NCBI GenBank assembly: GCA_018396705.1
Contig: JAGTQZ010000003.1
Coordinates: 62,001-126,000 of the forward strand
Direction of reading: 5' to 3'
Source: Candidatus Bathyarchaeota archaeon
GTDB lineage: Archaea > Thermoproteota > Bathyarchaeia > Bathyarchaeales > Bathycorpusculaceae
DNA: 64,000 nt
Shown: piece by piece, positions 1 through 64,000 of the stretch
How the letters are laid out: each line of letters opens with the position of its first letter
Numbering within the stretch: position 1 is the stretch's first letter
Made by a program: the position numbers and the translations under genes
Notes under the pieces: generated by a model
Database searches by the model: none
Told to the model about the DNA's origin: nothing
Seen by the model: only the letters and a program-made list of their open reading frames with translations

Positions 1-2
1 AA

Positions 3-647
3 CAAAGCCACCAGCTATCACCGGGCTTCATACAAATCCCAACACGAATGGCAAACCTGCTGGAAAAATGGCTGCAAGCCTCACTAGTTAAAACTATAAG
101 CAATGGCATAATTCTCTTCGACGGCTCCTTAACAGCTGGAACTGCTGACACACCGACACAGCAGTTGAAGGAGATTTTAGCTGCCGCGAGAAGTATGGGC
201 AACACGGTGTTAGCCTTCACAAAAGTGACGACATTAAGGTTCAACGGATGCCTAATAACAGAAGCCTTTCCAGCCTACAAGCCCCCATGCCTAATAGAAG
301 TGGCAAACATCAAACCGAAACCGCCACTAACACTTTTAGGCGAGGTTTACGTGGCGAAATTAGCCCGGGGCAACTACGCCTTCCGCCTGGACGTAGATCG
401 CGAACTACCAGCGCAGAAACGCATAGAAGCCGTTGAACGCCTTTTAGGAAACGACTTGATAATGCAGGGCTACCCAGAAACGCTGCGGCTTGCGCACATC
501 TTGTGCACTTTTACTGCTAACGAGGTGATTGCTATGCAACACTTCATACAACAACGCTACCGCCTAAAAATAATCGACCGCCCAGACATGCACCGGCTAC
601 TGTTTGGACCCTTTGGGAAGGGCGAAAGCCACCATGAGGCTATATAG
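3..647 (+). CDS. nurA: NurA-like 5'-3' nuclease, C-terminal part (cut by window edge)
   Basis: The frame is open from base 3 with no stop, so the ATG at 48 is probably internal and the gene begins outside the window. About 200 residues are visible after that ATG, whereas NurA proteins usually run 300-400. A hydrophobic strand ending in FDGSL near residue 25 resembles an acidic metal-binding motif of NurA, and the tail has the family's mixed alpha/beta look. NurA works with the HerA translocase in DNA end resection during double-strand break repair, and a HerA-type ATPase follows directly with overlapping ends. The assignment rests partly on that neighbour; the sequence alone is only moderately diagnostic. 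Confidence 0.72.
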   Translation, partial: QSHQLSPGFIQIPTRMANLLEKWLQASLVKTISNGIILFDGSLTAGTADTPTQQLKEILAAARSMGNTVLAFTKVTTLRFNGCLITEAFPAYKPPCLIEVANIKPKPPLTLLGEVYVAKLARGNYAFRLDVDRELPAQKRIEAVERLLGNDLIMQGYPETLRLAHILCTFTANEVIAMQHFIQQRYRLKIIDRPDMHRLLFGPFGKGESHHEAI

Positions 648-2151
648 GAAAGAAGGCAACATAATAGAAATTCTAAGCTTTCCAAACGAAAGCGTGGAAA
701 AAGGCGACTATCTTCTCATAGAGGATGGGGAAGCACAAAAAGCGTTAATAGCTCAAGTTATAGACGTGCAGTTCGCCAACATACCAGGTGTCTTAGAAGA
801 ACTGCTGCGAAGCTTACCAGACGGTGGAGGTATAATACAAGGTGAAGACGTGGACCCGCTTGAGATTGCACCCCACATAACGTATATTCAGGATTCCAGA
901 CTTTTGATATGTAAGATCCGCGCCACCCTAGAGGGGGAACACCTAAGCCCAAGCACCTCATGGCTGCCTTCACGTTCGCAGTCCTCGGTCAAAAAACTGC
1001 CTATCCCAATGCTTCTCAAGCTGGCGAGGGTTAATGGCAACCTTCCCATAACTTTAGGCGTGACAAAGGAGAACTCGCTTTTAACTATAGACGCCACATC
1101 GCTGGATGGAAGGCTAAACATTATTACTGGCAAGAAGGAGACAGGCAAGTCGCACCTTTCAAAGCTTCTGATAACAAGCCTCCTCCAATACAAGGCGGTG
1201 GTTATCGTCCTAGACTTGAACGGTGAATACACTGGTTTAGGCTTCACGTCAGATGGCAAACGCAACGCCTACTTTAACAGGATCCACGTTCTAACACCTT
1301 CACAAAACTTCAAAGTAGCCCTAAAACAGCTCCACCTAAACGTCATCCTAAACATTCTCATCCATGCCTTGCATTTGCCAGGCACATCTACCCGCGAGTT
1401 CCGTCGAATATGGCAGTTCCTTAAAGACAAGGGATGCCTAACACTGCACGAGTTGGGCGAGGCTATCCGCAACTGGAACTGCAACCAAAACGTTAGGGAC
1501 GCCCTCTTCAGCCGCTATTATGCGCTGGTGAACTCCGGCTTCTTTACGGATAATGTGGCGGAAGCCAACCTGCTGGAGGAATGCCTATTCAAGGCTAGGG
1601 AGGAGGGGGGCGCAGTAATTATTAATTTGCGTAACACTTCGCCCATAGACCGTCAAATAGTAGTCGAATACTTGCTGGGCAAGCTTGTGGAGCTTTTGAC
1701 AAGCTGGAGGCTTAAGGCTGTTTTCCTCTTCGCTGAGGAAGCCCATCTCTATCTACGGGAAACCTACTGGGATGACATTGTAACGCGGATGCGCCACTTC
1801 GGCATATTCACCACCTTCATAACAAACCAGCCTGACACAATCCGCGAGAGCATCTACCGACAAGCAGACAACATATTCCTATTCAACTTCACCAACGAAC
1901 ATGACTTAGAAGTAGTTTCCAGGGCAGCCCGCGTGGACGCTGAAACCGTCAAATCCATAGCCCGCGACCTTCCGCCACACCACTGCCTTGTTCTGGGCAA
2001 AGTTGTCAGAGACTTCCCGATAGTTGTGAAAGTTCGAGCCATTGACGTAAAAACAATGGGAGAAACGCGCCTATTCTTTACCGGCGTTCAAGCCGAGAGC
2101 ATGAATCAAACTTCTCCAGTTTCTCTCTATTCCGTTGAAGAAAATTCCTGA
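634..2151 (+). CDS. herA: HerA-type DNA translocase/helicase ATPase
   Basis: HerA/FtsK-clan hexameric ATPase that pumps DNA and partners NurA in end resection. An N-terminal beta-barrel-like region (about residues 1-110) precedes the RecA-like core. A P-loop variant TGKKETGKSH lies near residue 165 and a Walker B strand VFLFAEEAH near residue 365. The roughly 505-residue length fits the family. I chose the ATG at 634 (MRLYRKEG) over an upstream TTG at 604; it has a GGAAGG element about 15 bases upstream and gives a 14-base overlap with the nuclease gene, implying translational coupling. The 3' end overlaps the oppositely oriented Nudix gene by 74 bases. Confidence 0.88.
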   Translation: MRLYRKEGNIIEILSFPNESVEKGDYLLIEDGEAQKALIAQVIDVQFANIPGVLEELLRSLPDGGGIIQGEDVDPLEIAPHITYIQDSRLLICKIRATLEGEHLSPSTSWLPSRSQSSVKKLPIPMLLKLARVNGNLPITLGVTKENSLLTIDATSLDGRLNIITGKKETGKSHLSKLLITSLLQYKAVVIVLDLNGEYTGLGFTSDGKRNAYFNRIHVLTPSQNFKVALKQLHLNVILNILIHALHLPGTSTREFRRIWQFLKDKGCLTLHELGEAIRNWNCNQNVRDALFSRYYALVNSGFFTDNVAEANLLEECLFKAREEGGAVIINLRNTSPIDRQIVVEYLLGKLVELLTSWRLKAVFLFAEEAHLYLRETYWDDIVTRMRHFGIFTTFITNQPDTIRESIYRQADNIFLFNFTNEHDLEVVSRAARVDAETVKSIARDLPPHHCLVLGKVVRDFPIVVKVRAIDVKTMGETRLFFTGVQAESMNQTSPVSLYSVEENS

Positions 2152-2542
2152 AAGTTTTTGTTAAATCGTATTTTTCCACATCGCCTAACGGCACCCAGCG
2201 GATTTCTTCTGCGTCATCCGCTGCCCGCAGTTCCCCGCCCTTAACCTTAACAAAGTAGTCGACTATTACGAAGTGCCATTTTATTTCGCCGTTCATGTCG
2301 CGTACAATATTGTCCACCACATCCACAAGCTCTGGTTCAGCCACATCCAAACCCGTCTCTTCTTTAACCTCGCGGATAACAGCTTCCTCAGCTTTTTCGC
2401 CAAGCTCCACTATGCCTCCGGGAACACTCCACTTGCCTTTTGCAGGTTCGCCCTTCCGCTTTATAAGCAGAATCTTGCCATCGCAAATTATTATGGCGCC
2501 TACGCCTACCACGGGTTGGTTTGGGTAAAAACGCTTAACCAC
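2078..2542 (-). CDS. Nudix hydrolase (ADP-ribose pyrophosphatase-like)
   Basis: A 154-residue Nudix protein with a complete Nudix box around residues 42-64: it starts GGIVELGE and ends REVKEETG, giving the metal-binding glutamates. An upstream strand with KRKGEPAKGKW and a basic N-terminus match the archaeal MutT/ADP-ribose pyrophosphatase group. Such enzymes cleave nucleoside diphosphates linked to another moiety; the exact substrate cannot be read from sequence. The gene converges on herA and their coding ends overlap by 74 bases. Confidence 0.93.
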   Translation of the reverse strand: MVKRFYPNQPVVGVGAIIICDGKILLIKRKGEPAKGKWSVPGGIVELGEKAEEAVIREVKEETGLDVAEPELVDVVDNIVRDMNGEIKWHFVIVDYFVKVKGGELRAADDAEEIRWVPLGDVEKYDLTKTFRNFLQRNREKLEKFDSCSRLERR

Positions 2543-2590
2543 ACCTAAACCCTTTCATGCATTTTAACAAGTTAAATCTTAAACTTTTCC

Positions 2591-4009
2591 TCAAATATAT
2601 GGCGTGAAGGGGCTCCAAAGCCTTTCAGGCTCCTCACCGATCAACGTTAGATTTCTATCCTTCTTCAAAGTAACAACGAGAGCAGCAGCCGTGGCAACAA
2701 GCGACAAAATCCCCGTTAACTGTGTTATATAAGTGAGATTAACCGTTTGCGAAGTCCACTCAAAATCATAGTGCACCATAAAATCACTAACATACGGACG
2801 ATCATAATAATCTACAAAAATTACTTGAGTGTCAAACGCCCCCGCACCATAGCTTAAGAAACCATCAGCATCATATTCTCCATCGAAACGAATTATCGCC
2901 AAGTCCACTAGAAACGGACGCCCTCCAACTCTCACAGATAAGCTAACATTCCAATTGCTTATTTTCACATCTTCGTTGGCCATGGTCTTATTGTATAATA
3001 GTCCAGCTCCATACAAGCGATACAGCAAAATTTTTGTTTCACTTGAAGACACCTTGGCAAGCTGGCTTTCGATGTCTGCAAGCTGGAATCCAACATAATC
3101 CATGTAGGGTGTTCCCTCAAAAGAGTATCGAATAGTTGCTGATTTTATTTCGCCATGGATGGACAAACCGCTGGAGGCGTAAGCTGCGCCGAAAAGCAGC
3201 GAAGCCAAAAGCACCGCAACAACCGTTTTGGTGGTGCGTCCTAACCCAACACTTTTTACCGGTGCAGGTGACGGTGCGAACGTTACATAAACTGGAAATA
3301 AAGCCTGTCTTGCAAGCCTAAACTGGAAAAGCCTTTCCTTGCTGGCGACTAGAGGAAGCAAGGCTATTCCCGCTATGAAGCCTCCCGCGTGAGCAAATAC
3401 GGCGGTGCTTCCTCCAAGCCTTGTATAGCCATATATCACTTGGGTTGCAAACCAGAAAATTAAGTAGTAAGCGGCTTTCATCCGGAAAAACACTGGAAAG
3501 AATAAGAAGGCCCAGCCCATTACAAGCGATGTGCCTGGAAATAGGATCAGATAGGCGCCTAGAACACCACTTATGGCGCCTGACGCTCCGATGGCTGGAA
3601 TAGCGTAAGCTGTGGCTCCGCCTAGAAAGCTGAAAGCTGTGTGAAATATGGAGGCAGCCACGCCTGAAAGGATGTAAAGGGCTAGGAAACGCCACTTGCC
3701 CAAGGCTTCTTCAACAGCTCTGCCGAAAAGGTATAGGAAGTACATGTTGAAAAGTATGTGGAAGAAGTCGGCGTGCAAAAACATAGATGAGAAAATCCGG
3801 TAAAGCTGAGCTGGCATAACGATTAAGGATGGAACGAAACCGCCAACGCCGACCCAGTAATCACCTATCTCAAGGAAAAAATTCTCATAAGAAGTTATGG
3901 CGTAAACTGCAATGTTTACAATTATTAGGGCTAGGGTTGCTACGGGCCATGTCTTGGTTCGAGTATATCCACCCATGGGTATGCCAAAGCTTCTTTTAAA
4001 TTTAAACAC
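2591..4009 (-). CDS. Rhomboid-family intramembrane serine protease with extra C-terminal domain
   Basis: The N-terminal ~240 residues form a six-helix rhomboid domain. It has the HxxxN loop region (FHILFNMYF, about residue 80), the catalytic GASG serine motif near residue 140 and the catalytic histidine in FAHAGGF near residue 205. Rhomboids cleave transmembrane substrates within the bilayer. Unlike minimal rhomboids, the protein continues for a further ~220 residues: one membrane segment, a soluble beta-rich section with several N-x-S/T sites, and a final membrane segment near residue 435. This suggests an extracytoplasmic domain anchored at both ends. Transcribed on the same strand as the ABC operon, 70 bases beyond its last gene. 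Confidence 0.9.
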   Translation of the reverse strand: MFKFKRSFGIPMGGYTRTKTWPVATLALIIVNIAVYAITSYENFFLEIGDYWVGVGGFVPSLIVMPAQLYRIFSSMFLHADFFHILFNMYFLYLFGRAVEEALGKWRFLALYILSGVAASIFHTAFSFLGGATAYAIPAIGASGAISGVLGAYLILFPGTSLVMGWAFLFFPVFFRMKAAYYLIFWFATQVIYGYTRLGGSTAVFAHAGGFIAGIALLPLVASKERLFQFRLARQALFPVYVTFAPSPAPVKSVGLGRTTKTVVAVLLASLLFGAAYASSGLSIHGEIKSATIRYSFEGTPYMDYVGFQLADIESQLAKVSSSETKILLYRLYGAGLLYNKTMANEDVKISNWNVSLSVRVGGRPFLVDLAIIRFDGEYDADGFLSYGAGAFDTQVIFVDYYDRPYVSDFMVHYDFEWTSQTVNLTYITQLTGILSLVATAAALVVTLKKDRNLTLIGEEPERLWSPFTPYI

Positions 4010-4078
4010 TAAACGACAACTCTCCGCTTTTAAAGGATAAAACGCTATGTTAAATAATTTGCTGGGCTTGATTAATTG

Positions 4079-5371
4079 TTATTCATATCTAAGGGCTTCC
4101 ACAGGCTTAAGCCTTGAAGCTCTCCAAGCGGGATAAAATGCGAAAACCAAGCTGACCATGAGGCCGAAGGCTATTGCTCCCAGCAAAACTGTTGGGGTTA
4201 AGACCGGGGTTATTCTTACTGCGCTTGCAGCCGCTGCTTGACCGCCTTGTCGTAGGCCGAATCCGAAACCTCCGTTAGCGCTAAATATTCTTACGACAAG
4301 CTCGGCTAAGCCCCAGCCTGTCCCAATGCCTATGAAAGCACCCATTAATCCGATTATGGCTGCTTCTGTTAGGAAAACAAGCAGCACTGTGCGGTTTTTC
4401 ATCCCTAAAGCTTTTAGGATGCCTATTTCCCTCGTGCGCTCCATTAGGGAGACAATCATGATGTTCATTATGCCTATGCCGGCCACCAGAAGTGATATGG
4501 CAGCTATCCCCGCCAAGAAAAGCTCTATGGTGGAGAAGACGCTTGAAATAACGTTAAGAACAGCCGTGGCAGACGTGACTGCAACTTGGCCGCCGAAAGC
4601 GTTTCTTATGGCTTTAGTGGCGCTTTCAATGGTTGCCTTATCATCGTTTTTCAGCTTAACGATTATCATTTCGCATTTGTCTGTTCCAAAAAAGCTCTGA
4701 GCTTGAGTTATTGGGATATAGATGCTCGCGTCTGACGGCCCACTTATGCTGAAGCCTCCGATTTCTTGGAGAACTGCCACCACGTTGCCCACGTAAGACT
4801 CGTTTCTGAGAGGCCTCGCTGTAGTGTTGGTCCAGAGTATTTCAACAGTATCGCCTGTGGTGCAGAAGCGTGTCCCATTGCCCCAAGGGTCGCTCACCCG
4901 CTTGCCAACAACTATAGCGGTGTTTTCCGGATTATAGGGTATTTCGGTTCCATTTTCAGCTACGAATGTGCTCTCGTATATTGCCTTGTATGCTTTGAAG
5001 TCTAAGCCTACAATTGTGACGCGACGGGCTTTTCCATCAGCCGTTTTTATGTAGCCAATTCTCTGGATTACGGCGATGGCTGCGGTGACATTTTCTATTT
5101 GGCTTATTGTCCCCGTGTCATTAACTAGTAGGCTGAAACCTGAATCTGCTCCGCCTAGTCCCAGTCCTCCGCCCGCCGAAACGATAAGCGTGTCTGTTGC
5201 AAATCCCCTCTGGAGTTGAGTGGCTATGGCTGCCTGCAGTCCCTGAGTTATCGACAACAACGCCACAATAGCAGCTATGCCAATAACGACGCCCAGTGTG
5301 GTTAAGCCGGCGCGTAGTTTCCGCAGTTTTATGGCGCTGAAGGCATATGTCCAAATGTCTTTTGGCTTCAT
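4079..5371 (-). CDS. MacB/FtsX-type ABC transporter permease
   Basis: A 430-residue permease with the MacB/LolC layout. One membrane helix lies near the N-terminus (about residues 20-45), followed by a large extracytoplasmic MacB-PCD domain (about 50-270) and three C-terminal helices with the FtsX signature (around IGIMNIMIVS and EIGILKALG). These systems are mechanotransmitters or exporters and do not carry substrate across the membrane by alternating access. The start overlaps the stop of the upstream ATPase gene by four bases (ATGA), so the two are coupled. Last gene of the PadR-headed operon. Confidence 0.93.
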   Translation of the reverse strand: MKPKDIWTYAFSAIKLRKLRAGLTTLGVVIGIAAIVALLSITQGLQAAIATQLQRGFATDTLIVSAGGGLGLGGADSGFSLLVNDTGTISQIENVTAAIAVIQRIGYIKTADGKARRVTIVGLDFKAYKAIYESTFVAENGTEIPYNPENTAIVVGKRVSDPWGNGTRFCTTGDTVEILWTNTTARPLRNESYVGNVVAVLQEIGGFSISGPSDASIYIPITQAQSFFGTDKCEMIIVKLKNDDKATIESATKAIRNAFGGQVAVTSATAVLNVISSVFSTIELFLAGIAAISLLVAGIGIMNIMIVSLMERTREIGILKALGMKNRTVLLVFLTEAAIIGLMGAFIGIGTGWGLAELVVRIFSANGGFGFGLRQGGQAAAASAVRITPVLTPTVLLGAIAFGLMVSLVFAFYPAWRASRLKPVEALRYE

Positions 5372-6054
5372 GGCTTGTTCACCACTTCGCCCACTATGAG
5401 GCCGTCAAGCATGTGCACTGTCCGCTTGGTTTCTCTGGCTAGGCGCTGGTCATGGGTCACCATTATTATCGTCACGCCTTTCTCCTCGTTTAGGCGCTTT
5501 ACAAGCCTCATTATTTCGTCCGCGTTTTTTGAGTCAACATTTCCAGTCGGCTCATCCATAAGTAGAAAGCGTGGATTATTCGCTAGGGCTCTGGCTATGG
5601 CTACACGTTGCTGTTCGCCTCCGCTTAGTTCCGTTGGCTTATGGTTCATTCGGTCGGCTAAGCCGACGGTTTCAAGAAGCTCAACGGCGTGTCTACGCCT
5701 CTCTTCTTTGCCTAAGCCAGCAATAGCCATGGGAAGCTCAACGTTTTCCAGAGCTGTAAACCTTGGAATCAAATTGAAAAACTGGAAAACGAAGCCTATT
5801 CGGCGCCTTAAATCTGCAAGCTTATCCTCGTCTAGAGTTGAAACGTCAACACTGTCTATGAAAACTTTCCCTTCGGTCGGTTTATCTAAAGCGCCTATAA
5901 GGTTTAGAAGCGTTGATTTTCCGCTTCCAGAAGGCCCCAAGATGGATAGGAATTCGCTCTCCTCAACTTTTAGGTTTACGCCTCTAAGGGCTTCCACTGG
6001 AACCTTGCCGAGCATATACACCTTTCGGAGGTTAACGGTTTCAACAACAGCCAT
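5368..6054 (-). CDS. MacB/LolD-type ABC transporter ATP-binding protein
   Basis: Nucleotide-binding subunit for the adjoining MacB-type permease. The Walker A motif GPSGSGKST lies near residue 40, the signature LSGGEQQRVAIARAL near 140, Walker B LLMDEPTGNVD after it, and the switch histidine is in MVTHD. I chose the ATG at 6054 (MAVVETVN) because GGTGG lies six bases upstream and typical LolD proteins begin there. A longer reading from 6093 would add 13 residues and overlap the upstream permease. Same operon as the PadR regulator and DrrA-type exporter. Confidence 0.94.
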   Translation of the reverse strand: MAVVETVNLRKVYMLGKVPVEALRGVNLKVEESEFLSILGPSGSGKSTLLNLIGALDKPTEGKVFIDSVDVSTLDEDKLADLRRRIGFVFQFFNLIPRFTALENVELPMAIAGLGKEERRRHAVELLETVGLADRMNHKPTELSGGEQQRVAIARALANNPRFLLMDEPTGNVDSKNADEIMRLVKRLNEEKGVTIIMVTHDQRLARETKRTVHMLDGLIVGEVVNKP

Positions 6055-6071
6055 AGGGAGCCACCAACGCT

Positions 6072-7022
6072 TTACTTTGACAAATATTTCCATGACAAAA
6101 CTATGCCAATAGTGGCAAGAACAACTGCAAACAAGCTGAGATACATGAAGTCTCTTAGCAAGGCAGAGGGATCTGCGGGCAGTATGGTCAACCGTCTAAG
6201 AGCGTCCGTTAAGTACGTGAGCGGGTTCACGCTGGCTACGGCTTGCATCCATTCGGGCATGAGCTTTGTTGGAAAGAAGTTGTTGCTTGCAAACATTAAT
6301 GGCATAGTGATGAGGCTTACAAACTGCATGGGACGCTCCATCCGGGTGGACCTTATAGAGAAGGCTATGAAGACGGATGAGAGCCCCACGCCCAGCAGGA
6401 ATATGGCGGCGTAAACCCCCAAGAGATTTAGCGGCGTAAATGTTGAGCTCAATTTTAGTCCCAGCAAATATGCAAGCGCCAAAATCACTGAGGCTTGAAA
6501 CATAGCCCGGAAAGTGGCGTTTAGGATTTTCGAGAATATTATGGCTGCCCGTGAAACCGGCGTGCTTATCACCTTGTCCAAGAAGCCTAAACGGCGGTCC
6601 CATACAATGGACATGCCGCTGAACATGGTTGTAGTTATAACAATCATGGAGACCATGCCCACAGCCATGAAACTGAAGTAGTCTGCGACGCCAAACGTGT
6701 CCTCCATTATCTTTGACCCCATTTCGGCGAACATCTGCGAAAGCGCCGTGCCATCAAGCACCACCCCTGGGAGACCGGACGGAGAGAGGATGGCGCTGCC
6801 TGGAATTGGCACTTGGGGTGGCAGGTTTATGTTGTTGGCTGAAAACAAGCCGCCTATATTCATGGACTTGCCCAGCAAGCCCATCCATATTAGGGGTTGG
6901 AGCACAAACATGACCAACATGACTGGATCGTTAAGCCATTTTTTAAGTTCGCGGCGGGTTAGAGCCCACAAGCCTCTAGCGAAGCTTGGCTGACACTCAT
7001 TTACGGCTTTTGTGTCGCTCAT
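6072..7022 (-). CDS. ABC-2 family transporter permease (DrrB-like)
   Basis: A 316-residue ABC-2 permease with a hydrophobic helix near residues 35-55, a short extracytoplasmic loop, and five further helices from about residue 115 to the end. The conserved ABC-2 section around SGMSIVWDRRLGFLDKVISTPVSR is recognisable. It pairs with the ATPase immediately upstream, to which it is linked by a four-base ATGA overlap. The family exports drugs, lipids or polysaccharides; substrate unknown here. Confidence 0.93.
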   Translation of the reverse strand: MSDTKAVNECQPSFARGLWALTRRELKKWLNDPVMLVMFVLQPLIWMGLLGKSMNIGGLFSANNINLPPQVPIPGSAILSPSGLPGVVLDGTALSQMFAEMGSKIMEDTFGVADYFSFMAVGMVSMIVITTTMFSGMSIVWDRRLGFLDKVISTPVSRAAIIFSKILNATFRAMFQASVILALAYLLGLKLSSTFTPLNLLGVYAAIFLLGVGLSSVFIAFSIRSTRMERPMQFVSLITMPLMFASNNFFPTKLMPEWMQAVASVNPLTYLTDALRRLTILPADPSALLRDFMYLSLFAVVLATIGIVLSWKYLSK

Positions 7023-8026
7023 TTCCTTCTAGCCCTCCATAAGTGAACCCTCTGCGCCATAAACTCTGCACGGGAAGACTCTTCCGTGTCCCGCAACGCT
7101 TTGCCCGTGTATTCCAGGTAAACCTCGTTTAGCGTTGGCTCTGTAAGCGAAAGCCTTGTCACCGTATAGCCCTTCCTCCTTAAAACCTCGATAATTAGAG
7201 GTGCGGTTACCTCGCCTTTCACGGCTTTAACACGATAGGCGCCATCTTCTTTCCGAACTTCTTTCACGTTTTCCACGCTTTGGATTATGCTTGCCACGTC
7301 GGCGTTTTCTTTGATGGCTATGGTGATTATGTCTCCGCCTAGGTTGTCCTTAAGTTCGCTTGGCGAGCCCGTTACGATTATTTTTCCGTGGTCTATGATG
7401 GCTATGCGGTCGCAGAGGGCGTCAGCCTCCTCCAAATAATGCGTGGTCATGAAAATAGTCATGCCATACTCTTTCTTTAAACGGCGGATGTACTCCCATG
7501 TGGCAGCCCGCGTTTGCACGTCTAAACCCAAAGTTGGCTCATCCAAAAACAGCACTTTGGGACGGTTTATCAGGCCGCATGCAAGCTCAAGCCTCCGCCT
7601 CATCCCGCCTGAATATGTTTCAACGCGTTTATCTTTGAAGTCTATTAGCTCCACGAGCTCCAGCAGTTCCAAGGCGCGTTTTTTGGCGACTTCGTGGGGA
7701 ATCCCATACAAGTCTGCACAGAGCATTATGTTCTCGTAGCCCGTTAAATCCTCGTCCGCTGTATACTCTTGGGGCACAACGCCGATAACCTTTCGGACAT
7801 CGTTGGCTTGTTTAACAACGTCGAAGCCCAGCACTGATGCGGTGCCTTCTGTTGGCTTAAGCACCGTTATCAGCATGTTTATGGTTGTGGTTTTGCCCGC
7901 GCCGTTTGGTCCAAGAAAACCGAAGACTTCGCCTTCGTGGACGCTGAAGGTTATATGGTCTACAGCCACTAGGCTTCGGTTGAAAACCTTCGTCAAGTTT
8001 TCAGCCTTAATCACGTCTTCCCTCAA
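7019..8026 (-). CDS. DrrA-type ABC transporter ATP-binding protein
   Basis: A 335-residue ATPase of the DrrA/daunorubicin-resistance group. Motifs in order are Walker A GPNGAGKTT (about residue 38), signature YSGGMRRRLELA (about 140), Walker B VLFLDEPTLGLD and the H-loop MTTHY. The extra C-terminal ~100 residues after the catalytic core are typical of this group. It overlaps the PadR gene upstream and the permease downstream by four bases each, showing one co-translated unit. Likely repressed by the PadR protein through the palindromes upstream of 8598. Confidence 0.94.
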   Translation of the reverse strand: MREDVIKAENLTKVFNRSLVAVDHITFSVHEGEVFGFLGPNGAGKTTTINMLITVLKPTEGTASVLGFDVVKQANDVRKVIGVVPQEYTADEDLTGYENIMLCADLYGIPHEVAKKRALELLELVELIDFKDKRVETYSGGMRRRLELACGLINRPKVLFLDEPTLGLDVQTRAATWEYIRRLKKEYGMTIFMTTHYLEEADALCDRIAIIDHGKIIVTGSPSELKDNLGGDIITIAIKENADVASIIQSVENVKEVRKEDGAYRVKAVKGEVTAPLIIEVLRRKGYTVTRLSLTEPTLNEVYLEYTGKALRDTEESSRAEFMAQRVHLWRARRK

Positions 8027-8598
8027 GCCTTTTCACCCTTGAGTCGCTTTTCGATTTCCTCAAGCCGTTTGGCGGTTTCGTTCAAAACATCTAACGCCTC
8101 TTTCAAGGCTTGCTCGCTAAAACGTTCCTCAAGAGTTAAACCTAAACCAAACAATGTCTTAAATAACCGCCTAAAGGATTCACGGATTTCTTCGGCTTTC
8201 TCTGGCGGTATACGGAGCCAAAGTCCACCCATCATTGGCAGAGCGAAAAACTTTCTGCCCATGCAGAAGTGACCGCGCATCTTCCGCTGTTCTTCGAGAA
8301 GCTGTTTACCCTTATCCGTAAGCGTATAACACTTTACGCCTGTTTCTTTTGCGGGAACTTCACGAATATAGCCGTTGTCCTGAAGCCAAGCCAATAGCGG
8401 ATAAACAGAACCTGGACTAGGCTTCCAGCATCCACCGGTGCGCCGTTCAATCTCATTAATGATCTCCGAACCAGACATGGGCTTCTCACTCAAAAGCTCA
8501 AGCACTTGGTGGCGCAGAAACCCCTTTGGCACAGCAGCCATATGCCTTAACCAGTGCCTAAATGGTCGTGGAAGAGGCGGAAAGTCTCCATCAAACAT
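8023..8598 (-). CDS. PadR-family transcriptional regulator
   Basis: A 191-residue winged-helix repressor. The PadR signature runs from about residue 28: QVLELLSEKPMSGSEI, then PGSVYPLLAWLQDNGYI and the wing YTLTDKGKQLL. A C-terminal helical dimerisation region follows (about 100-190). PadR proteins commonly repress adjacent multidrug exporters and are relieved by ligands. This gene heads an operon with two ABC systems and sits directly next to a set of palindromes likely to be its own operator. Length and domain order are typical. Confidence 0.94.
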   Translation of the reverse strand: MFDGDFPPLPRPFRHWLRHMAAVPKGFLRHQVLELLSEKPMSGSEIINEIERRTGGCWKPSPGSVYPLLAWLQDNGYIREVPAKETGVKCYTLTDKGKQLLEEQRKMRGHFCMGRKFFALPMMGGLWLRIPPEKAEEIRESFRRLFKTLFGLGLTLEERFSEQALKEALDVLNETAKRLEEIEKRLKGEKA

Positions 8599-8600
8599 TT

Positions 8601-8640
8601 ATATCACCATTGATATCAAATTCGATAACAAATTTGATAA
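8601..8640 (-). promoter_or_regulatory. Probable PadR operator and promoter of the ABC exporter operon
   Basis: Directly upstream of the padR start there is a perfect inverted repeat, ATATCA-CCAT-TGATAT (8601-8616). It overlaps a second repeat, TATC-AAATTC-GATA (8614-8627), and another GATA half-site follows at 8636-8639. PadR regulators bind ATGT/TATC-type dyads spaced like these. A TATA-like stretch (TTTATAAG on the minus strand, about 8644-8651) lies just beyond. Bound repressor would sit between the TATA element and the gene. Function is inferred from position and symmetry. Confidence 0.65.
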
Positions 8641-8685
8641 CTTTCTTATAAACTTTACTAACAACATGGCGACAAGCAATTATTG

Positions 8686-9360
8686 CTACTCTATTATCGT
8701 CCCGACAGGTTTTCCTTCCACTGCCAGCAGAAGGTTTTCTGGTTTAAAACCGTCTAAAACGTGCACTTTTATGCGTTTAGCCCTTAGGATTTTTATGGCT
8801 TCTGGGTCAAGGATTTGGTGGATTCCCGCCTTATGCTTGTTTTCGGCTAAAACCTTTGGGAGGTCTTCGAAGCTGAGTCGTTCCAGTTTCACGGCGTCTG
8901 GGTGCTTGCGGGGATCTTTTGTATATATGCCCTCTTGGTCTGTGGCTTTTATGAGAATATCGGCGTTTATTTGTTCAGCCACCATGGCGGCAACAGTGTC
9001 CGTTGTCATACCGGGTTTTAAGCCGCCTAAAACGGCAATTTTACCCTTTTCCAAACATTGAATAGCCTCCTCGACGCTTGTGGGAATTTTCTCGCATGCC
9101 AGCTCCCCCAAAGTTTTAGCGAACGTTTGAGCATAAAGTCTCGAAACACTTATCGCCAAGTCATCTTGATCCTTCTCTGGCAAGCCCAGCTCTCTGGCTA
9201 TCTTTATGAATTCTCTTGCGAGGGCACCTCCGCCGACAACAACCGCCAACATGTGCCCTTCAGCCTTCAGCTTCTTCAAGATTTTGGCATACTTGCTTAT
9301 CAGCTGGGTGTTTACAGGTGTGGCGATGACGGATCCGCCCAAACGGATGACTACCCGCAT
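8686..9360 (-). CDS. pyrH: UMP kinase (archaeal PyrH)
   Basis: Amino-acid-kinase-fold enzyme that phosphorylates UMP to UDP. The N-terminus MRVVIRLGGSVIA carries the phosphate-binding glycines. VVVGGGALAREF (about residue 40), a LGGLKPGMTTDT stretch (about 115) and ATDQEGIYTKDPR (about 140) are characteristic of archaeal UMP kinase and separate it from isopentenyl phosphate kinase. The 224-residue length is normal. Same direction as the metallo-hydrolase upstream, 43 bases away. Confidence 0.94.
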   Translation of the reverse strand: MRVVIRLGGSVIATPVNTQLISKYAKILKKLKAEGHMLAVVVGGGALAREFIKIARELGLPEKDQDDLAISVSRLYAQTFAKTLGELACEKIPTSVEEAIQCLEKGKIAVLGGLKPGMTTDTVAAMVAEQINADILIKATDQEGIYTKDPRKHPDAVKLERLSFEDLPKVLAENKHKAGIHQILDPEAIKILRAKRIKVHVLDGFKPENLLLAVEGKPVGTIIE

Positions 9361-9403
9361 GTCCCCATGCTTCCTTTTGGTTTAGGAAAAGGACGTTTAA
9401 CAC

Positions 9404-10234
9404 TTAAAAGAATTTGTCCAGCCCATGTTTGGGTTTAGCTGTTTTTGCCTCTATTTTTTCGCCGAAAATTATACGCATGCCATCGGTAGCCGCCACCGTG
9501 GGCGTGCCAGTTTTCTCCTCGACGAGTTTGGCTTCGCGGGCTGGCCCGTGGAATATCATTTGCATGCCCAGATGCGTCAGAACAGCTTGCTCCGGGCGGG
9601 CTTCCTCCACTATTTTTATGGCGTCCTCCGTGGTCATGTGGCCCTCCCATGGCTTGCCAGCAGGCCTCATCACGCAGAGCATCAGCAGCCTCACGCCTTC
9701 ATAGGGTTTGCCTATTCCCTCAAAGTATTGGGTGTCGCTGGTATAGGCGAAGTCGCCGTACTCCCTAGTCTCGAAACGGAAGCCAACAGCGTCTGGATCC
9801 GTGTGCCTTGCCTCCGTGACAGAAACCGACACTTCCGCCACTTGAAAACGAATGTTCGGAAGAGCTTCGATCACCCGCTCAACCATTTGTTGGTGATATT
9901 TCGAAATGGACTGTTCGCAGAGATCATTACCCCTCAGAACACTTTTGGAGGCGGCGAGCACTCCACGCTTTTTGGTCATGCCACTGGTCATAGCCTCTAT
10001 AAGCACTTCAGCGTCCGTATAATGGTCGGGGTGGCTGTGCGAAACAAATATGGCGTTAAGCTTCTGGGGATCCAAGCCCTCGCTTATGGAGTAGACAAGC
10101 GCTCCAGGTCCGGGATCCAAGTGTAGGTTTAGGTTTTCGCCCAATATTCGTATTCCAGCAGTGCGCCGTTTCTGGGTAATGGTTGTGAACCTTCCGCCGC
10201 CTGTTCCGAGAAACACTATTTCGTAGGACGCCAT
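9404..10234 (-). CDS. Metallo-beta-lactamase-fold hydrolase
   Basis: A 276-residue MBL-fold protein. The metal-binding motif HSHPDHYTD lies near residue 67, a later histidine/aspartate pair is in ARHTDPDAV and YTSDTQY, and a C-terminal histidine is in LTHLGMQM. The N-terminus EIVFLGTGGGRF is the typical first strand of the RNase Z/phosphodiesterase-like branch. It may act on phosphodiesters, but the substrate is not evident. Transcribed just ahead of pyrH on the same strand. Confidence 0.9.
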   Translation of the reverse strand: MASYEIVFLGTGGGRFTTITQKRRTAGIRILGENLNLHLDPGPGALVYSISEGLDPQKLNAIFVSHSHPDHYTDAEVLIEAMTSGMTKKRGVLAASKSVLRGNDLCEQSISKYHQQMVERVIEALPNIRFQVAEVSVSVTEARHTDPDAVGFRFETREYGDFAYTSDTQYFEGIGKPYEGVRLLMLCVMRPAGKPWEGHMTTEDAIKIVEEARPEQAVLTHLGMQMIFHGPAREAKLVEEKTGTPTVAATDGMRIIFGEKIEAKTAKPKHGLDKFF

Positions 10235-10342
10235 GTCTCGAGCCTCTAGTTAATTGAAATCTTGTTTACGCGTCTATGTTTAGAATTCAGCAAGGAAATA
10301 TTTTAATACAAAGCTTGTTTAAAGCGAGTGAGGTTGCCAGCG

Positions 10343-11326
10343 ATGTTCGAGGAGTTTGGACTACTTGGCAACGTGCTTGTTCTCATAGCTTCATTGATCA
10401 TACTTGACAGGGCAAGCGAGTTAACCATCGACAATGCAGTTAAGGTTTCAGAAATAAGCGGTTTGGGGAAAACAACAGTGGGTTTTATCCTAATAGCCTT
10501 GGTCACGACTTTGCCGGAACTAAGCGTTTCTGTTTTCGCCGCAATTTTGGGCGAAGGTGTGGACATAGCCATTGGAAACGTTTTAGGCTCCAACGTTGTG
10601 AATATCTGTCTAATATTGGGAACGGGGATTCTGATCGCCTCCTTGAAAAGTTCTGACCGATTAAAGATGTTGCCGCTTATAACAGAAGAGGAGGTCGGAA
10701 CCCTTTATTTCGGCCTTTTCATAGCCTCCGTGGTTCCATTAACACTTCTCTACGTGGGATACGCAAGCAGATTGATAGGGATTCTCCTCATAGGAATATT
10801 TGCATTCTACATTTACAGACTTGCAAGCATGAGACGCATAAAAAACGAGTGTGCTCTCGGCGAGGAGAGGGCAAAATTGAAGCTTTATACTTTTTTAGCT
10901 GTTTTTGGCGCCGCTATAGTGGTGGCAAGTGCCAATTTCATAGTTGATTCCGCCGTATACCTTGCCGAGTATTTTGGCGTGCCCCAAGTTATCCTAGGCG
11001 CCACCATTGTCGCTTTCGGAACAAGTCTGCCTGAATTTGCAAACACCGTGAAATCAGCCTTCAAAGGCCATTTGGAACTGGCGTTAGGCAACATTGTTGG
11101 AAGCTGCTTCACAAACATAACTCTAATTCTCGGCTTAGCCCTCATGAGCTCGACGGAGATAAGAGAGATCACTCCATTCACAAGCCCAATATTGTTCTCG
11201 CTCATAACAAACCTTCTGCTCTGGTATTTTCTGTCCAGCGGAAGAGTTGGCTGGAGAGAAGCCCTAATGCTGCTTTTCATGTACGGAATATTCCTCGTAG
11301 TAAGCTTCGGCGGCTACAGAGCTTAA
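10343..11326 (+). CDS. CaCA-family calcium/sodium (or cation/proton) antiporter
   Basis: Integral membrane exchanger with the two inverted alpha repeats of the family. The first has LVTTLPELSVS and GNVLGSNVVNICLILG (about residues 55-100). The second has VAFGTSLPEFANT and GNIVGSCFTNITLILG (about 225-270). The acidic residues in the two TLPE/SLPE motifs bind the cation. Ten hydrophobic helices are visible. I chose the ATG at 10343 because GTGAGG sits nine bases upstream; a GTG at 10328 is also possible. A cytoplasmic loop rich in charged residues separates the halves. Confidence 0.93.
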   Translation: MFEEFGLLGNVLVLIASLIILDRASELTIDNAVKVSEISGLGKTTVGFILIALVTTLPELSVSVFAAILGEGVDIAIGNVLGSNVVNICLILGTGILIASLKSSDRLKMLPLITEEEVGTLYFGLFIASVVPLTLLYVGYASRLIGILLIGIFAFYIYRLASMRRIKNECALGEERAKLKLYTFLAVFGAAIVVASANFIVDSAVYLAEYFGVPQVILGATIVAFGTSLPEFANTVKSAFKGHLELALGNIVGSCFTNITLILGLALMSSTEIREITPFTSPILFSLITNLLLWYFLSSGRVGWREALMLLFMYGIFLVVSFGGYRA

Positions 11327-11369
11327 AGAGGACTTAAATAACAGTTTCAAACCAGTAGAGGCGGGGATT

Positions 11370-12374
11370 ATGGAAAAAGCGAAAGCAAAGGCTTTGGCGC
11401 TTTTTTCCGGCGGTTTGGACAGCAGCCTCGCTATAAAAATGATTCAGGAGCAGGGCATAGCCGTCGAAGCCATAACTTTTCTTACGCCCTTCTACTCGGC
11501 TAGGGCTGGCGGCTTCAGCCTTGAAAGGGCTGCCCAGCAGTTAGGCGTGCCATTAACCGTTATGCGTCTAAGCTTGGACTATGTGCGGCAGGTTATCCGC
11601 AAACCCAAATATGGCTATGGCAAGCACATGAACCCATGCATAGACTGCCACATATACATGCTTAAAAAGGCTAAACAGTATGCACGGCAGATTGGCGCCT
11701 CCTTTATAATAACTGGTGAAGTTTTAGACGAGCGTCCCATGTCCCAGCACTGGAAAGCCCTAAAAATCGTCGAAGAAGAATCAGGCCTAAAAGGACGATT
11801 GCTGAGACCGTTGTCCGCAAAGCTTTTGCCGCCTACAGAACCCGAAAAGGCTGGAATTGTGGATAGAAGCAAGCTGCTAGACATTAGGGGTAAATCCCGC
11901 AAAAGACAGTTAGCCCTTGCAAAGGCTTATGGCATAACAGAATACCAGTCCCCAGCCGGCGGCTGCCTCCTAACCTACAAGGAGTTTGCGGCGAAACTCC
12001 GCGACTTGCTCGAACACAAAAAACGTGTCTCCATAACTGATTTAGAGCTTCTGAAAATAGGGCGCCACTTCCGCCTCGGCAAAAACAAGATTATCGTCGG
12101 AAGAAACAAGGAAGAAAACGAGGCGCTTCTAAAACTTAAGGGCAGAAACGACTATTTCTTTGAGGCGGTTGGCACAGGAAGCCCCATCACGCTTCTGCAG
12201 GGACCAAAAACAAGGCAAGCCATAGAAAAGGCGGCACAGCTAACAGCCTACTACTCAGACCAGAAGACTGGCAAAGTGCAAGTGCGCTGTGGCAGAACAA
12301 AACCAGAAAAAACCATAACAGTGGAAAGACCAAACACCCAACAAATAGAACAACTACGAATAAAAGTAAGGTAA
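11370..12374 (+). CDS. PP-loop ATPase, tRNA thiouridylase-like (MnmA/ThiI-related)
   Basis: A 334-residue protein whose N-terminus has the adenylating PP-loop LFSGGLDSS (about residue 11). A conserved MNPCIDCH cysteine pair lies near residue 90 and GEVLDERPMSQH near 115. These are hallmarks of a MnmA-like subfamily common in archaea and thermophilic bacteria and often annotated as tRNA sulfurtransferase. A further cysteine in SPAGGCLLT (about 195) may be catalytic. It probably activates a tRNA uridine for thiolation; the exact position is not known. Starts 43 bases after the antiporter gene. Confidence 0.85.
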   Translation: MEKAKAKALALFSGGLDSSLAIKMIQEQGIAVEAITFLTPFYSARAGGFSLERAAQQLGVPLTVMRLSLDYVRQVIRKPKYGYGKHMNPCIDCHIYMLKKAKQYARQIGASFIITGEVLDERPMSQHWKALKIVEEESGLKGRLLRPLSAKLLPPTEPEKAGIVDRSKLLDIRGKSRKRQLALAKAYGITEYQSPAGGCLLTYKEFAAKLRDLLEHKKRVSITDLELLKIGRHFRLGKNKIIVGRNKEENEALLKLKGRNDYFFEAVGTGSPITLLQGPKTRQAIEKAAQLTAYYSDQKTGKVQVRCGRTKPEKTITVERPNTQQIEQLRIKVR

Positions 12375-12485
12375 GATATTTGTCCAACATATAGAAGTAA
12401 GTTTTACCTAAAGTTAACTCTTGAAAAGACCACAAGAAATATAGAAAAGATTATAGTATACGTAGCATAATTGTTTAGACTCGCA

Positions 12486-12941
12486 ATGAATACAAAGAAG
12501 TATGAAAAGGAACTTCTTCCAAAAAAGACACGTCTTCTCCTTTACATAAGAGACAAAGACTTGATTGAATTATTCAGCGGGTATATCTTCGATACGAAAA
12601 TTAAGTTAACAGATTTGCAGAGAGAACTTGGCTATAATAGTCCAAGCCATCTATACCAAGATCTGATGGATCTATCTCAAAGGGGATATATTGAGTACAA
12701 CCCGACACAAGATAATGTCAAGATAACAGACAAGGGCAAAAAACTTACGGAGCGTTACGCATACATTAGATCCTTATGCTTAATCTTAATAATATTCAGC
12801 TTGGGTTTATTACCAATCCTCCTCTACATACCCAAATGGGTCTGGGTATATTCTGCATTATTAAGCGGGATCAGTTTGAGTTGTGGCGTCTTAATAATTG
12901 TAAATCTTTGGAAGCTAATTAAAGAGAAGATTGTCTTCTAA
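12486..12941 (+). CDS. Winged-helix protein with two C-terminal membrane helices
   Basis: Not matched to a named family. Residues 1-90 look like a winged helix: a recognition helix around SPSHLYQDLMDLSQRGY and a wing ending VKITDKGKKL. Two hydrophobic helices follow at about 98-120 and 123-145. The layout suggests a membrane-tethered regulator or sensor. The ATG at 12486 is preferred over a TTG at 12471. A TATA-like TTATAGTATA about 30 bases upstream would give an almost leaderless transcript. Confidence 0.7.
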   Translation: MNTKKYEKELLPKKTRLLLYIRDKDLIELFSGYIFDTKIKLTDLQRELGYNSPSHLYQDLMDLSQRGYIEYNPTQDNVKITDKGKKLTERYAYIRSLCLILIIFSLGLLPILLYIPKWVWVYSALLSGISLSCGVLIIVNLWKLIKEKIVF

Positions 12942-13025
12942 ATTTTTAAGTAATCTTTCAAAATTTAGACCAATATTTCCCTTTACAAAATTTGAAAATC
13001 AAAAAGAAAGAGGTGAGAAGTAAAA

Positions 13026-13229
13026 ATGCCATTAAACATAAATGTTTTCGCAAAATCGACGCTCTCGATTCTCGCCGTGGTTGTCCTTATAGCATTTTTA
13101 TTAAGTATATATAACAATTCCCAAGAACTGCTAAATACAGCAAAAACACTATTTGCTTGGCTCATCATAGCTGTTGTGGCTGTCACTTTCATAATCAACC
13201 TTCCAAGAATCTTGTCTCGACTAAGCTAA
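13026..13229 (+). CDS. Small two-helix membrane protein
   Basis: Sixty-seven residues with two hydrophobic helices (about 10-28 and 40-60) joined by a short polar loop containing NNSQELLN. A good ribosome binding site, GAGGTGAG, ends about eight bases before the ATG, which supports a real gene. It lies 85 bases after the winged-helix membrane protein on the same strand and may be co-expressed with it. No family recognised. Confidence 0.62.
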   Translation: MPLNINVFAKSTLSILAVVVLIAFLLSIYNNSQELLNTAKTLFAWLIIAVVAVTFIINLPRILSRLS

Positions 13230-13330
13230 TACAAATTATAGCTATGACAGCTTCATGTTTAAGTTCATGGGGCTTTCAGTTTAGCAACCAACGAAAAAAG
13301 GTATTAGCGAATCAAAGCATAAAAACAAAT

Positions 13331-13500
13331 TCTAGAGAGGGTAAGCGTTTATTGGCTTTTGCAATCCAAAAGGATGTTGGAAACCCTAGAGGGGAGGGGC
13401 TAGGGAAAATATGGCTGAAAAAGGCTCCATTTTCCAGCGTTTACCAAAAACTCTAGAGAGGGGTATCAATTTTGTGGTTTGCCACAGTCAACAAAATTGA
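13331..13500. repeat. Cluster of short direct and inverted repeats
   Basis: The stretch between 13230 and 13505 has no convincing gene. It contains TCTAGAGAGGG at 13331 and again at 13452, 121 bases apart, each followed by loosely similar T-rich sequence. CCCTAG/CTAGGG (13384-13389 and 13400-13405) encloses a G-rich loop. A perfect 10-bp inverted repeat, TCAATTTTGT/ACAAAATTGA (13466-13475 and 13491-13500), contains a second overlapping palindrome, TGTGG/CCACA (13473-13486). The last structure lies just past the stop of the leftward gene at 13506 and could end its transcript. Confidence 0.55.
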
Positions 13501-13505
13501 CGCTT

Positions 13506-13733
13506 TTATAGGTGTTTTTCGAAGATTATGGCTGTTTTTTCTGGTTTTTTGAAGCCAAACTTTTCCAAAGTGTCTGTTACTGGCTTGTGGCTGCATGTAA
13601 ACCCATAGATTTTCTCGATGCCTTTTTGGTGGCAGTAAGCCAGCAGAAACCCAGCCATATCTAAAACCGCCTTGTGGCTTCCGTCTATATAGCATGTTTG
13701 AACAGCTCCACATATGCATAGTTTAATTAGCAA
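13506..13733 (-). CDS. Short GNAT-acetyltransferase-like protein or fragment
   Basis: A 75-residue reading frame. Its second half (GIEKIYGFT, HKPVTDTLEKFGFKK) resembles the final strand-helix-strand of GNAT acetyltransferases, where the EK-x-GF motif is common. An N-terminal acetyl-CoA-binding portion is absent, so it is either a remnant or an unrelated small protein. It starts only about 24 bases from the divergent rio2 start, leaving little room for separate promoters. Weakly supported. Confidence 0.4.
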   Translation of the reverse strand: MLIKLCICGAVQTCYIDGSHKAVLDMAGFLLAYCHQKGIEKIYGFTCSHKPVTDTLEKFGFKKPEKTAIIFEKHL

Positions 13734-13757
13734 ACGCGTCTATTTTAGGCATTAGTG

Positions 13758-14675
13758 ATGTCAGCCGAAGCCATCCAAGCCTTCAAAAACCTCGAAAGCG
13801 AAGACTTCCGCATATTGCAGGTCATCGAAGCCGCCATGACAAAACACGAGTACGTGCCAAAAGAGGTCATCGCCAAATACTCCAAATTCAACGAGGAAGA
13901 AGTCACCTTCCGCCTCGAAAAACTACACAAGCTCCGCCTAATACGCCAGACAAAACAGCCCTACTTGGGGTATACGCTGAACTACGCGGGCTACGACTGT
14001 CTGGCGATAAACGCCTTTGTGAAAGCCGGAATCCTAGAAGCCTTCGGCAAACCACTCGGCGTGGGCAAAGAAGCCGACGTCTACGACGCTTTAACGCCGA
14101 TTGGCGAGCGCATAGCCATAAAATTCCACCGCCTAGGAAGAATAAGCTTCCGCCAAACAAGACGCAAACGCGGCTGGACAACAGAAGACATGCACTGGCT
14201 ACTACGCTCAAGAAAAGCTGCAGAAAAAGAATATGAAGCCTTAACACTTGTATACCCGAAAGGCGTGGCTGTTCCAAAACCCATAAGCCAAAACCGCCAC
14301 GCCATAGCCATGAGCGCCATAGAAGGTGCAGAACTCGCCCAACTACGCGAAATCCCAAACCCACAGAAAGTGCTAATGGAAATTCTACACAACATCAGAA
14401 AAGCCTACCAGAAAGCCGGAATAATCCACGCAGACCTAAGCGAATACAACATCATACTAAAACCCGACATGCACATCCTCATAATCGACTGGCCACAGTA
14501 TGTAACCAAAGACCAGCCTAACGCCCAGCAACTCTTGAAACGCGACATAGAAAACATAATCACCTATTTCAAGCGTAAACACCTGTTTGAAACAGACGCG
14601 CAACAAGCCTTCGAGTACGTGACAGGCAAAGGAAGAAAACCGCTACCTTTTAAGAGCATCCAAAACAATGTATAG
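13758..14675 (+). CDS. rio2: RIO-type serine/threonine protein kinase, Rio2
   Basis: Atypical kinase required for small ribosomal subunit maturation. An N-terminal winged helix (about residues 1-85) is the Rio2-specific domain. The kinase core follows: nucleotide loop GVGKEADVYDA (about 98), catalytic HADLSEYNI (about 222) and metal-binding IDWPQ (about 242). The 305-residue length is typical. GTG at 13755 and ATG at 13758 are adjacent candidate starts. The 3' end overlaps the opposing LSm gene by 33 bases. Confidence 0.95.
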   Translation: MSAEAIQAFKNLESEDFRILQVIEAAMTKHEYVPKEVIAKYSKFNEEEVTFRLEKLHKLRLIRQTKQPYLGYTLNYAGYDCLAINAFVKAGILEAFGKPLGVGKEADVYDALTPIGERIAIKFHRLGRISFRQTRRKRGWTTEDMHWLLRSRKAAEKEYEALTLVYPKGVAVPKPISQNRHAIAMSAIEGAELAQLREIPNPQKVLMEILHNIRKAYQKAGIIHADLSEYNIILKPDMHILIIDWPQYVTKDQPNAQQLLKRDIENIITYFKRKHLFETDAQQAFEYVTGKGRKPLPFKSIQNNV

Positions 14676-14882
14676 AATGTTATTGCCACGCAGCAAAACA
14701 TTCCCATAGTTGGCGACAGGCTGATCTTCACGGCACTCAGTTGCACCTTCCAAGAGAATGTTCATATGGCCATCACACTTAACCATTTTACCCCTATATT
14801 CACAGCCATTCTTCAAAACAACAGCAATATTTGCATTTAACTGCTTAACAAGAACATTCAAAGGCTTCTTACTCGGCTCCAT
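14643..14882 (-). CDS. Archaeal LSm (Sm-like) RNA-binding protein
   Basis: Seventy-nine residues with both Sm motifs. Sm1 covers about residues 10-45 (VVLKNGCEYRGKMVKCDGHMN). Sm2 ends with NVLLRGNNILYI (about 60-72), where the RG is part of the uridine-binding pocket. Archaeal LSm proteins form heptameric rings on RNA. The reading frame converges on rio2, and its last 33 bases are antisense to the kinase C-terminus. Confidence 0.94.
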   Translation of the reverse strand: MEPSKKPLNVLVKQLNANIAVVLKNGCEYRGKMVKCDGHMNILLEGATECREDQPVANYGNVLLRGNNILYIVLDALKR

Positions 14883-14930
14883 AACAGCACCTTAAAGGCT
14901 TTGAACACTAACCATAATCCACACAAACGT

Positions 14931-14940
14931 TAAATATAAA
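14931..14940 (-). promoter_or_regulatory. TATA element for the LSm gene
   Basis: The minus strand reads TTTATATTTA about 50 bases upstream of the LSm start, preceded by an A-rich stretch where the BRE would be. This is the best archaeal promoter match in the 145-base gap between the LSm and MFS genes; nothing else is evident in that gap. Confidence 0.55.
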
Positions 14941-15027
14941 AGTTTTATCCAACCAAACCAACATATACACATATACTTGTTTCCCGCGTGCGCATTTGAA
15001 ATTGGGGGCTTAAACGTAAACTTTTAT

Positions 15028-16272
15028 CTAATTTTGAGTTTTAGGTGGTTTGATTAAATAGCAAAGAACAATCAATGCTAACGCAAGAACTAAACTTAAT
15101 AGGAAAGCTGGATAGTAGCTCCCATAAACATTATTCATTAAATTAAAAACATATATGCCAAGCGCAGCTCCCAAGAAATGCATAAACGTTGAAAGCCCCA
15201 AAAGTTCACCCAAAATCTTCTCACTAAATGTTTCTCCAATCCAAGCTGAAAAAATGGGCGCCATTCCAAAGAAGCTTAAGCCTAACAAGACAATAAACAC
15301 ATAATAGACCACCATAGACCTAACAAAAAATATAGGCAACATTAAAGATACAGCTCTAATAAAATAAAGAATTGAAAATGGTATTTTATAACCAAACTTT
15401 TTCGGCAATAGTCCTATAGATATGGTTCCAATAAACGCCATTGCAGCTATATATCCAAGCCCGTATGATGCAGCAACCTCATCTATTCCCCACTCAACAC
15501 TTATTGGAACCCAAAGTTGGGCAAAAGGCATGTCTGTAAACCCGCACATAAACATGATAATAATTCCAACAATTATAAAAAAGCCCGTTTTCACAACCAT
15601 CTTTATAGAAATTGCTTCATTCGATGTATTACCTAAAACCTTTGTAGAGGATGCCCTGGGTTCTTTGATGAAAAAGCTTGAAAAAGCAATTATTATTATG
15701 AAGACCGTGCCAAGCAAAAACCATGTATTTCTCCACCCGTAACTCTGAATAAGACTCTCAGCTAAAGGTGCTGTGCAAAACCAGCCGATCGGATAAGCAG
15801 ATTGAAAAACACTTAAAGGTAAGCTCTTCTTTTCAGCAAACCACTTTGATATCAAAGTTGTTGAAGCAACCATACCAATGCTCTGCCAAGTAAAGCCCAA
15901 CATGACCCCATAAAACAGATAAACTTGCCAAATTTCCGAAACAAAAGACAAAAGGAGTGTGCTTACACCAGCTACAGCATATCCAAATAAGATGACAACC
16001 CTAGAACCATATTTATCCGTTATCTTACCAACAATAGGCATCGAAAAACCTGTACTTAACATGCAGAGGCTCATGGCCTGGCCTAGCAAAGATATATCCC
16101 AACCTAGCTCCCTAGATATAGACATAAGCGAGACTGGGAAGGACATCTGTGCCCCTGAAGCCATAAAAAACATCGCGAAGCTTAAACTTACTACAACCCA
16201 ACCACAGCTTTTGGATCGCCTCAAACTTATCGGCAAACTAAAATCTCCTGACCTAATTATGCTGATACCCAT
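15028..16272 (-). CDS. Major facilitator superfamily transporter
   Basis: A 414-residue carrier with twelve hydrophobic helices in two halves. The MFS loop motif between helices 2 and 3 reads GKITDKYGSRVVI (about residue 80). The overall pattern resembles the OFA/monocarboxylate group, but substrate cannot be assigned. A short cytoplasmic N-terminus of about 25 residues carries basic residues. Divergent from the small membrane protein gene at 16311, with a 38-base gap that must hold both promoters. Confidence 0.9.
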   Translation of the reverse strand: MGISIIRSGDFSLPISLRRSKSCGWVVVSLSFAMFFMASGAQMSFPVSLMSISRELGWDISLLGQAMSLCMLSTGFSMPIVGKITDKYGSRVVILFGYAVAGVSTLLLSFVSEIWQVYLFYGVMLGFTWQSIGMVASTTLISKWFAEKKSLPLSVFQSAYPIGWFCTAPLAESLIQSYGWRNTWFLLGTVFIIIIAFSSFFIKEPRASSTKVLGNTSNEAISIKMVVKTGFFIIVGIIIMFMCGFTDMPFAQLWVPISVEWGIDEVAASYGLGYIAAMAFIGTISIGLLPKKFGYKIPFSILYFIRAVSLMLPIFFVRSMVVYYVFIVLLGLSFFGMAPIFSAWIGETFSEKILGELLGLSTFMHFLGAALGIYVFNLMNNVYGSYYPAFLLSLVLALALIVLCYLIKPPKTQN

Positions 16273-16310
16273 TGAAAAATATAATTTTTTTAATGCCTTA
16301 ATTTTTACTC

Positions 16311-16550
16311 ATGTGCCATGATTTTAACACATTAAAATTGGAAAGGCTCTATAACAAATTACGATGGCCTTTACTTATTATTCTATCATTTGCTCCATTT
16401 TCACTCTTACTTTTTGGAGACATAGTCTTTGCTTATGGCTTGATTGTCTATCCAATTATAGTCTTTGCAGGTTTAATCATTCATAGCGTAACAGAGAAAA
16501 TTCGCTTTGGAAATAGAAAGAGCCTCAATCATATGCATAAGATTATATAA
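16311..16550 (+). CDS. Small two-helix membrane protein
   Basis: Seventy-nine residues with a charged N-terminus, two hydrophobic helices (about 20-37 and 39-60) and a basic tail. No family recognised. Ten bases separate it from the CcdA-like gene downstream, so the two may be co-transcribed. Composition is consistent with a real membrane protein, but the start lacks an obvious Shine-Dalgarno sequence. Confidence 0.5.
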   Translation: MCHDFNTLKLERLYNKLRWPLLIILSFAPFSLLLFGDIVFAYGLIVYPIIVFAGLIIHSVTEKIRFGNRKSLNHMHKII

Positions 16551-16560
16551 GGTGGTCTGT

Positions 16561-16845
16561 GTGAAGGTTAGGACTAGCGTCTTTATAGAGAGGGAAATCC
16601 TCGAGAAAGCCAAGAAATTGGGCTTAAATGTTTCACAATGCTGTGAAAACTCCTTAAGGCTTTATATAGAAGCTATTGAAGGCTCTAACAGGAAAATTAC
16701 CCAAAATGAACCCTCAAAAGAGAATTCAGAGAATCCAGAAGCTTTAGAAATGAAAAGAGCATTAAATAGAGATTGGTCGGGCGGGCAGGATTTGAACCTG
16801 CGACGCTCCGGTTTCCGCAAATCACCTGTGCGCTTGGTAGGCTGA
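16561..16845 (+). CDS. CcdA-like antitoxin (ribbon-helix-helix type)
   Basis: The GTG at 16561, seven bases after GGTGG, begins VKVRTSVFIEREILEKAKKLG. This is the beta-strand plus helix of CcdA/RHH antitoxins, followed by LNVSQCCENSLRLYIEAI. About 70 residues look genuine. The last ~24 codons, beginning DWSGGQDLNLRR, are antisense to the tRNA-Tyr gene, and the stop codon lies within the tRNA intron. That tail is therefore not conserved protein sequence. No CcdB-type toxin is visible beside it. Archaeal homologues are often orphans and may be ordinary DNA-binding regulators. Confidence 0.68.
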   Translation: MKVRTSVFIEREILEKAKKLGLNVSQCCENSLRLYIEAIEGSNRKITQNEPSKENSENPEALEMKRALNRDWSGGQDLNLRRSGFRKSPVRLVG

Positions 16846-16910
16846 AACGGGACACCCACCATGGGCAGGTGTCTACAGCCGGAAGCTCTACCAAGCTGAG
16901 CTACCGCCCG
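16774..16910 (-). tRNA. tRNA-Tyr (GUA anticodon) with intron and encoded CCA
   Basis: Minus-strand cloverleaf. Acceptor CGGGCGG (16904-16910) pairs with CCGCCCG (16778-16784). The D arm is GCTC/GAGC, the anticodon stem TCCGG/CCGGA and the T arm GCAGG-TTCAAAT-CCTGC; discriminator A is followed by CCA at 16774-16776. The loop begins CTGTAG, giving anticodon GUA. About 60 bases (16813-16872) interrupt the loop after position 37, the canonical archaeal intron site cut by the bulge-helix-bulge endonuclease. The intron boundary could shift by a base because the flanking bases are alike. Confidence 0.93.
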
Positions 16911-16979
16911 CCCTTTCAGCTAACTCTTAAAATCGAGCAAGCTGATTTAACCGTTTCGTTCCGCCTCAAATATGGTTAA

Positions 16980-17485
16980 CAAAGGCATTTCATTTAGCGA
17001 AGGTGAGTATCATTAAATTAGAAAAGCATCTGTTAAACCTTAATTCAAGTTAGTAAATTGCTTAATCATCTTGAAGAATCTTGAACGAAACGCGCGTTTA
17101 CCTTCACGTGCCTAGGTTAGTTATCTTTCCTAATTTTTGAATCGCTGGAAGAACCACGTTACCTTTAATCATGCTTTTAATGGTGCGGATGGGAGTGCGC
17201 GTAACCATTACTGATGTATTTAACAATTTTAAACTCCATTCTAGGGCAGCCAATTTTTCTTTGATAGGAAACATGCGACTTTCCTTTTTTATCATTTTTT
17301 CACAGGAAAAATGTAGAGTGTATTGCTATTTAATATATTATTACCTTCACCCAAATATTTCAAAACCCGAAATACGAGACAACAAGCCTAGCTAGAAAAC
17401 CTGGCTGAAATTATACCTTGGATTTTAATTCTCGATTCACAACATTTTTGTTGTCCAAAATTCTTGTTTAGCTCAGGTCTAAAGT
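16980..17485. other. Intergenic stretch without a convincing gene
   Basis: About 500 AT-rich bases between tRNA-Tyr and the membrane zinc-ribbon gene. Two short overlapping frames exist (17171-17395 on plus, 17104-17295 on minus). Neither has a clear ribosome binding site or a recognisable domain. I see no RNA fold or repeat here. Confidence 0.4.
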
Positions 17486-17992
17486 TTGACCTGGAAAAAT
17501 CTGCTTGAGAACGGATGGATAGCTAAGATCACCATTATCTTATGGCTGGTCAGCGCAATATTTATTTTAGTTTTAATTGAACGCATAGACTGGATCATTC
17601 ACCACGATCTCTACAATTTCGGCTTACAATTCAACCATGAATGGGCTTCAGCTTACTGGACGATGGTAAAAATGATCTACGTCTTTTTAGCTGTACCAAT
17701 TATTCTAAGCGCAACATACTTTGGATTGGAAATTTGGCGCCTCTTTAAGGGAAAGCACGACCATGCAAGCATAGATGAAATTGCGAGGCTTGCAAAACTA
17801 GCCAAGCCTCAACAAAAAGCCAAAACAACCACTCAACAAGATCACATGCTAATCAGTTGTCCAAAGTGCAAGCGAGTCTTCAGCAAACCATTAGTTATGC
17901 TAGACTTCAGCACAGGAAAAAGCCGGCTCATAAACGTTTGTCCCTACTGCAACTTCGTTCTAAGCTGGGGAGAAACAGAAGAGAAACCATAA
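17486..17992 (+). CDS. Membrane protein with C-terminal zinc ribbon
   Basis: A 168-residue protein starting at TTG. Two membrane helices lie at about 14-32 and 62-85, then a charged linker. A four-cysteine zinc ribbon follows near the end: CPKC (about 130) and CPYC (about 153). The topology would leave the ribbon in the cytoplasm if the linker is cytoplasmic. No named family recognised. Convergent with the epimerase gene, 25 bases away. Confidence 0.65.
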   Translation: MTWKNLLENGWIAKITIILWLVSAIFILVLIERIDWIIHHDLYNFGLQFNHEWASAYWTMVKMIYVFLAVPIILSATYFGLEIWRLFKGKHDHASIDEIARLAKLAKPQQKAKTTTQQDHMLISCPKCKRVFSKPLVMLDFSTGKSRLINVCPYCNFVLSWGETEEKP

Positions 17993-18017
17993 CCATCAAC
18001 AACAGAAAACTTTGCAC

Positions 18018-18923
18018 TCACTCCATGAGACTTTTTAGGCCTTCCTCCAGTGTTATTTTCGGTTCAAAGCCCAAAAGCCTTTTAGCCAAAGCTATGTCTG
18101 CACAGCTGTGTTTTATATCTCTTGGACGCGGCTCGGCGAAGATTGGTTTCAAGTTCAGCCTTGAAAGCTTGATAATGAGTTCGGCAAGCTCCTTTATGGT
18201 TGTTGGCTTTCCCGTGGCTATGTTAATTGTTTGACCCGTTGGAGGTTTTTCTATGGCTTTTTTTATAGATTCAGCCACGTCGGCCACATGAATAAAATCC
18301 CTTGTCTGCTGCCCGTCACCATAGATTATAGGAGGCTTTCCGTTTTTGGCATTTTCTATGAAGTTTGTTATTACCCCAGCATAGGCACCTGTCTGCCCCA
18401 GTCCATAAACGTTAAACAACCGCAATATAACATAGTTTAGGCCTTGTCCCCCATAGAATTTTACGACTTCCTCACCCATTAGTTTTGATAAGCCATATGG
18501 CGATGTGGGATTTGTTGGATGCATTTCATTTATGGGAAGGTGTTTAGGCTCGCCATAAACGGCTGCGCTGCTCACGTAAATTATGAGCTCAACATTTTTG
18601 TCTAAACAGTTTTTAGCAATGTTCGCGGTGGCTGCAACATTATTCCTAAAGTATTGTGCCGGTTTTTGAAGGGATTCTTCAACACTTATGTACGCGGCCG
18701 CATGCACAACAACCTTAACCCCAACCAAGGCATTTCTGACAGCCGTATCGTTGAGGATATTGCCTTTTATTATAGGCACACCAGCGGCCTTCAGCCTATT
18801 TATGGCTTGCTCCGAAGCCCTTTCCAAACTGTCAAGGACAACTACCTCAAAGCCATGGTTTTTCAAGACTATGGCCACGTTATGACCTATAAAGCCTGCA
18901 CCACCAGTTACAAGTATCTTCAT
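18018..18923 (-). CDS. NAD-dependent sugar-nucleotide epimerase/dehydratase (GalE-like)
   Basis: Extended short-chain dehydrogenase fold. The N-terminus KILVTGGAGFIGHNV is the NAD-binding Rossmann loop, VVLDSL follows at the second strand, and the catalytic triad includes SSAAVYG and YGLSK (YxxxK, about residue 148). The C-terminal HVADVAESI and IATGKPT match UDP-glucose 4-epimerases. It probably interconverts UDP-sugars for the glycan genes that follow in the same direction. 301 residues, normal size. Confidence 0.92.
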   Translation of the reverse strand: MKILVTGGAGFIGHNVAIVLKNHGFEVVVLDSLERASEQAINRLKAAGVPIIKGNILNDTAVRNALVGVKVVVHAAAYISVEESLQKPAQYFRNNVAATANIAKNCLDKNVELIIYVSSAAVYGEPKHLPINEMHPTNPTSPYGLSKLMGEEVVKFYGGQGLNYVILRLFNVYGLGQTGAYAGVITNFIENAKNGKPPIIYGDGQQTRDFIHVADVAESIKKAIEKPPTGQTINIATGKPTTIKELAELIIKLSRLNLKPIFAEPRPRDIKHSCADIALAKRLLGFEPKITLEEGLKSLME

Positions 18924-19153
18924 GCTACAGCCCCTCTAGCCCAGAATATATCGACAGTCGCATAGAAAAATATTAATTAGTAATATAACCACAAAGGCGA
19001 GACTGGGCGAACCAGCCCAAAACTAATAATAAGAAAGGATGCCGAACATTTCAAAGATTTTCAACAAAATCGCTATTAACAGCGCGTGCAGATAATTCCA
19101 AGCAATACCCCCAATTATTTCTAAAATAGTCTGCACATTTTCGAATTTTCCTT

Positions 19154-19375
19154 TCACTCAGTTTTTGTATTTGTGCTTAGGTACGCCGCCCGTATTGTTT
19201 GGACTGCAATTAGGGCGATGGCTAAACCAATAACGCCCATTAACATTCCCAGAATTATTAATCCCGTTACCAGCGAAACTATGCCAATTAATCCAGCTGC
19301 GAAGACTTTTCGACTTTTCCCTTTTTCAATAAGATTTGCGTTTATTGTGGCGGTTCTTGGCGAGGCATAATAAAC
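19154..19375 (-). pseudogene. Fragment of a small membrane protein lacking a start codon
   Basis: On the minus strand a frame of 73 codons is open between stops. It encodes a plausible small membrane protein: a basic stretch EKGKSRKVF, two hydrophobic helices separated by a short turn, and a polar tail. No ATG, GTG or TTG precedes the first helix, so it is either a truncated gene or uses a non-standard start. The rest of the 505-base gap around it (18924-19428) shows only AT-rich promoter-like sequence for the epimerase gene. Confidence 0.35.
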
Positions 19376-19428
19376 TCACGCAGCGTTAAGGAGTTATGTG
19401 GAGAAACGATTTTTCTGTAGATTTTGTT

Positions 19429-20109
19429 TTAATTGTTTCTTTGTTTGCCGAAGCCTATGCCGTAATATAGGAAGCCTAGCCTTTCTGCTTGGATAGGGTT
19501 TATTATCCTTCTTCCGTCGATTATGGCTGGTTTTTCAGCCATTAGTGTCTTGATTTCCTGAAGGTTTAGGTTTTTGAATTCTATGTGGTCGGTTATTATG
19601 GTTAGGCAGTCTGCGCCTTTAACTGCCTCATGTAGAGAGTTTGCCTTTTTGGCTCCGAAGCTTTGGCCGCAGTGGGGGTCGTAAACGATGATAGTGGCGT
19701 TTAGGCTTATGAGTTTGTGGATGATTGGCTCGGCTGGGCTGAGTCTTGGGTGGGTGTCGGCAAGTTTTATTACTTCTGTGACGTCTACTCCGTGTTGTTC
19801 GCATATTAGGGCAAGTTGGTTTGCGAAGGCTATGTTTATGTCGCGGAATGTGTTTTCTGCGAGTTTGGCAATTTCGGCTGTTGGGGCGTCTGTTTTGAAT
19901 AGTTCTGCGGCTATTTTGTGCTGTTTGACCCTACGCCTCCTATCAGTCTTGGGCTTTCAACAAACTCTTTTATGGCGTTTCCGGGCGCTATTCTTTCTGG
20001 AACGTGGGCTAAATAAAAGTCTTTTCCAACGGTTAAACAACTTGTAGCCTTTCTTAACTTTAGAATTAGACCGAAACTAAGATTCGAGCGCTTCGCAAGA
20101 AACTCTCAC
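19429..20109 (-). pseudogene. Truncated, frameshifted UDP-N-acetyl-D-mannosamine dehydrogenase (WecC-like)
   Basis: Conceptual translation of the minus strand gives the central and C-terminal parts of a UDP-sugar dehydrogenase: GKDFYLAHVPERIAPGN, RLIGGVGSNSTK, then after a one-base shift KIAAELFKTDAPTAEIAKL, ENTFRDINIAFANQLALI, and finally IIDGRRI and GFLYYGIGFG. The shift falls in a run of four A residues at about 19931 where five would keep the frame. The N-terminal NAD-binding domain (roughly the first 130 residues) is missing, and the remnant abuts the next gene. Real decay is therefore likely. WecC oxidises UDP-ManNAc to the uronic acid; its partner WecB is intact at 30624. Confidence 0.82.
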
Positions 20110-20154
20110 AGAAATTGATGAGGAGGAATCTATTCATTCTTTCGATTCAGCATT

Positions 20155-21423
20155 TTAATCAACGTGTATCAATGATAATAATGCAGAACATATTTTGCGT
20201 TCATTAATCTTTTTGAGTTGTTGAATTGTCATTATGAGGTTTGTTCTTTCTCGCTCATAATGTTTAAGCAATTTTTCTACGCAAGTCATTAATCTATGAG
20301 GAGTTATATTTTCAATGCTGATAACATAGTTATGTAGTCCTAATTGTTGAGATATGCCATGCGCCTTGAAATGTTGGTAGGAGATTATAATTGATGGTAT
20401 TCTTGCTAAAGAGGCCATGATCACAGAGTGCATTCGTGTTCCTATGAAAATATGTAACCCGAGTTTTCCCATTATTTTGACTAATGAAGTTGGTGATTCT
20501 TCTTTTACATTCAATAAATATACTTTTTTGGGATATATAGTAGAAAGTTTGCTGTATATGATCTTGCATGGACCTAAATCGTCTTCCCCTCCCCCGATAT
20601 AACTGAATGGTATTAGATAAACCTCAAATCCATCCTTCATTAAGTTGAAGGCGGTTTGTGTAATGCTGTCTATATATCTTTTATATAAGTTAGGCTGATT
20701 AAAGAGCCATTTGCGAACAGTTATTCCAACTCTAGGTTGGCTTTCAAGAACTTCACAGGTGGTTTTTGGCGACTGTAGAAAAAAGGACATATCACATGAG
20801 ACAAACATGTTTGGAGCATTTACATTAAGGTTTTTTCGGACATATAAAGATGAGAGCTCTTCACGATAAGTTACGAGATTCATACGATACAGAATTATGC
20901 GTGCAACAGTGCGGCTAAGAGCATCTTCAAATGGTCCGATGCTATGACCAAGCATCACTGTTTTCTTTTTCCTTAAAAATTTTGCGTAAACTATCGGAAT
21001 CGCATGTATGTAAAAGCCGAAATGAGAGTAAAGGTAATTTCCACCAACTATTATAACTAGGTGAGAATCATCTATACTGCGAAGAGTACATTTGAGTTGA
21101 CTGTCAAACAATTTTAAAAGAGGCATCAACGCTAAACTCAGTATCAAAAAGAGGGGCCCGAATAATCCTTTTAAAGCAACGCGTGATGCTGTACCAAACA
21201 ATACTCGTAGGGGCTGCAATGAATCTGTGATAGATGGCATTGGCAAAACTTTGATGGAATCTCCCAATTCCTTTTTGTGTTTTATAAAGCTATGGTGGTC
21301 AAAAGCCAACATCGTTATTTCTACGTTTGGCACAATCTTCTGAATTAGCTTTATGGTGGCGAGGGCAATAGCGGCGTCGCCTTTGTTATAGTAGGACCAA
21401 CAGCAAGCTATTACTATTTTCAT
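20155..21423 (-). CDS. Polysaccharide pyruvyl transferase family protein
   Basis: About 422 residues. The N-terminus MKIVIACCWSYYNKGDAAI and the later GTRMHSVIMASLARIPSIIISY (about residue 340) are signatures of the CsaB/WcaK family, which adds pyruvate ketals to surface glycans. IVGGNYLYSHFG (about 120) fits the family's first-domain loop. I chose the ATG at 21423 because it matches the family N-terminus and lies one base from the previous stop; a much longer frame to 21627 would overlap that gene. Part of the glycan island. Confidence 0.85.
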   Translation of the reverse strand: MKIVIACCWSYYNKGDAAIALATIKLIQKIVPNVEITMLAFDHHSFIKHKKELGDSIKVLPMPSITDSLQPLRVLFGTASRVALKGLFGPLFLILSLALMPLLKLFDSQLKCTLRSIDDSHLVIIVGGNYLYSHFGFYIHAIPIVYAKFLRKKKTVMLGHSIGPFEDALSRTVARIILYRMNLVTYREELSSLYVRKNLNVNAPNMFVSCDMSFFLQSPKTTCEVLESQPRVGITVRKWLFNQPNLYKRYIDSITQTAFNLMKDGFEVYLIPFSYIGGGEDDLGPCKIIYSKLSTIYPKKVYLLNVKEESPTSLVKIMGKLGLHIFIGTRMHSVIMASLARIPSIIISYQHFKAHGISQQLGLHNYVISIENITPHRLMTCVEKLLKHYERERTNLIMTIQQLKKINERKICSALLSLIHVD

Positions 21424-21424
21424 T

Positions 21425-24400
21425 TTACTGATTAGAAAAATTTTCTTTTGGTTCTTGAGTTTTTCTAACTTTTTCAATGGTGGCAATAAGCACGAGGACG
21501 ATAATTGAGAGGTATAATGAGGTGTGGACCTGTTCAAGTTGAGGATACAATTTGACAAGATCCGAGTAAACCGTGAAGGATCGGAAAGAACCATTATACT
21601 TGAAATCAAAGATGAAAAGATACACATTTGGATAATGAATTGTAAAAGCAGTCTCTCCGTTAAAAATTAATGTACGTCCCCAATGTTCCGCTTTTTTTCT
21701 CCAAAAGCTTTCCTCCAACTGTGTTTCGCCGTGAACCGTTATTCGGGGGTCCTTAACTAAAAGGGTGCTATTGTTTGTGACATAGTATTTTGAGAGAAGT
21801 TTTTCGTTTTCAAAAATATTTAACTCAAATGGTTCATAAAAAGAGATTTTAGCGTAGGTCCCCATTGTGTATGGGGTTATTTCTATATTGGTTGCCTTTA
21901 TTGAGAAGTGAATATTGGAATAGTCTTGGGCTTGTAGTTTGAGTTCAAAACCATTAATGAACATAATTGAGTTCGAGTCTATGTTTATGGAACCTTGTGC
22001 GGTAACTCGTTTAGTGTACATTTCGAAGCGTTGGTTTATGTTGTCTCGTGTCCAATTGAATGAGGGGAGTTCAGTTGTATCTTTTATCCATTTCAAAACC
22101 TCTGGTAAAATCTTGAGACTAGTTTCTTTATTATCTATTAAAGGAAACGCGTTAACGTAGATTAATTTTCCAGCGCCGTAGTTTTCTTGTATAATAAGTG
22201 GGGACACTTTTGTTTCGTTAAGCATGTAGAAAGCGGTGGCGTTATTAGTATTTAGGATGGGAACATTAATTGCGGCTGGTAGCGTTAGTGTTTGTTGTTT
22301 GTAGGCTATTGAATTTGAAGGTACACTGTTGGGTTTGAGAATAATTTCGATATCAGAAAAATAGAAGTCGTAAACTGAATTTGGTTCTCCGTTTATTCCT
22401 ATGCGGATCTTGCTTATCGCTGAAAGATTCATGGAGGTTGAGGCTTCGGTGAAATTATAAAAGTTCAATTTGAACTCTTTCCATTCTCCAGCATATGTAT
22501 ATGGAAGGGTATAGGCTTGATAGTTATTGTTGATGTCGAACAGTACAAAACGTACAGATTGAACGGGTTTGTTACTTTTAAACTTGAAGGCTAACGCTTC
22601 TGCATTTTTTGAATTCCAAGGCTCTTGGAAAATGTAATCGATTCTTAGCCAACCGTTGATATTGGTCTGTCCAGTTACATTCATAGTTGTTTGCTCGTTT
22701 TGCATCGTGGTTTTGATTTGGCCTTCGCCTATACTAATTTTCCATGAATCAATTGGTTCAACAGGTGCAATTTTGTCTTTTCTAATTAAATTCAGCTTTT
22801 CAGCAAAGTTCCCAAGTTTATCTACATTAAAGACGATTAGCGTTGCCCCTTCATCCAGTCTTTTTGTTAGTTTCTGGCTTAACTCATTGTCAAGCGGATC
22901 GTAGGGTAACACTATTATAGGATAATAGAGGTTCGTGAAGGCACTAGGCAGGGCGACATCGTAACTGCTGTTCGTCTGGGCAAATGCGTTTAATATGGAA
23001 GTGTAAGGTGAGCCTGTTGGGGTGAGAAGTAAAACTTCCGATTCTGGTGTTGGAGGAACACCGTAGGGAAGCTCGTAGATTAATGTTTCATTAATTTTGT
23101 ACACTGGATCAACAGCCTGAAGTACATTAGTGCATAGAAAAGAATCCCTATTCGACTTCAAAATGTAGTCATCAAATTCTGGAACGTACAAGAGATAATT
23201 TGCTTTTGTAAACCATGTACCAAAATAATAAGTTGCAGGATTAGATGTTAAGGCAATTGTACTTCGCATAGGGTCATAAACTCGCTTAATCCCTAAGCGG
23301 TCAAGAACGTCGGCTGATGGGGCGGTTATGCTTACAAACGTCGCAGATTGATTCATGAAGGGAGTATTTTCTCCAAGTGAAAGTGTTGCAATGCCCAAAT
23401 CTTTTGTAACCGCGCGTCTGGGTTGGTTAGCCCAATAATCGACAGTGAAGGCTGTTGACATTGTTCCAGCAACGATAACTAAAGCTAAGAGAATAGCCGT
23501 TAAGAACTTTAGAGACAGCCCACGTTTTTCCATCTCGGCTTGACGAAGCCGGTCTCTAATAGAACTAAGCAAGTATAAAGCGAACATTGTCGCAATTATG
23601 GCAACAACTCCGTGCAAAAAATATCTCAATATGCGTATCTCCCAGTAATCTACAGAAACAAGGTATACTTTGGTAATAGTTATGCTTTTTCCGAAAACAA
23701 AAAGTGCACCCGCTAAGATTATGAAGGTCATAAAGTGTTTCGACATGTCTACAAGAAAGCCACACATGTTATTTTTAAGCAATAGTGCAAGAACCACGAA
23801 AATTCCCAATACACCCAACCTCATAGGGTAAGTATACCAAGGAACAAAACCAATGTCTGTGAAAATGCTTTGCAAGTTCCATAGAGTTTGTTCTTCTTGA
23901 ACCCAAAGATAAAAAGATAGCATATATAGGAAAAGAATCAACATGGAAATACTAATGTGAACTGTTCGATCATGTTTGATATATGCAATGAGTTTTTTGA
24001 AAAAAGTGAATATTTTTTGTGACCCAAGCATTAACAACGTAGTCGCGATTAGATAGGTCAAAGGCAACAAGGATTCCCAAAGTCCGACAGTAAATAAGCC
24101 GGCTTTTGGCGACAAACGTATCACGATTAGTGTGGTAAATAAGCTGAGGATCAGGGCTAAGTAAACCAAAAATTTCCTAGATTGATTAATAGATCGACAA
24201 AAAAGAAGAATAACACCAAACATAAATACGAAAATTAAGGCCTCAGAAACATGCAATGCCCACGCTGTAAGAAAGGTCAATAAAGTTAACGCAAAGACAA
24301 CGCATCTTTGTTTAATCGTACTGAATAAAAGGCATAACAACATAAAAAACGCGGTAAAACTAACCCAAGCTGGATTATTTCCACATATCCATAAATTTGA

Positions 24401-25465
24401 AAAAAGTGTGTCATTGGCTGTAATAGATGCTGTTCGGACCAAGGCATCAGTCCAGCTTTCAAATTGCATTCGGTATAATGCATAGATCCAACCAAAGCCA
24501 GAAAAGAGGGAAAAAAACACGGTAGCGATGGCGGGCATTGCATGAATTTTTTCTCCAAAAATTTTTCTTGCCATACAGTAAAACGCTAAAATGGGCATAA
24601 CGTTCAGTAGATTGAATACCGAAGCAGAATTGACTAATGGAAAGCCCGAGAGGGAAAAGACGTAAGCAAGACTTACATGAAACCAGTTTAGCGGAATTCT
24701 TACTACTTCTAATCCATATCGTATTATGGAAATTGCTGTTCCTTGATGTCGCCATACGTCACCGCCGAGGTATCCATAATCTTTTAAAAATGCTAGAGCT
24801 GCTACAAAAAAAGCAATTAAAGTAATTAGTAATAGGAGGTCTATGCGAACTTTTCCGTCCCTCCGCTTTATTTCTACATTTTTCTTCAAAAGAATGTCGG
24901 AGACAAAGATGCATATTAGAAGAAGGAAGGAAATTGACAAGTAGAATACTGTAGAAATCTTTCCGAGAAACAATAATGAAATCAAACTCACAAACGGCGT
25001 GTAGAAATAGCTTAGAAGAAACGAAAAGACAAACGCATCTAAACTACGTATCGAATAACCTACGTCGATAAGTCGAAGAATAAAGTACCCTGGAAGAAAG
25101 AAAATGACTCCTATTGACGCAAGTAAAAGTATGTAGTTTTGAATTGGAATGGCACCCCACTCTTGGAAAAATATTAAAGAACGAGGCACTAAGCCTAACA
25201 TATGGGCAGATAAAAGAAGAATTAATAGAACAGCATACAATATAGCAAGCAGATTGTATGTACTGATTTTATATAAAAGAGACATTTCCACACACACTGA
25301 TGGAGGTTCGCCTCGAAGCGTGAAACGTGTGATAGCTACCGATAGAACACTAAGTATGAAAGCGAACGCTAAGCCAAATGCAGTCCTTGAAACATACACC
25401 AGCACAGAAAACGTTGTGATAAATGCAAGTATCTGTGCGAATACCTCAATCTTTCCTTTGAACAT
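21425..25465 (-). CDS. Very large multi-pass membrane protein, GT-C-like with extracellular domains
   Basis: 1346 residues. The first ~690 contain many hydrophobic helices, with a lumenal loop reading YGYLGGDVWRHQG (about residue 233) of the kind that binds lipid-linked sugar in GT-C glycosyltransferases. The WWDYG motif of oligosaccharyltransferases is not seen. The remainder is mostly extracytoplasmic. A Rossmann-like GATase/ThuA-like segment (VLLLTPTGSPYTSILNAF, then IIVLPYDPLDNELSQ and GATLIVFNV) appears interrupted by a beta-sandwich resembling a carbohydrate-binding module, then resumes (YGAGKLIYVNAFPLI). One membrane helix lies near the C-terminus. Sits among glycosyltransferases; the enzymatic role is inferred. 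Confidence 0.8.
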   Translation of the reverse strand: MFKGKIEVFAQILAFITTFSVLVYVSRTAFGLAFAFILSVLSVAITRFTLRGEPPSVCVEMSLLYKISTYNLLAILYAVLLILLLSAHMLGLVPRSLIFFQEWGAIPIQNYILLLASIGVIFFLPGYFILRLIDVGYSIRSLDAFVFSFLLSYFYTPFVSLISLLFLGKISTVFYLSISFLLLICIFVSDILLKKNVEIKRRDGKVRIDLLLLITLIAFFVAALAFLKDYGYLGGDVWRHQGTAISIIRYGLEVVRIPLNWFHVSLAYVFSLSGFPLVNSASVFNLLNVMPILAFYCMARKIFGEKIHAMPAIATVFFSLFSGFGWIYALYRMQFESWTDALVRTASITANDTLFSNLWICGNNPAWVSFTAFFMLLCLLFSTIKQRCVVFALTLLTFLTAWALHVSEALIFVFMFGVILLFCRSINQSRKFLVYLALILSLFTTLIVIRLSPKAGLFTVGLWESLLPLTYLIATTLLMLGSQKIFTFFKKLIAYIKHDRTVHISISMLILFLYMLSFYLWVQEEQTLWNLQSIFTDIGFVPWYTYPMRLGVLGIFVVLALLLKNNMCGFLVDMSKHFMTFIILAGALFVFGKSITITKVYLVSVDYWEIRILRYFLHGVVAIIATMFALYLLSSIRDRLRQAEMEKRGLSLKFLTAILLALVIVAGTMSTAFTVDYWANQPRRAVTKDLGIATLSLGENTPFMNQSATFVSITAPSADVLDRLGIKRVYDPMRSTIALTSNPATYYFGTWFTKANYLLYVPEFDDYILKSNRDSFLCTNVLQAVDPVYKINETLIYELPYGVPPTPESEVLLLTPTGSPYTSILNAFAQTNSSYDVALPSAFTNLYYPIIVLPYDPLDNELSQKLTKRLDEGATLIVFNVDKLGNFAEKLNLIRKDKIAPVEPIDSWKISIGEGQIKTTMQNEQTTMNVTGQTNINGWLRIDYIFQEPWNSKNAEALAFKFKSNKPVQSVRFVLFDINNNYQAYTLPYTYAGEWKEFKLNFYNFTEASTSMNLSAISKIRIGINGEPNSVYDFYFSDIEIILKPNSVPSNSIAYKQQTLTLPAAINVPILNTNNATAFYMLNETKVSPLIIQENYGAGKLIYVNAFPLIDNKETSLKILPEVLKWIKDTTELPSFNWTRDNINQRFEMYTKRVTAQGSINIDSNSIMFINGFELKLQAQDYSNIHFSIKATNIEITPYTMGTYAKISFYEPFELNIFENEKLLSKYYVTNNSTLLVKDPRITVHGETQLEESFWRKKAEHWGRTLIFNGETAFTIHYPNVYLFIFDFKYNGSFRSFTVYSDLVKLYPQLEQVHTSLYLSIIVLVLIATIEKVRKTQEPKENFSNQ

Positions 25466-25474
25466 ATCCTCACA

Positions 25475-26737
25475 TCAAGCTAGCGCTTTCTCATACAGCT
25501 GGATTATTTTAGGACCTAAAAGAGTTATGTCGAATCTACGCACCCATTCTAGATTAAAAACTTTAACTTGAGACTTAAATTTTTCATTGTTTAATATAAT
25601 AGATATTTTGGTTGCAAGGTCGTCAGGGGAGTTTGGGTCAGCCAAATAACCCCCCCTCTTATCGACAATAAGCTCAGGAATTCCGCCCAACCTTGTGGCT
25701 ACCACAGGAAGCCCAAGCGCCATTGCTTCAAGTATAGCCGTTGGACAAGCATCAGGATACCTTGCTGGATGGACGAAAACATCACTTTGCGCCATTATTG
25801 CAAGTTGAATTTTTCTTGGAACAAAACCAGTGAAGATAATATTTCCAATCGGTTCCGCAAGGTCTTCTAGCTGTCTTCTTTGCGGGCCTTCCCCACCAAC
25901 CACAAGGTAAATATCATCCCTAGCACTTTTGCGAAGTTTTTTAAAGGCTTTTATCAAAAAGTCAACACCCTTATTGAACGATAGGTTGCCAAAGTACGTT
26001 ATAATCCTAGCACTAGAGGGAATGTTCAAATAATCCCTTAAATCAAATTTTGTTGAGTGCTTAAGCGCGGACGTTATTTCCTCAAGATCTATGAAATTGT
26101 ATATTGTAACTAAATTGCCCACATTTAGGACATTTTTAATGTAACTTTTTACATAATCACTCACACATATTACATACTTAACGCTATTCAAACTTTCTTC
26201 CATTAACCTGTAGTAGCAGTAATAGTAAGGTATCATAACTGGTAGAACGCACACATGTTCAGGTTTTCCGCTTACGTCACAGATCGCACAGTTTACCACA
26301 GACTGTTTTTTGCATGGTCTTGACAGTTGCAAGACGCAGGCCGGGAATATGCCATGGACGGATGTAATAATTGGGCTTTTACATTTAGTAAACCTCAAAA
26401 AAAGTTGATGTGTTCCATGGTAGTGTACAATGTCATATTTGTCGGCGACTTCGTTAAAATATTTTACAATACTGCGCGAGAACAGAAGATATTTTGTTGT
26501 GTTATAAAGAGGAAGGCTAGTTGCCATCGGAAGAATTCTTAAAACTTTAATCTTGTGTACTCCTTCTAGATATTTATCTAATTGAGAAGTTTGACAAATA
26601 TATTTAGATGAACGTGTAACCACGACAACGTCATGGGATAGCTTACTAAGGTAACATGCTAAGGTATATGTATGCCGCTCCACACCGCCCAGCGATGGAA
26701 GAAAATTATCTGTAAGTATAAGGATTTTCATTGCCAT
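25475..26737 (-). CDS. Glycosyltransferase family 4 (GT-B fold)
   Basis: A 420-residue retaining GT-B enzyme. The N-terminus ILTDNFLPSLGGVERHTYTLA is the classic GT4 opening loop. The C-terminal donor domain has VVGGEGPQRRQLE, FVHPARYPDACPTAILEAMALGLPVVATRLGGIPELI and the E-x7-E pair. A cysteine-rich insertion (CKKQSVVNCAICD and nearby cysteines, about residues 140-165) is unusual and may bind metal. Likely adds a sugar to the surface glycan. Ten bases upstream of the large membrane protein gene. Confidence 0.93.
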   Translation of the reverse strand: MAMKILILTDNFLPSLGGVERHTYTLACYLSKLSHDVVVVTRSSKYICQTSQLDKYLEGVHKIKVLRILPMATSLPLYNTTKYLLFSRSIVKYFNEVADKYDIVHYHGTHQLFLRFTKCKSPIITSVHGIFPACVLQLSRPCKKQSVVNCAICDVSGKPEHVCVLPVMIPYYYCYYRLMEESLNSVKYVICVSDYVKSYIKNVLNVGNLVTIYNFIDLEEITSALKHSTKFDLRDYLNIPSSARIITYFGNLSFNKGVDFLIKAFKKLRKSARDDIYLVVGGEGPQRRQLEDLAEPIGNIIFTGFVPRKIQLAIMAQSDVFVHPARYPDACPTAILEAMALGLPVVATRLGGIPELIVDKRGGYLADPNSPDDLATKISIILNNEKFKSQVKVFNLEWVRRFDITLLGPKIIQLYEKALA

Positions 26738-26823
26738 TTAATTTATGCTTGTTCTAATTGTTGGAGGATTTTTGCCATGTTTGTATTGTTTTCTCGTAGC
26801 TGAAGTTTTCTTTTCACTTGCAT

Positions 26824-27636
26824 CTATAATGGAGTTTCATGAAACATTGCTCTTAAGAGAGGATGTAACAGTAATCTATATGATTGTAGGATTCCATAAA
26901 ATCTCGCGTAAAATAGCATACTATTTCTATATTCATAGTAAAGTGTCTTCAGCATGGAATTTTTTTCACATCCGCCACAAGCTATATGCCGGTGCCAAAG
27001 TACAGATTTAGGTTGGAAGAACAATTTGTACCCTTTGCTTCTTATTCTATAATAAAAGTCGACTTCTTCTCTTGCATGTGTCCCTAAATAAAGTTTTTCA
27101 TCAAACCCCCCAACGATTTTAAAAATTGTTTTTGGAATCAACGAACAAGCATGGAGAAATGGTACTTCAATAATTTTTCCAGGATCGTATCCAAAGTTGT
27201 GGTATGTCCAGCCAGTAACGTGACCTATTCTAACCACATCATTTAACCACTTATATCCTGCATCTATAAGACGAGGTCCGACTGCTCCAACTTCATGTTC
27301 TTTTTTGAGCTTAAAGTATGTGTCAATAAGGATTTTGAGCGCGTCTTTGTTTTGGAAAATTATGTCATCCTCCCCGAAAAAAATCAAATCACCTCTTGAC
27401 AAAGATACGCCGAGGTTGCGGGTTGCGGGCAATCCCTTATGGTTTGCAGAACGATACAAACGAACTCTTTCATCATCCGTATACTTGGCTGCTATTTGAA
27501 AAGTATTGTCTTTAGAGGCATCGTCTATTATTATCAATTCCCAGTTTGTATAGGATTGTTTAATTAATGACTTTATAAACGTCTCTAACATGAAACTTCT
27601 ATTGTAAGTTGGCAGCACAATCGACAAGGTTACCAT
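26824..27636 (-). CDS. Glycosyltransferase family 2
   Basis: A 270-residue GT-A enzyme. The N-terminus LSIVLPTYNRSFMLETFI, the UDP-binding LIIIDDASKDNT (about residue 35) and a variant DXD, GEDDIIF (about 92), are clear. KLYLGTHAREEVDFYYRIRSKGYK corresponds to the ED catalytic region. Soluble or peripherally membrane-bound. Part of the leftward glycan gene array. Confidence 0.92.
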   Translation of the reverse strand: MVTLSIVLPTYNRSFMLETFIKSLIKQSYTNWELIIIDDASKDNTFQIAAKYTDDERVRLYRSANHKGLPATRNLGVSLSRGDLIFFGEDDIIFQNKDALKILIDTYFKLKKEHEVGAVGPRLIDAGYKWLNDVVRIGHVTGWTYHNFGYDPGKIIEVPFLHACSLIPKTIFKIVGGFDEKLYLGTHAREEVDFYYRIRSKGYKLFFQPKSVLWHRHIACGGCEKNSMLKTLYYEYRNSMLFYARFYGILQSYRLLLHPLLRAMFHETPL

Positions 27637-27664
27637 TGGGACAAGATCGCATCGCTTCTCATTT

Positions 27665-28801
27665 TTAACTAATGTTAGCTTTTAAAATATGATCATACAA
27701 TCGCAGTAACCTCTTTTCCATTAGGTTCCAGTTGTATTTTTGTTCGAATGCTCGCCTTCCATTTTCGCCAAGTTTCCTTCTAAGGGATGGATCATTTTTT
27801 AAACGGATAATTGCATTTCGCACTTCTTCCACATCATAATCCACGATTAAACCGCAATGAGCCTCGGCCACAACATCCCTACATACATTAGTTATTACTG
27901 GAACCCCTAGCATCATAGCCTCAAATAACTTGTTTGGACTTGCAACACGATTTATTGGAATGGAAGGATCATACAAAACGGGGATTACATCAGCTATTCT
28001 CTCTAAATTTATGACCTCCGTTGCTTCTAACAAACCGACATAGCGAACATTTGAGTTTTTAAGCAAATGAATTAATGTATAATCAAAAACCCGTCCGGCT
28101 AAGATTAGACGCACATCCCTTAAATCCTTAATAGCTTCACCGATTAAAATTAGCCCTCTATCATGCGCTATAGCCCCAGCATAGACCAGAGTCAAAACTC
28201 CAGGTTCATCAACTTCTAAAATCGGTTTATCTTCAGTTTTTTCCAATCCCTCAAAGTCAGGACAGTTCATTATAACCTCTGTATATTTAGGCAGGTATCC
28301 ACCAAAGGAAGACTTACGCTCATCTGAAACCACTATCAACGCATCTGAATTTTTAGCCAAAATATCTTCAATTTTATTCACAGCAAGGTAGATAAGACGA
28401 TACTTGGGTGGAATGAAAGCCATAGCAAATCTATCAAAATTATCAAAAACAAGTTTGACTGAAAATAATGTTTTGAAAAAATAACCTGGCACTAATGCGT
28501 CAAGATCGCATGCATGAATAATTTTTGGTTTATAAGTGAGCAAATTCTTAAAAGTCCACAACCAAAACAGCGGATAATATAATAAGATATGGAACTTTGA
28601 ATAAGGAGCTTTCATTTTAAACCGTTTTACAGGCGCAAGTTTCTCCAGAATCTCAAAAGAACTATGTGTTCCTTCACGATCCCATCCTAAAACGAGTAGC
28701 CTATACTTTCTAGATAGAGAACGAATGATCTTCAAAACCCTCATTTCGTATAAAACGGGATTAGACCTAATTAACACAACTTCAAAATAATTTTCCAGCA
28801 T
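27665..28801 (-). CDS. Glycosyltransferase family 4-like (GT-B fold)
   Basis: A 378-residue GT-B protein. The acceptor domain includes IIHACDLDALVPGYF (about residue 90). The donor domain has LTLVYAGAIAHDRGL (about 205), LILAGRVFD and SPNKLFEAMMLGVPVITNV (about 290), the nucleotide-sugar binding stretch. The N-terminal glycine-rich loop of typical GT4 members is weak. Next to a GT2 gene 28 bases downstream. Confidence 0.88.
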   Translation of the reverse strand: MLENYFEVVLIRSNPVLYEMRVLKIIRSLSRKYRLLVLGWDREGTHSSFEILEKLAPVKRFKMKAPYSKFHILLYYPLFWLWTFKNLLTYKPKIIHACDLDALVPGYFFKTLFSVKLVFDNFDRFAMAFIPPKYRLIYLAVNKIEDILAKNSDALIVVSDERKSSFGGYLPKYTEVIMNCPDFEGLEKTEDKPILEVDEPGVLTLVYAGAIAHDRGLILIGEAIKDLRDVRLILAGRVFDYTLIHLLKNSNVRYVGLLEATEVINLERIADVIPVLYDPSIPINRVASPNKLFEAMMLGVPVITNVCRDVVAEAHCGLIVDYDVEEVRNAIIRLKNDPSLRRKLGENGRRAFEQKYNWNLMEKRLLRLYDHILKANIS

Positions 28802-28896
28802 CGCACACTTCGCCTCGTAAGGTTGCTATTCAAAGCTAAACCTAAAAACTCAGATAGTTTTTCTTGCAGCATAAGTGGCAATCCAGCACAAATGCT

Positions 28897-29542
28897 TTAA
28901 GCCCGATTTACAAAGCAAAACATCAAACGATGCAACAGCTTTAAAAATCTGGTACCTCTAAAGAAGGATACCCACTTTCCCAAAATAGGGAATATGTGAA
29001 TAAATAAAAAGAAATAACCCTCGTTAACGATATTGAACCGCGCTTTGCCCAACATTTCTTTTAAAACGATCGGGACAAAGGGTCTTTCGGAACGAACATG
29101 AATATCTGTTGGAAAAAACTTACGACCGATCGCTGCAATAGGGTTAAGGGCTCCAGACTCATAAAAGATCACGCTTCCACCTTCACAAAGAACTCGTTGC
29201 ATTTCTAAAATTCCTTTGCTAGGATCAGCTAGATGATGCAGAGTTGATTTACAGACAATAACATTAAAACTAGAACCTTTAAATGGAAGCCTTTGCGCAT
29301 CACCAAGTACTATGCAAGCAATTCTTTTGTCAATTTTCTGCAACTCCTTGCGCGAAATGTTAATCCCTACAATCTCTTTGATGTTTTTGCTGGATTTATA
29401 CACCCAAAACACTTCGCCGCCTGCACCTAATATGGCAAACGCCCGTGGAAAGTTTCGTTAGGAGATGCTCAAAGTGTGAGTGAGGGCCAAGCTCAAGCAA
29501 ATGATTCATAGCCTGGATGTGCCATTGCTCTCCCCATTTCAT
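28897..29542 (-). CDS. Class I SAM-dependent methyltransferase, interrupted by a one-base frameshift
   Basis: The intact downstream frame (28897-29412) has motif II-III of a Rossmann methyltransferase: IVGINISRKEL, DAQRLPFKGSSFNVIVCKSTLHHL and an ALNPIA helix. Reading upstream on the same strand, the ATG at 29542 opens MKWGEQWHIQAMNHLLELG. After one extra A in a three-A run near 29453-29455, the frame continues FPRAFAILGAGGEVFWVYKS. GAGGE is the SAM-binding glycine loop, so the complete gene is about 645 bases with a single indel. It is either a sequencing error or a recent mutation. Likely methylates a glycan sugar or lipid; the HH-L pattern fits UbiE-like enzymes. Confidence 0.78.
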
Positions 29543-29580
29543 GCGTTTATCCCTTACTCACCTTTGTATGAAGTACATTT

Positions 29581-30636
29581 TCACTTTGAGACCCAATGGT
29601 AGAATATTTCACACGGTGCATCTTTTCTCTTCCATTTTCCCTTTTTAATACCATAAATCATTCCGATAAAATAACTCGAATGCTCTATGACAAATAGAAG
29701 CGGAACCAAAAATAAAAAACGAACTTCCTTCATTTTTATAACGGCTTGCAACCCTTTAAGCAATATAGTGATTAAGTAAATAGCTAAAAGCACCAGCGCA
29801 ATGAAAGGGAAAAACCACGCAACAAAAGGAAAAAGAAGAACTCCTACAAAGGGAACAATTGCCCCTTTATTCGCATAACTCCTGTTCGTAAGTATAGACC
29901 TCATTCGCCCCACTCCATACAAGAAAAACTGTTTAGCAAATTGCTTAATTGTGCTCCTGCGGTGGTGCTCTACACAAATCGATGGAACAAGTAGAAGCTT
30001 GTAACCCAATGCTCTCACCTTATAACTGAGATTTGTATCTTCACAAAGTTCGAACTCTTCATCAAAACCCCCAGTCTCTAAAAGAACCTTCCGCCAAAAA
30101 GCGCTATTTATACAAGCCAAAGCATTTACAAACTTGGGCTTTGAGGGTTTATGGAGACTAGCAGAACCCAAACTTCCCAAATAACTCGAAAAAACCAAAT
30201 CAACTGCCTTACCAAGAATAGAATCATCGGAGGGAGAAACATTTATACCCCCTACTCCTCCTAAAGTCGAAGATTGCTTAAGATTGCTAACGAGCAGAGA
30301 GAGCCAATCTCGGGATGCTTTACAGTCAGAATCTATAAATACTATAATTTCACCTCGCGCTAACTTAATGCCAAAATTTCTGGCTTGAGAGCGATTTCCT
30401 CCCTTAATAACTATCACTTCAAATTTACCCGAAAAAGTTGTCTCCTTCAAACTCGCCAGACATTCACTGATATACGAATCTTTTTCATCTCTTATCGGAA
30501 TGACAATGCTCACCTCAACCGGCATTTCCAACTTGATCCACATCACGTCGCAAGAATGAAGATCATGTAAACGCCAAGAAGCTTTCTTCGGGTATACTCC
30601 CTTTTGTTTTTTAGCAAGTTGAACTAACTCAAACAC
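29581..30636 (-). CDS. Membrane-anchored glycosyltransferase family 2
   Basis: A 351-residue protein. The GT-A domain starts near residue 40: VSIVIPIRDEKD, VIVIKGGNRSQARNFGIKLA and DXD in IIVFIDSDCKA. ELCEDTNLSYKVRALGYK is the catalytic acidic motif and ends in HHRRS. Two or three hydrophobic helices near residues 245-330 anchor the C-terminus. The GTG start at 30636 overlaps wecB by 13 bases, but an internal ATG at 30543 or 30525 is possible because family similarity begins there. Confidence 0.88.
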   Translation of the reverse strand: MFELVQLAKKQKGVYPKKASWRLHDLHSCDVMWIKLEMPVEVSIVIPIRDEKDSYISECLASLKETTFSGKFEVIVIKGGNRSQARNFGIKLARGEIIVFIDSDCKASRDWLSLLVSNLKQSSTLGGVGGINVSPSDDSILGKAVDLVFSSYLGSLGSASLHKPSKPKFVNALACINSAFWRKVLLETGGFDEEFELCEDTNLSYKVRALGYKLLLVPSICVEHHRRSTIKQFAKQFFLYGVGRMRSILTNRSYANKGAIVPFVGVLLFPFVAWFFPFIALVLLAIYLITILLKGLQAVIKMKEVRFLFLVPLLFVIEHSSYFIGMIYGIKKGKWKRKDAPCEIFYHWVSK

Positions 30637-31703
30637 ACTCTCAATGCTTCAATTATCCTTGCTCCAGCCTTCCCATCGCCGAAAGGATTTGGCCAGTTTC
30701 TCTCTTTATTGAGCATAAAATCTACTTTTTTAATGATTTCGTGTGGGTTTGTTCCGGCTAAAATGTTTGAGCCGACTTCAAGGGTTTCTGGTCTTTCTGT
30801 ATTGTCTCTCATGGTGACGCATGGTACGCCTAAGATACAGGCTTCTTCTTGTACTCCGCCTGAATCGGTGAGCACAAGCCTAGCGTTGCTTTCAAGCTGT
30901 AGGAAACTTAAGTAATCTAAAGGCTCAATGAGCCTAATGCTGTGAGGCTTCAGTCCAAAAGCTTCTAACCGTTTTCTAGATCTCGGATGGATGGGATAAA
31001 TCAGCTCAGCGCCAAACTCTCTATGAACCATTTCCAGCCCTTTCAAAATGTTGCGAAACCTCTTTTCATCGTCAACGTTTTCCTGCCTATGAACGGTAAC
31101 CACAAAATATTCATCCTCGTCAAGGCCCAAATCATTTAAAATGTTCACCGTTTTTCTGGCTATCTCCAAATTCTGGAAAACCGCATCGACGATCGTGTTG
31201 CCCGTGACAAATATTTTCTCTTCCGCTACGCCTTCTCCAATTAGTATCCGCCTCGACTTTTCAGTTGGAGCGAACAAGTAATCGGAGCAGTGATCAGTCA
31301 AAACCCGGTTTATCTCTTCGGGCATTCTCCGGTCATAACTGCGTAAGCCAGCCTCCACATGTCCAACCTTAATTCCCAGCTTAACAGCCGCTAAAGCGCC
31401 AGCCAAAACCGTGTTGGTGTCCCCCTCAACCAAAACCACGTCAGGCCATTCTTGCCGCAAAACTTTTTCTATTCCTATAAGCATTTTGCCAGTCTGCTCG
31501 GCGTGGCTTCCTGAGCCAACATCCAAATTGTATTTTGCCTCTGGAAGCTCCAGCTGTTCGAAGAAAATTCGATCCATATTGTAGGAGTAATGCTGTCCAG
31601 TATGCAAGATAAAGTATTCTAAGCCTAAACGTTCACATTCGCGGATTATCGGAGACATCTTAATAATTTCTGGGCGAGTTCCAAGCACGATGGAAATCTT
31701 CAT
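30624..31703 (-). CDS. wecB: UDP-N-acetylglucosamine 2-epimerase (non-hydrolysing)
   Basis: A 359-residue GT-B-fold epimerase converting UDP-GlcNAc to UDP-ManNAc. The signature GTRPEIIKMSPI opens the protein. HTGQHYSYNMD (about residue 36), VEGDTNTVLAGAL (about 95), GHVEAGLRSYDRRMPEEINR (about 115) and TDSGGVQEEA (about 280) cover the active site. ManNAc would normally be oxidised by WecC for surface glycans, but the WecC copy in this window is broken. Overlaps the upstream TIGR04076-like gene by four bases. Confidence 0.95.
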   Translation of the reverse strand: MKISIVLGTRPEIIKMSPIIRECERLGLEYFILHTGQHYSYNMDRIFFEQLELPEAKYNLDVGSGSHAEQTGKMLIGIEKVLRQEWPDVVLVEGDTNTVLAGALAAVKLGIKVGHVEAGLRSYDRRMPEEINRVLTDHCSDYLFAPTEKSRRILIGEGVAEEKIFVTGNTIVDAVFQNLEIARKTVNILNDLGLDEDEYFVVTVHRQENVDDEKRFRNILKGLEMVHREFGAELIYPIHPRSRKRLEAFGLKPHSIRLIEPLDYLSFLQLESNARLVLTDSGGVQEEACILGVPCVTMRDNTERPETLEVGSNILAGTNPHEIIKKVDFMLNKERNWPNPFGDGKAGARIIEALRVCLS

Positions 31704-32012
31704 TCGCCAACCCCTTTCTTCTCTACCCTTCTACACTTGAAAATCACTGTTCCGCCGTCAGTATAGGGCTTTCCAGGATCAACACATTGCATATACGCAA
31801 CCATTTTTTCCTTTGGCGTGGTCAGACCGAGCTTAACAGGGTCGGCGCCCTCTTCTAATGCAACAACATAATGTAGTAACGTTGATAACGCATGAACACA
31901 AACAGCATCCGGTTTCTTCCAAAACAATTTTTGGACCGTCTATAATGATCCGGTCTCCAACCTTGTGAACTGGACATTCGCCTTTAATCTCGCAAACCTC
32001 AATCTCCAACAC
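31700..32012 (-). CDS. TIGR04076-like small protein, interrupted by a one-base frameshift
   Basis: The intact C-terminal frame (31700-31927) reads CVHALSTLLHYVVALEEG and ends with QCVDPGKPYTDGGTVIF, the pattern I associate with the TIGR04076 family of small cysteine-containing proteins. Upstream, a GTG at 32012 preceded by GAGGCGAG starts VLEIEVCEIKGECPVHKVGD. That frame would join the C-terminal frame if one G in CCGG at about 31909-31912 were absent. The full protein would then be about 104 residues. Function unknown. Confidence 0.7.
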
Positions 32013-32033
32013 ATTTCTCGCCTCGCTTCTGTC

Positions 32034-32972
32034 CTACTTCCTGTTGATTTTCTGCGTTAATCTGGATATCGCATACAGCGTTACAGCCGTGAACAGGGCG
32101 AATAAACCGATAAATGTGAAGGCAATTGAAGCCAGGGCAAGATTTGTTACTATATGCCGCTCTAAAGCGTAAATCTGAAGCATCCACACTCCGAAAAATG
32201 TGCCTAAAAATAGTGAAATAATTCCAGGAACACCCAAGAAGAGTAGTGGTCTCTCCTCAACTACCAAGCGAATAAGCGACATAACCACGTCAACGCCGTG
32301 ACTAACAGGGTTACGTGTACTTTTATCTAAATCCTTACTATAACTGCATGACACAGGAACTTCAACAATCTTTAAACCCTTTTTATCAGCATCAACTAGA
32401 ATTTCAACACTCACGCCCATACCGTTCTCCGTTAAAGATAGTTTTTTAATGGCTTCGTGACTATAGGCTCTGAACCCGCTTTGGGCATCTTTTAAAGGAC
32501 GCCTCGTGCCATTATTAACCATTTTTGTGATAAACTTAATGCCAGCACGCCTATACCACGGCATGGTATATGCTCGACACTCATCGACAAGCCTTGAACC
32601 AATAACCACATCAGCAGAACCCTCAACAATTGGCTTCACAACGTTTGGAATCTCGCATGGATCATGCTGTCCATCACCATCTAAAGTTACCAAAACATCA
32701 GCGTTAAGCTCTCTGGCTCTTCTGAAAAGGCTTTGAATTGCAGCTCCATAACCCAAATTGCGATCATGCCTAATCACTTCCGCCCCTAGCTTCTCCGCAA
32801 TTTCACCAGTCATATCAGTAGAACCATCATCGCAAACAACAACTTTATCAGCAAACCTTAAAGCCTTCAAAACAACCTTAGCAATAGTCTTCTCCTCATT
32901 AAACGCTGGAATACCAACAACAACAAAAGGCCGGTCTATGTATGCCTTCACAACCCCAACATCAATATTCAT
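32034..32972 (-). CDS. Dolichol-phosphate mannosyltransferase-like GT2 with C-terminal membrane helices
   Basis: About 312 residues. VVVGIPAFNEEKTIAKVV, VVCDDGSTDMTGEIA and VTLDGDGQHDPCEI (DXD, about residue 105) are the DPM1/AglJ-type catalytic domain that transfers a sugar to dolichyl phosphate. Two hydrophobic helices near residues 230-250 and 270-295 place it at the membrane, where lipid-linked glycans begin. I chose the ATG at 32972 because GAGG lies eight bases before it; a TTG at 32990 is the alternative. Confidence 0.92.
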   Translation of the reverse strand: MNIDVGVVKAYIDRPFVVVGIPAFNEEKTIAKVVLKALRFADKVVVCDDGSTDMTGEIAEKLGAEVIRHDRNLGYGAAIQSLFRRARELNADVLVTLDGDGQHDPCEIPNVVKPIVEGSADVVIGSRLVDECRAYTMPWYRRAGIKFITKMVNNGTRRPLKDAQSGFRAYSHEAIKKLSLTENGMGVSVEILVDADKKGLKIVEVPVSCSYSKDLDKSTRNPVSHGVDVVMSLIRLVVEERPLLFLGVPGIISLFLGTFFGVWMLQIYALERHIVTNLALASIAFTFIGLFALFTAVTLYAISRLTQKINRK

Positions 32973-33090
32973 ATCTGAAGCCTCAACCAACAGAGAACCA
33001 CCAGACCAACGTTTTTAATGTAATTTTGTTAAAGAATTTGTATCGTTGTTTTTCCGAAAATTTTGAATAACACGAATTGTAAAAGCTCTA

Positions 33091-34626
33091 TTAGAAGACA
33101 TGTATATACACGGATATTCTGCAAAAATCCTTTAAGCGTATAAAATCATCTGGAACGGTTATGCCATACCATCCAATAGGCTCGTTCCACCAGACAAAAT
33201 ATACGCGGCTGAAGCCAAGTTCATAAGCTTTATTCACAGCCATATTCAAATCGTTTTCAAAATGAATCAGCGTATGCGACCTGCTAAGGTAAAGCTGTCC
33301 CCAAAAAAGGAAGGCATGATGTATCAATAAACAATCGTTAGCGCCTAAATTCTTGTCTAGCCAAACCATAGCATCTGCAACACTATCTACATCCTGATAT
33401 GGAACCGTCGGAGCAAAGGAAAAATACTTGTTAACAGGATTAAACGAGAAAAGTCCCACATTGACGGTGCTCATCAAAACCGGGGTAGCCAAATAAACGC
33501 ATCCAAGCAAAACCGTTATACAACTCATGCCTAAAACCTTCCTAGTTGCAAAGCGCAAACCAGTGCACCATTGCCGACATTTTTTCATTCCGTTAACTGC
33601 ATAAAACATGAAAGGATAAACCAGCATAAACATCCATCGATGCCAATACTGCAAAGCACAAAAAGGAAAAACTAAGCAGCCGAACGCCCCGACCGAAAGC
33701 AGAAAAGTCCAAAGGCTTAAAATCCTATTTTTAAAGAAACCCTTCCAAACAAGAAAAATGTAAGACAAATACAGCAAGCAAAACAGCATAGCCACACTTA
33801 AAGTAATATCAAAGTAAGAAGCATACATGTCAACTGAGGTTCTCACACTCAAATAATTGGTTAAGAAGAAAAATTTCCCAACACTTGCATAAACAGCATC
33901 TCCGGCGTCAATCACGTTAGTTTCAATCCTGTAACGTATTGGGAAAAACCTCAAATAAAGGCCGGCGAGAAAAACTACAAGTGTGGGTAGAAAAGCAAAA
34001 AACAACCTTCTACTTTTGGCCAAATCCTCACCTTTAAATAGGGACCATAAAATCGATCCTGAAACTAAAAAAGTCAAAGTTACAGCTGCATACTCATGGG
34101 CAAAAACTGAAAACAGAGAAAACAGCACAAAACATAGAAAGCTCCTTCTCTTATCAAGGCTTTTAATAAAAGATAGAGTGAATAATAAAAAGCCCAAGCC
34201 AAGCAGGTTTCTAAGCAAATCCCAGCTAATTCTCAATGATGCAAGTTGAACAGTGAAAAATAGTCCAGTTAGTAAACTGGTTCTGACATCCCAGTCTAGC
34301 ATCTTTCTTGCAAGCCAAAATATTCCAGCAACATTTAATCCAAAAAGCAATGGGGCCAAAACCTTCAAAAGCATAAAGGGATCTCCGCCTACGACCTTGT
34401 AAAGTGAAACTGAAATAGCTGGAAAAAGCCATGAAGTCGTGAAGAAAGCTGTCCAATGGGGCCAAATCACGCCGCTTTTCATAAAAGCCGCATAATAAAC
34501 TGTGTCAAAACCTATGGGATAAGGAAAGGCTAAAAGCTCAGGAACCATTCTAACAGCAAACCCAACCGAAAAGCACGTTAACATGCCGCTGACTTCTGTG
34601 AATTGAAATTTAACCGGCAAACGCAC
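33091..34626 (-). CDS. Multi-pass membrane protein, probable GT-C glycosyltransferase
   Basis: 511 residues with about 11-12 hydrophobic helices. The first extracytoplasmic loop carries YPIGFDTVYYAAF (about residue 37), the position where GT-C enzymes such as PMT/ArnT relatives keep an acidic residue. The region HEYAAVTLTF (about 175) and a C-terminal soluble tail after the last helix also fit. No exact family named. Overlaps the upstream GT2 gene by 17 bases, so they are co-translated. GTG start. Confidence 0.78.
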   Translation of the reverse strand: MRLPVKFQFTEVSGMLTCFSVGFAVRMVPELLAFPYPIGFDTVYYAAFMKSGVIWPHWTAFFTTSWLFPAISVSLYKVVGGDPFMLLKVLAPLLFGLNVAGIFWLARKMLDWDVRTSLLTGLFFTVQLASLRISWDLLRNLLGLGFLLFTLSFIKSLDKRRSFLCFVLFSLFSVFAHEYAAVTLTFLVSGSILWSLFKGEDLAKSRRLFFAFLPTLVVFLAGLYLRFFPIRYRIETNVIDAGDAVYASVGKFFFLTNYLSVRTSVDMYASYFDITLSVAMLFCLLYLSYIFLVWKGFFKNRILSLWTFLLSVGAFGCLVFPFCALQYWHRWMFMLVYPFMFYAVNGMKKCRQWCTGLRFATRKVLGMSCITVLLGCVYLATPVLMSTVNVGLFSFNPVNKYFSFAPTVPYQDVDSVADAMVWLDKNLGANDCLLIHHAFLFWGQLYLSRSHTLIHFENDLNMAVNKAYELGFSRVYFVWWNEPIGWYGITVPDDFIRLKDFCRISVYIHVF

Positions 34627-35869
34627 CTGTAACTATCCCTTTTTTCTCCGTCTTGACCCAAACCTGAGGTTTACGCAAAAGCATAAGTATAAGCGCATAT
34701 AATGCGATGAATGATTGTAGACTCCAGTAAAAGTATATGAATGGTAGCCAAAGAAGATTAGTCAATTTTCTAGGCTTTGAAATGTAGGCTAACGCCAAAC
34801 CGCAAATCATAAGCGTAAGACTTGTTCCAACGGCGGAAATATACATCAGCAACTGAAGTAAGGCATCAAGGTTGATGGCGGCAAAAGATATATAGAATGC
34901 TAAAAGGTAACAAATCAAAGAAGCTATAAGTACAAATGGACCGAGAAGGGTGAGTTCGGCATCGAGGCTTTTTTTAGTAGGCTTGGCTATCAGCCTTCCA
35001 TATTTGAAGGCTACTTGCATTGTCCCCCTGAACCATCTTGTTCTCTGTTTGAAAAGTTGCCCCACTTGGGATGGTGTTTCCTGCCAAGAACACACGTCAG
35101 AGGCATACCTGATCTGGTAACTATTTTCAACAAGCCTTGCCGATAACTCCATATCCTCGGACAAAGTTTCCTCGTTAAAACCGCCCAGCTTCGCTAAAAC
35201 CTCCCGTCTTATAAACTGGCAGGTTCCCTTCAGGTGGACAAACAAGCCTAAAACGTCCTTTCCCCTTAAATAAGCTTCACACCATACAACCTCCTCAATG
35301 GAAACAAGCTTTGTCAACATGTTCTCATCAGCATTTAAACTGCAAAGCTTACCTTGCACAGCTGCCACTGAAGGATCATTAAAATACGCAACAGCCTTTT
35401 TCAGCACATCACGTTCAGGGACATTATCCGCATCAAAAACTGCCACAATTTCCCCTTTTACATACTTAAAGGCAAAATTTAAAGCGGACGGCTTTCCGTT
35501 CGACATAGGCTTATGGAGGAGTTTCACCCGTTCAGGATGTCGCCTCGCGTATTCTTCACATATTTCAACGGTTTTGTCGGTAGAGCCATCCTCAACAACT
35601 AAGATTTCTATTTTATCAGTCGGATAATCTAGCTTCAATAAGGCCTTAAGAAGCCTGCCCACGACCTTCTCCTCATCCTTCACAGGAACAACTATCGAAA
35701 CCTTTGGCAATTGCTCCTCAGCGAGCAACGTCTTCTCCTGCTTTCTCTTGCTTGAAAGGCGCAGATGCTTTACACCAACAGCTATGACTGGTATCTGGTA
35801 AAAAACCCAAACGTAGACGATTATTAGAACAACCACGACTACGATATAAACGGGATTCAACCTACACAC
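34610..35869 (-). CDS. Processive glycosyltransferase family 2 (NodC/PgaC/cellulose synthase-like)
   Basis: A 419-residue polymerising GT2 with an N-terminal helix (about 8-28). KVSIVVPVKDEEKVVGRLL, VEDGSTDKT and AVFDADNVP (DXD) give the donor site; LSEDMELSARLV supplies the catalytic ED; and QRTRWFRG is the Q-x-x-RW motif of processive synthases. Three to four C-terminal helices (about 300-400) form the channel. It probably elongates a beta-linked polysaccharide. It is the first gene of the leftward island. Confidence 0.93.
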   Translation of the reverse strand: MCRLNPVYIVVVVVLIIVYVWVFYQIPVIAVGVKHLRLSSKRKQEKTLLAEEQLPKVSIVVPVKDEEKVVGRLLKALLKLDYPTDKIEILVVEDGSTDKTVEICEEYARRHPERVKLLHKPMSNGKPSALNFAFKYVKGEIVAVFDADNVPERDVLKKAVAYFNDPSVAAVQGKLCSLNADENMLTKLVSIEEVVWCEAYLRGKDVLGLFVHLKGTCQFIRREVLAKLGGFNEETLSEDMELSARLVENSYQIRYASDVCSWQETPSQVGQLFKQRTRWFRGTMQVAFKYGRLIAKPTKKSLDAELTLLGPFVLIASLICYLLAFYISFAAINLDALLQLLMYISAVGTSLTLMICGLALAYISKPRKLTNLLWLPFIYFYWSLQSFIALYALILMLLRKPQVWVKTEKKGIVTGAFAG

Positions 35870-35922
35870 CTTATAGGCATGAAACCTTCTTTTTAAGAGG
35901 CTTATAGTTAATTAGCGGTTCG

Positions 35923-36474
35923 CTAATGCCTCCATGCTAGGCTCTGAAATGTCTTATCCATGACTGTGAGAAACCTTATGAAACTCACGTCTTCCGCCCA
36001 TTTCCGCGCTTCCTTGTTTCCCCAGCTTTCCGCGATCTTGCTTAGTTTCATAGCTAATGGCTTTCCAACCTGACCCATAAGCCATTGCAGTTGACCTGCC
36101 AAAAAAGCCTTAACTTTTACAATTATGCTAGCTAACACGTCGATGAGTCGTGGGCTTCTCGGCTGCTTGACACACTTCAAAGTCAGGTCCACGAGGGCTC
36201 GCTCAACCTTTGAAAGCCTAAACCAAACCTTCCGTCTCATAGCCTCCCGCTTAATCTTCGCCAAAACAGAATCAAATGCAGGCCCAGCAGACGGGGCAAA
36301 GTTAAGATCCGACTTCCTAGGGCTAAAGCCGCCACTACAACCGCGTCTCCACAAAGTCTTAGCAGACCTTAGAAGCTTAGCCACCTTCACAAGCCTACCT
36401 GATTTAAGGGAGGCTCCACCAGCAGACACCACAGAAAATCCGTCAATCGCGCTCTTACCCTCAAGCATTCCCAA
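35923..36474 (-). CDS. Uncharacterised basic alpha-helical protein
   Basis: 183 residues, strongly basic, with no membrane helix and no recognised domain. The second half (from about residue 80) is predicted helix-rich with conserved-looking tryptophans (KVWFRLSKVERALVDL, AESWGNKEARKWAEDV). The first half is low in structure with many small residues. Divergent from the small protein at 36557, sharing an AT-rich promoter region. The start at 36474 follows a GGGTTGGGA stretch. Confidence 0.6.
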   Translation of the reverse strand: MGMLEGKSAIDGFSVVSAGGASLKSGRLVKVAKLLRSAKTLWRRGCSGGFSPRKSDLNFAPSAGPAFDSVLAKIKREAMRRKVWFRLSKVERALVDLTLKCVKQPRSPRLIDVLASIIVKVKAFLAGQLQWLMGQVGKPLAMKLSKIAESWGNKEARKWAEDVSFIRFLTVMDKTFQSLAWRH

Positions 36475-36528
36475 CCCTTAAACAGACCACCACTATTCAA
36501 GATCAGATTCTAAACTAGAACCATCAGT

Positions 36529-36538
36529 ATTTATAATT
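36529..36538. promoter_or_regulatory. TATA element between divergent genes
   Basis: ATTTATAATT at this position is the best TATA match in the gap between the two divergent genes. It sits about 25 bases upstream of the rightward ATG at 36557, the distance expected for a leaderless archaeal transcript. Read on the other strand (AATTATAAAT) it could also serve the leftward gene with a leader of about 30 bases. Confidence 0.5.
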
Positions 36539-36556
36539 TACGCCACACTAATAAGC

Positions 36557-36805
36557 ATGGCAAAAGCCGCGAAAACAAAAGCCATCAGCCGTTCTAACGG
36601 TTTAAAGCCCTTAACTGACTTTTTTGGCAGCTCTAAGCCACAAAGCACCCATCACAAAAGTAAAACCCAAGGTGAACCAAAAGAAAAATACCACCATTCT
36701 AACAGCATCCAAAACAATTTCTTCAAACACCCGAAACCTCTCCTGACACCCAAAGCTAGACACCACATCAAAAGATTAAAAACAAAATTTCCACACACGG
36801 AATAA
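36557..36805 (+). CDS. Small disordered basic protein with a PIP-box-like motif
   Basis: Eighty-two residues, rich in K, S, H and P, probably unstructured. Near residue 15 it has GLKPLTDFF, which matches the hydrophobic part of a PCNA-interacting peptide (x-x-[ILM]-x-x-FF) but lacks the leading glutamine. The TATA box placed about 25 bases upstream supports a leaderless gene. No homologue recalled. Interaction with PCNA is inference only. Confidence 0.5.
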   Translation: MAKAAKTKAISRSNGLKPLTDFFGSSKPQSTHHKSKTQGEPKEKYHHSNSIQNNFFKHPKPLLTPKARHHIKRLKTKFPHTE

Positions 36806-36906
36806 GCACTCAACAAACATATTTTGGTCACAGAAATATGCTAACACAAACAGCAAGCCATTTATAACAAGACACCAAAATACAGATTTCAGCCAGAAAG
36901 GGAGAA

Positions 36907-36926
36907 GGGAGAAGGCCTACTCTCCC
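36907..36926. other. Short hairpin in a gene-free stretch
   Basis: GGGAGA (36907-36912) and TCTCCC (36921-36926) form a perfect six-base stem around an eight-base loop. It sits in the 250-base gap between the small protein gene and tRNA-Arg, where no gene is seen. Role unknown; no U-tract follows. Confidence 0.35.
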
Positions 36927-37058
36927 GCCAAATGCCCTACCTCCAACATCAAAGGACATAGCCGAAAAACTGAAAACTAATTCTAAAAACCTAGCCTCAA
37001 ATTGTCTATAACTATGGGATGCTGAAATCTAACCCAAAAGTTCAGAAACAAAAAGAAG

Positions 37059-37134
37059 CGGGCCCGCTGGGATTTGAACCCAGGATCTCCGGCTCCGCAG
37101 GCCAGCGTCCTAATCCGTGCTAGACTACGGGCCC
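37059..37134 (-). tRNA. tRNA-Arg (GCG anticodon)
   Basis: Minus-strand cloverleaf. Acceptor GGGCCCG/CGGGCCC with discriminator G, D arm GTC/GAC around a GG-containing loop, anticodon stem CTGGC/GCCGG with loop CTGCGGA, and T arm CTGGG-TTCAAAT-CCCAG. The anticodon GCG reads arginine CGC codons. No intron and no encoded CCA. It lies 35 bases past the end of lysS on the same strand. Confidence 0.94.
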
Positions 37135-37169
37135 ATTTATGATAGAAATTATAATCGCATAAAAGGTTT

Positions 37170-38774
37170 TTAGGTTTGGTTTATGGTTCGTTGTAGGGCG
37201 TTTATTACGTTTTGTTTGCCCATAGCGGCTATGTAAGGACCTAGTCTTGGACCTTGGGGTGTTCCCAGCAGTATAGTGTATAAGGTTTTGAAGAATTCTG
37301 GTGGCGGGATGTCGTGTTTTTTGGCGGTGTTGAATATGGCGTTTTGGATTTTTTCAGGTTCTGTTTCGGTTTTCAGGGTTTCTATGAGTTCTTTTATGGC
37401 GTTTTTTTCTTCCGGTTTTAGTGTTATTGTTGTTTCTCGGATTTCTTCGAAGTCTCTTGCCCAGTTTAGGGCGTATTCCATTCGTTTTTTGAGGTTTTCG
37501 TCTGGCTGTTGCCCTTTCTGTAGATAGCCATAGGTTCGGAGTTTTTCTGTTATGAACTCTATTTTTTTGTCTTTTGGAGCGATTTTAGCTAGGTAAATTA
37601 GCATATTGTATGGGACATGTATGCTTTGCTGTTTTGGCGGTTTTAGGAGCCAGCAGTACTCGTATAATCCTTTTAGTTTCGCCAGTTCCTTCTTGTCTGG
37701 AATTGTTTTCTTTCCAAAGTATACGTCTTCTAGGTAGTCTAGTTCATTCATGTAGGCCGGTATGTCCGTCACGTCCAGGGTGCGTGTTCCCACAAACCTT
37801 TTCAGCATTAAAAGCATAAGCGACTGGGGCGAACCATATTTAAACCAGACTTGCGGTGTGAAAACATTACCGGTGGATTTTGAGATTTTTCTTCCACTTT
37901 TGTCTAGAAACATTTCGTATCTGGCGTGAGCTGGAGGTTCGTAACCTAATACCTCACGGCTTATTCTATCGTTGACGCGGACAGAGTCGGCTATATCTTT
38001 GCCGTAAGCTTCAAATCTTATATCTAGGGCTTTCCATCGGGCTGCGAATTCGCCTTTCCAGCTTAGCTTTCCCATGCCCTTTGTTACGTCAACCTCGCCT
38101 TTGTACCCGCATCCTTCGATCCATCGGCCTTTAATCTCCATTCCCTCGCAGATGTATAGCACCTTGTTTTCTTTAGGCAAGTATTCTATGGATTTGGTTG
38201 TGTATATTCGCCCGCAGTTTTCACATACCGGAAAATATGGCAGTACTTCAGTGTATCGTTCTTGCCCAACCTCTTGTTTGACGATTTCGCCAACCCTCTT
38301 AGCGTTTAAAAGGATTGTGTGAATCTCGTTGTTAAGTAAGCCTTTTTCATATGCATCTTTGGCGGAAATGTATCGGTATTCTACACCACATTTGTCCAGG
38401 GCTTCAAGTAAAAGTGAACTCATGTGCCGACCATAACTGTCGTGGCATTTGAAGGGATCCGGGATATCCGTAACTGGGAAACCGATATATTTTTCTAGAG
38501 TTTTTGGCAATCCAACGGGTACTTTGCGAAGTCCATCCTTGTCATCACAGAAGGCTATAAGTTCGGAACGATAGCCCTGCTCCCTCAAAGCCAAAGTCAC
38601 AGCATAAGAACGCGCAGCGTCGCCTAAGCTTCCAATATGAGGAAACCCGGAGGCGCCAAGTCCCATTTCAGTTCGGATTAAGTCTAAGCTTCTGCCTAGC
38701 CTACGTTCTCTTTCGATGATTTTTGCCGCCATTTTGTCATACCATGTCCCACGGCCGATTATTTTCTCACTCAT
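37170..38774 (-). CDS. lysS: Lysyl-tRNA synthetase, class I
   Basis: A 534-residue class I LysRS, the archaeal type unrelated to bacterial/eukaryotic class II LysRS. The HIGH-like motif is FPHIGSLGD (about residue 45) and the KMSKS-like motif is RKISKSTGNVF (about 290). A CENCGRIY zinc finger lies near 185 with partner cysteines in CEGMEIKGRWIEGCGY. It charges tRNA-Lys with lysine in the cytoplasm. The C-terminal helical region binds the anticodon. No class II LysRS is seen in the window. Confidence 0.96.
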   Translation of the reverse strand: MSEKIIGRGTWYDKMAAKIIERERRLGRSLDLIRTEMGLGASGFPHIGSLGDAARSYAVTLALREQGYRSELIAFCDDKDGLRKVPVGLPKTLEKYIGFPVTDIPDPFKCHDSYGRHMSSLLLEALDKCGVEYRYISAKDAYEKGLLNNEIHTILLNAKRVGEIVKQEVGQERYTEVLPYFPVCENCGRIYTTKSIEYLPKENKVLYICEGMEIKGRWIEGCGYKGEVDVTKGMGKLSWKGEFAARWKALDIRFEAYGKDIADSVRVNDRISREVLGYEPPAHARYEMFLDKSGRKISKSTGNVFTPQVWFKYGSPQSLMLLMLKRFVGTRTLDVTDIPAYMNELDYLEDVYFGKKTIPDKKELAKLKGLYEYCWLLKPPKQQSIHVPYNMLIYLAKIAPKDKKIEFITEKLRTYGYLQKGQQPDENLKKRMEYALNWARDFEEIRETTITLKPEEKNAIKELIETLKTETEPEKIQNAIFNTAKKHDIPPPEFFKTLYTILLGTPQGPRLGPYIAAMGKQNVINALQRTINQT

Positions 38775-38793
38775 ACACCATCACAATCCACGC

Positions 38794-39546
38794 TTAGAAA
38801 AGACCAATCCTTGTCTGTGGGATTTCGCCCTTTATAACTGTGCCAGTAACCCCGTCCAACCATAGCGCATAGGTTTTACCTTTATATTCGTATTTCACAA
38901 ACCAAACTGGGGCGTGAAGGTAAACAGTCTGGTCTGCTTTTATTTCGTTTTTCATTTCTATGATTCTGTCCACATCCTGCTGAGCCAAATAGCGGTGATG
39001 CTCGGTTATCTGTTGTTTTGCAATCTCTACAGCTTCATCTCGGTCAATTTCGCTGTTTAGAACCTTTGCAAATTCTTCAATTCTCCGGTAGTCATATGGA
39101 ACTTTGCCTTCCAAGGGCACATCATATTCTCTTGTTGGAAATTCTGAGGCTTTCCTCGCAAGAACAAGCCAATTGTATTTTTTGGTTATTCTGCCTTCCT
39201 TCACTATTGGCGGGTTTAGACGCTCAAAGATGCCTTTATAGGTGCTTTCCGCCTCAACCGACACAACCCAGAACGGCAGATATGTCAATGTTTTCTCGAT
39301 GAATTTTGCATTTTTCGCTAGATCCGAAGGCTTAAGAAAACCGGAGCGCATCCAGCTTTTTATCGGTTCCTCAACGCTTGTCGGATCATACTTGTTAAGG
39401 AGCATAGAATGCTCGAAGACAAACGCTTTTCCAGTTTCAATAACCACGGTATAACCGCAGTACCTACAAGTGGCAACTATTTCGCCAGGCTTAAACTGGA
39501 TAGGTGCACCACAATAGGAGCAACTAAGCTCCTTAACTATTGACAT
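38794..39546 (-). CDS. Zinc-ribbon protein of unknown function
   Basis: About 250 residues. CSYCGAPIQF and CRYCGY at the N-terminus form a four-cysteine zinc ribbon (about residues 8-30). The rest is alpha/beta without membrane helices and ends in a strand-rich segment, VWFVKYEYKGKTYALWLDGVTG, that resembles a PepSY-like hairpin. I chose the ATG at 39546 because AAGGT lies eight bases upstream. The start overlaps the end of the FAD enzyme gene by 14 bases, implying coupling. Confidence 0.72.
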   Translation of the reverse strand: MSIVKELSCSYCGAPIQFKPGEIVATCRYCGYTVVIETGKAFVFEHSMLLNKYDPTSVEEPIKSWMRSGFLKPSDLAKNAKFIEKTLTYLPFWVVSVEAESTYKGIFERLNPPIVKEGRITKKYNWLVLARKASEFPTREYDVPLEGKVPYDYRRIEEFAKVLNSEIDRDEAVEIAKQQITEHHRYLAQQDVDRIIEMKNEIKADQTVYLHAPVWFVKYEYKGKTYALWLDGVTGTVIKGEIPQTRIGLF

Positions 39547-40933
39547 TTCCATGTACCTTCTGCTTTTCACGCCTTAGAATTTCTCTTGCCACAATCACTC
39601 CAGAGGCGGAAGCTTGAATAAGCCCTCTAGTGACTCCGGCACCGTCACCTATTGTGAAAAGGTTCCGTATCTTTGTTTCCAGCGAATTGTTTAACTCAAG
39701 CTTTGAAGAGTAAAATTTAACTTCAACACCATAAAGCAGCGTATCCCTTGAATGAACCCCGGGTGCTATTTTGTCCAAGGCCTCAAGCATTTCTCTTATG
39801 TCAGCTAAATAACGGTAGGGCAAGACGAAGCTCAAGTCTCCAGGTGTTGCATTTTTCAGGGTTGGGTTTACAACACTTCTGGCTATTCTGTCCGATGTTG
39901 AACGCCTGCCAGCCTCTAAATCGCCCAAGCGTTGTACCAGGATCCCCCCGCTCAGAAGGTTTGAGAGCCTAGCCAAATATTTACCATAGGCTATGGGCTC
40001 TTTGAAAGGCTCCGTGAATGATGTACTAACGAGGATAGCGAAGTTTGTGTTTTCCGTTTTCCGTTCGGCGTAACTTTGCCCGTTAACGGTTAAGACACCG
40101 TTATAAGATTCTGTTATGACCTCGCCATATGGTGCAACACAGAATGTTCTAACTTGGTCGTCGAAAAACTTCGAGTAGTAAATGAATTTCGGCTCGTAAA
40201 GAACATTTGTTAACTCTTCCATAACTGCGGCTAGAACTTCAACCCTTACGCCGACATCCACAGGGTTGTTAAGAGTTTTCAATCCTAATGTTTGAGCTTC
40301 TGTTTGAAGCCACTCGGCGCCCACTCTCCCAGGCGCCACAATAACATATCTTCCAAAGAATTTTTCTCCGTCAACTGTTTCAACGCCTTCGATGACTCCT
40401 TTTTTAACAATAAGTCCTTTAACGTCCTTCTTCATTTTTATGTCGATTTTTCCCTCAAGCTCTTGCCGCATTTTTCGCAATGTTTGGGCACAGCGTTCTG
40501 TTCCCATATGCCTAATTTTCTGGTGTACAAGTTTTAATCCTGCAAGAGAGGCCTTTCTTTCAATTTCCTCAACTTTTTCAACATCATCACCATAAACGTG
40601 CCCCGGCGCCCCGAAACGAATGTATATGTCGTCCACATAGTTAATTAGCTCTGAGAGTTCTTTTTCTGAGAGGTACTGGTTTAACCAGCCTCCTACCTCT
40701 GTGGATATAGTTAGTTTACCGTCGCTGAAGGCACCAGCTCCACCCCAGCCGCAAAGGAGCCCACATGGGTCACAGTTTACGCACCCGAAGCCTCTGCTTG
40801 CCGGACACCTCCGCTGTTCAAGATCCGGACCTTTGTCAAGCATCAGAATGTTGAGGTCTGACTTGCCGACCAGTTCAAGGGCTGAAAATATTCCAGCAGG
40901 ACCAGCTCCGACGATCACTACGTCATACTTCAA
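39533..40933 (-). CDS. FAD-dependent oxidoreductase (dehydrogenase-like)
   Basis: About 466 residues. The dinucleotide-binding motif VVIVGAGPAGIFSALEL lies at the very N-terminus. A cysteine-rich segment, RGFGCVNCDPCGLLCGWGGAG (about residue 50), is typical of COG2509-type FAD dehydrogenases. IVAPGRVGAEW (about 200) and LFTIGDGAGVTRGLIQASASG (about 430) are the remaining flavin contacts. I chose the TTG at 40933, which has GAGGT eight bases upstream and places the Rossmann loop at the N-terminus; a TTG at 40999 would add 22 residues. Substrate unknown. Confidence 0.88.
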   Translation of the reverse strand: MKYDVVIVGAGPAGIFSALELVGKSDLNILMLDKGPDLEQRRCPASRGFGCVNCDPCGLLCGWGGAGAFSDGKLTISTEVGGWLNQYLSEKELSELINYVDDIYIRFGAPGHVYGDDVEKVEEIERKASLAGLKLVHQKIRHMGTERCAQTLRKMRQELEGKIDIKMKKDVKGLIVKKGVIEGVETVDGEKFFGRYVIVAPGRVGAEWLQTEAQTLGLKTLNNPVDVGVRVEVLAAVMEELTNVLYEPKFIYYSKFFDDQVRTFCVAPYGEVITESYNGVLTVNGQSYAERKTENTNFAILVSTSFTEPFKEPIAYGKYLARLSNLLSGGILVQRLGDLEAGRRSTSDRIARSVVNPTLKNATPGDLSFVLPYRYLADIREMLEALDKIAPGVHSRDTLLYGVEVKFYSSKLELNNSLETKIRNLFTIGDGAGVTRGLIQASASGVIVAREILRREKQKVHGNVNS

Positions 40934-41021
40934 GGCGTTTAACCTCTTTGAAGCCCAAAAGTAGATGTGATAACAAGCATATATTTTTAGCGAATCCAAA
41001 AATGCAAAGAAATCTGGATTT

Positions 41022-41340
41022 TCAGAAGTTTAGTGAAGTGCTACTATGCAAAGAAACCTTACGGTTTGTTTTCCACCTTTTCAATTGATGCTTTTCGTTT
41101 GGAGGAACAAATATCACGTCGCCCGGTCTGAACTTTTCCATTTCGGCACCTACCGTAGTGCCTTCTCTTCTAGTATGAAAACTTCATGCTCCCATATATT
41201 CGCCAGACTCCATTTCAAAAAGTCTGATGGCGAAGTTTGGAGCTCTAGTTTCTTTTGTTATTAACCATCTGACTTTCAGTTTTAAGTGCCTTCTTCCCAT
41301 GCTTCCTCGCTTTAACTTCACTGTAATGAAAAAGCCTCAT
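41022..41340 (-). pseudogene. Decayed cupin-domain protein
   Basis: Three minus-strand frames together spell a cupin. From the ATG at 41340 comes MRLFHYSEVKARKHGKK. After a shift comes VRWLITKE, APNFAIRLFEMESGEYM; then in another frame WEHEVFILEE; and finally GAEMEKFRPGDVIFVPPNEKHQL. The first metal-binding HxH segment, expected between GEYM and WEHEV, is missing. At least two frameshifts and a small deletion are needed, so this is a genuine pseudogene. An intact form would be a small, one-domain cupin. Confidence 0.78.
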
Positions 41341-41379
41341 GGGAACATTTTTAGGCCTAACACCTTTAGCTTTAAAGTT

Positions 41380-41658
41380 CTAGTCTTTTATGGCTTCAAG
41401 GATGCTCATGACATTCCAGAGTTTCACACGCGTGTATGGCGGCATATTCGGGTCCTGAAGAATTTCATCCAATATGGATATGGCATTCGAAGCTCTAACA
41501 GCTGGTGTGAACTCCGTGGTCTGCAATGCATCCATTGAGTCTTTAGCTGCTCTCCTAATGTTTCGCGGCGTTGTAGTATCCTCGGAAACTTCAGCCAACA
41601 CCGCCAAAGCCTGCTTAATTCGTTCTTCATACTCTTCAATCTTCTTCTTTCGCACCAT
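41380..41658 (-). CDS. UPF0147 family protein
   Basis: About 92 residues, all helical. The sequence AVLAEVSEDTTTPRNIRRAAKD and a later AISILDEILQDPNMPPYTRVKLW match the archaeal UPF0147 family. Function unknown; it is widely conserved in archaea. The ATG at 41658 is preferred; a GTG at 41667 would add three residues. Divergent from the p27-like zinc-ribbon gene. Confidence 0.9.
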   Translation of the reverse strand: MVRKKKIEEYEERIKQALAVLAEVSEDTTTPRNIRRAAKDSMDALQTTEFTPAVRASNAISILDEILQDPNMPPYTRVKLWNVMSILEAIKD

Positions 41659-41739
41659 GGCAACCACACACCGAATCCGAGATATTCAATAATCAAGTTA
41701 TATAGGCTTTTATACATATCTATTTCCGAGGTTTGAAGC

Positions 41740-42111
41740 ATGCCACAGAATAGTAGGCTCAACGATGAACAGCATATCAAACGCATGGCTGACTTACTCC
41801 GCCAAGGTGCAACTCTTACGGAGCTTGCTTGTCCGGCATGTGCCTCACCAATCTTCAAGCTCAAGAACGGCAGGTTATGGTGCGCCAAATGTGAAAAAAG
41901 GGTTATTGTTGTTAGAGAAGACGCTGAACTAGCAAAAATAACAAGCACACTGAGCCTCGAAACTCTAGAAGCAACATTACTTGCCAAAATTCAAGAAATC
42001 CAAGAAAAAATGCTACATGAAACAAACGTTGAAGAGCTCCAGAAACTTGGTTCAGCCCTCTCGGGGTTGCTTGAAAACTTAGAGAGGGTTAGAAAGGCCA
42101 GAAAAACTTAA
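41740..42111 (+). CDS. Sjogren's syndrome/scleroderma autoantigen 1 (p27)-like zinc-ribbon protein
   Basis: 123 residues. The N-terminal helix MADLLRQGATLTELACPACASPIFKL plus WCAKCEKRV gives the four-cysteine ribbon of the Auto_anti-p27 family. A C-terminal coiled-coil-like helix follows (about 65-120). Archaeal members have no settled function. Eight bases before the next gene, so the two probably form an operon. Confidence 0.88.
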   Translation: MPQNSRLNDEQHIKRMADLLRQGATLTELACPACASPIFKLKNGRLWCAKCEKRVIVVREDAELAKITSTLSLETLEATLLAKIQEIQEKMLHETNVEELQKLGSALSGLLENLERVRKARKT

Positions 42112-42119
42112 AAGGCGAA

Positions 42120-42626
42120 ATGAGTATGCTGGGCTTTTACGAAAATTTTCCAGTGGTTGTGCATAATATTACCCGGTTAACCACCTCGGTTTCGAGGAAG
42201 AGGCTACAAGAAGCGATAATTCAAGCCTTGCATGGACTTAACTGCGAAAACTTAAGTTTAGAAACGGCCACTGGGTTATCACTTCCAAACGGTAAGGTAA
42301 TCTTCGAATTTGGCATAGCTGAAAGCGAAATTTTCAATTATCTAGACCATGAAGAAACAAGGAAAGCGCTGGAAACAATTAGCAAAACCCCTCTGCAAGT
42401 GATGGACTTCTTTTGTGCTATAAGATATTATAAGTCGCGAGGAGACGAGGATAAGCCTTTAAAATTTGATTACTATATGCTCCGTCTAATATTTAATGAA
42501 AAAATTGTAGAGATGCTGGTTTTTCACGAAAGAGGACCTCGACATATTTCTCCAGAAGAAATTGTTAATCTAATTATTTCAAGAATAAATGCGCTCTTTC
42601 CAAGGAAAGTGTTAAAAATCCTTTAA
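42120..42626 (+). CDS. Uncharacterised protein downstream of the p27-like gene
   Basis: 168 residues, alpha/beta, with no membrane helix and no recognised motif. It begins after AGGCG and is co-oriented with the preceding zinc-ribbon gene. C-terminal residues (ISPEEIVNLIISRINALFPRKV) form an amphipathic helix. The last four bases overlap the opposing tmk gene. Likely real given its length and spacing. Confidence 0.65.
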   Translation: MSMLGFYENFPVVVHNITRLTTSVSRKRLQEAIIQALHGLNCENLSLETATGLSLPNGKVIFEFGIAESEIFNYLDHEETRKALETISKTPLQVMDFFCAIRYYKSRGDEDKPLKFDYYMLRLIFNEKIVEMLVFHERGPRHISPEEIVNLIISRINALFPRKVLKIL

Positions 42627-43237
42627 GTTCTATGCACGGGAATTCCTTCTAGATGGTCCATAACCAAGGACAAAATTGACTTTGCAACTTCACTTTTGGA
42701 TTTGTTTCCATCAACCCTAACAAGTTCTCCGTTATTTACAAAACGCATGTAAACTTCCCGCACTTTACGTTGAGTTTCAAGGTTTTCCATGACAGACTTT
42801 TTGGGCTTAAGCCTCCGGACAACAGTTTCAGGCTCAACATCTATGTAAATCGCTAAGTTAGGCACCACTACATGCTGATTTATTTTCCTAATCCAGTCAA
42901 GGCTTAAGCCAGCGGCCCCTTGGTAAGCTAGGCTTGAATAAACGTAACGGTCTGAAACCACAATTTTCCCGTTTTTTAGAGCTGGAACTATCTCGTTTTC
43001 CACATGCTCATACCGATCAGCTGCAAAAAGCAGCGCCTCAACAATGCTGGACATACGCTTTTCTCCATGCAAACAATACCTTTTTATAAAATTTCCAATT
43101 TTTCCGCGGCTTGGTTCAGCCGTATAAACTGCGTCGTATCCAATTCTCCTCAAACGCTTAACTAAGATTTTTGTCTGAGTTGTTTTTCCACAACCGTCTA
43201 AACCCTCAATACATATGAAGAACCCCTGCTTATCCAT
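42623..43237 (-). CDS. tmk: Thymidylate kinase (dTMP kinase)
   Basis: A 204-residue P-loop kinase making dTDP. The N-terminus FICIEGLDGCGKTTQTKIL is the Walker A loop; YTAEPSRGKIG (about residue 40) and VVSDRYVYSSLAYQGA (the DRY motif, about 95) bind dTMP. A LID-like segment around RRLKPKKSVMENLE follows. Divergent from the HD-hydrolase gene. Confidence 0.95.
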   Translation of the reverse strand: MDKQGFFICIEGLDGCGKTTQTKILVKRLRRIGYDAVYTAEPSRGKIGNFIKRYCLHGEKRMSSIVEALLFAADRYEHVENEIVPALKNGKIVVSDRYVYSSLAYQGAAGLSLDWIRKINQHVVVPNLAIYIDVEPETVVRRLKPKKSVMENLETQRKVREVYMRFVNNGELVRVDGNKSKSEVAKSILSLVMDHLEGIPVHRT

Positions 43238-43325
43238 GTCTAAGCCCTCCCTTCTGGAACATTACACATTATAAAAGGGAACTCACATTAATAATTGTCT
43301 AAATTCAAGCCTGTGGAGAAAAGCC

Positions 43326-44606
43326 ATGCCAAAAACCTATTGGGGTGAAATAAAGGATCCAGTACATGGATACGTCTACATAACGGAACAAGAAAAGGAG
43401 ATAATAGACTCTTACCCCGTGCAGAGGCTTCGCAGACTAAGACAGTTGGCTGGTGCTGAATACGTTTATCCCGGAGCAAACCACACACGATTTGAACATT
43501 CTGTAGGTGTCATGTACCTAGCTGGCAAAGTTGTTGAAAACCCAAATATTCACCAAATAGTGCACGAAGAAGACATTGAGGCCGTACGGATCGCCGGTTT
43601 GCTTCACGATGTTGGACACGGTCCATTTTCACATGTGTTCGAACATTTGCTGACAGGAAAGCTTAACAAAACCCATGAAGATATAACCATGTGGATTATC
43701 AAAAACAGCGAGTTAAAAGACGTAATCAGCAAACTTGGGTATAAGCCAGAATACATCGCTGAGTTAGCTGCTGGTTCCCTCCTAGAGGATCCCAAAGCTT
43801 TCCTAAACCAGATAATAAGAAGCTCAATAGACGTTGACAAACTGGACTTCGTTGTCAGAGACACATATCACACAGGCGCCGAGTATGGGTTTGTAGATAT
43901 TTTCCGCTTAATCCATAGCTTCGACGTTTTGTATGGCAACTTAGCCGTGGATATAGGGGCGCTTTCAACTCTAGAATCCTTCATAATAGCCAGAATTGAA
44001 TCTTTCAAAAGCATATACTTTCACAGAGTTGGAAGAGCAGCCCAGATAATGTTGGCAATGGCCCTTGAAAAGGCAGACGAAGAGCTAGGCTTGTCCACCT
44101 TCAAGACGCCAGAGGAGTATTTGGCTATGGATGACTACACAGTTTGGACCATGCTTAAAAATTGCAAGAAATCAAGCCAGATAATTAAAAACCTTGAAAG
44201 ACGTAGAATGCTTAAATGCGCTTACGAGCAAACCTTCTATGTAAAGGATAAAACCGTTTCAAACATTTTCAGCACAGAAGAGTTCCGCAATCAAATAAGA
44301 AACAAAATCGCGAAAGACGCGAAAGTGGAGCCGGAAGCCATAATCATCGACGTGCCGACGGTGCCAAGCGTGCCCTACCATCATTCCATGTTTATGGAAC
44401 CCATGGAAATCCCCGTTTTCAACAAAACAAGAGACGGTAAAAAAGAGGTTAAAAAGCTCAGCGAGATCTCCGGAATATTCGAGGTTCTAAAATGTTTCAT
44501 AAACATTTTAAGAGTTTACACAGACGAGAAAAACCGTGAAAAAGTAGCAGAGGCAGCCTCAAAAGTTCTCGGAGATATTCCCTCATCGGCAAAAATATCT
44601 TATTAA
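43326..44606 (+). CDS. HD-superfamily phosphohydrolase (dGTPase-like)
   Basis: 426 residues. The HD metal site is spread over NHTRFEHSVGV (about residue 57), IAGLLHDVGHGPFSH (about 95) and SSIDVDKLDFVVRD (about 165), as in YwfO/SAMHD1-like dNTP triphosphohydrolases. The start at 43326 has TGGAG nearby and a TATA-like TTATAAAAG at 43269-43277. Such enzymes hydrolyse dNTPs or nucleotides and may regulate pools made by the adjoining tmk. Confidence 0.92.
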   Translation: MPKTYWGEIKDPVHGYVYITEQEKEIIDSYPVQRLRRLRQLAGAEYVYPGANHTRFEHSVGVMYLAGKVVENPNIHQIVHEEDIEAVRIAGLLHDVGHGPFSHVFEHLLTGKLNKTHEDITMWIIKNSELKDVISKLGYKPEYIAELAAGSLLEDPKAFLNQIIRSSIDVDKLDFVVRDTYHTGAEYGFVDIFRLIHSFDVLYGNLAVDIGALSTLESFIIARIESFKSIYFHRVGRAAQIMLAMALEKADEELGLSTFKTPEEYLAMDDYTVWTMLKNCKKSSQIIKNLERRRMLKCAYEQTFYVKDKTVSNIFSTEEFRNQIRNKIAKDAKVEPEAIIIDVPTVPSVPYHHSMFMEPMEIPVFNKTRDGKKEVKKLSEISGIFEVLKCFINILRVYTDEKNREKVAEAASKVLGDIPSSAKISY

Positions 44607-44621
44607 AAGGTGAAATACCAG

Positions 44622-45059
44622 ATGGCAGAGTATATTGTTCTGCATGGACGAGTAATAGTTGAGGGAAAATGCAAAGCAGAAGCCTTAGTTTCTAACGAAC
44701 CAATAAGCTTTCTCGGCGACGTGGATCCCGCCACCGGAAAAGTGATTAAAAGGCATCACGACCTTTATGGTAAATGTATAAAAGACAAGGTTTTATGTTT
44801 TCCACATGGACACGGTTCAACGGTGGGCAGCTACGTGCTGTATTCTTTGGCGAAAAATGGGCTAGCGCCAAAAGCCATAATAAACCGCAAAGCAGACCCT
44901 GTGATAGTTGTCGGCGCGGTTATAGCCAACATCCCTATGATAGACCAGGTGGACTTAAGCCAAATAAGAACTGGCGACCTCGCTGAAGTAGACGCTTGCA
45001 ATGGCATAGTTAAAGTTTCAAAATCCGCAAAGGCGGAGGGCCAAGCGAAGTGTATTTGA
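44622..45059 (+). CDS. Phosphomevalonate dehydratase small subunit (aconitase X swivel domain, DUF126)
   Basis: 145 residues. The swivelling domain of aconitase X, which with the large subunit dehydrates 5-phosphomevalonate in the archaeal mevalonate pathway. LGDVDPATGKVI, KDKVLCFPHGHGSTVGSYVLYSLA and PMIDQVDL are the conserved DUF126 blocks; the serine in GHGSTVGS binds substrate in the family. The ATG at 44622 is chosen because AGGTGA lies eight bases upstream. The gene overlaps the large-subunit gene by ten bases. Confidence 0.93.
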   Translation: MAEYIVLHGRVIVEGKCKAEALVSNEPISFLGDVDPATGKVIKRHHDLYGKCIKDKVLCFPHGHGSTVGSYVLYSLAKNGLAPKAIINRKADPVIVVGAVIANIPMIDQVDLSQIRTGDLAEVDACNGIVKVSKSAKAEGQAKCI

Positions 45060-46231
45060 CGCGGGAAGAAGAACGTATCTACGACGGCGAATATGGTTGG
45101 GCAAAACAGGTATGCATGAAAATCCTTGTCAAGCTTGGCGAACTTTTCGGTGCTTCAAGGCTTATTCCAGTAGAGTCAGCTCATATTTCTGGAGTTTCCT
45201 ACAAAACTTTGGGCGATGCACCCACAGACTTTTTAGAGGCTTTGGCAAGCGCTGGCGAAAAAACAGCAGTTGAAGCCACATTGAATCCTCAGAGCCTTGA
45301 CCCCGAATATTTGGCCAATAGGTTTCCAGAAAGCTTTGTTAAACCCCAGTTGAAGCTCTGCCAAATATTCGAGAAAATGGGCTTTAAACCTTCCTATACA
45401 TGCACGCCATACTACATTAAAGCGCCAACTAAGGGCGCCCATCTAGCCTGGGCTGAGTCATCAGCTGTTGTTTACGCCAACTCGGTTTTAGGAGCTTGGA
45501 CAAACCGCGAAGGTGGACCAAGTGCTTTGGCAGCGGCGGTAATTGGCAAAACACCAAACTGCGGCATCCATAGAGTTGAGAACCGTAAACCCAAAACCAT
45601 AGTCGAAATCAAGGCACCGCTGAAAAAAGAGGTGGACTATGGCGCATTAGGAATATTCCTAGGCAATATTTTAGAGGACGAAATCCCGCTGCTAACCGGC
45701 TTAGGGAAGCCAACTCCTGAAAGCCTTAAACAACTCGGCGCCGCGTTGGCCTCCGCCGGAATGGCCAACATGTTCCACTACAACAATGCAAAAGCCAAAA
45801 CCGAACCGGAGCCACTGGAAAAAATAATAGTGGAACCCAGAAACATTCAAGAAACAATCGAAGAGTTAACCACAACATCAACGTCGAAACCAGATCTAGT
45901 TTTCGTCGGCTGCCCACACTGCTCAGTACGTGAAATACGTGAAATTGCAGAAAAAATAGGCAGCAGAAAAGTTAAAAACGACATAGAATTTTGGGTGTGC
46001 ACTTCTCGACACATAAAGGAAAAAGCAAAAAACCACGTTCAGAGGATAAAGGCAAGCGGAGCAAAAATCATAACCGATACATGCGCCGTGGTCACATGGA
46101 CAGACAAACTTGGAATAAAAACGATAATGACAAACTCGGCAAAGACAGCACATTACGCACCAACCTTAAACATGGCAGAAGTTAAACTGGCAACCCTTGA
46201 AGAATGCTTAAAAACAGCTCTAAAAGAATAA
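45050..46231 (+). CDS. Phosphomevalonate dehydratase large subunit (aconitase X catalytic domain, DUF521)
   Basis: 393 residues with a GTG start. Aconitase X large subunit carrying an iron-sulfur cluster. Conserved blocks are ISGVSYKTLGDAP (about residue 45), YTCTPYY (about 118), GAHLAWAESSAVVYANSVLGAWTNREGGPSA (about 135) and VFVGCPHCSVREI (about 285); the cysteines of the last two regions and DTCAVVTW (about 345) are candidate cluster ligands. Produces trans-anhydromevalonate phosphate for isoprenoid lipids. Pathway role is from the characterised archaeal family. Confidence 0.94.
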   Translation: MYLTREEERIYDGEYGWAKQVCMKILVKLGELFGASRLIPVESAHISGVSYKTLGDAPTDFLEALASAGEKTAVEATLNPQSLDPEYLANRFPESFVKPQLKLCQIFEKMGFKPSYTCTPYYIKAPTKGAHLAWAESSAVVYANSVLGAWTNREGGPSALAAAVIGKTPNCGIHRVENRKPKTIVEIKAPLKKEVDYGALGIFLGNILEDEIPLLTGLGKPTPESLKQLGAALASAGMANMFHYNNAKAKTEPEPLEKIIVEPRNIQETIEELTTTSTSKPDLVFVGCPHCSVREIREIAEKIGSRKVKNDIEFWVCTSRHIKEKAKNHVQRIKASGAKIITDTCAVVTWTDKLGIKTIMTNSAKTAHYAPTLNMAEVKLATLEECLKTALKE

Positions 46232-46286
46232 GGTTTAAACGAAACCCGCAAGTATTTGCATGATGCAAAGACACACTAAATCTAGT

Positions 46287-46361
46287 GCTCCGGTAGTATA
46301 GCCCGGTCAAGTATTCCGGCCTTTCGAGCCGGAGACGCGGGTTCAAATCCCGCCCGGAGCA
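46287..46361 (+). tRNA. tRNA-Glu (UUC anticodon)
   Basis: Plus-strand cloverleaf. Acceptor GCTCCGG/CCGGAGC with discriminator A, a D arm around GCCCGGTCAAG, anticodon stem CCGGC/GCCGG with loop CTTTCGA, and T arm GCGGG-TTCAAAT-CCCGC. The anticodon TTC reads glutamate codons. No intron. CCA is not encoded. Confidence 0.95.
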
Positions 46362-46448
46362 CTCCTTTATCGGAAACCGACCTTAAGAGACTTGTTAAGG
46401 ATTAAGCTTTTATGAACTTTCCTTTTTTTATAGTCTGGGTGGTGAGAC

Positions 46449-46658
46449 TTGCCTGTTGTTCAGATTTCTGTCTGGGCTGGAATGAGCATCGAAAGTAAAC
46501 GGAAGATTGTTAAAGGAATTACGAGAGTCTTCGAAGAAATAGGGATCCCTAAAGAAGGTGTAGAGATAATCATATACGAAGCGCCTAAAACGAACTGGGC
46601 GTCGGGTGGAGAACTGCACTCGGAATCGGAGAAACTTTCAAAGATAGAAGTGCCATAG
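46449..46658 (+). CDS. 4-oxalocrotonate tautomerase-family protein
   Basis: Sixty-nine residues. After the TTG start the second residue is proline, which becomes the catalytic N-terminal Pro-1 in this superfamily. The PVVQISVWAGMSIESKRKIVKGIT pattern (strand, then helix) and a second strand, VEIIIYEAPKTNWASGG, are typical. GGTGGTGAG lies just upstream. Such enzymes tautomerise enol/keto acids; the exact substrate is unknown. Confidence 0.88.
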   Translation: MPVVQISVWAGMSIESKRKIVKGITRVFEEIGIPKEGVEIIIYEAPKTNWASGGELHSESEKLSKIEVP

Positions 46659-46746
46659 CGTTTTCACCTACAATAAATTGCAATATCCCATTTCTTTTTG
46701 GCATAACAAGTAGTTTGGATTTCATCTATTTTTGAGTTGGACTGCC

Positions 46747-48032
46747 TCAAATATTGCACTGAGCTAAGTTCACGCTGTATAAACATTCATTACACGTCGG
46801 CTTGTTTGCATAGCAGTCAACATCGTTGCTTTTAGTGAAGAAGCATCCCAAAGTAGAGTAAGGGCAGTCTCCACACCAGGGTATGTTTTTAGCTATGTCC
46901 CGTCTAATCTCTCTGAAATTTACGTAAGCTTCCATGCTCCAAATCTCTTCAATGCTTCTTTGTGTTATGTTCCTAAAAATTATTTCATGAATATCCTTTT
47001 TGCGGGTGTTGACGTATAATGGAGGAGTATACATAAATTCTTGACATGGGGAAAGGGATCCATCTACTCTTATCACTGTGGTCTTCTTTTCAGTATATGG
47101 GCACTTTCGTACTTTGGCGTCGGGATATAGATTGGGCAACTTCAGATCCAACTGATATTGGTGTGCAATTTTCTGGCTTTTGTGAAAAACTTCTTTGAGA
47201 AGGCTTAATGCGTCAAGTTTTTCCGTGGAGCTTAAAAATAGAGGGAGATTAATCCAGTAATCTTTCTTTTTCCCTTCTGTCCAAAAGCTTCTGACGAGTT
47301 GGGTTGAGATGGCATCCATCTCCACGCCGTAGGTTTTGCCGAAAAGTTCTAAAGTGGATTTATGTACGAGATCCCACCCATACTTTAGTGAGGGCTTTAA
47401 TATTTCGATGGTGGGCTCGCTTAAAGTTACGTACACGCTTTTGGCGAAAACTTCCTTCGCATATGGTACAACATGAGATAACATCATGAAATCAAAGTCA
47501 TAATCAATTGCAAACTTGACCATCCTTGGAATGTCTAAAAAGTTATCGGTTAGAATGACCACCTCTAATCCTAGCTTAAAATCTCTTCCAGCCTCATTCT
47601 TGGTTTTTACTAGCATTTCAATGTTTTTGGTTGTTAAATTGAGGTCAGATCCTTCCCTTATATAGCTCAGATTGGTTCGACTGACAGCGTCAACGGAAAA
47701 CGATATTGAGTCTATTTCCTTCACAATTTTTCTTGCAGTTTCTGAGTTTATTAGTGAACCATTTGCGCTGATGATAATTTCTCCATAGTCGGGTAGGGTT
47801 TTTCTGGCTATGCGGAGCATTTCCAAAATTTTCGGGTGTATGAAGGGCTCCCCGAAACCGTAGAGTATGAGTCTTTTTATCCTTGAAAAACATGTTCTGG
47901 CGATTTTCTGTACAAGGTCATGTTAATTTCTATAGGTTTCGCGTTCCAGACACGTCTGATGCACATTTGACAGTTGAAGTTACACTTGTTCGTGATTTCT
48001 ATCTGTAATGCTTCTGGAAACTCATCATTCAT
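46747..48032 (-). CDS. Radical SAM maturase for tungsten oxidoreductase, interrupted by a one-base frameshift
   Basis: The long intact frame (46747-47826) lacks the radical SAM cluster. Reading upstream on the same strand, the ATG at 48032 opens MNDEFPEALQIEITNKCNFNCQMC, which contains the CxxxCxxC [4Fe-4S] motif. The frame is lost in a run of four A residues (minus strand, 47904-47907); with five it continues IARTCFSRIKRLILYGFGEPFIHPK and joins the rest. The C-terminus has the cysteine-rich SPASM-like segment (CPYTEKK, CQEF, WCGDCPYSTLGC, CNECL). Position beside AOR and MoaD-like genes matches W-cofactor oxidoreductase maturases (TIGR04317-like). Confidence 0.82.
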
Positions 48033-48054
48033 GATTGTTGTTTTCCATATAGGT

Positions 48055-48336
48055 TTAGCCGCCAGCTAAAGGCGGAAATATAGCTATCACGTCATTATCT
48101 TTCAAGGTTACTTTTCCTTCTAAGTCTTTGATATTTCTTCCATTGACCATAATAATCATGTCATCTCGAAGTTTTCCCCTTTTCTTGTTGTAAATGTCTT
48201 CAACAAATTCCGGCCCCAATATTTTAGATGCATTCTTAATCATGTCTAAAATTGATCCGTTACAGTTGATGGTCAACTCTCTGGTTTTGTATTTATTGCG
48301 CAAAGTTGCAAAAAGCAGTATTTTTACGGTCACCAC
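48055..48336 (-). CDS. MoaD/ThiS-like sulfur carrier protein
   Basis: Ninety-three residues with the ubiquitin fold: MVTVKILLFATLRNKY at the start, a MIIMVNGRNIKDL strand, DNDVIAIFPPLAGG at the end. The C-terminal GG is the thiocarboxylate site used in making molybdopterin/tungstopterin dithiolene. It lies between the AOR and its maturase gene, so it probably supplies the tungsten cofactor of that enzyme. Confidence 0.92.
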   Translation of the reverse strand: MVTVKILLFATLRNKYKTRELTINCNGSILDMIKNASKILGPEFVEDIYNKKRGKLRDDMIIMVNGRNIKDLEGKVTLKDNDVIAIFPPLAGG

Positions 48337-48384
48337 AGTCTGGCTTCCAGCAAATAAAAGAGAGGTTGAGAAATTTTTGTTTTT

Positions 48385-50217
48385 CTAAAGCTCTATGTCA
48401 AGCTCAGTTAGCTTTTCTTTCGTTGGAACTCCGTTAATCCAGCCGCGCAGCTGATAGTATTCCTCTTTCATTTTTTCAAGTTCTGCTACTTGGCCTTTCG
48501 CTGGGCCTTCCGGCATCGGTTCTTCAAGTAAGCGTTTTGGCAGCGTGTCGTCCTTCCCTTCGAATCCGTACTTGTTGATTATAACTCTTTCTAGGTTGTA
48601 AATGCGTTCACCAATTTTTAGGATTCCATCTTCTGTTAGTTCCCAGCCAGTTACAGCCGATAAAAGCTCTGCATAGTCCTTGGTTCCTAGAGCGAATGTT
48701 GTAAACAGGCAGTTCACAGTCGAGTTGACCACGCATGTGAAGTCTTGGAATATTTTAACCCATTTCGCCTTACCTTCAACTTTCAAGGGGTCAATTTTTT
48801 CCGGTATTCCTAAGACTTCTGGTGAGATTGTGTATCCAGTTACGTGGCAGCCTCCTCTATTTGCCGTAGCATAGTTTAGGCCTATGCCCTTGACGGCTCT
48901 TGGGTCATAGGCTGGCATTTCAAGGCCCTTAACACTCATGGAGAACTCAGGATGCCCATAAATCTCACAGAGCTTCTTTGAACCTAGCGCCAAATATTTC
49001 CCAAACCCCGCCTTGTAAGCTGTTCGCCAAACTGCCTCTACAAGAGCTGCTGAATTTCCAAAGCGTAGGTCTAAGCCCTGTAAATCCTCTTGTGGAATGT
49101 ATCCTCTCTCGTTAAGCTCCATAGCTGCTGCTATTGTAGAGCCTAGACTTATTGGATCCATTCCAAACTCATCGCAGTAGTGATTGGCTTTAACAACAGC
49201 ATCCAAATCCTTGACTGCGGTACTGCTTCCTAATGCCCAAACAGACTCATACTCAGGACCTTCTGAGGCCAAAACTTGGAAAGGTCCGGACTTGACGCTT
49301 GTAACTCTTCCGCATCCAATTGAACAACCCCAACATGCCCTTCGGCTTGTTAAATAGATTTCTGCAAGGGTCTCCCCGCTTATTTTCTCTGCATCTGGAT
49401 TAACGCCTGTCTGCCAGTTTTTGTAAGGCAACCCGCCGGCAGTGTTAACTATATTTATGAGTATGGCTGTGCCGTACGTTGGCAGCCCAACGCCTGTAAC
49501 CGGGTTATTTTTCATTGCATCTAAACATCTTCTTGAAACTTCAGCGAATCTTTTAGGTTCAGCAACCGGAACTTTTTCTTCTCCGGAAACAACAATAGCC
49601 TTAAGCTCCTTCGAGCCCATAACAGCGCCCAAACCCGTTCTCCCCGCGGCTCTATGCTCATCATTGACTATGCACGCCATATAAGCCAGGTTTTCACCAG
49701 CTGGCCCGATGCAAGCAACACTTGTGTTTTTACCGCCAATTTTATCCCTCAATATTCTACAAGTATCAAATACATTTTTGCCCCATAGATTGCTTGCATC
49801 CCTTAACTCAGCTTCTCCGTCAACAATCGCCAAGTAAATCGGAACATCGGAAGCTCCCTCAATCACAACAATATCAAATCCAGAAAACTTAAGGAAAGGA
49901 CCGAACTCGCCTCCTGAGTTTGCGCTTCCAACAGAACCAGTTAACGGTGATTTCAACGCCATTACATGATATCTGCCCGAAGATGGAAAGCCAGGCACAC
50001 CCGTGCCTGGGCCCGTTGCAAATACTAGAACATTTTCCGGACCTAAAGCGTTTATGTCTTTTGGAGAAAACCCCGCCTTTTCATACTCCTTCAGATACTT
50101 ATAGAGCATGTATGTGGCATATCCTTTCCCACCAAGGTATTTTTTAGAGACTTCTTCTGAGGTTGACTCAACCTTTAAGCTTTTGCTGGACAAGTTTACC
50201 TTTAAAACTTTTCCCAT
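48385..50217 (-). CDS. aor: Tungsten aldehyde ferredoxin oxidoreductase
   Basis: About 610 residues, normal for the AOR family. The N-terminus MGKVLKVNLSSKSLKVE and KYLGGKGYATYMLYKYL are classic. The [4Fe-4S] ligands are in CWGCSIGC (about residue 300) plus a later cysteine in VNSTVNC (about 510). DPISLGS and the GLELPAYDPRAVKG-type segment bind tungstopterin. The ATG at 50217 is chosen because AGGAGG lies five bases upstream; a longer frame to 50241 is less likely. It oxidises aldehydes to acids, reducing ferredoxin. Confidence 0.95.
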   Translation of the reverse strand: MGKVLKVNLSSKSLKVESTSEEVSKKYLGGKGYATYMLYKYLKEYEKAGFSPKDINALGPENVLVFATGPGTGVPGFPSSGRYHVMALKSPLTGSVGSANSGGEFGPFLKFSGFDIVVIEGASDVPIYLAIVDGEAELRDASNLWGKNVFDTCRILRDKIGGKNTSVACIGPAGENLAYMACIVNDEHRAAGRTGLGAVMGSKELKAIVVSGEEKVPVAEPKRFAEVSRRCLDAMKNNPVTGVGLPTYGTAILINIVNTAGGLPYKNWQTGVNPDAEKISGETLAEIYLTSRRACWGCSIGCGRVTSVKSGPFQVLASEGPEYESVWALGSSTAVKDLDAVVKANHYCDEFGMDPISLGSTIAAAMELNERGYIPQEDLQGLDLRFGNSAALVEAVWRTAYKAGFGKYLALGSKKLCEIYGHPEFSMSVKGLEMPAYDPRAVKGIGLNYATANRGGCHVTGYTISPEVLGIPEKIDPLKVEGKAKWVKIFQDFTCVVNSTVNCLFTTFALGTKDYAELLSAVTGWELTEDGILKIGERIYNLERVIINKYGFEGKDDTLPKRLLEEPMPEGPAKGQVAELEKMKEEYYQLRGWINGVPTKEKLTELDIEL

Positions 50218-50415
50218 AAATCCTCCTGCCATTTGACACACCCAACGTAAAATTTGTAGTTAAATCAAATTTAATACTTACCATTTACCGTATCCCAGTC
50301 ATCTCTCAGTGAACGTTTGAAAAATAGCCATTAATTTTACTTTTTCGACGGAAAAGGAAATAAAGAGTAAGCTACAAACCAGCAAAAGAGATAACAATGC
50401 ATAGGTGAAACGCAT

Positions 50416-51930
50416 TTGGATGCATCCATAAGGCAACTTGGCGCTTTTTTCAATCCGGAGTCTGTTGCTGTTGTCGGTGCAACTAAAAACGTGAATAAGG
50501 CTGGGCATGTTATATTCAAGAATTTTGCGGAAAACAAAAAGAGGGGTGTATTCAAAGGCGAAGTTTACCCCGTGAATCCCCGCGAAGATTATATTTTAGG
50601 TTTTAGATGTTACCCGAAGTTGACGAAAATTGCTGGAAAACTCGATCTAGTGGTTATCGTCGTTCCAGCGAATATTGTTCCAGAAATAATGAAGGATGCT
50701 GCAGCTAAAAAAGTTAAAGCCATCGTTATCATCAGTTCAGGTTTTGGAGAAATTGGAAACCACGAGCTTGAAAGAGAAGTTGTAAGCATAGCCAAAAAAG
50801 CTGGGATAAGGGTTCTTGGACCTAACTGTCTCGGAGTTTACGACTCAAGAACTGGCGTGGATATGTTATTCTTGCCAGAAACTAAAATCTTGACGACCGG
50901 TGAAGAAGTTGTTGCTACACCGAGGCCGATGAAGGGGAACATAGCTATAGTTACCCAAAGCGGAGCATTTGGTGCTGCCGCCTTAGATTATTTAACTGGC
51001 AGACAGATGGGTGTAAGCAAATTCGTGAGTTTCGGCAACAAAAGCGACGTAGATGAAGCGGAAATGCTTGATTATCTACTGTACGACGCCGAGACAAAAG
51101 CTATACTGTTGTATGTTGAGGATGTGAAAAATGGCAAATTATTCATGGAAGTAGCCTCAAGAGTAACGCGGAGAAAGCCAATAATAGCTCTAAAAGCTGG
51201 TAAAACAGAAGCGGGAGCGAGGGCAGCAGCATCGCATACCGGCGCCATTGCCGGTTCTGATCAAGTGTATGATGCAGCTTTTGCACAAACCGGAATTTTA
51301 AGAGTACATGACATGGAGGAATTTTTCGACGCTGCAAAAGCGTTGGTAATGCAACCTCCAGCTGCTGGTAGAAACGTGGCAATAATTACTGACGCTGGAG
51401 GCCCTGGGATAATGGCAGCGGATGAATGTGAGTTGCGGGGAATTATTGTTAAAAAACTCTCTGAGGAGACTCTTCAAAAATTTGAGAGACTGAAAGAGGA
51501 AGGCAAAATTCCAAAATTTGCGGCAACACTTAACCCGGTGGACCTAACAGGCTCTGTTACATCAGAAATGTATAAACTTGCAGCTGAACTTGTTTTTCAA
51601 GATCCGGAGATTCATGGAATCATTGTACTCGGACTACATCACACACCAGCACTACAGGAGGACTACATTGACAAAGTGGCGGCGGTTGCTGGCGAGTACA
51701 ATAAACCTATAGTTGCATGTGACATCGGTGAGACTGAAATGGCGCTACACACTCGGACACGCTTTGACAAGCTTGGGATTCCAGCATACGGCTCTCCTGA
51801 AGACGCTGCCAGAGCTATGAGCGCTCTCATCCGATATGGAATGTACTTAAAGAAGAAAGGCTTTTTCGAAGAGTATTTGTATAATTTCTTAAAGGATAGG
51901 CGAAAACAATCTATTCAAGAATCACGCTGA
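50416..51930 (+). CDS. ADP-forming acyl-CoA synthetase alpha-subunit-type protein
   Basis: 504 residues beginning at TTG with AGGTGA upstream. A CoA-binding domain (VAVVGATKNVNKAGHVIF, about residue 18) is followed by succinyl-CoA-synthetase-like domains with LGPNCLGVYD (about 135), VTQSGAFGAA (about 180) and the phosphohistidine segment AAASHTGAIAGSDQ (about 275). The ATP-grasp beta subunit is not fused and not visible in the window. It converts acyl-CoA, ADP and phosphate to acid, CoA and ATP, or the reverse. Divergent from the AOR gene. Confidence 0.92.
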   Translation: MDASIRQLGAFFNPESVAVVGATKNVNKAGHVIFKNFAENKKRGVFKGEVYPVNPREDYILGFRCYPKLTKIAGKLDLVVIVVPANIVPEIMKDAAAKKVKAIVIISSGFGEIGNHELEREVVSIAKKAGIRVLGPNCLGVYDSRTGVDMLFLPETKILTTGEEVVATPRPMKGNIAIVTQSGAFGAAALDYLTGRQMGVSKFVSFGNKSDVDEAEMLDYLLYDAETKAILLYVEDVKNGKLFMEVASRVTRRKPIIALKAGKTEAGARAAASHTGAIAGSDQVYDAAFAQTGILRVHDMEEFFDAAKALVMQPPAAGRNVAIITDAGGPGIMAADECELRGIIVKKLSEETLQKFERLKEEGKIPKFAATLNPVDLTGSVTSEMYKLAAELVFQDPEIHGIIVLGLHHTPALQEDYIDKVAAVAGEYNKPIVACDIGETEMALHTRTRFDKLGIPAYGSPEDAARAMSALIRYGMYLKKKGFFEEYLYNFLKDRRKQSIQESR

Positions 51931-52315
51931 CCTTTACGAGGTCTCCATCCTCAAGTTTAAATTTGTTCCTTAGATTTACTGATGCGATCACCTCCAAAAT
52001 GTTTTCAGGATAATCCTTAACTTCTGGAATGATAACTGCACCCTCTGCTGAATTCATGATGAAGGCTCTGAAACATTTTCCACGGCAATACTCTGGCTCG
52101 GGCACAATTATTATGGGCGTTGCCTTTTCGATTATTTTTCTGGCATTTATGTATTCTTCATTAAGCATAATGTTTAGGGTTCCGGCATAAGGAGTGAATC
52201 CAAGTTTTTCGTTGATCTGGCGTCTCACCCATGGAAGCTCGATAAATTTTGCTCCTTTCCCTATTCCAGAAACAACTTTGCCTTTTACACATACTATTTT
52301 CCGCGTTTTCCTCAT
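51911..52315 (-). CDS. ribK: CTP-dependent riboflavin kinase (DUF120)
   Basis: 134 residues, the stand-alone archaeal riboflavin kinase that uses CTP to make FMN. KGKVVSGIGKGAKFIELPWV (about residue 10), FTPYAGTLNIML (about 40), YCRGKCFRAFI (about 75) and NLRNKFKLEDGDLVKV at the end are the signature blocks. No helix-turn-helix domain is fused, unlike some archaea. Its 3' end overlaps the opposing acyl-CoA synthetase gene by 20 bases. Confidence 0.95.
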   Translation of the reverse strand: MRKTRKIVCVKGKVVSGIGKGAKFIELPWVRRQINEKLGFTPYAGTLNIMLNEEYINARKIIEKATPIIIVPEPEYCRGKCFRAFIMNSAEGAVIIPEVKDYPENILEVIASVNLRNKFKLEDGDLVKVSVILE

Positions 52316-52346
52316 TTTGTTAAAACGCCCAGCCCTATTTGTTGGT

Positions 52347-52718
52347 TTAGGGTTTATTTTCTTTCAGCCAGTCTGCCACTTTCCGAAACATAGGGTTCGA
52401 AGACATGTCTATCACCGGCACTATTATTTTCTCCCTCGTTTCAATTAGCGGTTGGTACTTTGGCATAAGTGAGTACCCTACAAAAGTCCAGTACACTCGA
52501 CCGTTTTCCACAAGCGCTTTAGCTGCTGTCTCTGTTGTAGCTGGAAGGGGAAAGTAAAGGAAGACCACGCCCTCAGCCCAATACAAGCCAGCTGTTTTGC
52601 CGCCAGCAATTATTGACGCGAATCTCGCAATGTCTTCGGGAGTGGCAAAGAAATTGCGTTCCATTACGACTATTTCCTTGAAGGGCTCGAATTTTACATT
52701 CACTGCGCTCTCGTCCAT
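52347..52718 (-). CDS. Uncharacterised protein upstream of ribK
   Basis: 123 residues, alpha/beta, no membrane helix, no recognised motif. Predicted strands include VVFLYFPLP and REKIIVPVIDM; a C-terminal helix follows. Same strand as ribK, 31 bases upstream of it, so probably the same transcript. Length and position suggest a real gene. Confidence 0.6.
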   Translation of the reverse strand: MDESAVNVKFEPFKEIVVMERNFFATPEDIARFASIIAGGKTAGLYWAEGVVFLYFPLPATTETAAKALVENGRVYWTFVGYSLMPKYQPLIETREKIIVPVIDMSSNPMFRKVADWLKENKP

Positions 52719-52834
52719 GAACGTTCCCGCCTATAATTTGCTAAGTTTTCCTTTTTAACCTTGCCATAAACCAGAAAAGGTTATAGAGCACAAGAGCCAA
52801 ACCCTTTTAACTAATCCTCGGCGAGGGAAACGGT

Positions 52835-53914
52835 GTGACCGAAATTCGCGTGGCAATAGTTGGTGTCGGCAACTCAGCATCTGCCCTAGTTCAAGGAGTA
52901 GAATACTACAAGAATTCCAAAGAGGATGAAACAGTTCCTGGACTTATGCATGTTAACTTTGGCGGGTATCATGTACGAGACATAAAGTTTGTCGCCGCTT
53001 TCGACGTGGACAAAAACAAAATTGGAAAAGATCTGTCTGAAGCTATATTCACAAAACCGAACTGCTGTGCGAAGTTCGCCGAAGTTCCAAAAATGGGCGT
53101 GAAAGTTCAGCCGGGGCCAATCCTTGATGGTGTAGCTGAACATATGAGAGGACCTTTCAACGTTTATAATGAAGGCGAGATTAAACCAGTGGATGTAGTG
53201 AACGTGTTAAAAGAAGTTGAAGCAGAAGTTTTAGTAAATTATCTGCCAGTTGGAAGCCACAATGCCACTAGGTTTTACGCTAAGGCCGCTTTAGATGCGG
53301 GATGTGCGTTTGTTAATTGCATTCCAGAGTTCATAGCTTCAGACCCAAATTGGAGTCGAAAATTTGAAGAAAGAGGCCTTCCTGTAGCAGGTGATGATGT
53401 TAAAAGTCAATTGGGTGCAACAATCCTCCACAGAAATCTTGTACGCTTATGCGTTGATAGAGGCGTTATTGTTGATGAAACCTATCAGTTGAACCTAGGC
53501 GGAGACACCGATTTCCTAAACATGACTGTCGAGGAAAGATTGAAAACAAAGCGTGTAAGCAAAACAGAAGCCGTTAAAAGTCTAGTGCCATACGACTTAC
53601 CAACCCGTATAGGACCATCAGACTATGTGCCTTTCCTTGGAAATAAGAAGATATGCTACATTTGGCTTAAGGGCAGAAAATTCGGTGACAGACCGTTAAC
53701 AATAACTGTTAAACTTGAAGTGGAAGACTCGCCCAACAGTGCCGGAGTGGTTATCGATGTTATAAGAGCCGTAAAACTTGCACTAGACCGAAAAGTAGCT
53801 GGACCCCTAATAAGCATATCATCCTACGCCTTTAAGCATCCACCAATCCAAGTTCCAGATCCTGTGGCAAAAGAATGGGTAGAAGACTATATAAAGGGGA
53901 AAAGGGAACGCTAG
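52835..53914 (+). CDS. ino1: Myo-inositol-1-phosphate synthase
   Basis: 359 residues. NAD-dependent conversion of glucose-6-phosphate to inositol-1-phosphate, the precursor of archaeal inositol lipids. The N-terminal VAIVGVGNSASALVQG is the NAD loop. VEAEVLVNYLPVGSHNATRFYAKAALDAG, FVNCIPEFIAS and GDDVKSQLGATILHR (the catalytic lysine region, about residue 185) are characteristic. NLGGDTDFLNM also matches. 'GTG' serves as start at 52835. Confidence 0.95.
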   Translation: MTEIRVAIVGVGNSASALVQGVEYYKNSKEDETVPGLMHVNFGGYHVRDIKFVAAFDVDKNKIGKDLSEAIFTKPNCCAKFAEVPKMGVKVQPGPILDGVAEHMRGPFNVYNEGEIKPVDVVNVLKEVEAEVLVNYLPVGSHNATRFYAKAALDAGCAFVNCIPEFIASDPNWSRKFEERGLPVAGDDVKSQLGATILHRNLVRLCVDRGVIVDETYQLNLGGDTDFLNMTVEERLKTKRVSKTEAVKSLVPYDLPTRIGPSDYVPFLGNKKICYIWLKGRKFGDRPLTITVKLEVEDSPNSAGVVIDVIRAVKLALDRKVAGPLISISSYAFKHPPIQVPDPVAKEWVEDYIKGKRER

Positions 53915-53918
53915 TTTT

Positions 53919-54173
53919 TTAACTGAATAAGTCTATAATCGAAAGGACATCGCAGATGCTGGATATCCACCTTAAATACGCGTTTAACGAGGCCCGTAGA
54001 GCTATAGCGTCTCTAGCTTCTATCGTTAAAATTAAATGGTCACGCTCGATTTTTAGCCATACTTTGGACCGTGATGATGCTGGTTTAACTGCCTCCGGAA
54101 ACAATGATGGATAAACTGTTTCTAAATGTTCTTTGAAGGGTATTTCCAAGCGTATAACAGCGTTAGCTTTCAT
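53919..54173 (-). CDS. pcc1: KEOPS complex subunit Pcc1
   Basis: Eighty-four residues matching Pcc1: a beta-strand, a helix, then SSRSKVWLKIERDHLILTIEARDAIALRASLNAYLRWI. KEOPS makes the N6-threonylcarbamoyl adenosine at position 37 of tRNA; Pcc1 is its dimerising end. It lies last in the leftward exosome-ribosome supercluster, overlapping the Brix gene by 11 bases. Confidence 0.88.
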   Translation of the reverse strand: MKANAVIRLEIPFKEHLETVYPSLFPEAVKPASSRSKVWLKIERDHLILTIEARDAIALRASLNAYLRWISSICDVLSIIDLFS

Positions 54174-54726
54174 GGGTTAAGTCCCAAATGAGATGTGATA
54201 TTCTCATCCTTGGACCTATTTCAATGTTTTCTGGAAGAAGTCTAAACGTTACTGTTAATTCTTTGGTCTGGCTCGCTGTTACTTGCATTACCGCATCGAG
54301 TGTTTTACATTCATCTATTGCACGTATAATTGGCACATTGAAAAACATTGAAAGTGTTTTCTCCAGTTTGCTTACCTCTTCCAGGCACTTTGGCGAAGTT
54401 AGCATAGCCATAAACTTTATCCTTCTTCCTCTAGGCATGTTTCCGAATTCTCTTCGAAGCTTAACACCTCTTAGATAGATTAATGGTGATGTTAAGCAAA
54501 GTCCAGTTTCGTTTAACAAGTAAAGCTCTATTTTGCCAGGGCCGCCTTTCCATCTGTTTATAACGACAACCTTCTCAGCGTTCAACTCCAAGGCTTTAGC
54601 AGCTAAGCCCTCTAAGCTTAATTTTCCACGGTTTATTCTAATGATATTTGGTATGGTATGAGAAAGATCCTTGCAAAAGGTTCTTATGCTCCTTGTAGGT
54701 CTCCGTGAAGTTGTTAAAAGTATCAA
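54163..54726 (-). CDS. Brix-domain ribosome biogenesis protein (Imp4-like)
   Basis: 187 residues of the archaeal Brix fold. The N-terminus ILLTTSRRPTRSIRTFCKDL and NRGKLSLEGLAAKALELNAEKVVVINRWKGGPGKIELY are recognisable. Archaeal Brix proteins assist rRNA processing or subunit assembly. Follows the L37Ae gene by 12 bases; in many archaea an rpoP gene lies between them, but not here. Confidence 0.92.
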   Translation of the reverse strand: MILLTTSRRPTRSIRTFCKDLSHTIPNIIRINRGKLSLEGLAAKALELNAEKVVVINRWKGGPGKIELYLLNETGLCLTSPLIYLRGVKLRREFGNMPRGRRIKFMAMLTSPKCLEEVSKLEKTLSMFFNVPIIRAIDECKTLDAVMQVTASQTKELTVTFRLLPENIEIGPRMRISHLIWDLTHES

Positions 54727-54738
54727 ACGTTTTTCAAC

Positions 54739-55044
54739 CTACTCTTCCTCAGTCCCTGACGCTGCTGAGACTTCTGCTTCTACCGGTGCGCCTTTGGCCA
54801 CACGTTTAGCAACGGTTCCAAGTTTTGTTGCTGGTGCATATGCCCCACCAGTGAATGTGAAACCGCATTTCTTACATTTCCAGATACCTACACTAACTCT
54901 TTTGACTTTTGGAAGACCACATTGAGGACACTTGTGCTTTTTCTTCATTTCAGTAACAATTTTTATATAGCGTTTCCTAACCGTTGCTCCGTAACGAGCC
55001 CCTAATCCTCTGGTTGGACCAACTTTTTTGGTTCTTTTACCCAT
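54739..55044 (-). CDS. rpl37ae: Large-subunit ribosomal protein L37Ae
   Basis: 101 residues. MGKRTKKVGPTRGLGARYG opens the family; CPQCGLPKVKR and WKCKKCGFTF form the C4 zinc ribbon (about residues 37-62). The C-terminus is an acidic tail. ATG at 55044 preferred over a GTG at 55053. Directly downstream of rrp42. Confidence 0.96.
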   Translation of the reverse strand: MGKRTKKVGPTRGLGARYGATVRKRYIKIVTEMKKKHKCPQCGLPKVKRVSVGIWKCKKCGFTFTGGAYAPATKLGTVAKRVAKGAPVEAEVSAASGTEEE

Positions 55045-55046
55045 TT

Positions 55047-55844
55047 TCACCATCCCAGCTTTTTCCTTATTTCCTCAGCCTTTTCCTTAGCTATTTGAGC
55101 TGCTTCAAATACTTGTTTTGGTGTAAAGTATCCGCTTCCACCTTTTTGGACTGCGCAAATGTTGCCGTCATCGTCTGTTGTTATTGTAAGTCGTGCATCC
55201 ATTATCTGTTCCTCTTCAAGCCATGGATCTACTACAAGCTTGTCATTTATCTTTGCAAACGTGACTGCCACTGGATGTCTACGCACTGGAAGCGGGATAT
55301 AGCCGGATTTCACTTTTACTTCTCCGTCTTCAATTTCATAATTAAACATTTTTGTGTTTAGTAATGCAGCTAGAGCTGCTAGGGCTGAAGCATCGATCAG
55401 GTTTCCATCATGGTTTAGAACATATATATCCACAAATATTACGAATACCTTCTTGCCGGGTGTTATGCATAGTTTTTCAAGATCTATCGCCTTAGATTCT
55501 CTTATTCCCCTATCGACAACTCTTGCCAATTCTATTGAGTTTTCATCCGGCGGTCCAGGCTCGAAGGTCGGTGAAGCTAAAGGCACAAGTTCAGCGTTAA
55601 CTGTTAAAACACCTTCATTAGGTGTGTCTGGAAAAGGTTCGCCGGTTTCGATTTTAACTCCAGCCATAACCTCCGTTTTTCCAAGGAGAACCCTTGCGGA
55701 ACCCTCAGCCCTTTCAACTATTCCTTGCTCGATTTTTATATCGCGGTAGTCGTTTAGGCCCCTGCCGTCCAATCTTTTTCCTTTTGCAATCAGCTGTGCA
55801 ATTTGCTTTTGCTTTACGCGGACAACTGTTGTGGTAGTCATCAT
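55047..55844 (-). CDS. rrp42: Exosome complex subunit Rrp42
   Basis: 265 residues of the RNase PH fold. [29 protein letters not shown] opens it; [18 protein letters not shown] and [16 protein letters not shown] are further marks. In archaea Rrp42 is catalytically inactive but forms the hexameric ring with Rrp41 and contributes to RNA binding. Overlaps rrp41 by four bases. Confidence 0.95.
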
Positions 55845-56575
55845 TCTTCAACCTCCTTGACGCTTACATATTTGGCTTTTAAAGCTTCCTTTTGCAAGGT
55901 ATAGATTTTTTTGCAGCCTTCAATGGCAAGGTTCACAGCCTTCTCGAATTCTTCGTGAGTTAGGGTTCCATCCATTTGTAGGAGCGTTATAACGCCCAAA
56001 TTAGGCATGTAAGCCACTGGAACATCGGCAGAACCCACCTTGTCCTCGGTATCCATTAAATCCAGAACTATCACGTCTTCAACTTTGCCTGCGGAGCATG
56101 CGGCCACTAAATCCCGCATTGGAATACCAGCGTCAGCTAAAGCCAACGAGGCGGCAGTTATACTTGTACACCTCGTGCTTCCATCAGCCTGCAAAACTTC
56201 AACAAACAGATCAACTGCTGTGCGGGGATAATACTCAACGAAAACGGCTGGTTCAATGGCCTCCCTAATAACCTTTGAAAGCTCTATCTCTCGCCTAGAT
56301 GGAGCCGGAGACTTGCGCTCCTGAACGGAAAAAGGCGCCATATGATAGCGACACCTTAAAACCATGCGGTCAGGTAAAGCCAAATGTTTTGGATGAAGCT
56401 CCTTCGGCCCATAAACGGCGGCTAAAATCTTGTTTTTCCCTTGTTCAATATAGGCTGAGCCGTCAGCATTTGAAAGCACACCAACCTCAATTTTTATGGG
56501 TCTAAGCTCATCAGGTTTTCTCCCGTCAAGTCTTAAACCTCTTTTATCAATTAAGGTCTCAACTTTTTGGCTCAT
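55841..56575 (-). CDS. rrp41: Exosome complex exonuclease Rrp41
   Basis: 244 residues. Catalytic 3'-5' phosphorolytic subunit. [65 protein letters not shown] and [20 protein letters not shown] carry the RNA- and phosphate-binding arginines and the catalytic aspartates (DxxDxxE/D pattern near residue 180). Forms a trimer of dimers with Rrp42. Confidence 0.96.
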
Positions 56576-56579
56576 GTAT

Positions 56580-57281
56580 TTAACTACCTCCCCTCTTTTC
56601 CTTCTCCTTTCTAATCATCTGTAATATACGATCGGTTAACCCGGTTGTGTGAGATTCCTCCTCAATTTTATGTATGGCCATCATTGCTAATTCTTCATCT
56701 TCTAGATTTTTACCAGTAATGAGTATTACTCCATTTTGACCCAGTATTATGTGGCAACCAGTCTCCTGTTTTATCATAGAAATCATTGAACCTTTCTTTC
56801 CAATCACTCGTGGAATTTTCGTTGGCGTTATCTTCACAATCTGTCCACGGGTTATCTTTCCAAGCCCAGGTTCACCGACGTTTAACTGGGGATTATGGGT
56901 TCTATCGTACGAGGCTATTTTTGCCACAACTAAATCACCTACATCAAGGACTTGTGTTAAATCATCTTTCTGTGGCTTGAAAGGTCGACTAAGCACATCT
57001 GAAGCTCTTAAAAGCGCCAAGTAAGGTGCATTTATGTCAACAACCCATCCATTGAATCCAACTTCTACAACTGTTCCTATAACTGTGTCTCCAACCCTTG
57101 GGACATAAAATGCTCTTAAAGCTACAACGTTTACTTTTTTATCTTCATATTCTACAAGCCCAATTCTAGAGGCGTAAATTTTATCGTTTGATTTAAAAGT
57201 GTTCTCACCAGCAATGTAATCACCTTCAGCTAATAAGTCCCCGGGTGTTACAAGTTGCCTTTTCTCAAAAAATGTAGGCAT
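56580..57281 (-). CDS. rrp4: Exosome RNA-binding cap protein Rrp4
   Basis: About 233 residues. An N-terminal domain ([19 protein letters not shown]), an S1 domain ([23 protein letters not shown], about residue 75) and a KH domain with [24 protein letters not shown] (about 165) match the Rrp4 layout. It caps the exosome ring and feeds RNA. I chose the ATG at 57281; an ATG at 57302 would add seven residues. Confidence 0.95.
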
Positions 57282-57314
57282 AAGACACACATCCAAATTC
57301 ATTAATTAAACAAT

Positions 57315-58004
57315 TTAGGATATTATTTTTGCCTCAGCGTTTCCCTTTGTAACCTCCCCAATTTTTTCGAGAAACGGCCCATAAAGGCCCGCGGGCATTT
57401 CCAAAATTCCATACCATGAACCGTCTGCTCGCCATTCCTCACGTTTTATTGTTCCCATAGCCTTTATTGTCCCGTAGGCTTTTGCTGCATACTCCGCTGG
57501 TACATGAACGCTGACTGAGACTTGCTCAATTTTCAGGGGCAAGACTTGCCTCAAAAGCTTAATCACCTCTCTTGCTTGTTCCTCAGTCGTTTTGAACGGG
57601 TCTATCGAATAGTGAATTTGCTCCATGGCTTGTTCAATGCGCATAGGTGGATGAGGGAGGTTCGTCCGCGGGTCCACACATTGTTTTGATATGAACGCTA
57701 TTATTTGCCTACGTTTTTCTTCAATCATTTTTCTACGCTGCTCGGTTGTCAGTTGAAGCGTACCCTTTTTAATTATTATATCTGCCACTTTAAGAGGATC
57801 AGTTGTTCCAAAAACCTTACGGAGAGTTTCCTCTGAAACTCTTGTACCCTTACTTGCGTCTGAGAAAATGGTTTCAGTAACAAGCACTTCTGTAATTGCA
57901 GAAGTCTTTCCTAAGCGGTAGTCTAAAGCCTTATCAGGTTTCACAACGACTTCAAAGTGTTCACTGCCCCTTGTAATGCGGGCAATCGTGTACTTTTCAC
58001 TCAT
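57315..58004 (-). CDS. Ribosome maturation protein SDO1 (SBDS homologue)
   Basis: 229 residues with the three SBDS domains. FYSH domain (about residues 1-90) includes FEVVVKPDKALDYRLGK; the central helical bundle contains ISKQCVDPRTNLPHPPMRIEQAM; the C-terminal ferredoxin-like domain follows (YGTIKAMGTIKREEW). Helps release aIF6 from the large subunit. Typical position between psmA and rrp4. Confidence 0.96.
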   Translation of the reverse strand: MSEKYTIARITRGSEHFEVVVKPDKALDYRLGKTSAITEVLVTETIFSDASKGTRVSEETLRKVFGTTDPLKVADIIIKKGTLQLTTEQRRKMIEEKRRQIIAFISKQCVDPRTNLPHPPMRIEQAMEQIHYSIDPFKTTEEQAREVIKLLRQVLPLKIEQVSVSVHVPAEYAAKAYGTIKAMGTIKREEWRADGSWYGILEMPAGLYGPFLEKIGEVTKGNAEAKIIS

Positions 58005-58011
58005 CGCACGT

Positions 58012-58740
58012 TCACTTGCCCAGTCCCAACTTTTTCATGTAGCCTTCAACCGCTTCGTCGCTAAGCATCTCCATTTTCTTTGTGGCTACTGAAATAACTG
58101 CAACTTTTATTCGAGGTGGAAGCCCTCTGGCTTCAAGAGCTTTCACGAGACATTTCACTGCAAGTTTTATTGCGTCTTCTAGACTCATACCATCGCGGTA
58201 TTCTTCTCGCAAAATATTCATCGCTGTCTCCTTTCCAGCCCCCACAGCTATAGCTTTATGCCCTCTATATGTGCCGCTTGGATGAGTTGCAAAAAGACGA
58301 CAACCAGTTTTATCCACTCCACCGAACAGCAGCGAAACGCCGAACGGTCTAACTCCTCCATGCTGAGTGTAAAGCTGCTTTATATCGCATACCCGCTTGG
58401 TTACAACTTCCACGTCAATTGGCTCATCATAAGTCAGCCTATTACTCTGTGCATAAATTCTAGCGTTATCAATCAAAACTCTAGCATCAGAGCTTAAACC
58501 AACTATGGCTGCACCAATATGTTCGTCAATTTTAAAAATTTTCCAAGAAGTTTCAGACTCTTCAAGAGGTTCAACTGTTTCCTCAGCCCCTAAAACAACG
58601 CCTTCAGGACATTTTATTCCCAAGATTGTCGCTCCCCGATTGACAAGCTCCATGGCGTATTCAACTTGAAAGAGCCTACCGTCGGGCGAGAAAACGGTTA
58701 TGGCGCGGTCATACGCACCCGGAGCTGCAAACACGGACAT
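58012..58740 (-). CDS. psmA: Proteasome alpha subunit
   Basis: 242 residues. AYDRAITVFSPDGRLFQVEYAMELV is the alpha-type N-terminal signature that forms the gate; GATILGIKCPEGVVLGAEE follows. It makes the outer ring of the 20S particle. First gene of the seven-to-eight-gene leftward supercluster linking protein degradation, RNA decay and ribosome assembly. Confidence 0.96.
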   Translation of the reverse strand: MSVFAAPGAYDRAITVFSPDGRLFQVEYAMELVNRGATILGIKCPEGVVLGAEETVEPLEESETSWKIFKIDEHIGAAIVGLSSDARVLIDNARIYAQSNRLTYDEPIDVEVVTKRVCDIKQLYTQHGGVRPFGVSLLFGGVDKTGCRLFATHPSGTYRGHKAIAVGAGKETAMNILREEYRDGMSLEDAIKLAVKCLVKALEARGLPPRIKVAVISVATKKMEMLSDEAVEGYMKKLGLGK

Positions 58741-59051
58741 TAAACATCAACTCCACACTACTAAATGCTTGCTGAACACACATATAACAACTTAACTAAA
58801 AACCTTTTCCTTGGTGGTCTGTTTTCACACTTATTTTTCGCTTTCGAGAGGACACCACACACCACACTTGTAGATTTATGATAGCTTCTGTTAGGCGAAA
58901 AACTTAAGTTGCGAACCAAATGAACACAAATGTCAAAACATCAAGCAAGTTATTAGATAGATGTTACAATTGAAATTTTGGTTATGTCATTAATCGCATT
59001 TTTGCTGATAACCATTTTATAGTGCGTTAGCAAGATTATTGTGGGCTATGC
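58741..59051. other. Divergent promoter region between psmA and the DUF2096-like gene
   Basis: About 310 bases without a gene. For psmA the minus strand has GTTATATG at 58781-58788, about 40 bases upstream. For the rightward gene TTTTATAG at 59015-59022 lies about 35 bases before its ATG, compatible with a near-leaderless transcript. The rest is AT-rich without repeats I can see. Confidence 0.5.
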
Positions 59052-59564
59052 ATGGGCTACTTGAGTGTTTGGAAAGTTCTTGAGGAAATGGTTACAGACT
59101 TCCGTAAAAAAGGTGTTTCCATCCCTTCCAACATTTTTGACGACTTGAAATACGCGCGAATTTTAATCAATGTCTTGAAGGCTGACCCTTCAAGGCTTGA
59201 AACAAGCCAGAAAATCGAGGAATGCCTAAACAATGTGGAGTCTTATCTTATTTCGGAAGGGCAAAAGTTTGGAGAAAAATATGTTGAAGAATGGCTTGAA
59301 AAGCTAGAAGAAGCCAGCAGAAAAATCGATGAGGACGAAGGTGTTTCAAGGTTTGTTCCAGGATTGCCAAGGGAACAACGTTGGATTCGCGTTAAGTCAT
59401 CGAATGAGATACCTCTCGACACATTAAAGGCTTTAGCCGAAGAGTTAAATCTTTCATTTGAAACACAAGCTGACGGGTATTTGCTTGTTTATGGCGAAGA
59501 CGAGAGTGTTAAAAAGTTTGTCAAGAAAATAGCTACAAAGTATAGTTTAAAGACAGAGAAATAG
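59052..59564 (+). CDS. DUF2096-like archaeal protein
   Basis: 170 residues: an N-terminal helical half with a charged region (EEWLEKLEEASRKIDEDEG) and a C-terminal alpha/beta half (WIRVKSSNEIPLDTLKALAEEL, GYLLVYGEDESVKKFVKK). I recall this pattern from archaeal DUF2096, but cannot confirm. It sits 120 bases ahead of smc; a role in chromosome maintenance would be guilt by position only. Confidence 0.6.
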   Translation: MGYLSVWKVLEEMVTDFRKKGVSIPSNIFDDLKYARILINVLKADPSRLETSQKIEECLNNVESYLISEGQKFGEKYVEEWLEKLEEASRKIDEDEGVSRFVPGLPREQRWIRVKSSNEIPLDTLKALAEELNLSFETQADGYLLVYGEDESVKKFVKKIATKYSLKTEK

Positions 59565-59599
59565 CTGTTTTAAAGTGCATAACCGTTAAAGCATGCTAA

Positions 59600-59627
59600 T
59601 GTAAGACTTTTATAGAGAAAACTTACA
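59600..59627 (+). promoter_or_regulatory. Palindrome around the smc TATA element
   Basis: TGTAAG (59600-59605) and CTTACA (59622-59627) are perfect inverted halves flanking CTTTTATAG, the likely TATA box of the smc-scpAB operon. A protein bound to such a dyad would control access of TBP. About 60 bases separate it from the smc ATG. Confidence 0.5.
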
Positions 59628-59684
59628 GAATTGAGTCCAAAAATAAAGTGCTGGCGGTTTCATGCGGGGTGAGGGCGTAGTTTA

Positions 59685-62600
59685 ATGCCCTACATCAAAA
59701 AAATAGAGCTTAAGGGCTTCAAATCATTCGGACCTCAAACTGTTAAGATTCTTTTAGACAAAGGGTTCACTGCTATAACAGGACCCAATGGCAGTGGGAA
59801 AACAAACATTTTGGACGCGGTTTTGTTTGCTTTAGGCGAATTAAGCGTCAAAAGACTTAGAGCTGAAAACGCTGCAAAACTTATTTTTCAAGGCTCTGAG
59901 AAAGCTGGTTTAGAAAAAGCGAAAATGGCCAAGGTGGTTATACAGTTTGATAATTCTGACGGACGCATACCAGTTGACACAAACACAGTCACGATTTCAC
60001 GTGAAGTTTACCGAAACGGCCAAAGCGTTTACAGACTGAACGGAAGAAGAGTTTCAAGAGCTTATCTCACGGAAATCCTTTCCATGGCGGGAATGAGTCC
60101 GACAAGCCAAAACATAGTTTTACAAGGTACCATAACACGATTAGCAGATATCTCCCCGATCGAGAGACGAAAAATAATTGAGGATTTAGTTGGGATCGCC
60201 CAATATGATGCGGAAAAAGCTGAAGCTGAAGAGAAGCTACGCGCTGCAGACCTTTCAATACGCACTGCCATGGGAAGAATCGACGAAGTTCAGAGACGCG
60301 TTGAGGACCTAGAAAGAGAGCGCAACGAACTTCTCAGATACAACTTTCTCAAAAATGAGATAAAAAAGTTCGAAGCTATCAAACTGTCCCACGACATTGC
60401 AAAAATCAGGTCGAAGATAGAACATGATTCAGCTCAAGCTGAAAAAATTAAGGATAGGCTTGAAAAAATTAAAGCTATCCGTGACCAATATAGGCTTAAG
60501 CGCAAAGAAGTTGAAAGTGAATGGCGGAAACTGAGCTCTGAAATTGTTGAAGAGGGTAGCTCACAAGTTTTAAAAGTCCAGATGAAAATAGGTGAACTTA
60601 AGTCCAAAATTACAGAGTTAACTACGAAGATAACCTCGGGAAAGACAAGCGTTGAAGGCCTCAGAAAAGTCAGAGAAAACAATCTCCAACAATATAGGAC
60701 CATTAGAGATGAAATTCGCGAAAACCGTTTAAAAATAAGACGCTTAAGGGCTGAGTATGAGCGTATTTTAAACGAAATCAACGAAAAACAAGCGAAACAT
60801 GATGCACTTGCAAAGGATGCTGCACAGCTTTGGGAAAACCTCGGCGAAAATAGTAAAAAAATCCGCGAAATAGAATCACAGATCGACAAAAACTACAGGA
60901 GACTTGCATTTTTGAGGTCTGAGCAAGCTAAAAGTCAGACGGCAATAAAAATCCGCGAGAGAAGACTTAAAGACTTAAACGAACGGAAAGAGCGGCTTGC
61001 ATTAACTCTCAGCGAGCTTGAAAAATCTATAGACGAGTTGGAAAAAGTGCAAAAAGAACAGAAAAATCAGCTAAAAAGCCTAGAATACATGCTTGAAAGA
61101 AGAATAGCCCAAAAGGAAGCCATAGAACGGGAAATAGCTGAAGCTGGAAAAATAGCGGACTCAGCACGCGAAGCTGTTGTAGAATTCGCCACCCAGAGGG
61201 AGCTTGCAGAAACCATAGCCGCCGAAGAAAAAGCCTTGAGAAGCATAGAGGAGTTAGGCGAGTTAGGCGTAATACCTGGAGTCTATGGGAGACTGCGTAA
61301 TCTAATAAAAATCGACAAGGCTTACCAGCAAGCAATAGAAGTTGCTGCTGGTGGCTGGTTGGATGCAATAGTCGTGAAGGATTTTGACACAGCCTTCACG
61401 TGTACTGAAACACTGCGAAGAATGAAGCTTGGACGCATAAAGATAATACCGCTTGAAGGAATCTCCAACACTAAACCAGTCGAAGTACCGAATAGGGAGG
61501 GAGTTAACGGTGCAGCTTTCTCTTTCATTAAATGTGCAAAACAATACGAGCCCGCGGTGTACTTTGTCTTTGGTGACACTATTGTTGTTCAAGAAGATAA
61601 AACAGCTTTAGCTTTATCTAATGAAGGTTATAGAACGGTTACGGTGAATGGTGACTTATATGAGCCAGGAGGCGCCCTTGAAAGCGGTTACTATCGAGCT
61701 CCAATAGATTTTTCAGCTATAATTCCAAGCGAGGCAGCGATAAAGAGCTTGGATGAAGCTGTTACTGCTTTGCAACAGCACCTTTTAAGGAGAGAAAATG
61801 ACATCTCCTCTTTAGAAGGAGAGATAGACAAGACCCGTGTTGAGATTGCCCGCTTATCTGATGCCATAACCATGCTTGACAGGGAGATAGCCAGAGTTAA
61901 AAGGAGCATAAGAAGAACAAAAGCAAACATTAGAAGGATAACTTCTAACATTAAACGAGTTGAAAGCGAAATTGAAGCTGAAAAATCGAAAATATGGACA
62001 TGTAAAGCAGAGAAAACCGTTATACAAAAGGAAATTCGCAGGCTTCAAAATGAATTAATAATTTTGAGACGCAAAGTCGACCCAGCAAACATCCAAGAGA
62101 TGGAAACCAAACGGGAAAAAATTTCCGAAGAGATAAATACTCTGAGGCAGAAACTTGGCGCCGTCCAAACGGAAATTTCAACCCTTCAGTCTCAATATGA
62201 CAACGTTTTGAGAATGGGATATAAAAACGCTCGAATTGAATTGTCCAGAGTTGAACAGCAACTTAAAAAAGTGGAAAGCGAAGTTGAGGAAGCTCTACAG
62301 GAAAGGGAAAAATTAAAACAAGAGTTAGCAGATTTAGAGAGAAGCCGTGTTGAACTTTCCAAAAACGTTTTATCCGCCAAAGAGGAAGCTCAAAAGTTTA
62401 CATCTCAAATAGACGAAATTGACAAGGTGCTTCGTAAGCTTGATGCTGAATACGAGGAAACAGACCGCTTGTGGAACCAGTATCAGTTGAACATTCAAAC
62501 AGCGCTAATACAACTTGAACAGTGGCAAAAACAACTGAAGCAATTTGGTTACGAAAAACCTTTGGAAGTCACCGCTAAAGAAGTTGAGGAAGCAGAAGCT

Positions 62601-63236
62601 TCCCTAAGAATGTTGAAGTTTGAGTTTGAAAGGATAGAAGCGGTAAATCAGCTTGCTTTGTCGCATTACGCGGAGCAGATCTCTCGTTACAAAGAGTTGT
62701 CCATTCGAATGAACGAGCTTGAAAGGGAAAAACAGGCGATATTGAAGTTTATGGAGGAAATTGAAAGCAAAAAACGCAAAGCATTCATGGAAGCCTACGA
62801 GAAGATTAATCAAAACCTGCAAAGGTATTTCTCAAAACTTACTGGAGGGGGATTCGCCACCCTCAAACTTGAGAATGTGGAAGACCCATTTGCTGGCGGA
62901 ATAGAAATGGTTGTTCAGTTTCCAAATAAACCATCCATAGTTGTCAGCGGGGCAAGCGGCGGAGAGCGTTCCGTGGCTGCTGTAGCATTTCTGTTTGCCT
63001 TGAAGGAATTCACACCAGCAGCCTTCTATATCATGGATGAGGTGGATGCGCACTTAGACGCCTTCCACGTTTCGAAACTTGCCGACTTATTATTAGAAGA
63101 GTCGGAGAAGACACAGTTTATCATTATTACGTTAAAGCCTGAGATGGTTAACAAAGCACAGAAAGTGTATGGTGTTTACGGGCGTAACGGTGTCTCAAAT
63201 GTTATTTCAGCAAAATTCCTTGAGGTGCCAAGCTAG
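59685..63236 (+). CDS. smc: Chromosome segregation protein SMC
   Basis: 1183 residues, a full-length SMC. Walker A GPNGSGKTNILDAVLFALG near residue 32; long coiled coils from about 170-500 and 660-1020; hinge around 515-660 (GVYGRLRNLIKIDKAYQQAIEVAAGG); C-terminal signature SGASGGERSVAAVAFLFAL and Walker B FYIMDEVDAHLD (about 1090-1120). Compacts and segregates DNA with ScpA/ScpB. ATG preceded by GGGGTGAGGG. Its stop is immediately followed by the scpA ATG. Confidence 0.97.
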   Translation: MPYIKKIELKGFKSFGPQTVKILLDKGFTAITGPNGSGKTNILDAVLFALGELSVKRLRAENAAKLIFQGSEKAGLEKAKMAKVVIQFDNSDGRIPVDTNTVTISREVYRNGQSVYRLNGRRVSRAYLTEILSMAGMSPTSQNIVLQGTITRLADISPIERRKIIEDLVGIAQYDAEKAEAEEKLRAADLSIRTAMGRIDEVQRRVEDLERERNELLRYNFLKNEIKKFEAIKLSHDIAKIRSKIEHDSAQAEKIKDRLEKIKAIRDQYRLKRKEVESEWRKLSSEIVEEGSSQVLKVQMKIGELKSKITELTTKITSGKTSVEGLRKVRENNLQQYRTIRDEIRENRLKIRRLRAEYERILNEINEKQAKHDALAKDAAQLWENLGENSKKIREIESQIDKNYRRLAFLRSEQAKSQTAIKIRERRLKDLNERKERLALTLSELEKSIDELEKVQKEQKNQLKSLEYMLERRIAQKEAIEREIAEAGKIADSAREAVVEFATQRELAETIAAEEKALRSIEELGELGVIPGVYGRLRNLIKIDKAYQQAIEVAAGGWLDAIVVKDFDTAFTCTETLRRMKLGRIKIIPLEGISNTKPVEVPNREGVNGAAFSFIKCAKQYEPAVYFVFGDTIVVQEDKTALALSNEGYRTVTVNGDLYEPGGALESGYYRAPIDFSAIIPSEAAIKSLDEAVTALQQHLLRRENDISSLEGEIDKTRVEIARLSDAITMLDREIARVKRSIRRTKANIRRITSNIKRVESEIEAEKSKIWTCKAEKTVIQKEIRRLQNELIILRRKVDPANIQEMETKREKISEEINTLRQKLGAVQTEISTLQSQYDNVLRMGYKNARIELSRVEQQLKKVESEVEEALQEREKLKQELADLERSRVELSKNVLSAKEEAQKFTSQIDEIDKVLRKLDAEYEETDRLWNQYQLNIQTALIQLEQWQKQLKQFGYEKPLEVTAKEVEEAEASLRMLKFEFERIEAVNQLALSHYAEQISRYKELSIRMNELEREKQAILKFMEEIESKKRKAFMEAYEKINQNLQRYFSKLTGGGFATLKLENVEDPFAGGIEMVVQFPNKPSIVVSGASGGERSVAAVAFLFALKEFTPAAFYIMDEVDAHLDAFHVSKLADLLLEESEKTQFIIITLKPEMVNKAQKVYGVYGRNGVSNVISAKFLEVPS

Positions 63237-63932
63237 ATGGCAACGGTTATTAAAAAACCCTTTTATCTCCGTCCACCATGGAACATTCTCTTTGAGTTTC
63301 ACAAACTGGAGAAGTTGACCCCATGGAATATTAACATTGCATATCTGCTCACCACTTTTCTGGAGGAGATGGAGAAAACGGGGCAGATAGATTTCCGGGC
63401 ATCCGGAGTGGCTTTAGACTCTTCAGCCTTAATATACTTAATGAAGTCAAAGTTGCTGCTGCAGCTTGAAGAGCCTCCATCTCCGCCGAAGCCTTCGCAG
63501 GATTTTTTGCCTCCGCCGCTCTTTCTTCCCCTCAGATACGAGCTAACCTCCACAACAATAAAACATTTGTTGGAAGTGTTAGAAGACGTTTTAAAAGGGG
63601 AAATTCTTCTTAAACCGCAAAGGGTTATGCCTGAACAGGTCCTTCCGACGCCCTCTGAAATTCTTCCACAGATCGATTATTATCTTATGGAAATTGAGCT
63701 TCAGATGGAGAAGCTTTACAAGTTGATTTCTGAAATGGTGAAAGGTGCCGGGATAATACAGTTTTCAACGCTAATCAAGGGTATGACAAGGTTGGAGGCT
63801 ATACGCACATTTATTCTTTTGCTTTTCCTAGCTCAAAATGAAAAGATAGGGTTATGGCAAGATGAAGAAAACGAGGAAATTTACATAACCATTGGAGGAC
63901 TTAACACTGCAGGAACCGAAAAGCGCGCTTAA
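63237..63932 (+). CDS. scpA: Segregation and condensation protein A (kleisin)
   Basis: 231 residues. The N-terminal kleisin domain (KLEKLTPWNINIAYLLTTFLEEMEKTG, DFRASGVALDSSALIYLMKSKLLL) and a C-terminal winged-helix part (FSTLIKGMTRLEAIRTFILLLFLAQNEKIGLWQDE) match ScpA. A proline-rich linker (about residues 77-95) lies between. Bridges the two SMC heads. Directly adjoining smc. Confidence 0.94.
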   Translation: MATVIKKPFYLRPPWNILFEFHKLEKLTPWNINIAYLLTTFLEEMEKTGQIDFRASGVALDSSALIYLMKSKLLLQLEEPPSPPKPSQDFLPPPLFLPLRYELTSTTIKHLLEVLEDVLKGEILLKPQRVMPEQVLPTPSEILPQIDYYLMEIELQMEKLYKLISEMVKGAGIIQFSTLIKGMTRLEAIRTFILLLFLAQNEKIGLWQDEENEEIYITIGGLNTAGTEKRA

Positions 63933-64000
63933 CAAGTTAGCTCAAAGCAATCAAGAAAAAACTTTAAATGAGCTAGCCCTAGTTGAGGCTGCATTATACG
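63892..64000 (+). CDS. scpB: Segregation and condensation protein B, 5' end (cut by window edge)
   Basis: A frame opening at a TTG (63892) overlaps the end of scpA by 41 bases and runs off the window. Its 36 codons end in TLNELALVEAALY, which resembles the first helix of ScpB proteins (LVEAALYVAG-type). The order smc-scpA-scpB is the usual one. Start is provisional because only a TTG is available in-frame. Confidence 0.62.
   Translation, partial: MEDLTLQEPKSALNKLAQSNQEKTLNELALVEAALY

Follow-up and report, generated by a model that had tools for sequence, protein, structure and literature searches.

The closest described counterparts of the locus analyzed here are the WecB and WecC enzymes of Methanococcus maripaludis, in which, according to a published review, WecB yields UDP-ManNAc, WecC then yields UDP-ManNAcA, and MMP0706 oxidises UDP-ManNAc (PMC2952790). 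The window, by which we mean the whole stretch of 64,000 nucleotides that was analyzed (G000:C3:62001-126000, from a 1.71 Mb draft genome of a Candidatus Bathyarchaeota archaeon in 9 contigs, 96.7% complete), holds a full-length WecB like that of the MMP0705 type (TIGR00236), together with a remnant of a WecC of the same three-domain family as MMP0706 and structure 4R16. The latter, which we take to be a structure from the genus Pyrococcus, is matched at 349 bits by the intact WecC relative of genome G140. Variable surface-glycan islands with pseudogenes are known from bacterial capsule and LPS loci. The island in which the remnant lies resembles these in being a block of glycosyltransferases bounded by tRNA genes, in differing between congeners, in a GC content that is lower overall, though not in wecB and the wecC remnant, and in containing several broken genes; unlike them, it belongs to an uncultured archaeon, and the ORFs scanned showed no integrase and the border stretches no flanking repeat. 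We consider it highly probable that the window carries a recently inactivated wecC in an acquired glycan island, with no second competent copy and with the ManNAcA step lost. The case is a fairly ordinary one, of a gene that has lately become a pseudogene within a glycan island that is eroding and was probably acquired. Literature searches returned no work on UDP-N-acetylmannosamine dehydrogenase in archaea and, judged by title, no archaeal work on a wecC or wecB pseudogene.

On the minus strand, positions 20066-19429 carry what is left of an archaeal UDP-ManNAc dehydrogenase (WecC), split between two reading frames, and the remnant that the original prediction had placed here is borne out by matches to PF03721, PF00984 and PF03720 and to NF040825, the profile of archaeal UDP-ManNAc dehydrogenase and the best NCBIfam profile for the remnant; a specificity for UDP-ManNAc would be expected. 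Piece A matches only the end of the NAD-binding domain (PF03721, 32 bits, profile positions 143-180 of 187), in agreement with the predicted lack of that domain. Piece B matches an incomplete central domain (PF00984, 60.6 bits, 2-50 of 94) and the C-terminal UDP-binding domain (PF03720, 66.9 bits, 15-103 of 103). For NF040825, piece A scores 37.6 bits (136-177 of 418) and piece B 116.9 bits, against a strict cut-off of 750 bits below which intact relatives in the family also fall (at most 416.9 bits), and missing it therefore says little. Of what a WecC needs, the remnant thus retains the C-terminal UDP-binding domain; it has neither one continuous reading frame with a start, nor the NAD-binding domain PF03721, nor a central domain with the GGxC..KD loop, the Cys of which we take to be catalytic from work on UDP-glucose dehydrogenase. 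Compared with archaeal WecC, the remnant has an interrupted frame, little of the NAD domain and no cysteine loop, and it should not be a working enzyme.

The frames of the two pieces meet at about 19914-19920, and homologues change frame in the short A run there, as had been predicted. Alignment with seven intact homologues (L127, L128, L026, L024, L129, L027 and L025) reveals four distinct lesions, of which two are large: about 150 N-terminal residues are gone, one base shifts the frame, and in-frame deletions have removed 8 codons around 19893 and a stretch of about 79 around 19746. Both internal deletions had been overlooked in the earlier work, as had the lack of a start codon, which is absent from the frame of piece A and, in piece B, does not occur before 19542. 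The truncation thus exceeds a single read error, as was originally argued, and losses of this size rule out base-calling error as their cause. All features are collected in Table 1.

Table 1. Features of the glycan island and its borders, in positions of the window.
Feature	Position	Strand	Evidence and remarks
Glycan island, ~20 kb, mostly glycan genes	16960..37037	.	Flanked by tRNA genes; missing from the site in G002 and G003
tRNA gene with insert, left border	16777..16910	-	RF00005 51 bits; not reported by ARAGORN
tRNA-Arg(GCG), right border	37058..37134	-	tRNA searches
GalE-like NDP-sugar epimerase/dehydratase	18018..18923	-	PF01370 209 bits
wecC remnant, piece B	19429..19917	-	First half of central domain fused to C-terminal UDP-binding domain; PF00984, PF03720
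~79-codon in-frame deletion, GGPC..KD active-site loop lost (approximate site)	19743..19749	-	Alignment with 7 intact WecC; tblastn gap
8-codon in-frame deletion (approximate site)	19890..19896	-	Alignment with 7 intact WecC
Frameshift between A and B at short A run	19913..19921	-	6 intact homologues switch frame here, gap -3 to +3 nt
wecC remnant, piece A	19914..20066	-	Last part of NAD-binding domain, rest of N-terminal part gone; PF03721, NF040825, tblastn of intact WecC
Polysaccharide pyruvyl transferase	20155..21627	-	PF04230 100 bits; adjoins truncated wecC end
1346-aa protein, many hydrophobic stretches (by reading)	21425..25465	-	No Pfam match
Group 1 glycosyltransferase	25475..26737	-	Pfam
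Family 2 glycosyltransferase	26824..27636	-	Pfam
Group 1 glycosyltransferase	27665..28801	-	Pfam
Methyltransferase pseudogene	28897..29554	-	Two-frame alignment of the G030 homologue (L109); frameshift ~29430
Family 2 glycosyltransferase, judged intact	29581..30636	-	Pfam; 63% identity to G081 over 310 residues, same length
wecB, non-hydrolysing UDP-GlcNAc 2-epimerase, intact	30624..31703	-	TIGR00236 456 bits, cut-off 210, 1-363 of 366
TIGR04076-family gene, frameshift ~31920	31700..32009	-	G001 homologue (L133) aligns in two frames
AglJ-like family 2 glycosyltransferase	32034..32990	-	TIGR04182 154.5 bits, below cut-off 325; adjoins wecB in G057 and G188
511-aa protein	33091..34626	-	No Pfam match; full homologue beside wecB in G057, partial in G188 and G044
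Family 2 glycosyltransferase	34610..35869	-	Pfam

To place the inactivation in time, the remnant was compared with the nearest intact copies found, which are only about 70% identical to it: over 209 shared columns, the intact WecC proteins of G187 and G140, which represent other families of the window genome's order and are 73% identical to each other, show 68% and 70% identity to the remnant. Close WecC relatives occur in 8 of the 255 other genomes of the class and in none of the genus; seven have full-length frames and the eighth (G010) is cut by a contig end. None of ten relative-rate comparisons of the remnant with intact copies was significant (chi-square at most 2.29), although it should be considered that these share the same 209 columns and are not independent, and that the test is noisy, with one comparison between two intact copies reaching a chi-square of 4.17. 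In the two most uneven comparisons, the remnant's own changes were the more numerous (21 vs 13 and 18 vs 10). Three of the 68 columns that are invariant in the seven intact proteins are altered in the remnant; when the intact proteins are left out singly, 2-10 of 70-78 invariant columns differ. As no significant acceleration of amino-acid change was detected, the inactivation of wecC looks recent, and the recency that the original prediction had claimed is supported as far as the gene is concerned. Selection would have kept wecC until lately, with indels preceding substitutions, and the island seems to have been caught early in its decay, at a stage in which indels are present and excess substitutions are not yet seen in this archaeal locus.

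Another wecC elsewhere in the genome had also been suggested, and the three Pfam domains of WecC were therefore searched across the whole assembly. One other full-length WecC relative was found (G000:C4:313824-315116; L001, L011), beside glmM. Four residues of WecC (Glu, Lys, Asn and Cys) are missing from the corresponding alignment columns of its protein; we presume these residues to be catalytic from work on UDP-glucose dehydrogenase and, as they are lost, the protein was rejected as a replacement for WecC. A 288-aa dehydrogenase relative (match C3:174865-175458) keeps a GGHC motif, has no match to the UDP-binding domain and was rejected for want of this C-terminal domain. A second wecB (C3:180098-181189) is located at a distance of about 5 kb from it, and similar short forms are found in other family genomes. 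Elsewhere in the genome there are three weak, partial PF03721 matches, inside frames of 290-592 aa. The suggestion thus found no backing beyond a paralogue that lacks the catalytic residues and a short relative, and no competent second wecC was found in the ~97%-complete assembly, the missing portion of which could still hold one.

We propose that a ~20-kb glycan island carrying a wecB and wecC pair entered between two tRNA genes and that wecC was then disabled, deletions and a frameshift leaving little of its NAD-binding domain and nothing of its catalytic cysteine loop. WecB, a full-length putative UDP-GlcNAc 2-epimerase that is 82% identical to the copy in G065 and, as predicted, intact, scoring far above its family cut-off, should still be able to make UDP-ManNAc, while the oxidation to UDP-ManNAcA is predicted to be lost. 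By the M. maripaludis pathway, the window genome would therefore stop at UDP-ManNAc and, if the cluster is still used, ManNAcA would be replaced by ManNAc in the island glycan, or the glycan would be devoid of mannosamine sugars.

The original prediction went further and held that the surface glycan had probably changed recently. Among 90 family genomes, WecB exceeded the cut-off in 55, the window genome included, and a WecC match of at least 318 bits was found in seven of these (G081, G055, G035, G057, G059, G030 and G022), leaving 48 of the 55 without one, a count that, like all absence counts given here, is weakened because many family genomes are incomplete drafts. The limit is our own choice, as is a limit of 300 bits, at which G071 joins and the number rises to 8 of 55. 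The window copy, in contrast to WecB of the MMP0705 type, stands without a working wecC, as WecB does in those 48 genomes. Within the genus, no intact WecC occurs in any of four genomes, and WecB matches occur in all four. In one of them, the congener G003, the wecB match is split between two frames (L077, G003:C1, 4513-5576). In many relatives, WecB thus appears to function with no WecC partner. Since WecB without a strong WecC is common in the family, a change of glycan does not follow from the loss of wecC; the loss of the gene looks recent, and to speak of a changed surface glycan is guesswork. The presence of WecB beside a broken WecC should accordingly not be taken as a glycan switch.

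The same comparison leads to a reading in which WecC would be dispensable, the 511-aa protein, the AglJ-like glycosyltransferase and WecB forming a module that uses UDP-ManNAc itself, so that the loss of wecC removed only an optional decoration. In G057 the three genes are grouped, and the available sequence of G188 and G044, in which the module is partly cut, shows the same grouping as far as it extends; neither of these two genomes has a wecC match at E <= 1e-20. Furthermore, the island's type of WecB (67-82% identity) was found in 11 other family genomes, in a comparison that took in 22 loci besides the window's own rather than every WecB match, and seven of the 11 have no WecC match of at least 300 bits, which, together with the 48 genomes above, favors dispensability. 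On the other hand, these figures depend on incomplete drafts and on self-chosen bit limits, and three of the 11 (G030, G057 and G059) have a close wecC, in one cluster with wecB and at most ~8 kb from it; G022 has another type. We judge this reading to be nearly evenly balanced, leaning slightly against it, and it adds to the explanation by recent inactivation in an acquired island and does not replace it.

The acquisition of the island was considered by comparison with close relatives, a check that had been proposed with the original prediction and that found the island absent from the site in both congeners in which it could be read. In G003, the flanks are collinear and a single large gene lies in less than 3 kb between tRNA-Arg and a stretch resembling the left tRNA; in G002, a similar large gene lies between the same borders, again in less than 3 kb, and the border stretches of the two are 87-89% identical to the left tRNA region (87% in G003). 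As the G001 assembly breaks at the island site, the comparison rests on the two congeners assembled across it. At this site, only about 139 nt match the island (36771-36909, G002). Whole-genome DNA searches of G001-G003, which took in window positions 1-19900 and 30600-50500 (19901-30599 being compared with the site only), found island DNA elsewhere in G001 only, as a 300-nt match to 36617-36916 and a 116-nt match inside wecB. The large gene that fills the site (L103, G003:C5, 11238-13622; L104, G002:C29, 4678-6465) encodes, by reading, a repeat-rich and apparently secreted protein, and a remnant of it sought in the window gave no match. Outside the island, window positions 2100-14954 differ from G002:C29:13322-28519 in segment order and strand, as after an inversion, and a CcdA-like antitoxin ORF (16507-16845, plus strand) runs into the left-border tRNA gene.

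The GC content of the island is 39.9%, against 45.8% and 42.5% in its flanks. Most of its glycosyltransferases have 36-39%, unlike wecB and the wecC remnant with 44.7%, and the argument from low GC for lateral gain therefore fails for these two. A search of the border stretches with words of 11, 12 and 14 bases revealed one common word, of 11 bases and within the tRNA genes, and no integrase was found among the ORFs scanned, some small ORFs lying outside the scan. We infer that the island was probably acquired laterally, although the relatives may instead have lost it.

The surroundings of the remnant had been described as an intact glycan cluster, which they are not, as both the methyltransferase gene and the TIGR04076 gene are frameshifted. 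In the former, a second frameshift near 28925 was seen by eye when the 3' end of the G030 homologue was set against the three frames of the window. The latter sits just upstream of wecB; its second half matches TIGR04076 (33-90 of 91) at 32.5 bits, just below the cut-off of 33, and its first half alone matches no profile. In the homology-covered part of the island, three genes are split in 5421 nt, against one in 25981 nt of core, an excess that is suggestive only, since wecC, from which the analysis started, is one of the three. The family 2 glycosyltransferase at 29581 was at one point suspected of an internal deletion because its first domain looked short; this was rejected, as its G081 homologue is equally long. 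The 1346-aa protein is a distant homologue (24% identity) of a 1423-aa protein (L071) in the wecB/wecC cluster of G030.

Such frameshifts bear on whether the remnant could be an artefact of assembly or binning, in which sequence from two strains or two repeats was merged, the organism itself carrying an undamaged wecC. The genome is a draft that was probably assembled from a metagenome, and each of the single-base frameshifts in wecC, the methyltransferase gene and the TIGR04076 gene could be an assembly error, and even the large losses in wecC might in principle stem from misassembly; a small conserved core gene outside the island (41033-41340, minus strand) also seems to be split between frames. 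Nonetheless, the losses in wecC are internal and flanked on either side by homologous sequence of similar identity, and the site lies inside a contig of 240 kb. A displaced N-terminal half sought in the window gave only the part inside piece A and chance-level matches, and the search of the genome for such a piece gave, besides piece A and the paralogue, only the three weak, partial PF03721 matches, all of which makes an artefact distinctly unlikely. It is more improbable still that piece B has been repurposed as a short UDP-sugar-binding protein that the cell continues to produce. Its 175 open codons after the frameshift and its conserved columns might suggest this, but an open frame is also expected of a recent pseudogene, its first ~125 codons contain no ATG, GTG or TTG, and the short form occurs in no relative among the 8 of 255 genomes with matches.

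The glmM-side paralogue, rejected above as a substitute for WecC, was followed through the family, where 51 loci were counted and 49 used, namely the copy of the window genome and 48 others (L229 and L250 were set aside, their best protein being another dehydrogenase and not beside glmM). The Cys of the GGxC column and the Glu of the PER column are found in none of the 49 copies, and the Lys and Asn are kept in one (L033). The gene glmM adjoins the paralogue in 46 of the 49, no glmM being present in the stretch examined for L033, L037 and L219. Some copies, that of the window genome included, have a Cys two columns away from the GGxC column, and the active site may thus have shifted. As 63 columns are at least 90% conserved, the paralogue is under selection. 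Tentatively, and with slightly more doubt than for a dispensable WecC, we suggest that it is a conserved non-catalytic protein that, by its sequence, keeps both nucleotide-binding domains and may act as a UDP-sugar- and NAD-sensing partner or regulator of phosphoglucosamine mutase. If so, the wecC of the island would have encoded the lineage's sole competent dehydrogenase of this type, and a glmM-linked, apparently dead dehydrogenase could be a partner or regulator of a novel type in the synthesis of amino sugars. Literature searches found nothing that links glmM with a nucleotide sugar dehydrogenase and nothing on UDP-glucose dehydrogenase as a pseudoenzyme.

Beyond these copies, 41 more loci were considered (8 of them family members), with GGxC in 13, all from outside the window's order and none with glmM beside it. 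In other families of the order, several copies are without the Cys and keep Lys, Asn or KD, with no glmM within the shorter stretch available. The wider group is without the Glu while GGxC is kept, and the loss of Glu alone is therefore no proof of inactivity. Together, this distribution of residues suggests that an ancestor bearing GGxC may have lost its catalytic residues stepwise and become tied to glmM.

Follow-up and report, generated by a model that had tools for sequence, protein, structure and literature searches.

Within the 64,000-nucleotide stretch of DNA analysed here (the window), we identify a gene for a 1346-residue membrane protein that we read, with somewhat better than even confidence, as an outward-acting glycosyltransferase of the GT-C type using lipid-linked donors, in which a split and catalytically dead GATase-like domain would act as the platform for an acceptor-reading module. 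The open reading frame is read from the minus strand, a point on which the first-pass annotation was silent; its product begins with about 18 membrane helices (residues 1–673), continues in a large extracellular portion and ends with a C-terminal helix. Searched directly against Pfam, NCBIfam and PDB sequences, this protein gave no significant match, and the layout below combines comparisons among homologs with predicted topology and folds.

21425..25465, minus strand: whole gene, 1346-residue membrane protein plus stop codon
24866..25465, minus strand: N-terminal membrane helices with FLPGY motif (residues 1–200)
23447..24838, minus strand: GT-C-like module of 12 predicted helices (residues 210–673), from topology and conservation
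24626..24781, minus strand: predicted first extracellular loop of the GT-C-like module (residues 229–280), with D236, the candidate catalytic Asp, and H240
23633..23641, minus strand: ExR in an extracellular loop (residues 609–611), R611 being a candidate lipid-phosphate ligand
23051..23446, minus strand: membrane-proximal extracellular domain (residues 674–805), conserved among homologs
22775..23020, minus strand: GATase-like domain part 1 (residues 816–897), ending past an elbow (LIVFNVDKLGNFAEKL) without Cys
22334..22759, minus strand: jelly-roll insert (residues 903–1044), CBM-like by fold match (CBM11 best), with CBM_11 at the same site in homologs
22076..22285, minus strand: GATase-like domain part 2 (residues 1061–1130), including the YGAGKLIYVNAFPL strand (residues 1096–1109)
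21557..22075, minus strand: beta-rich C-terminal extracellular domain (residues 1131–1303), present in most full-length homologs; low-confidence model
21458..21556, minus strand: C-terminal membrane helix (residues 1304–1336)

At the 3′ end of the gene, the longest reading of a pyruvyl-transferase open reading frame (20155–21627, minus strand) overlaps it by about 200 bases; the true start of that frame is probably near 21420.

A split GATase-like domain and its jelly-roll insert

The splitting of the GATase-like domain is best seen with a profile built from four homologs in which the domain is uninterrupted (L035, L036, L038, L065), the 1346-residue protein being excluded. This insert-free profile matches the protein with a whole-protein E-value of 1.8e-8 (17-protein set) in two collinear pieces, profile positions 53–99 at residues 851–897 and 136–172 at residues 1078–1114, and the gap between them coincides with the position that the first-pass annotation had given for an insert. 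As the profile was made without the protein itself, two collinear matches place the split beyond chance. The DUF4350 (GldG-like) family also matches the GATase-like region in five homologs (E-values from 1.7e-5 to 8.8e-3, none reaching the Pfam cut-off), with no DUF4350 match in the 1346-residue protein itself in Pfam; together with the two-piece profile match, this bears out the split GATase-like fold proposed from the sequence at first reading. Against PDB sequences the GATase profile found nothing significant, the best match being a beta-galactosidase (E 0.35).

The term ‘amidotransferase-like’ holds for this fold and fails for the enzyme. The elbow has a consensus of approximately LIVxNxxGxGxFA, and the nucleophile Cys is absent in all 23 of the 23 homologs compared, which rules out an active class I glutamine amidotransferase and argues that the domain is a non-catalytic platform.

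The insert between the two halves is well supported as a predicted beta sandwich of the carbohydrate-binding type. Both of our structure models (membrane part and C-terminal part) were built from four sequences and have mean pLDDT values below 40; from them we use only the insert region, residues 903–1044. This region has the highest confidence in the C-terminal model (local pLDDT 47–69) and shows about nine strands, the last of them FYFSDIEIIL (residues 1034–1043). A Foldseek search with this region returned a CBM11 structure (6r31) first, with E 1.4e-7, followed by CBM30, CBM61, CBM4 and others, so that plain immunoglobulin-like repeats can be set aside. At the level of sequence the insert of this protein has no significant match, and a search with an insert profile found none either (best a GH50 agarase, E 0.14); its likeness to CBM11 is thus one of fold alone. 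In two homologs this insertion site has a CBM_11 match that falls short of the Pfam cut-off (L066, E 2.4e-4; L028, E 1.4e-3), and other homologs carry lectin domains at other sites, which, with the fold matches to CBM11, CBM30 and CBM4, upholds the carbohydrate-binding type of fold that had been suggested for the insert.

The membrane core and its gene neighbourhood

Family-averaged hydropathy predicts 18 helices between residues 8 and 673. Twelve of these follow residue 210, within the GT-C range of 11–13 (by hydropathy only), and six more lie upstream; a 52-residue first outer loop after helix 7 is predicted to be followed by eleven helices. The catalytic-loop helix is usually the first in GT-C proteins, but in this protein six others come before it. 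Within the first outer loop D236 is invariant (16 of 16 homologs) and H240 nearly so (14 of 16), while R611, in a late predicted outer loop, is again invariant in 16 of 16. P542 and P547, both in predicted outer loops, are likewise invariant; E609, also in a predicted outer loop, E408 and H405 are nearly invariant, and the other conserved polar residues of the membrane part are mostly on the predicted outer side. The basic loops 189–209, 477–503 and 631–654 are predicted to face inside. A conserved acidic residue in the first outer loop, together with further conserved outer-loop residues, is the pattern described for GT-C enzymes (PMC6801728), and the topology and invariant outer-loop residues of our protein agree with it, although agreement is not proof.

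No Pfam or NCBIfam family model matches the membrane part, and neither collection links the protein to any known GT-C family; one of 15 members has a weak DUF1616 match in its N-terminal part (Pfam, E 1.3e-3), and hhalign against an archaeal STT3 profile gave a probability of 5%, with no detectable similarity. The membrane-part model (mean pLDDT 37) has STT3A and ArnT as its top two PDB matches, which at E 0.28 and 0.32 are non-significant and are taken here as hints.

The gene belongs to a glycan island, two further members of which bear on its function.

20155..35869, minus strand: glycan island, all assigned genes in the same direction
32034..32990, minus strand: AglJ-like (polyprenyl-phosphate sugar synthase-like) GT2, below the NCBIfam cut-off
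33091..34626, minus strand: second multi-helix protein, 511 residues, with an early GFDTVYYA motif

The island also encodes a CsaB-like pyruvyl transferase, two GT4 enzymes, GT2s, a methyltransferase and a wecB-type epimerase, and the 1346-residue gene starts 9 bases past the end of one of the GT4 genes (25475–26737). The AglJ-like synthase, homologs of which occur in the fetched flanks of six homolog loci (L030, L033, L034, L035, L078, L080), is consistent with the use of lipid-linked donors. The 511-residue protein, which has no Pfam or NCBIfam match and is conserved at homolog locus L034 (E 8e-153), may give the island a second GT-C-like enzyme. Nearly all homolog loci with readable flanks have GT4 or GT2 neighbours, often with wecB-type or SDR enzymes; the flanks of L079 and L082 had no such match to the query set used. 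The GC content is 0.36–0.39 in the genes at 20155–30636, as against about 0.46–0.50 for most genes at 1–14000. Just past the glycan genes lies a tRNA-Arg gene (37058–37134).

Taken together, topology, the invariant Asp and gene context agree on a GT-C identity for the membrane core, which we regard as plausible but unproven. Of the GT-C core suggested in the first-pass annotation, then, these three lines of evidence speak in favour, while the failure to match an STT3 profile and the low confidence of the model speak against.

Homologs and their shifting lectin modules

About 20 distant homologs (19–26% identity) are spread across the archaeal phylum: counting the source genome itself, a homolog is present in 16 of 163 genomes of the order, 18 of 257 of the class and 16 of the 398 sampled from the phylum. 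One same-family homolog carries the name Candidatus Bathyarchaeota, and one of the homologs comes from a Thaumarchaeota MAG; a profile search of contigs seeded with four homologs found only three loci. The protein is absent from the three same-genus genomes searched, which marks the island as accessory, and possibly as acquired. In other archaeal glycan islands, where a comparison had been proposed from the outset, we find homologs that combine the GATase-like domain with lectin modules.

These modules occupy different places from homolog to homolog. A Laminin_G_3 domain follows the GATase-like domain in L031 and a 3keto-disac_hyd domain precedes it in L038, both over the cut-off. By our own reading of the sequences, with no profile match, six homologs (L016, L037, L040, L078, L080, L082) appear to have a ConA-like block after profile position ~57, and two (L029, L033) appear to have two tandem jelly rolls ahead of the domain; in L035, L036, L065 and L077 the domain is insert-free. 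Mapped onto a tree built from approximately 830 N-terminal residues, the states of the insert site need at least nine changes, where the minimum would be four; the tree has long branches and its fine placement, including that of the window protein, is unsure. We propose, tentatively and at somewhat less than even confidence, that the GATase-like domain, itself without activity, is a socket that has gained, lost or swapped unrelated lectin modules (CBM11-like, LamG and 3-keto-disaccharide-hydrolase-like) at several loops, retuning acceptor recognition as the surface glycan of each genome changes.

Two homolog loci show oddities of their own. In L080 (7406–7796) a perfect 84-bp tandem repeat of 4.7 copies, likely a recent expansion or an assembly artefact, lies in frame within the GATase-like region (28-residue unit). 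The contig of L066 is labelled Clostridiales bacterium, while its homolog groups firmly with the archaeal ones and sits in a glycan island; mis-binning or transfer is possible.

Proposed function and related systems

In the mechanism that we favour, the enzyme would use, at the outer face, a sugar carried on polyprenyl phosphate or polyprenyl diphosphate and add it to a glycan or glycoprotein under assembly by the surrounding island. D236 and R611, in the first and a late outer loop respectively, would form the putative active site; the GATase-like domain would serve as a platform of the GldG/DUF4350/GIFT type without catalytic activity, in which the CBM-like insert would read the acceptor glycan.

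Three other functions deserve consideration. A polymerase or ligase resembling Wzy or WaaL, using diphospholipid substrates to make the island glycan while the lectin module keeps hold of the chain as it grows, is unlikely: it would suit a multi-helix core with a large outer domain in an island with cytoplasmic glycosyltransferases, and no other polymerase or ligase is recognised among the scanned window genes, but the first long outer loop, with its invariant Asp and 11 helices after it, fits GT-C better, and the 511-residue protein could itself be the polymerase. Still less probable is a glycan sensor, flippase or scaffold of the surface-glycan machinery that has no enzymatic activity and would dock by means of its lectin modules; a very divergent core, a non-catalytic GATase-like domain and varied binding modules are what one would expect of it, yet D236 and R611 (and nearly E609, E408 and H405) are kept in this freely varying core in the manner of an active site.

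The third possibility is a single-chain functional counterpart of eukaryotic STT3 plus OST48, in which a GT-C transferase equipped with a GIFT/GATase-like docking domain would pass complete lipid-linked glycans on to protein. For the GIFT domain of Wbp1/OST48, binding of sugar or of lipid-linked oligosaccharide has been suggested, and OST48/Wbp1 with STT3 likewise places a GATase-like domain beside a GT-C enzyme (here putative) on the outer or lumenal side (PMC7226087), although as separate subunits rather than one chain; STT3A is also the top, non-significant match of the membrane model. Against this, DDOST and STT3 profiles had no match in the 1346-residue protein or 16 homologs (Pfam scan), the hhalign comparison was negative, and a separate STT3/AglB is encoded on another contig of the same genome. 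We consider such a counterpart improbable, and a role as the genome's N-oligosaccharyltransferase is ruled out by that second gene. With archaeal STT3/AglB the protein has its general layout in common, in which a soluble extracellular part comes after the helices, but no detectable profile similarity.

The GT-C-type reading has its closest parallels in EmbA/B/C, AftD and the GT136 enzyme ORF12, which likewise are multi-helix proteins with an acidic residue in an outer loop, extracytoplasmic domains of the CBM type and a surface-glycan gene context, and in which the CBMs bind the acceptor glycan (PMC11127046). Our protein differs in having about six extra N-terminal helices and no sequence relationship that we could find, and the CBMs of those enzymes are not reported to be nested in a GATase-like domain (PMC11127046). 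For the insert itself the best fold match is CBM family 11 (PDB 6r31, 1v0a). DUF4350, which Makarova et al. relate to GldG and to the middle domain of beta-galactosidase, and the arCOG01314/GldG-like proteins similarly present an extracellular GATase/flavodoxin-like domain on a membrane-anchored archaeal protein, but with a single helix and a proposed role in a secretion system (PMC5898192), in contrast to the multi-helix core, lectin-split domain and glycan-island setting found here. Among the open-access papers searched, none describes a CBM-interrupted GATase-like domain on a core of this kind whose alternative sites hold different lectin modules. The new architecture that had been suggested must accordingly be narrowed: CBM-bearing GT-C enzymes have been described before (Emb, AftD, GT136; PMC11127046), and only the split GATase platform with its lectin insert is new.

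The family of the 1346-residue protein provides a recognisable marker in glycan islands. To our knowledge, next to nothing is known of the surface glycans that uncultured archaea make, and most of their outer-face glycosyltransferases lack annotation. The family also offers a testable idea, namely that acceptor choice evolves through the exchange of lectin modules in one fixed platform domain, and the joining of a GIFT/GldG-type domain to a putative GT-C enzyme in one chain bears on why the eukaryotic oligosaccharyltransferase has such a domain.
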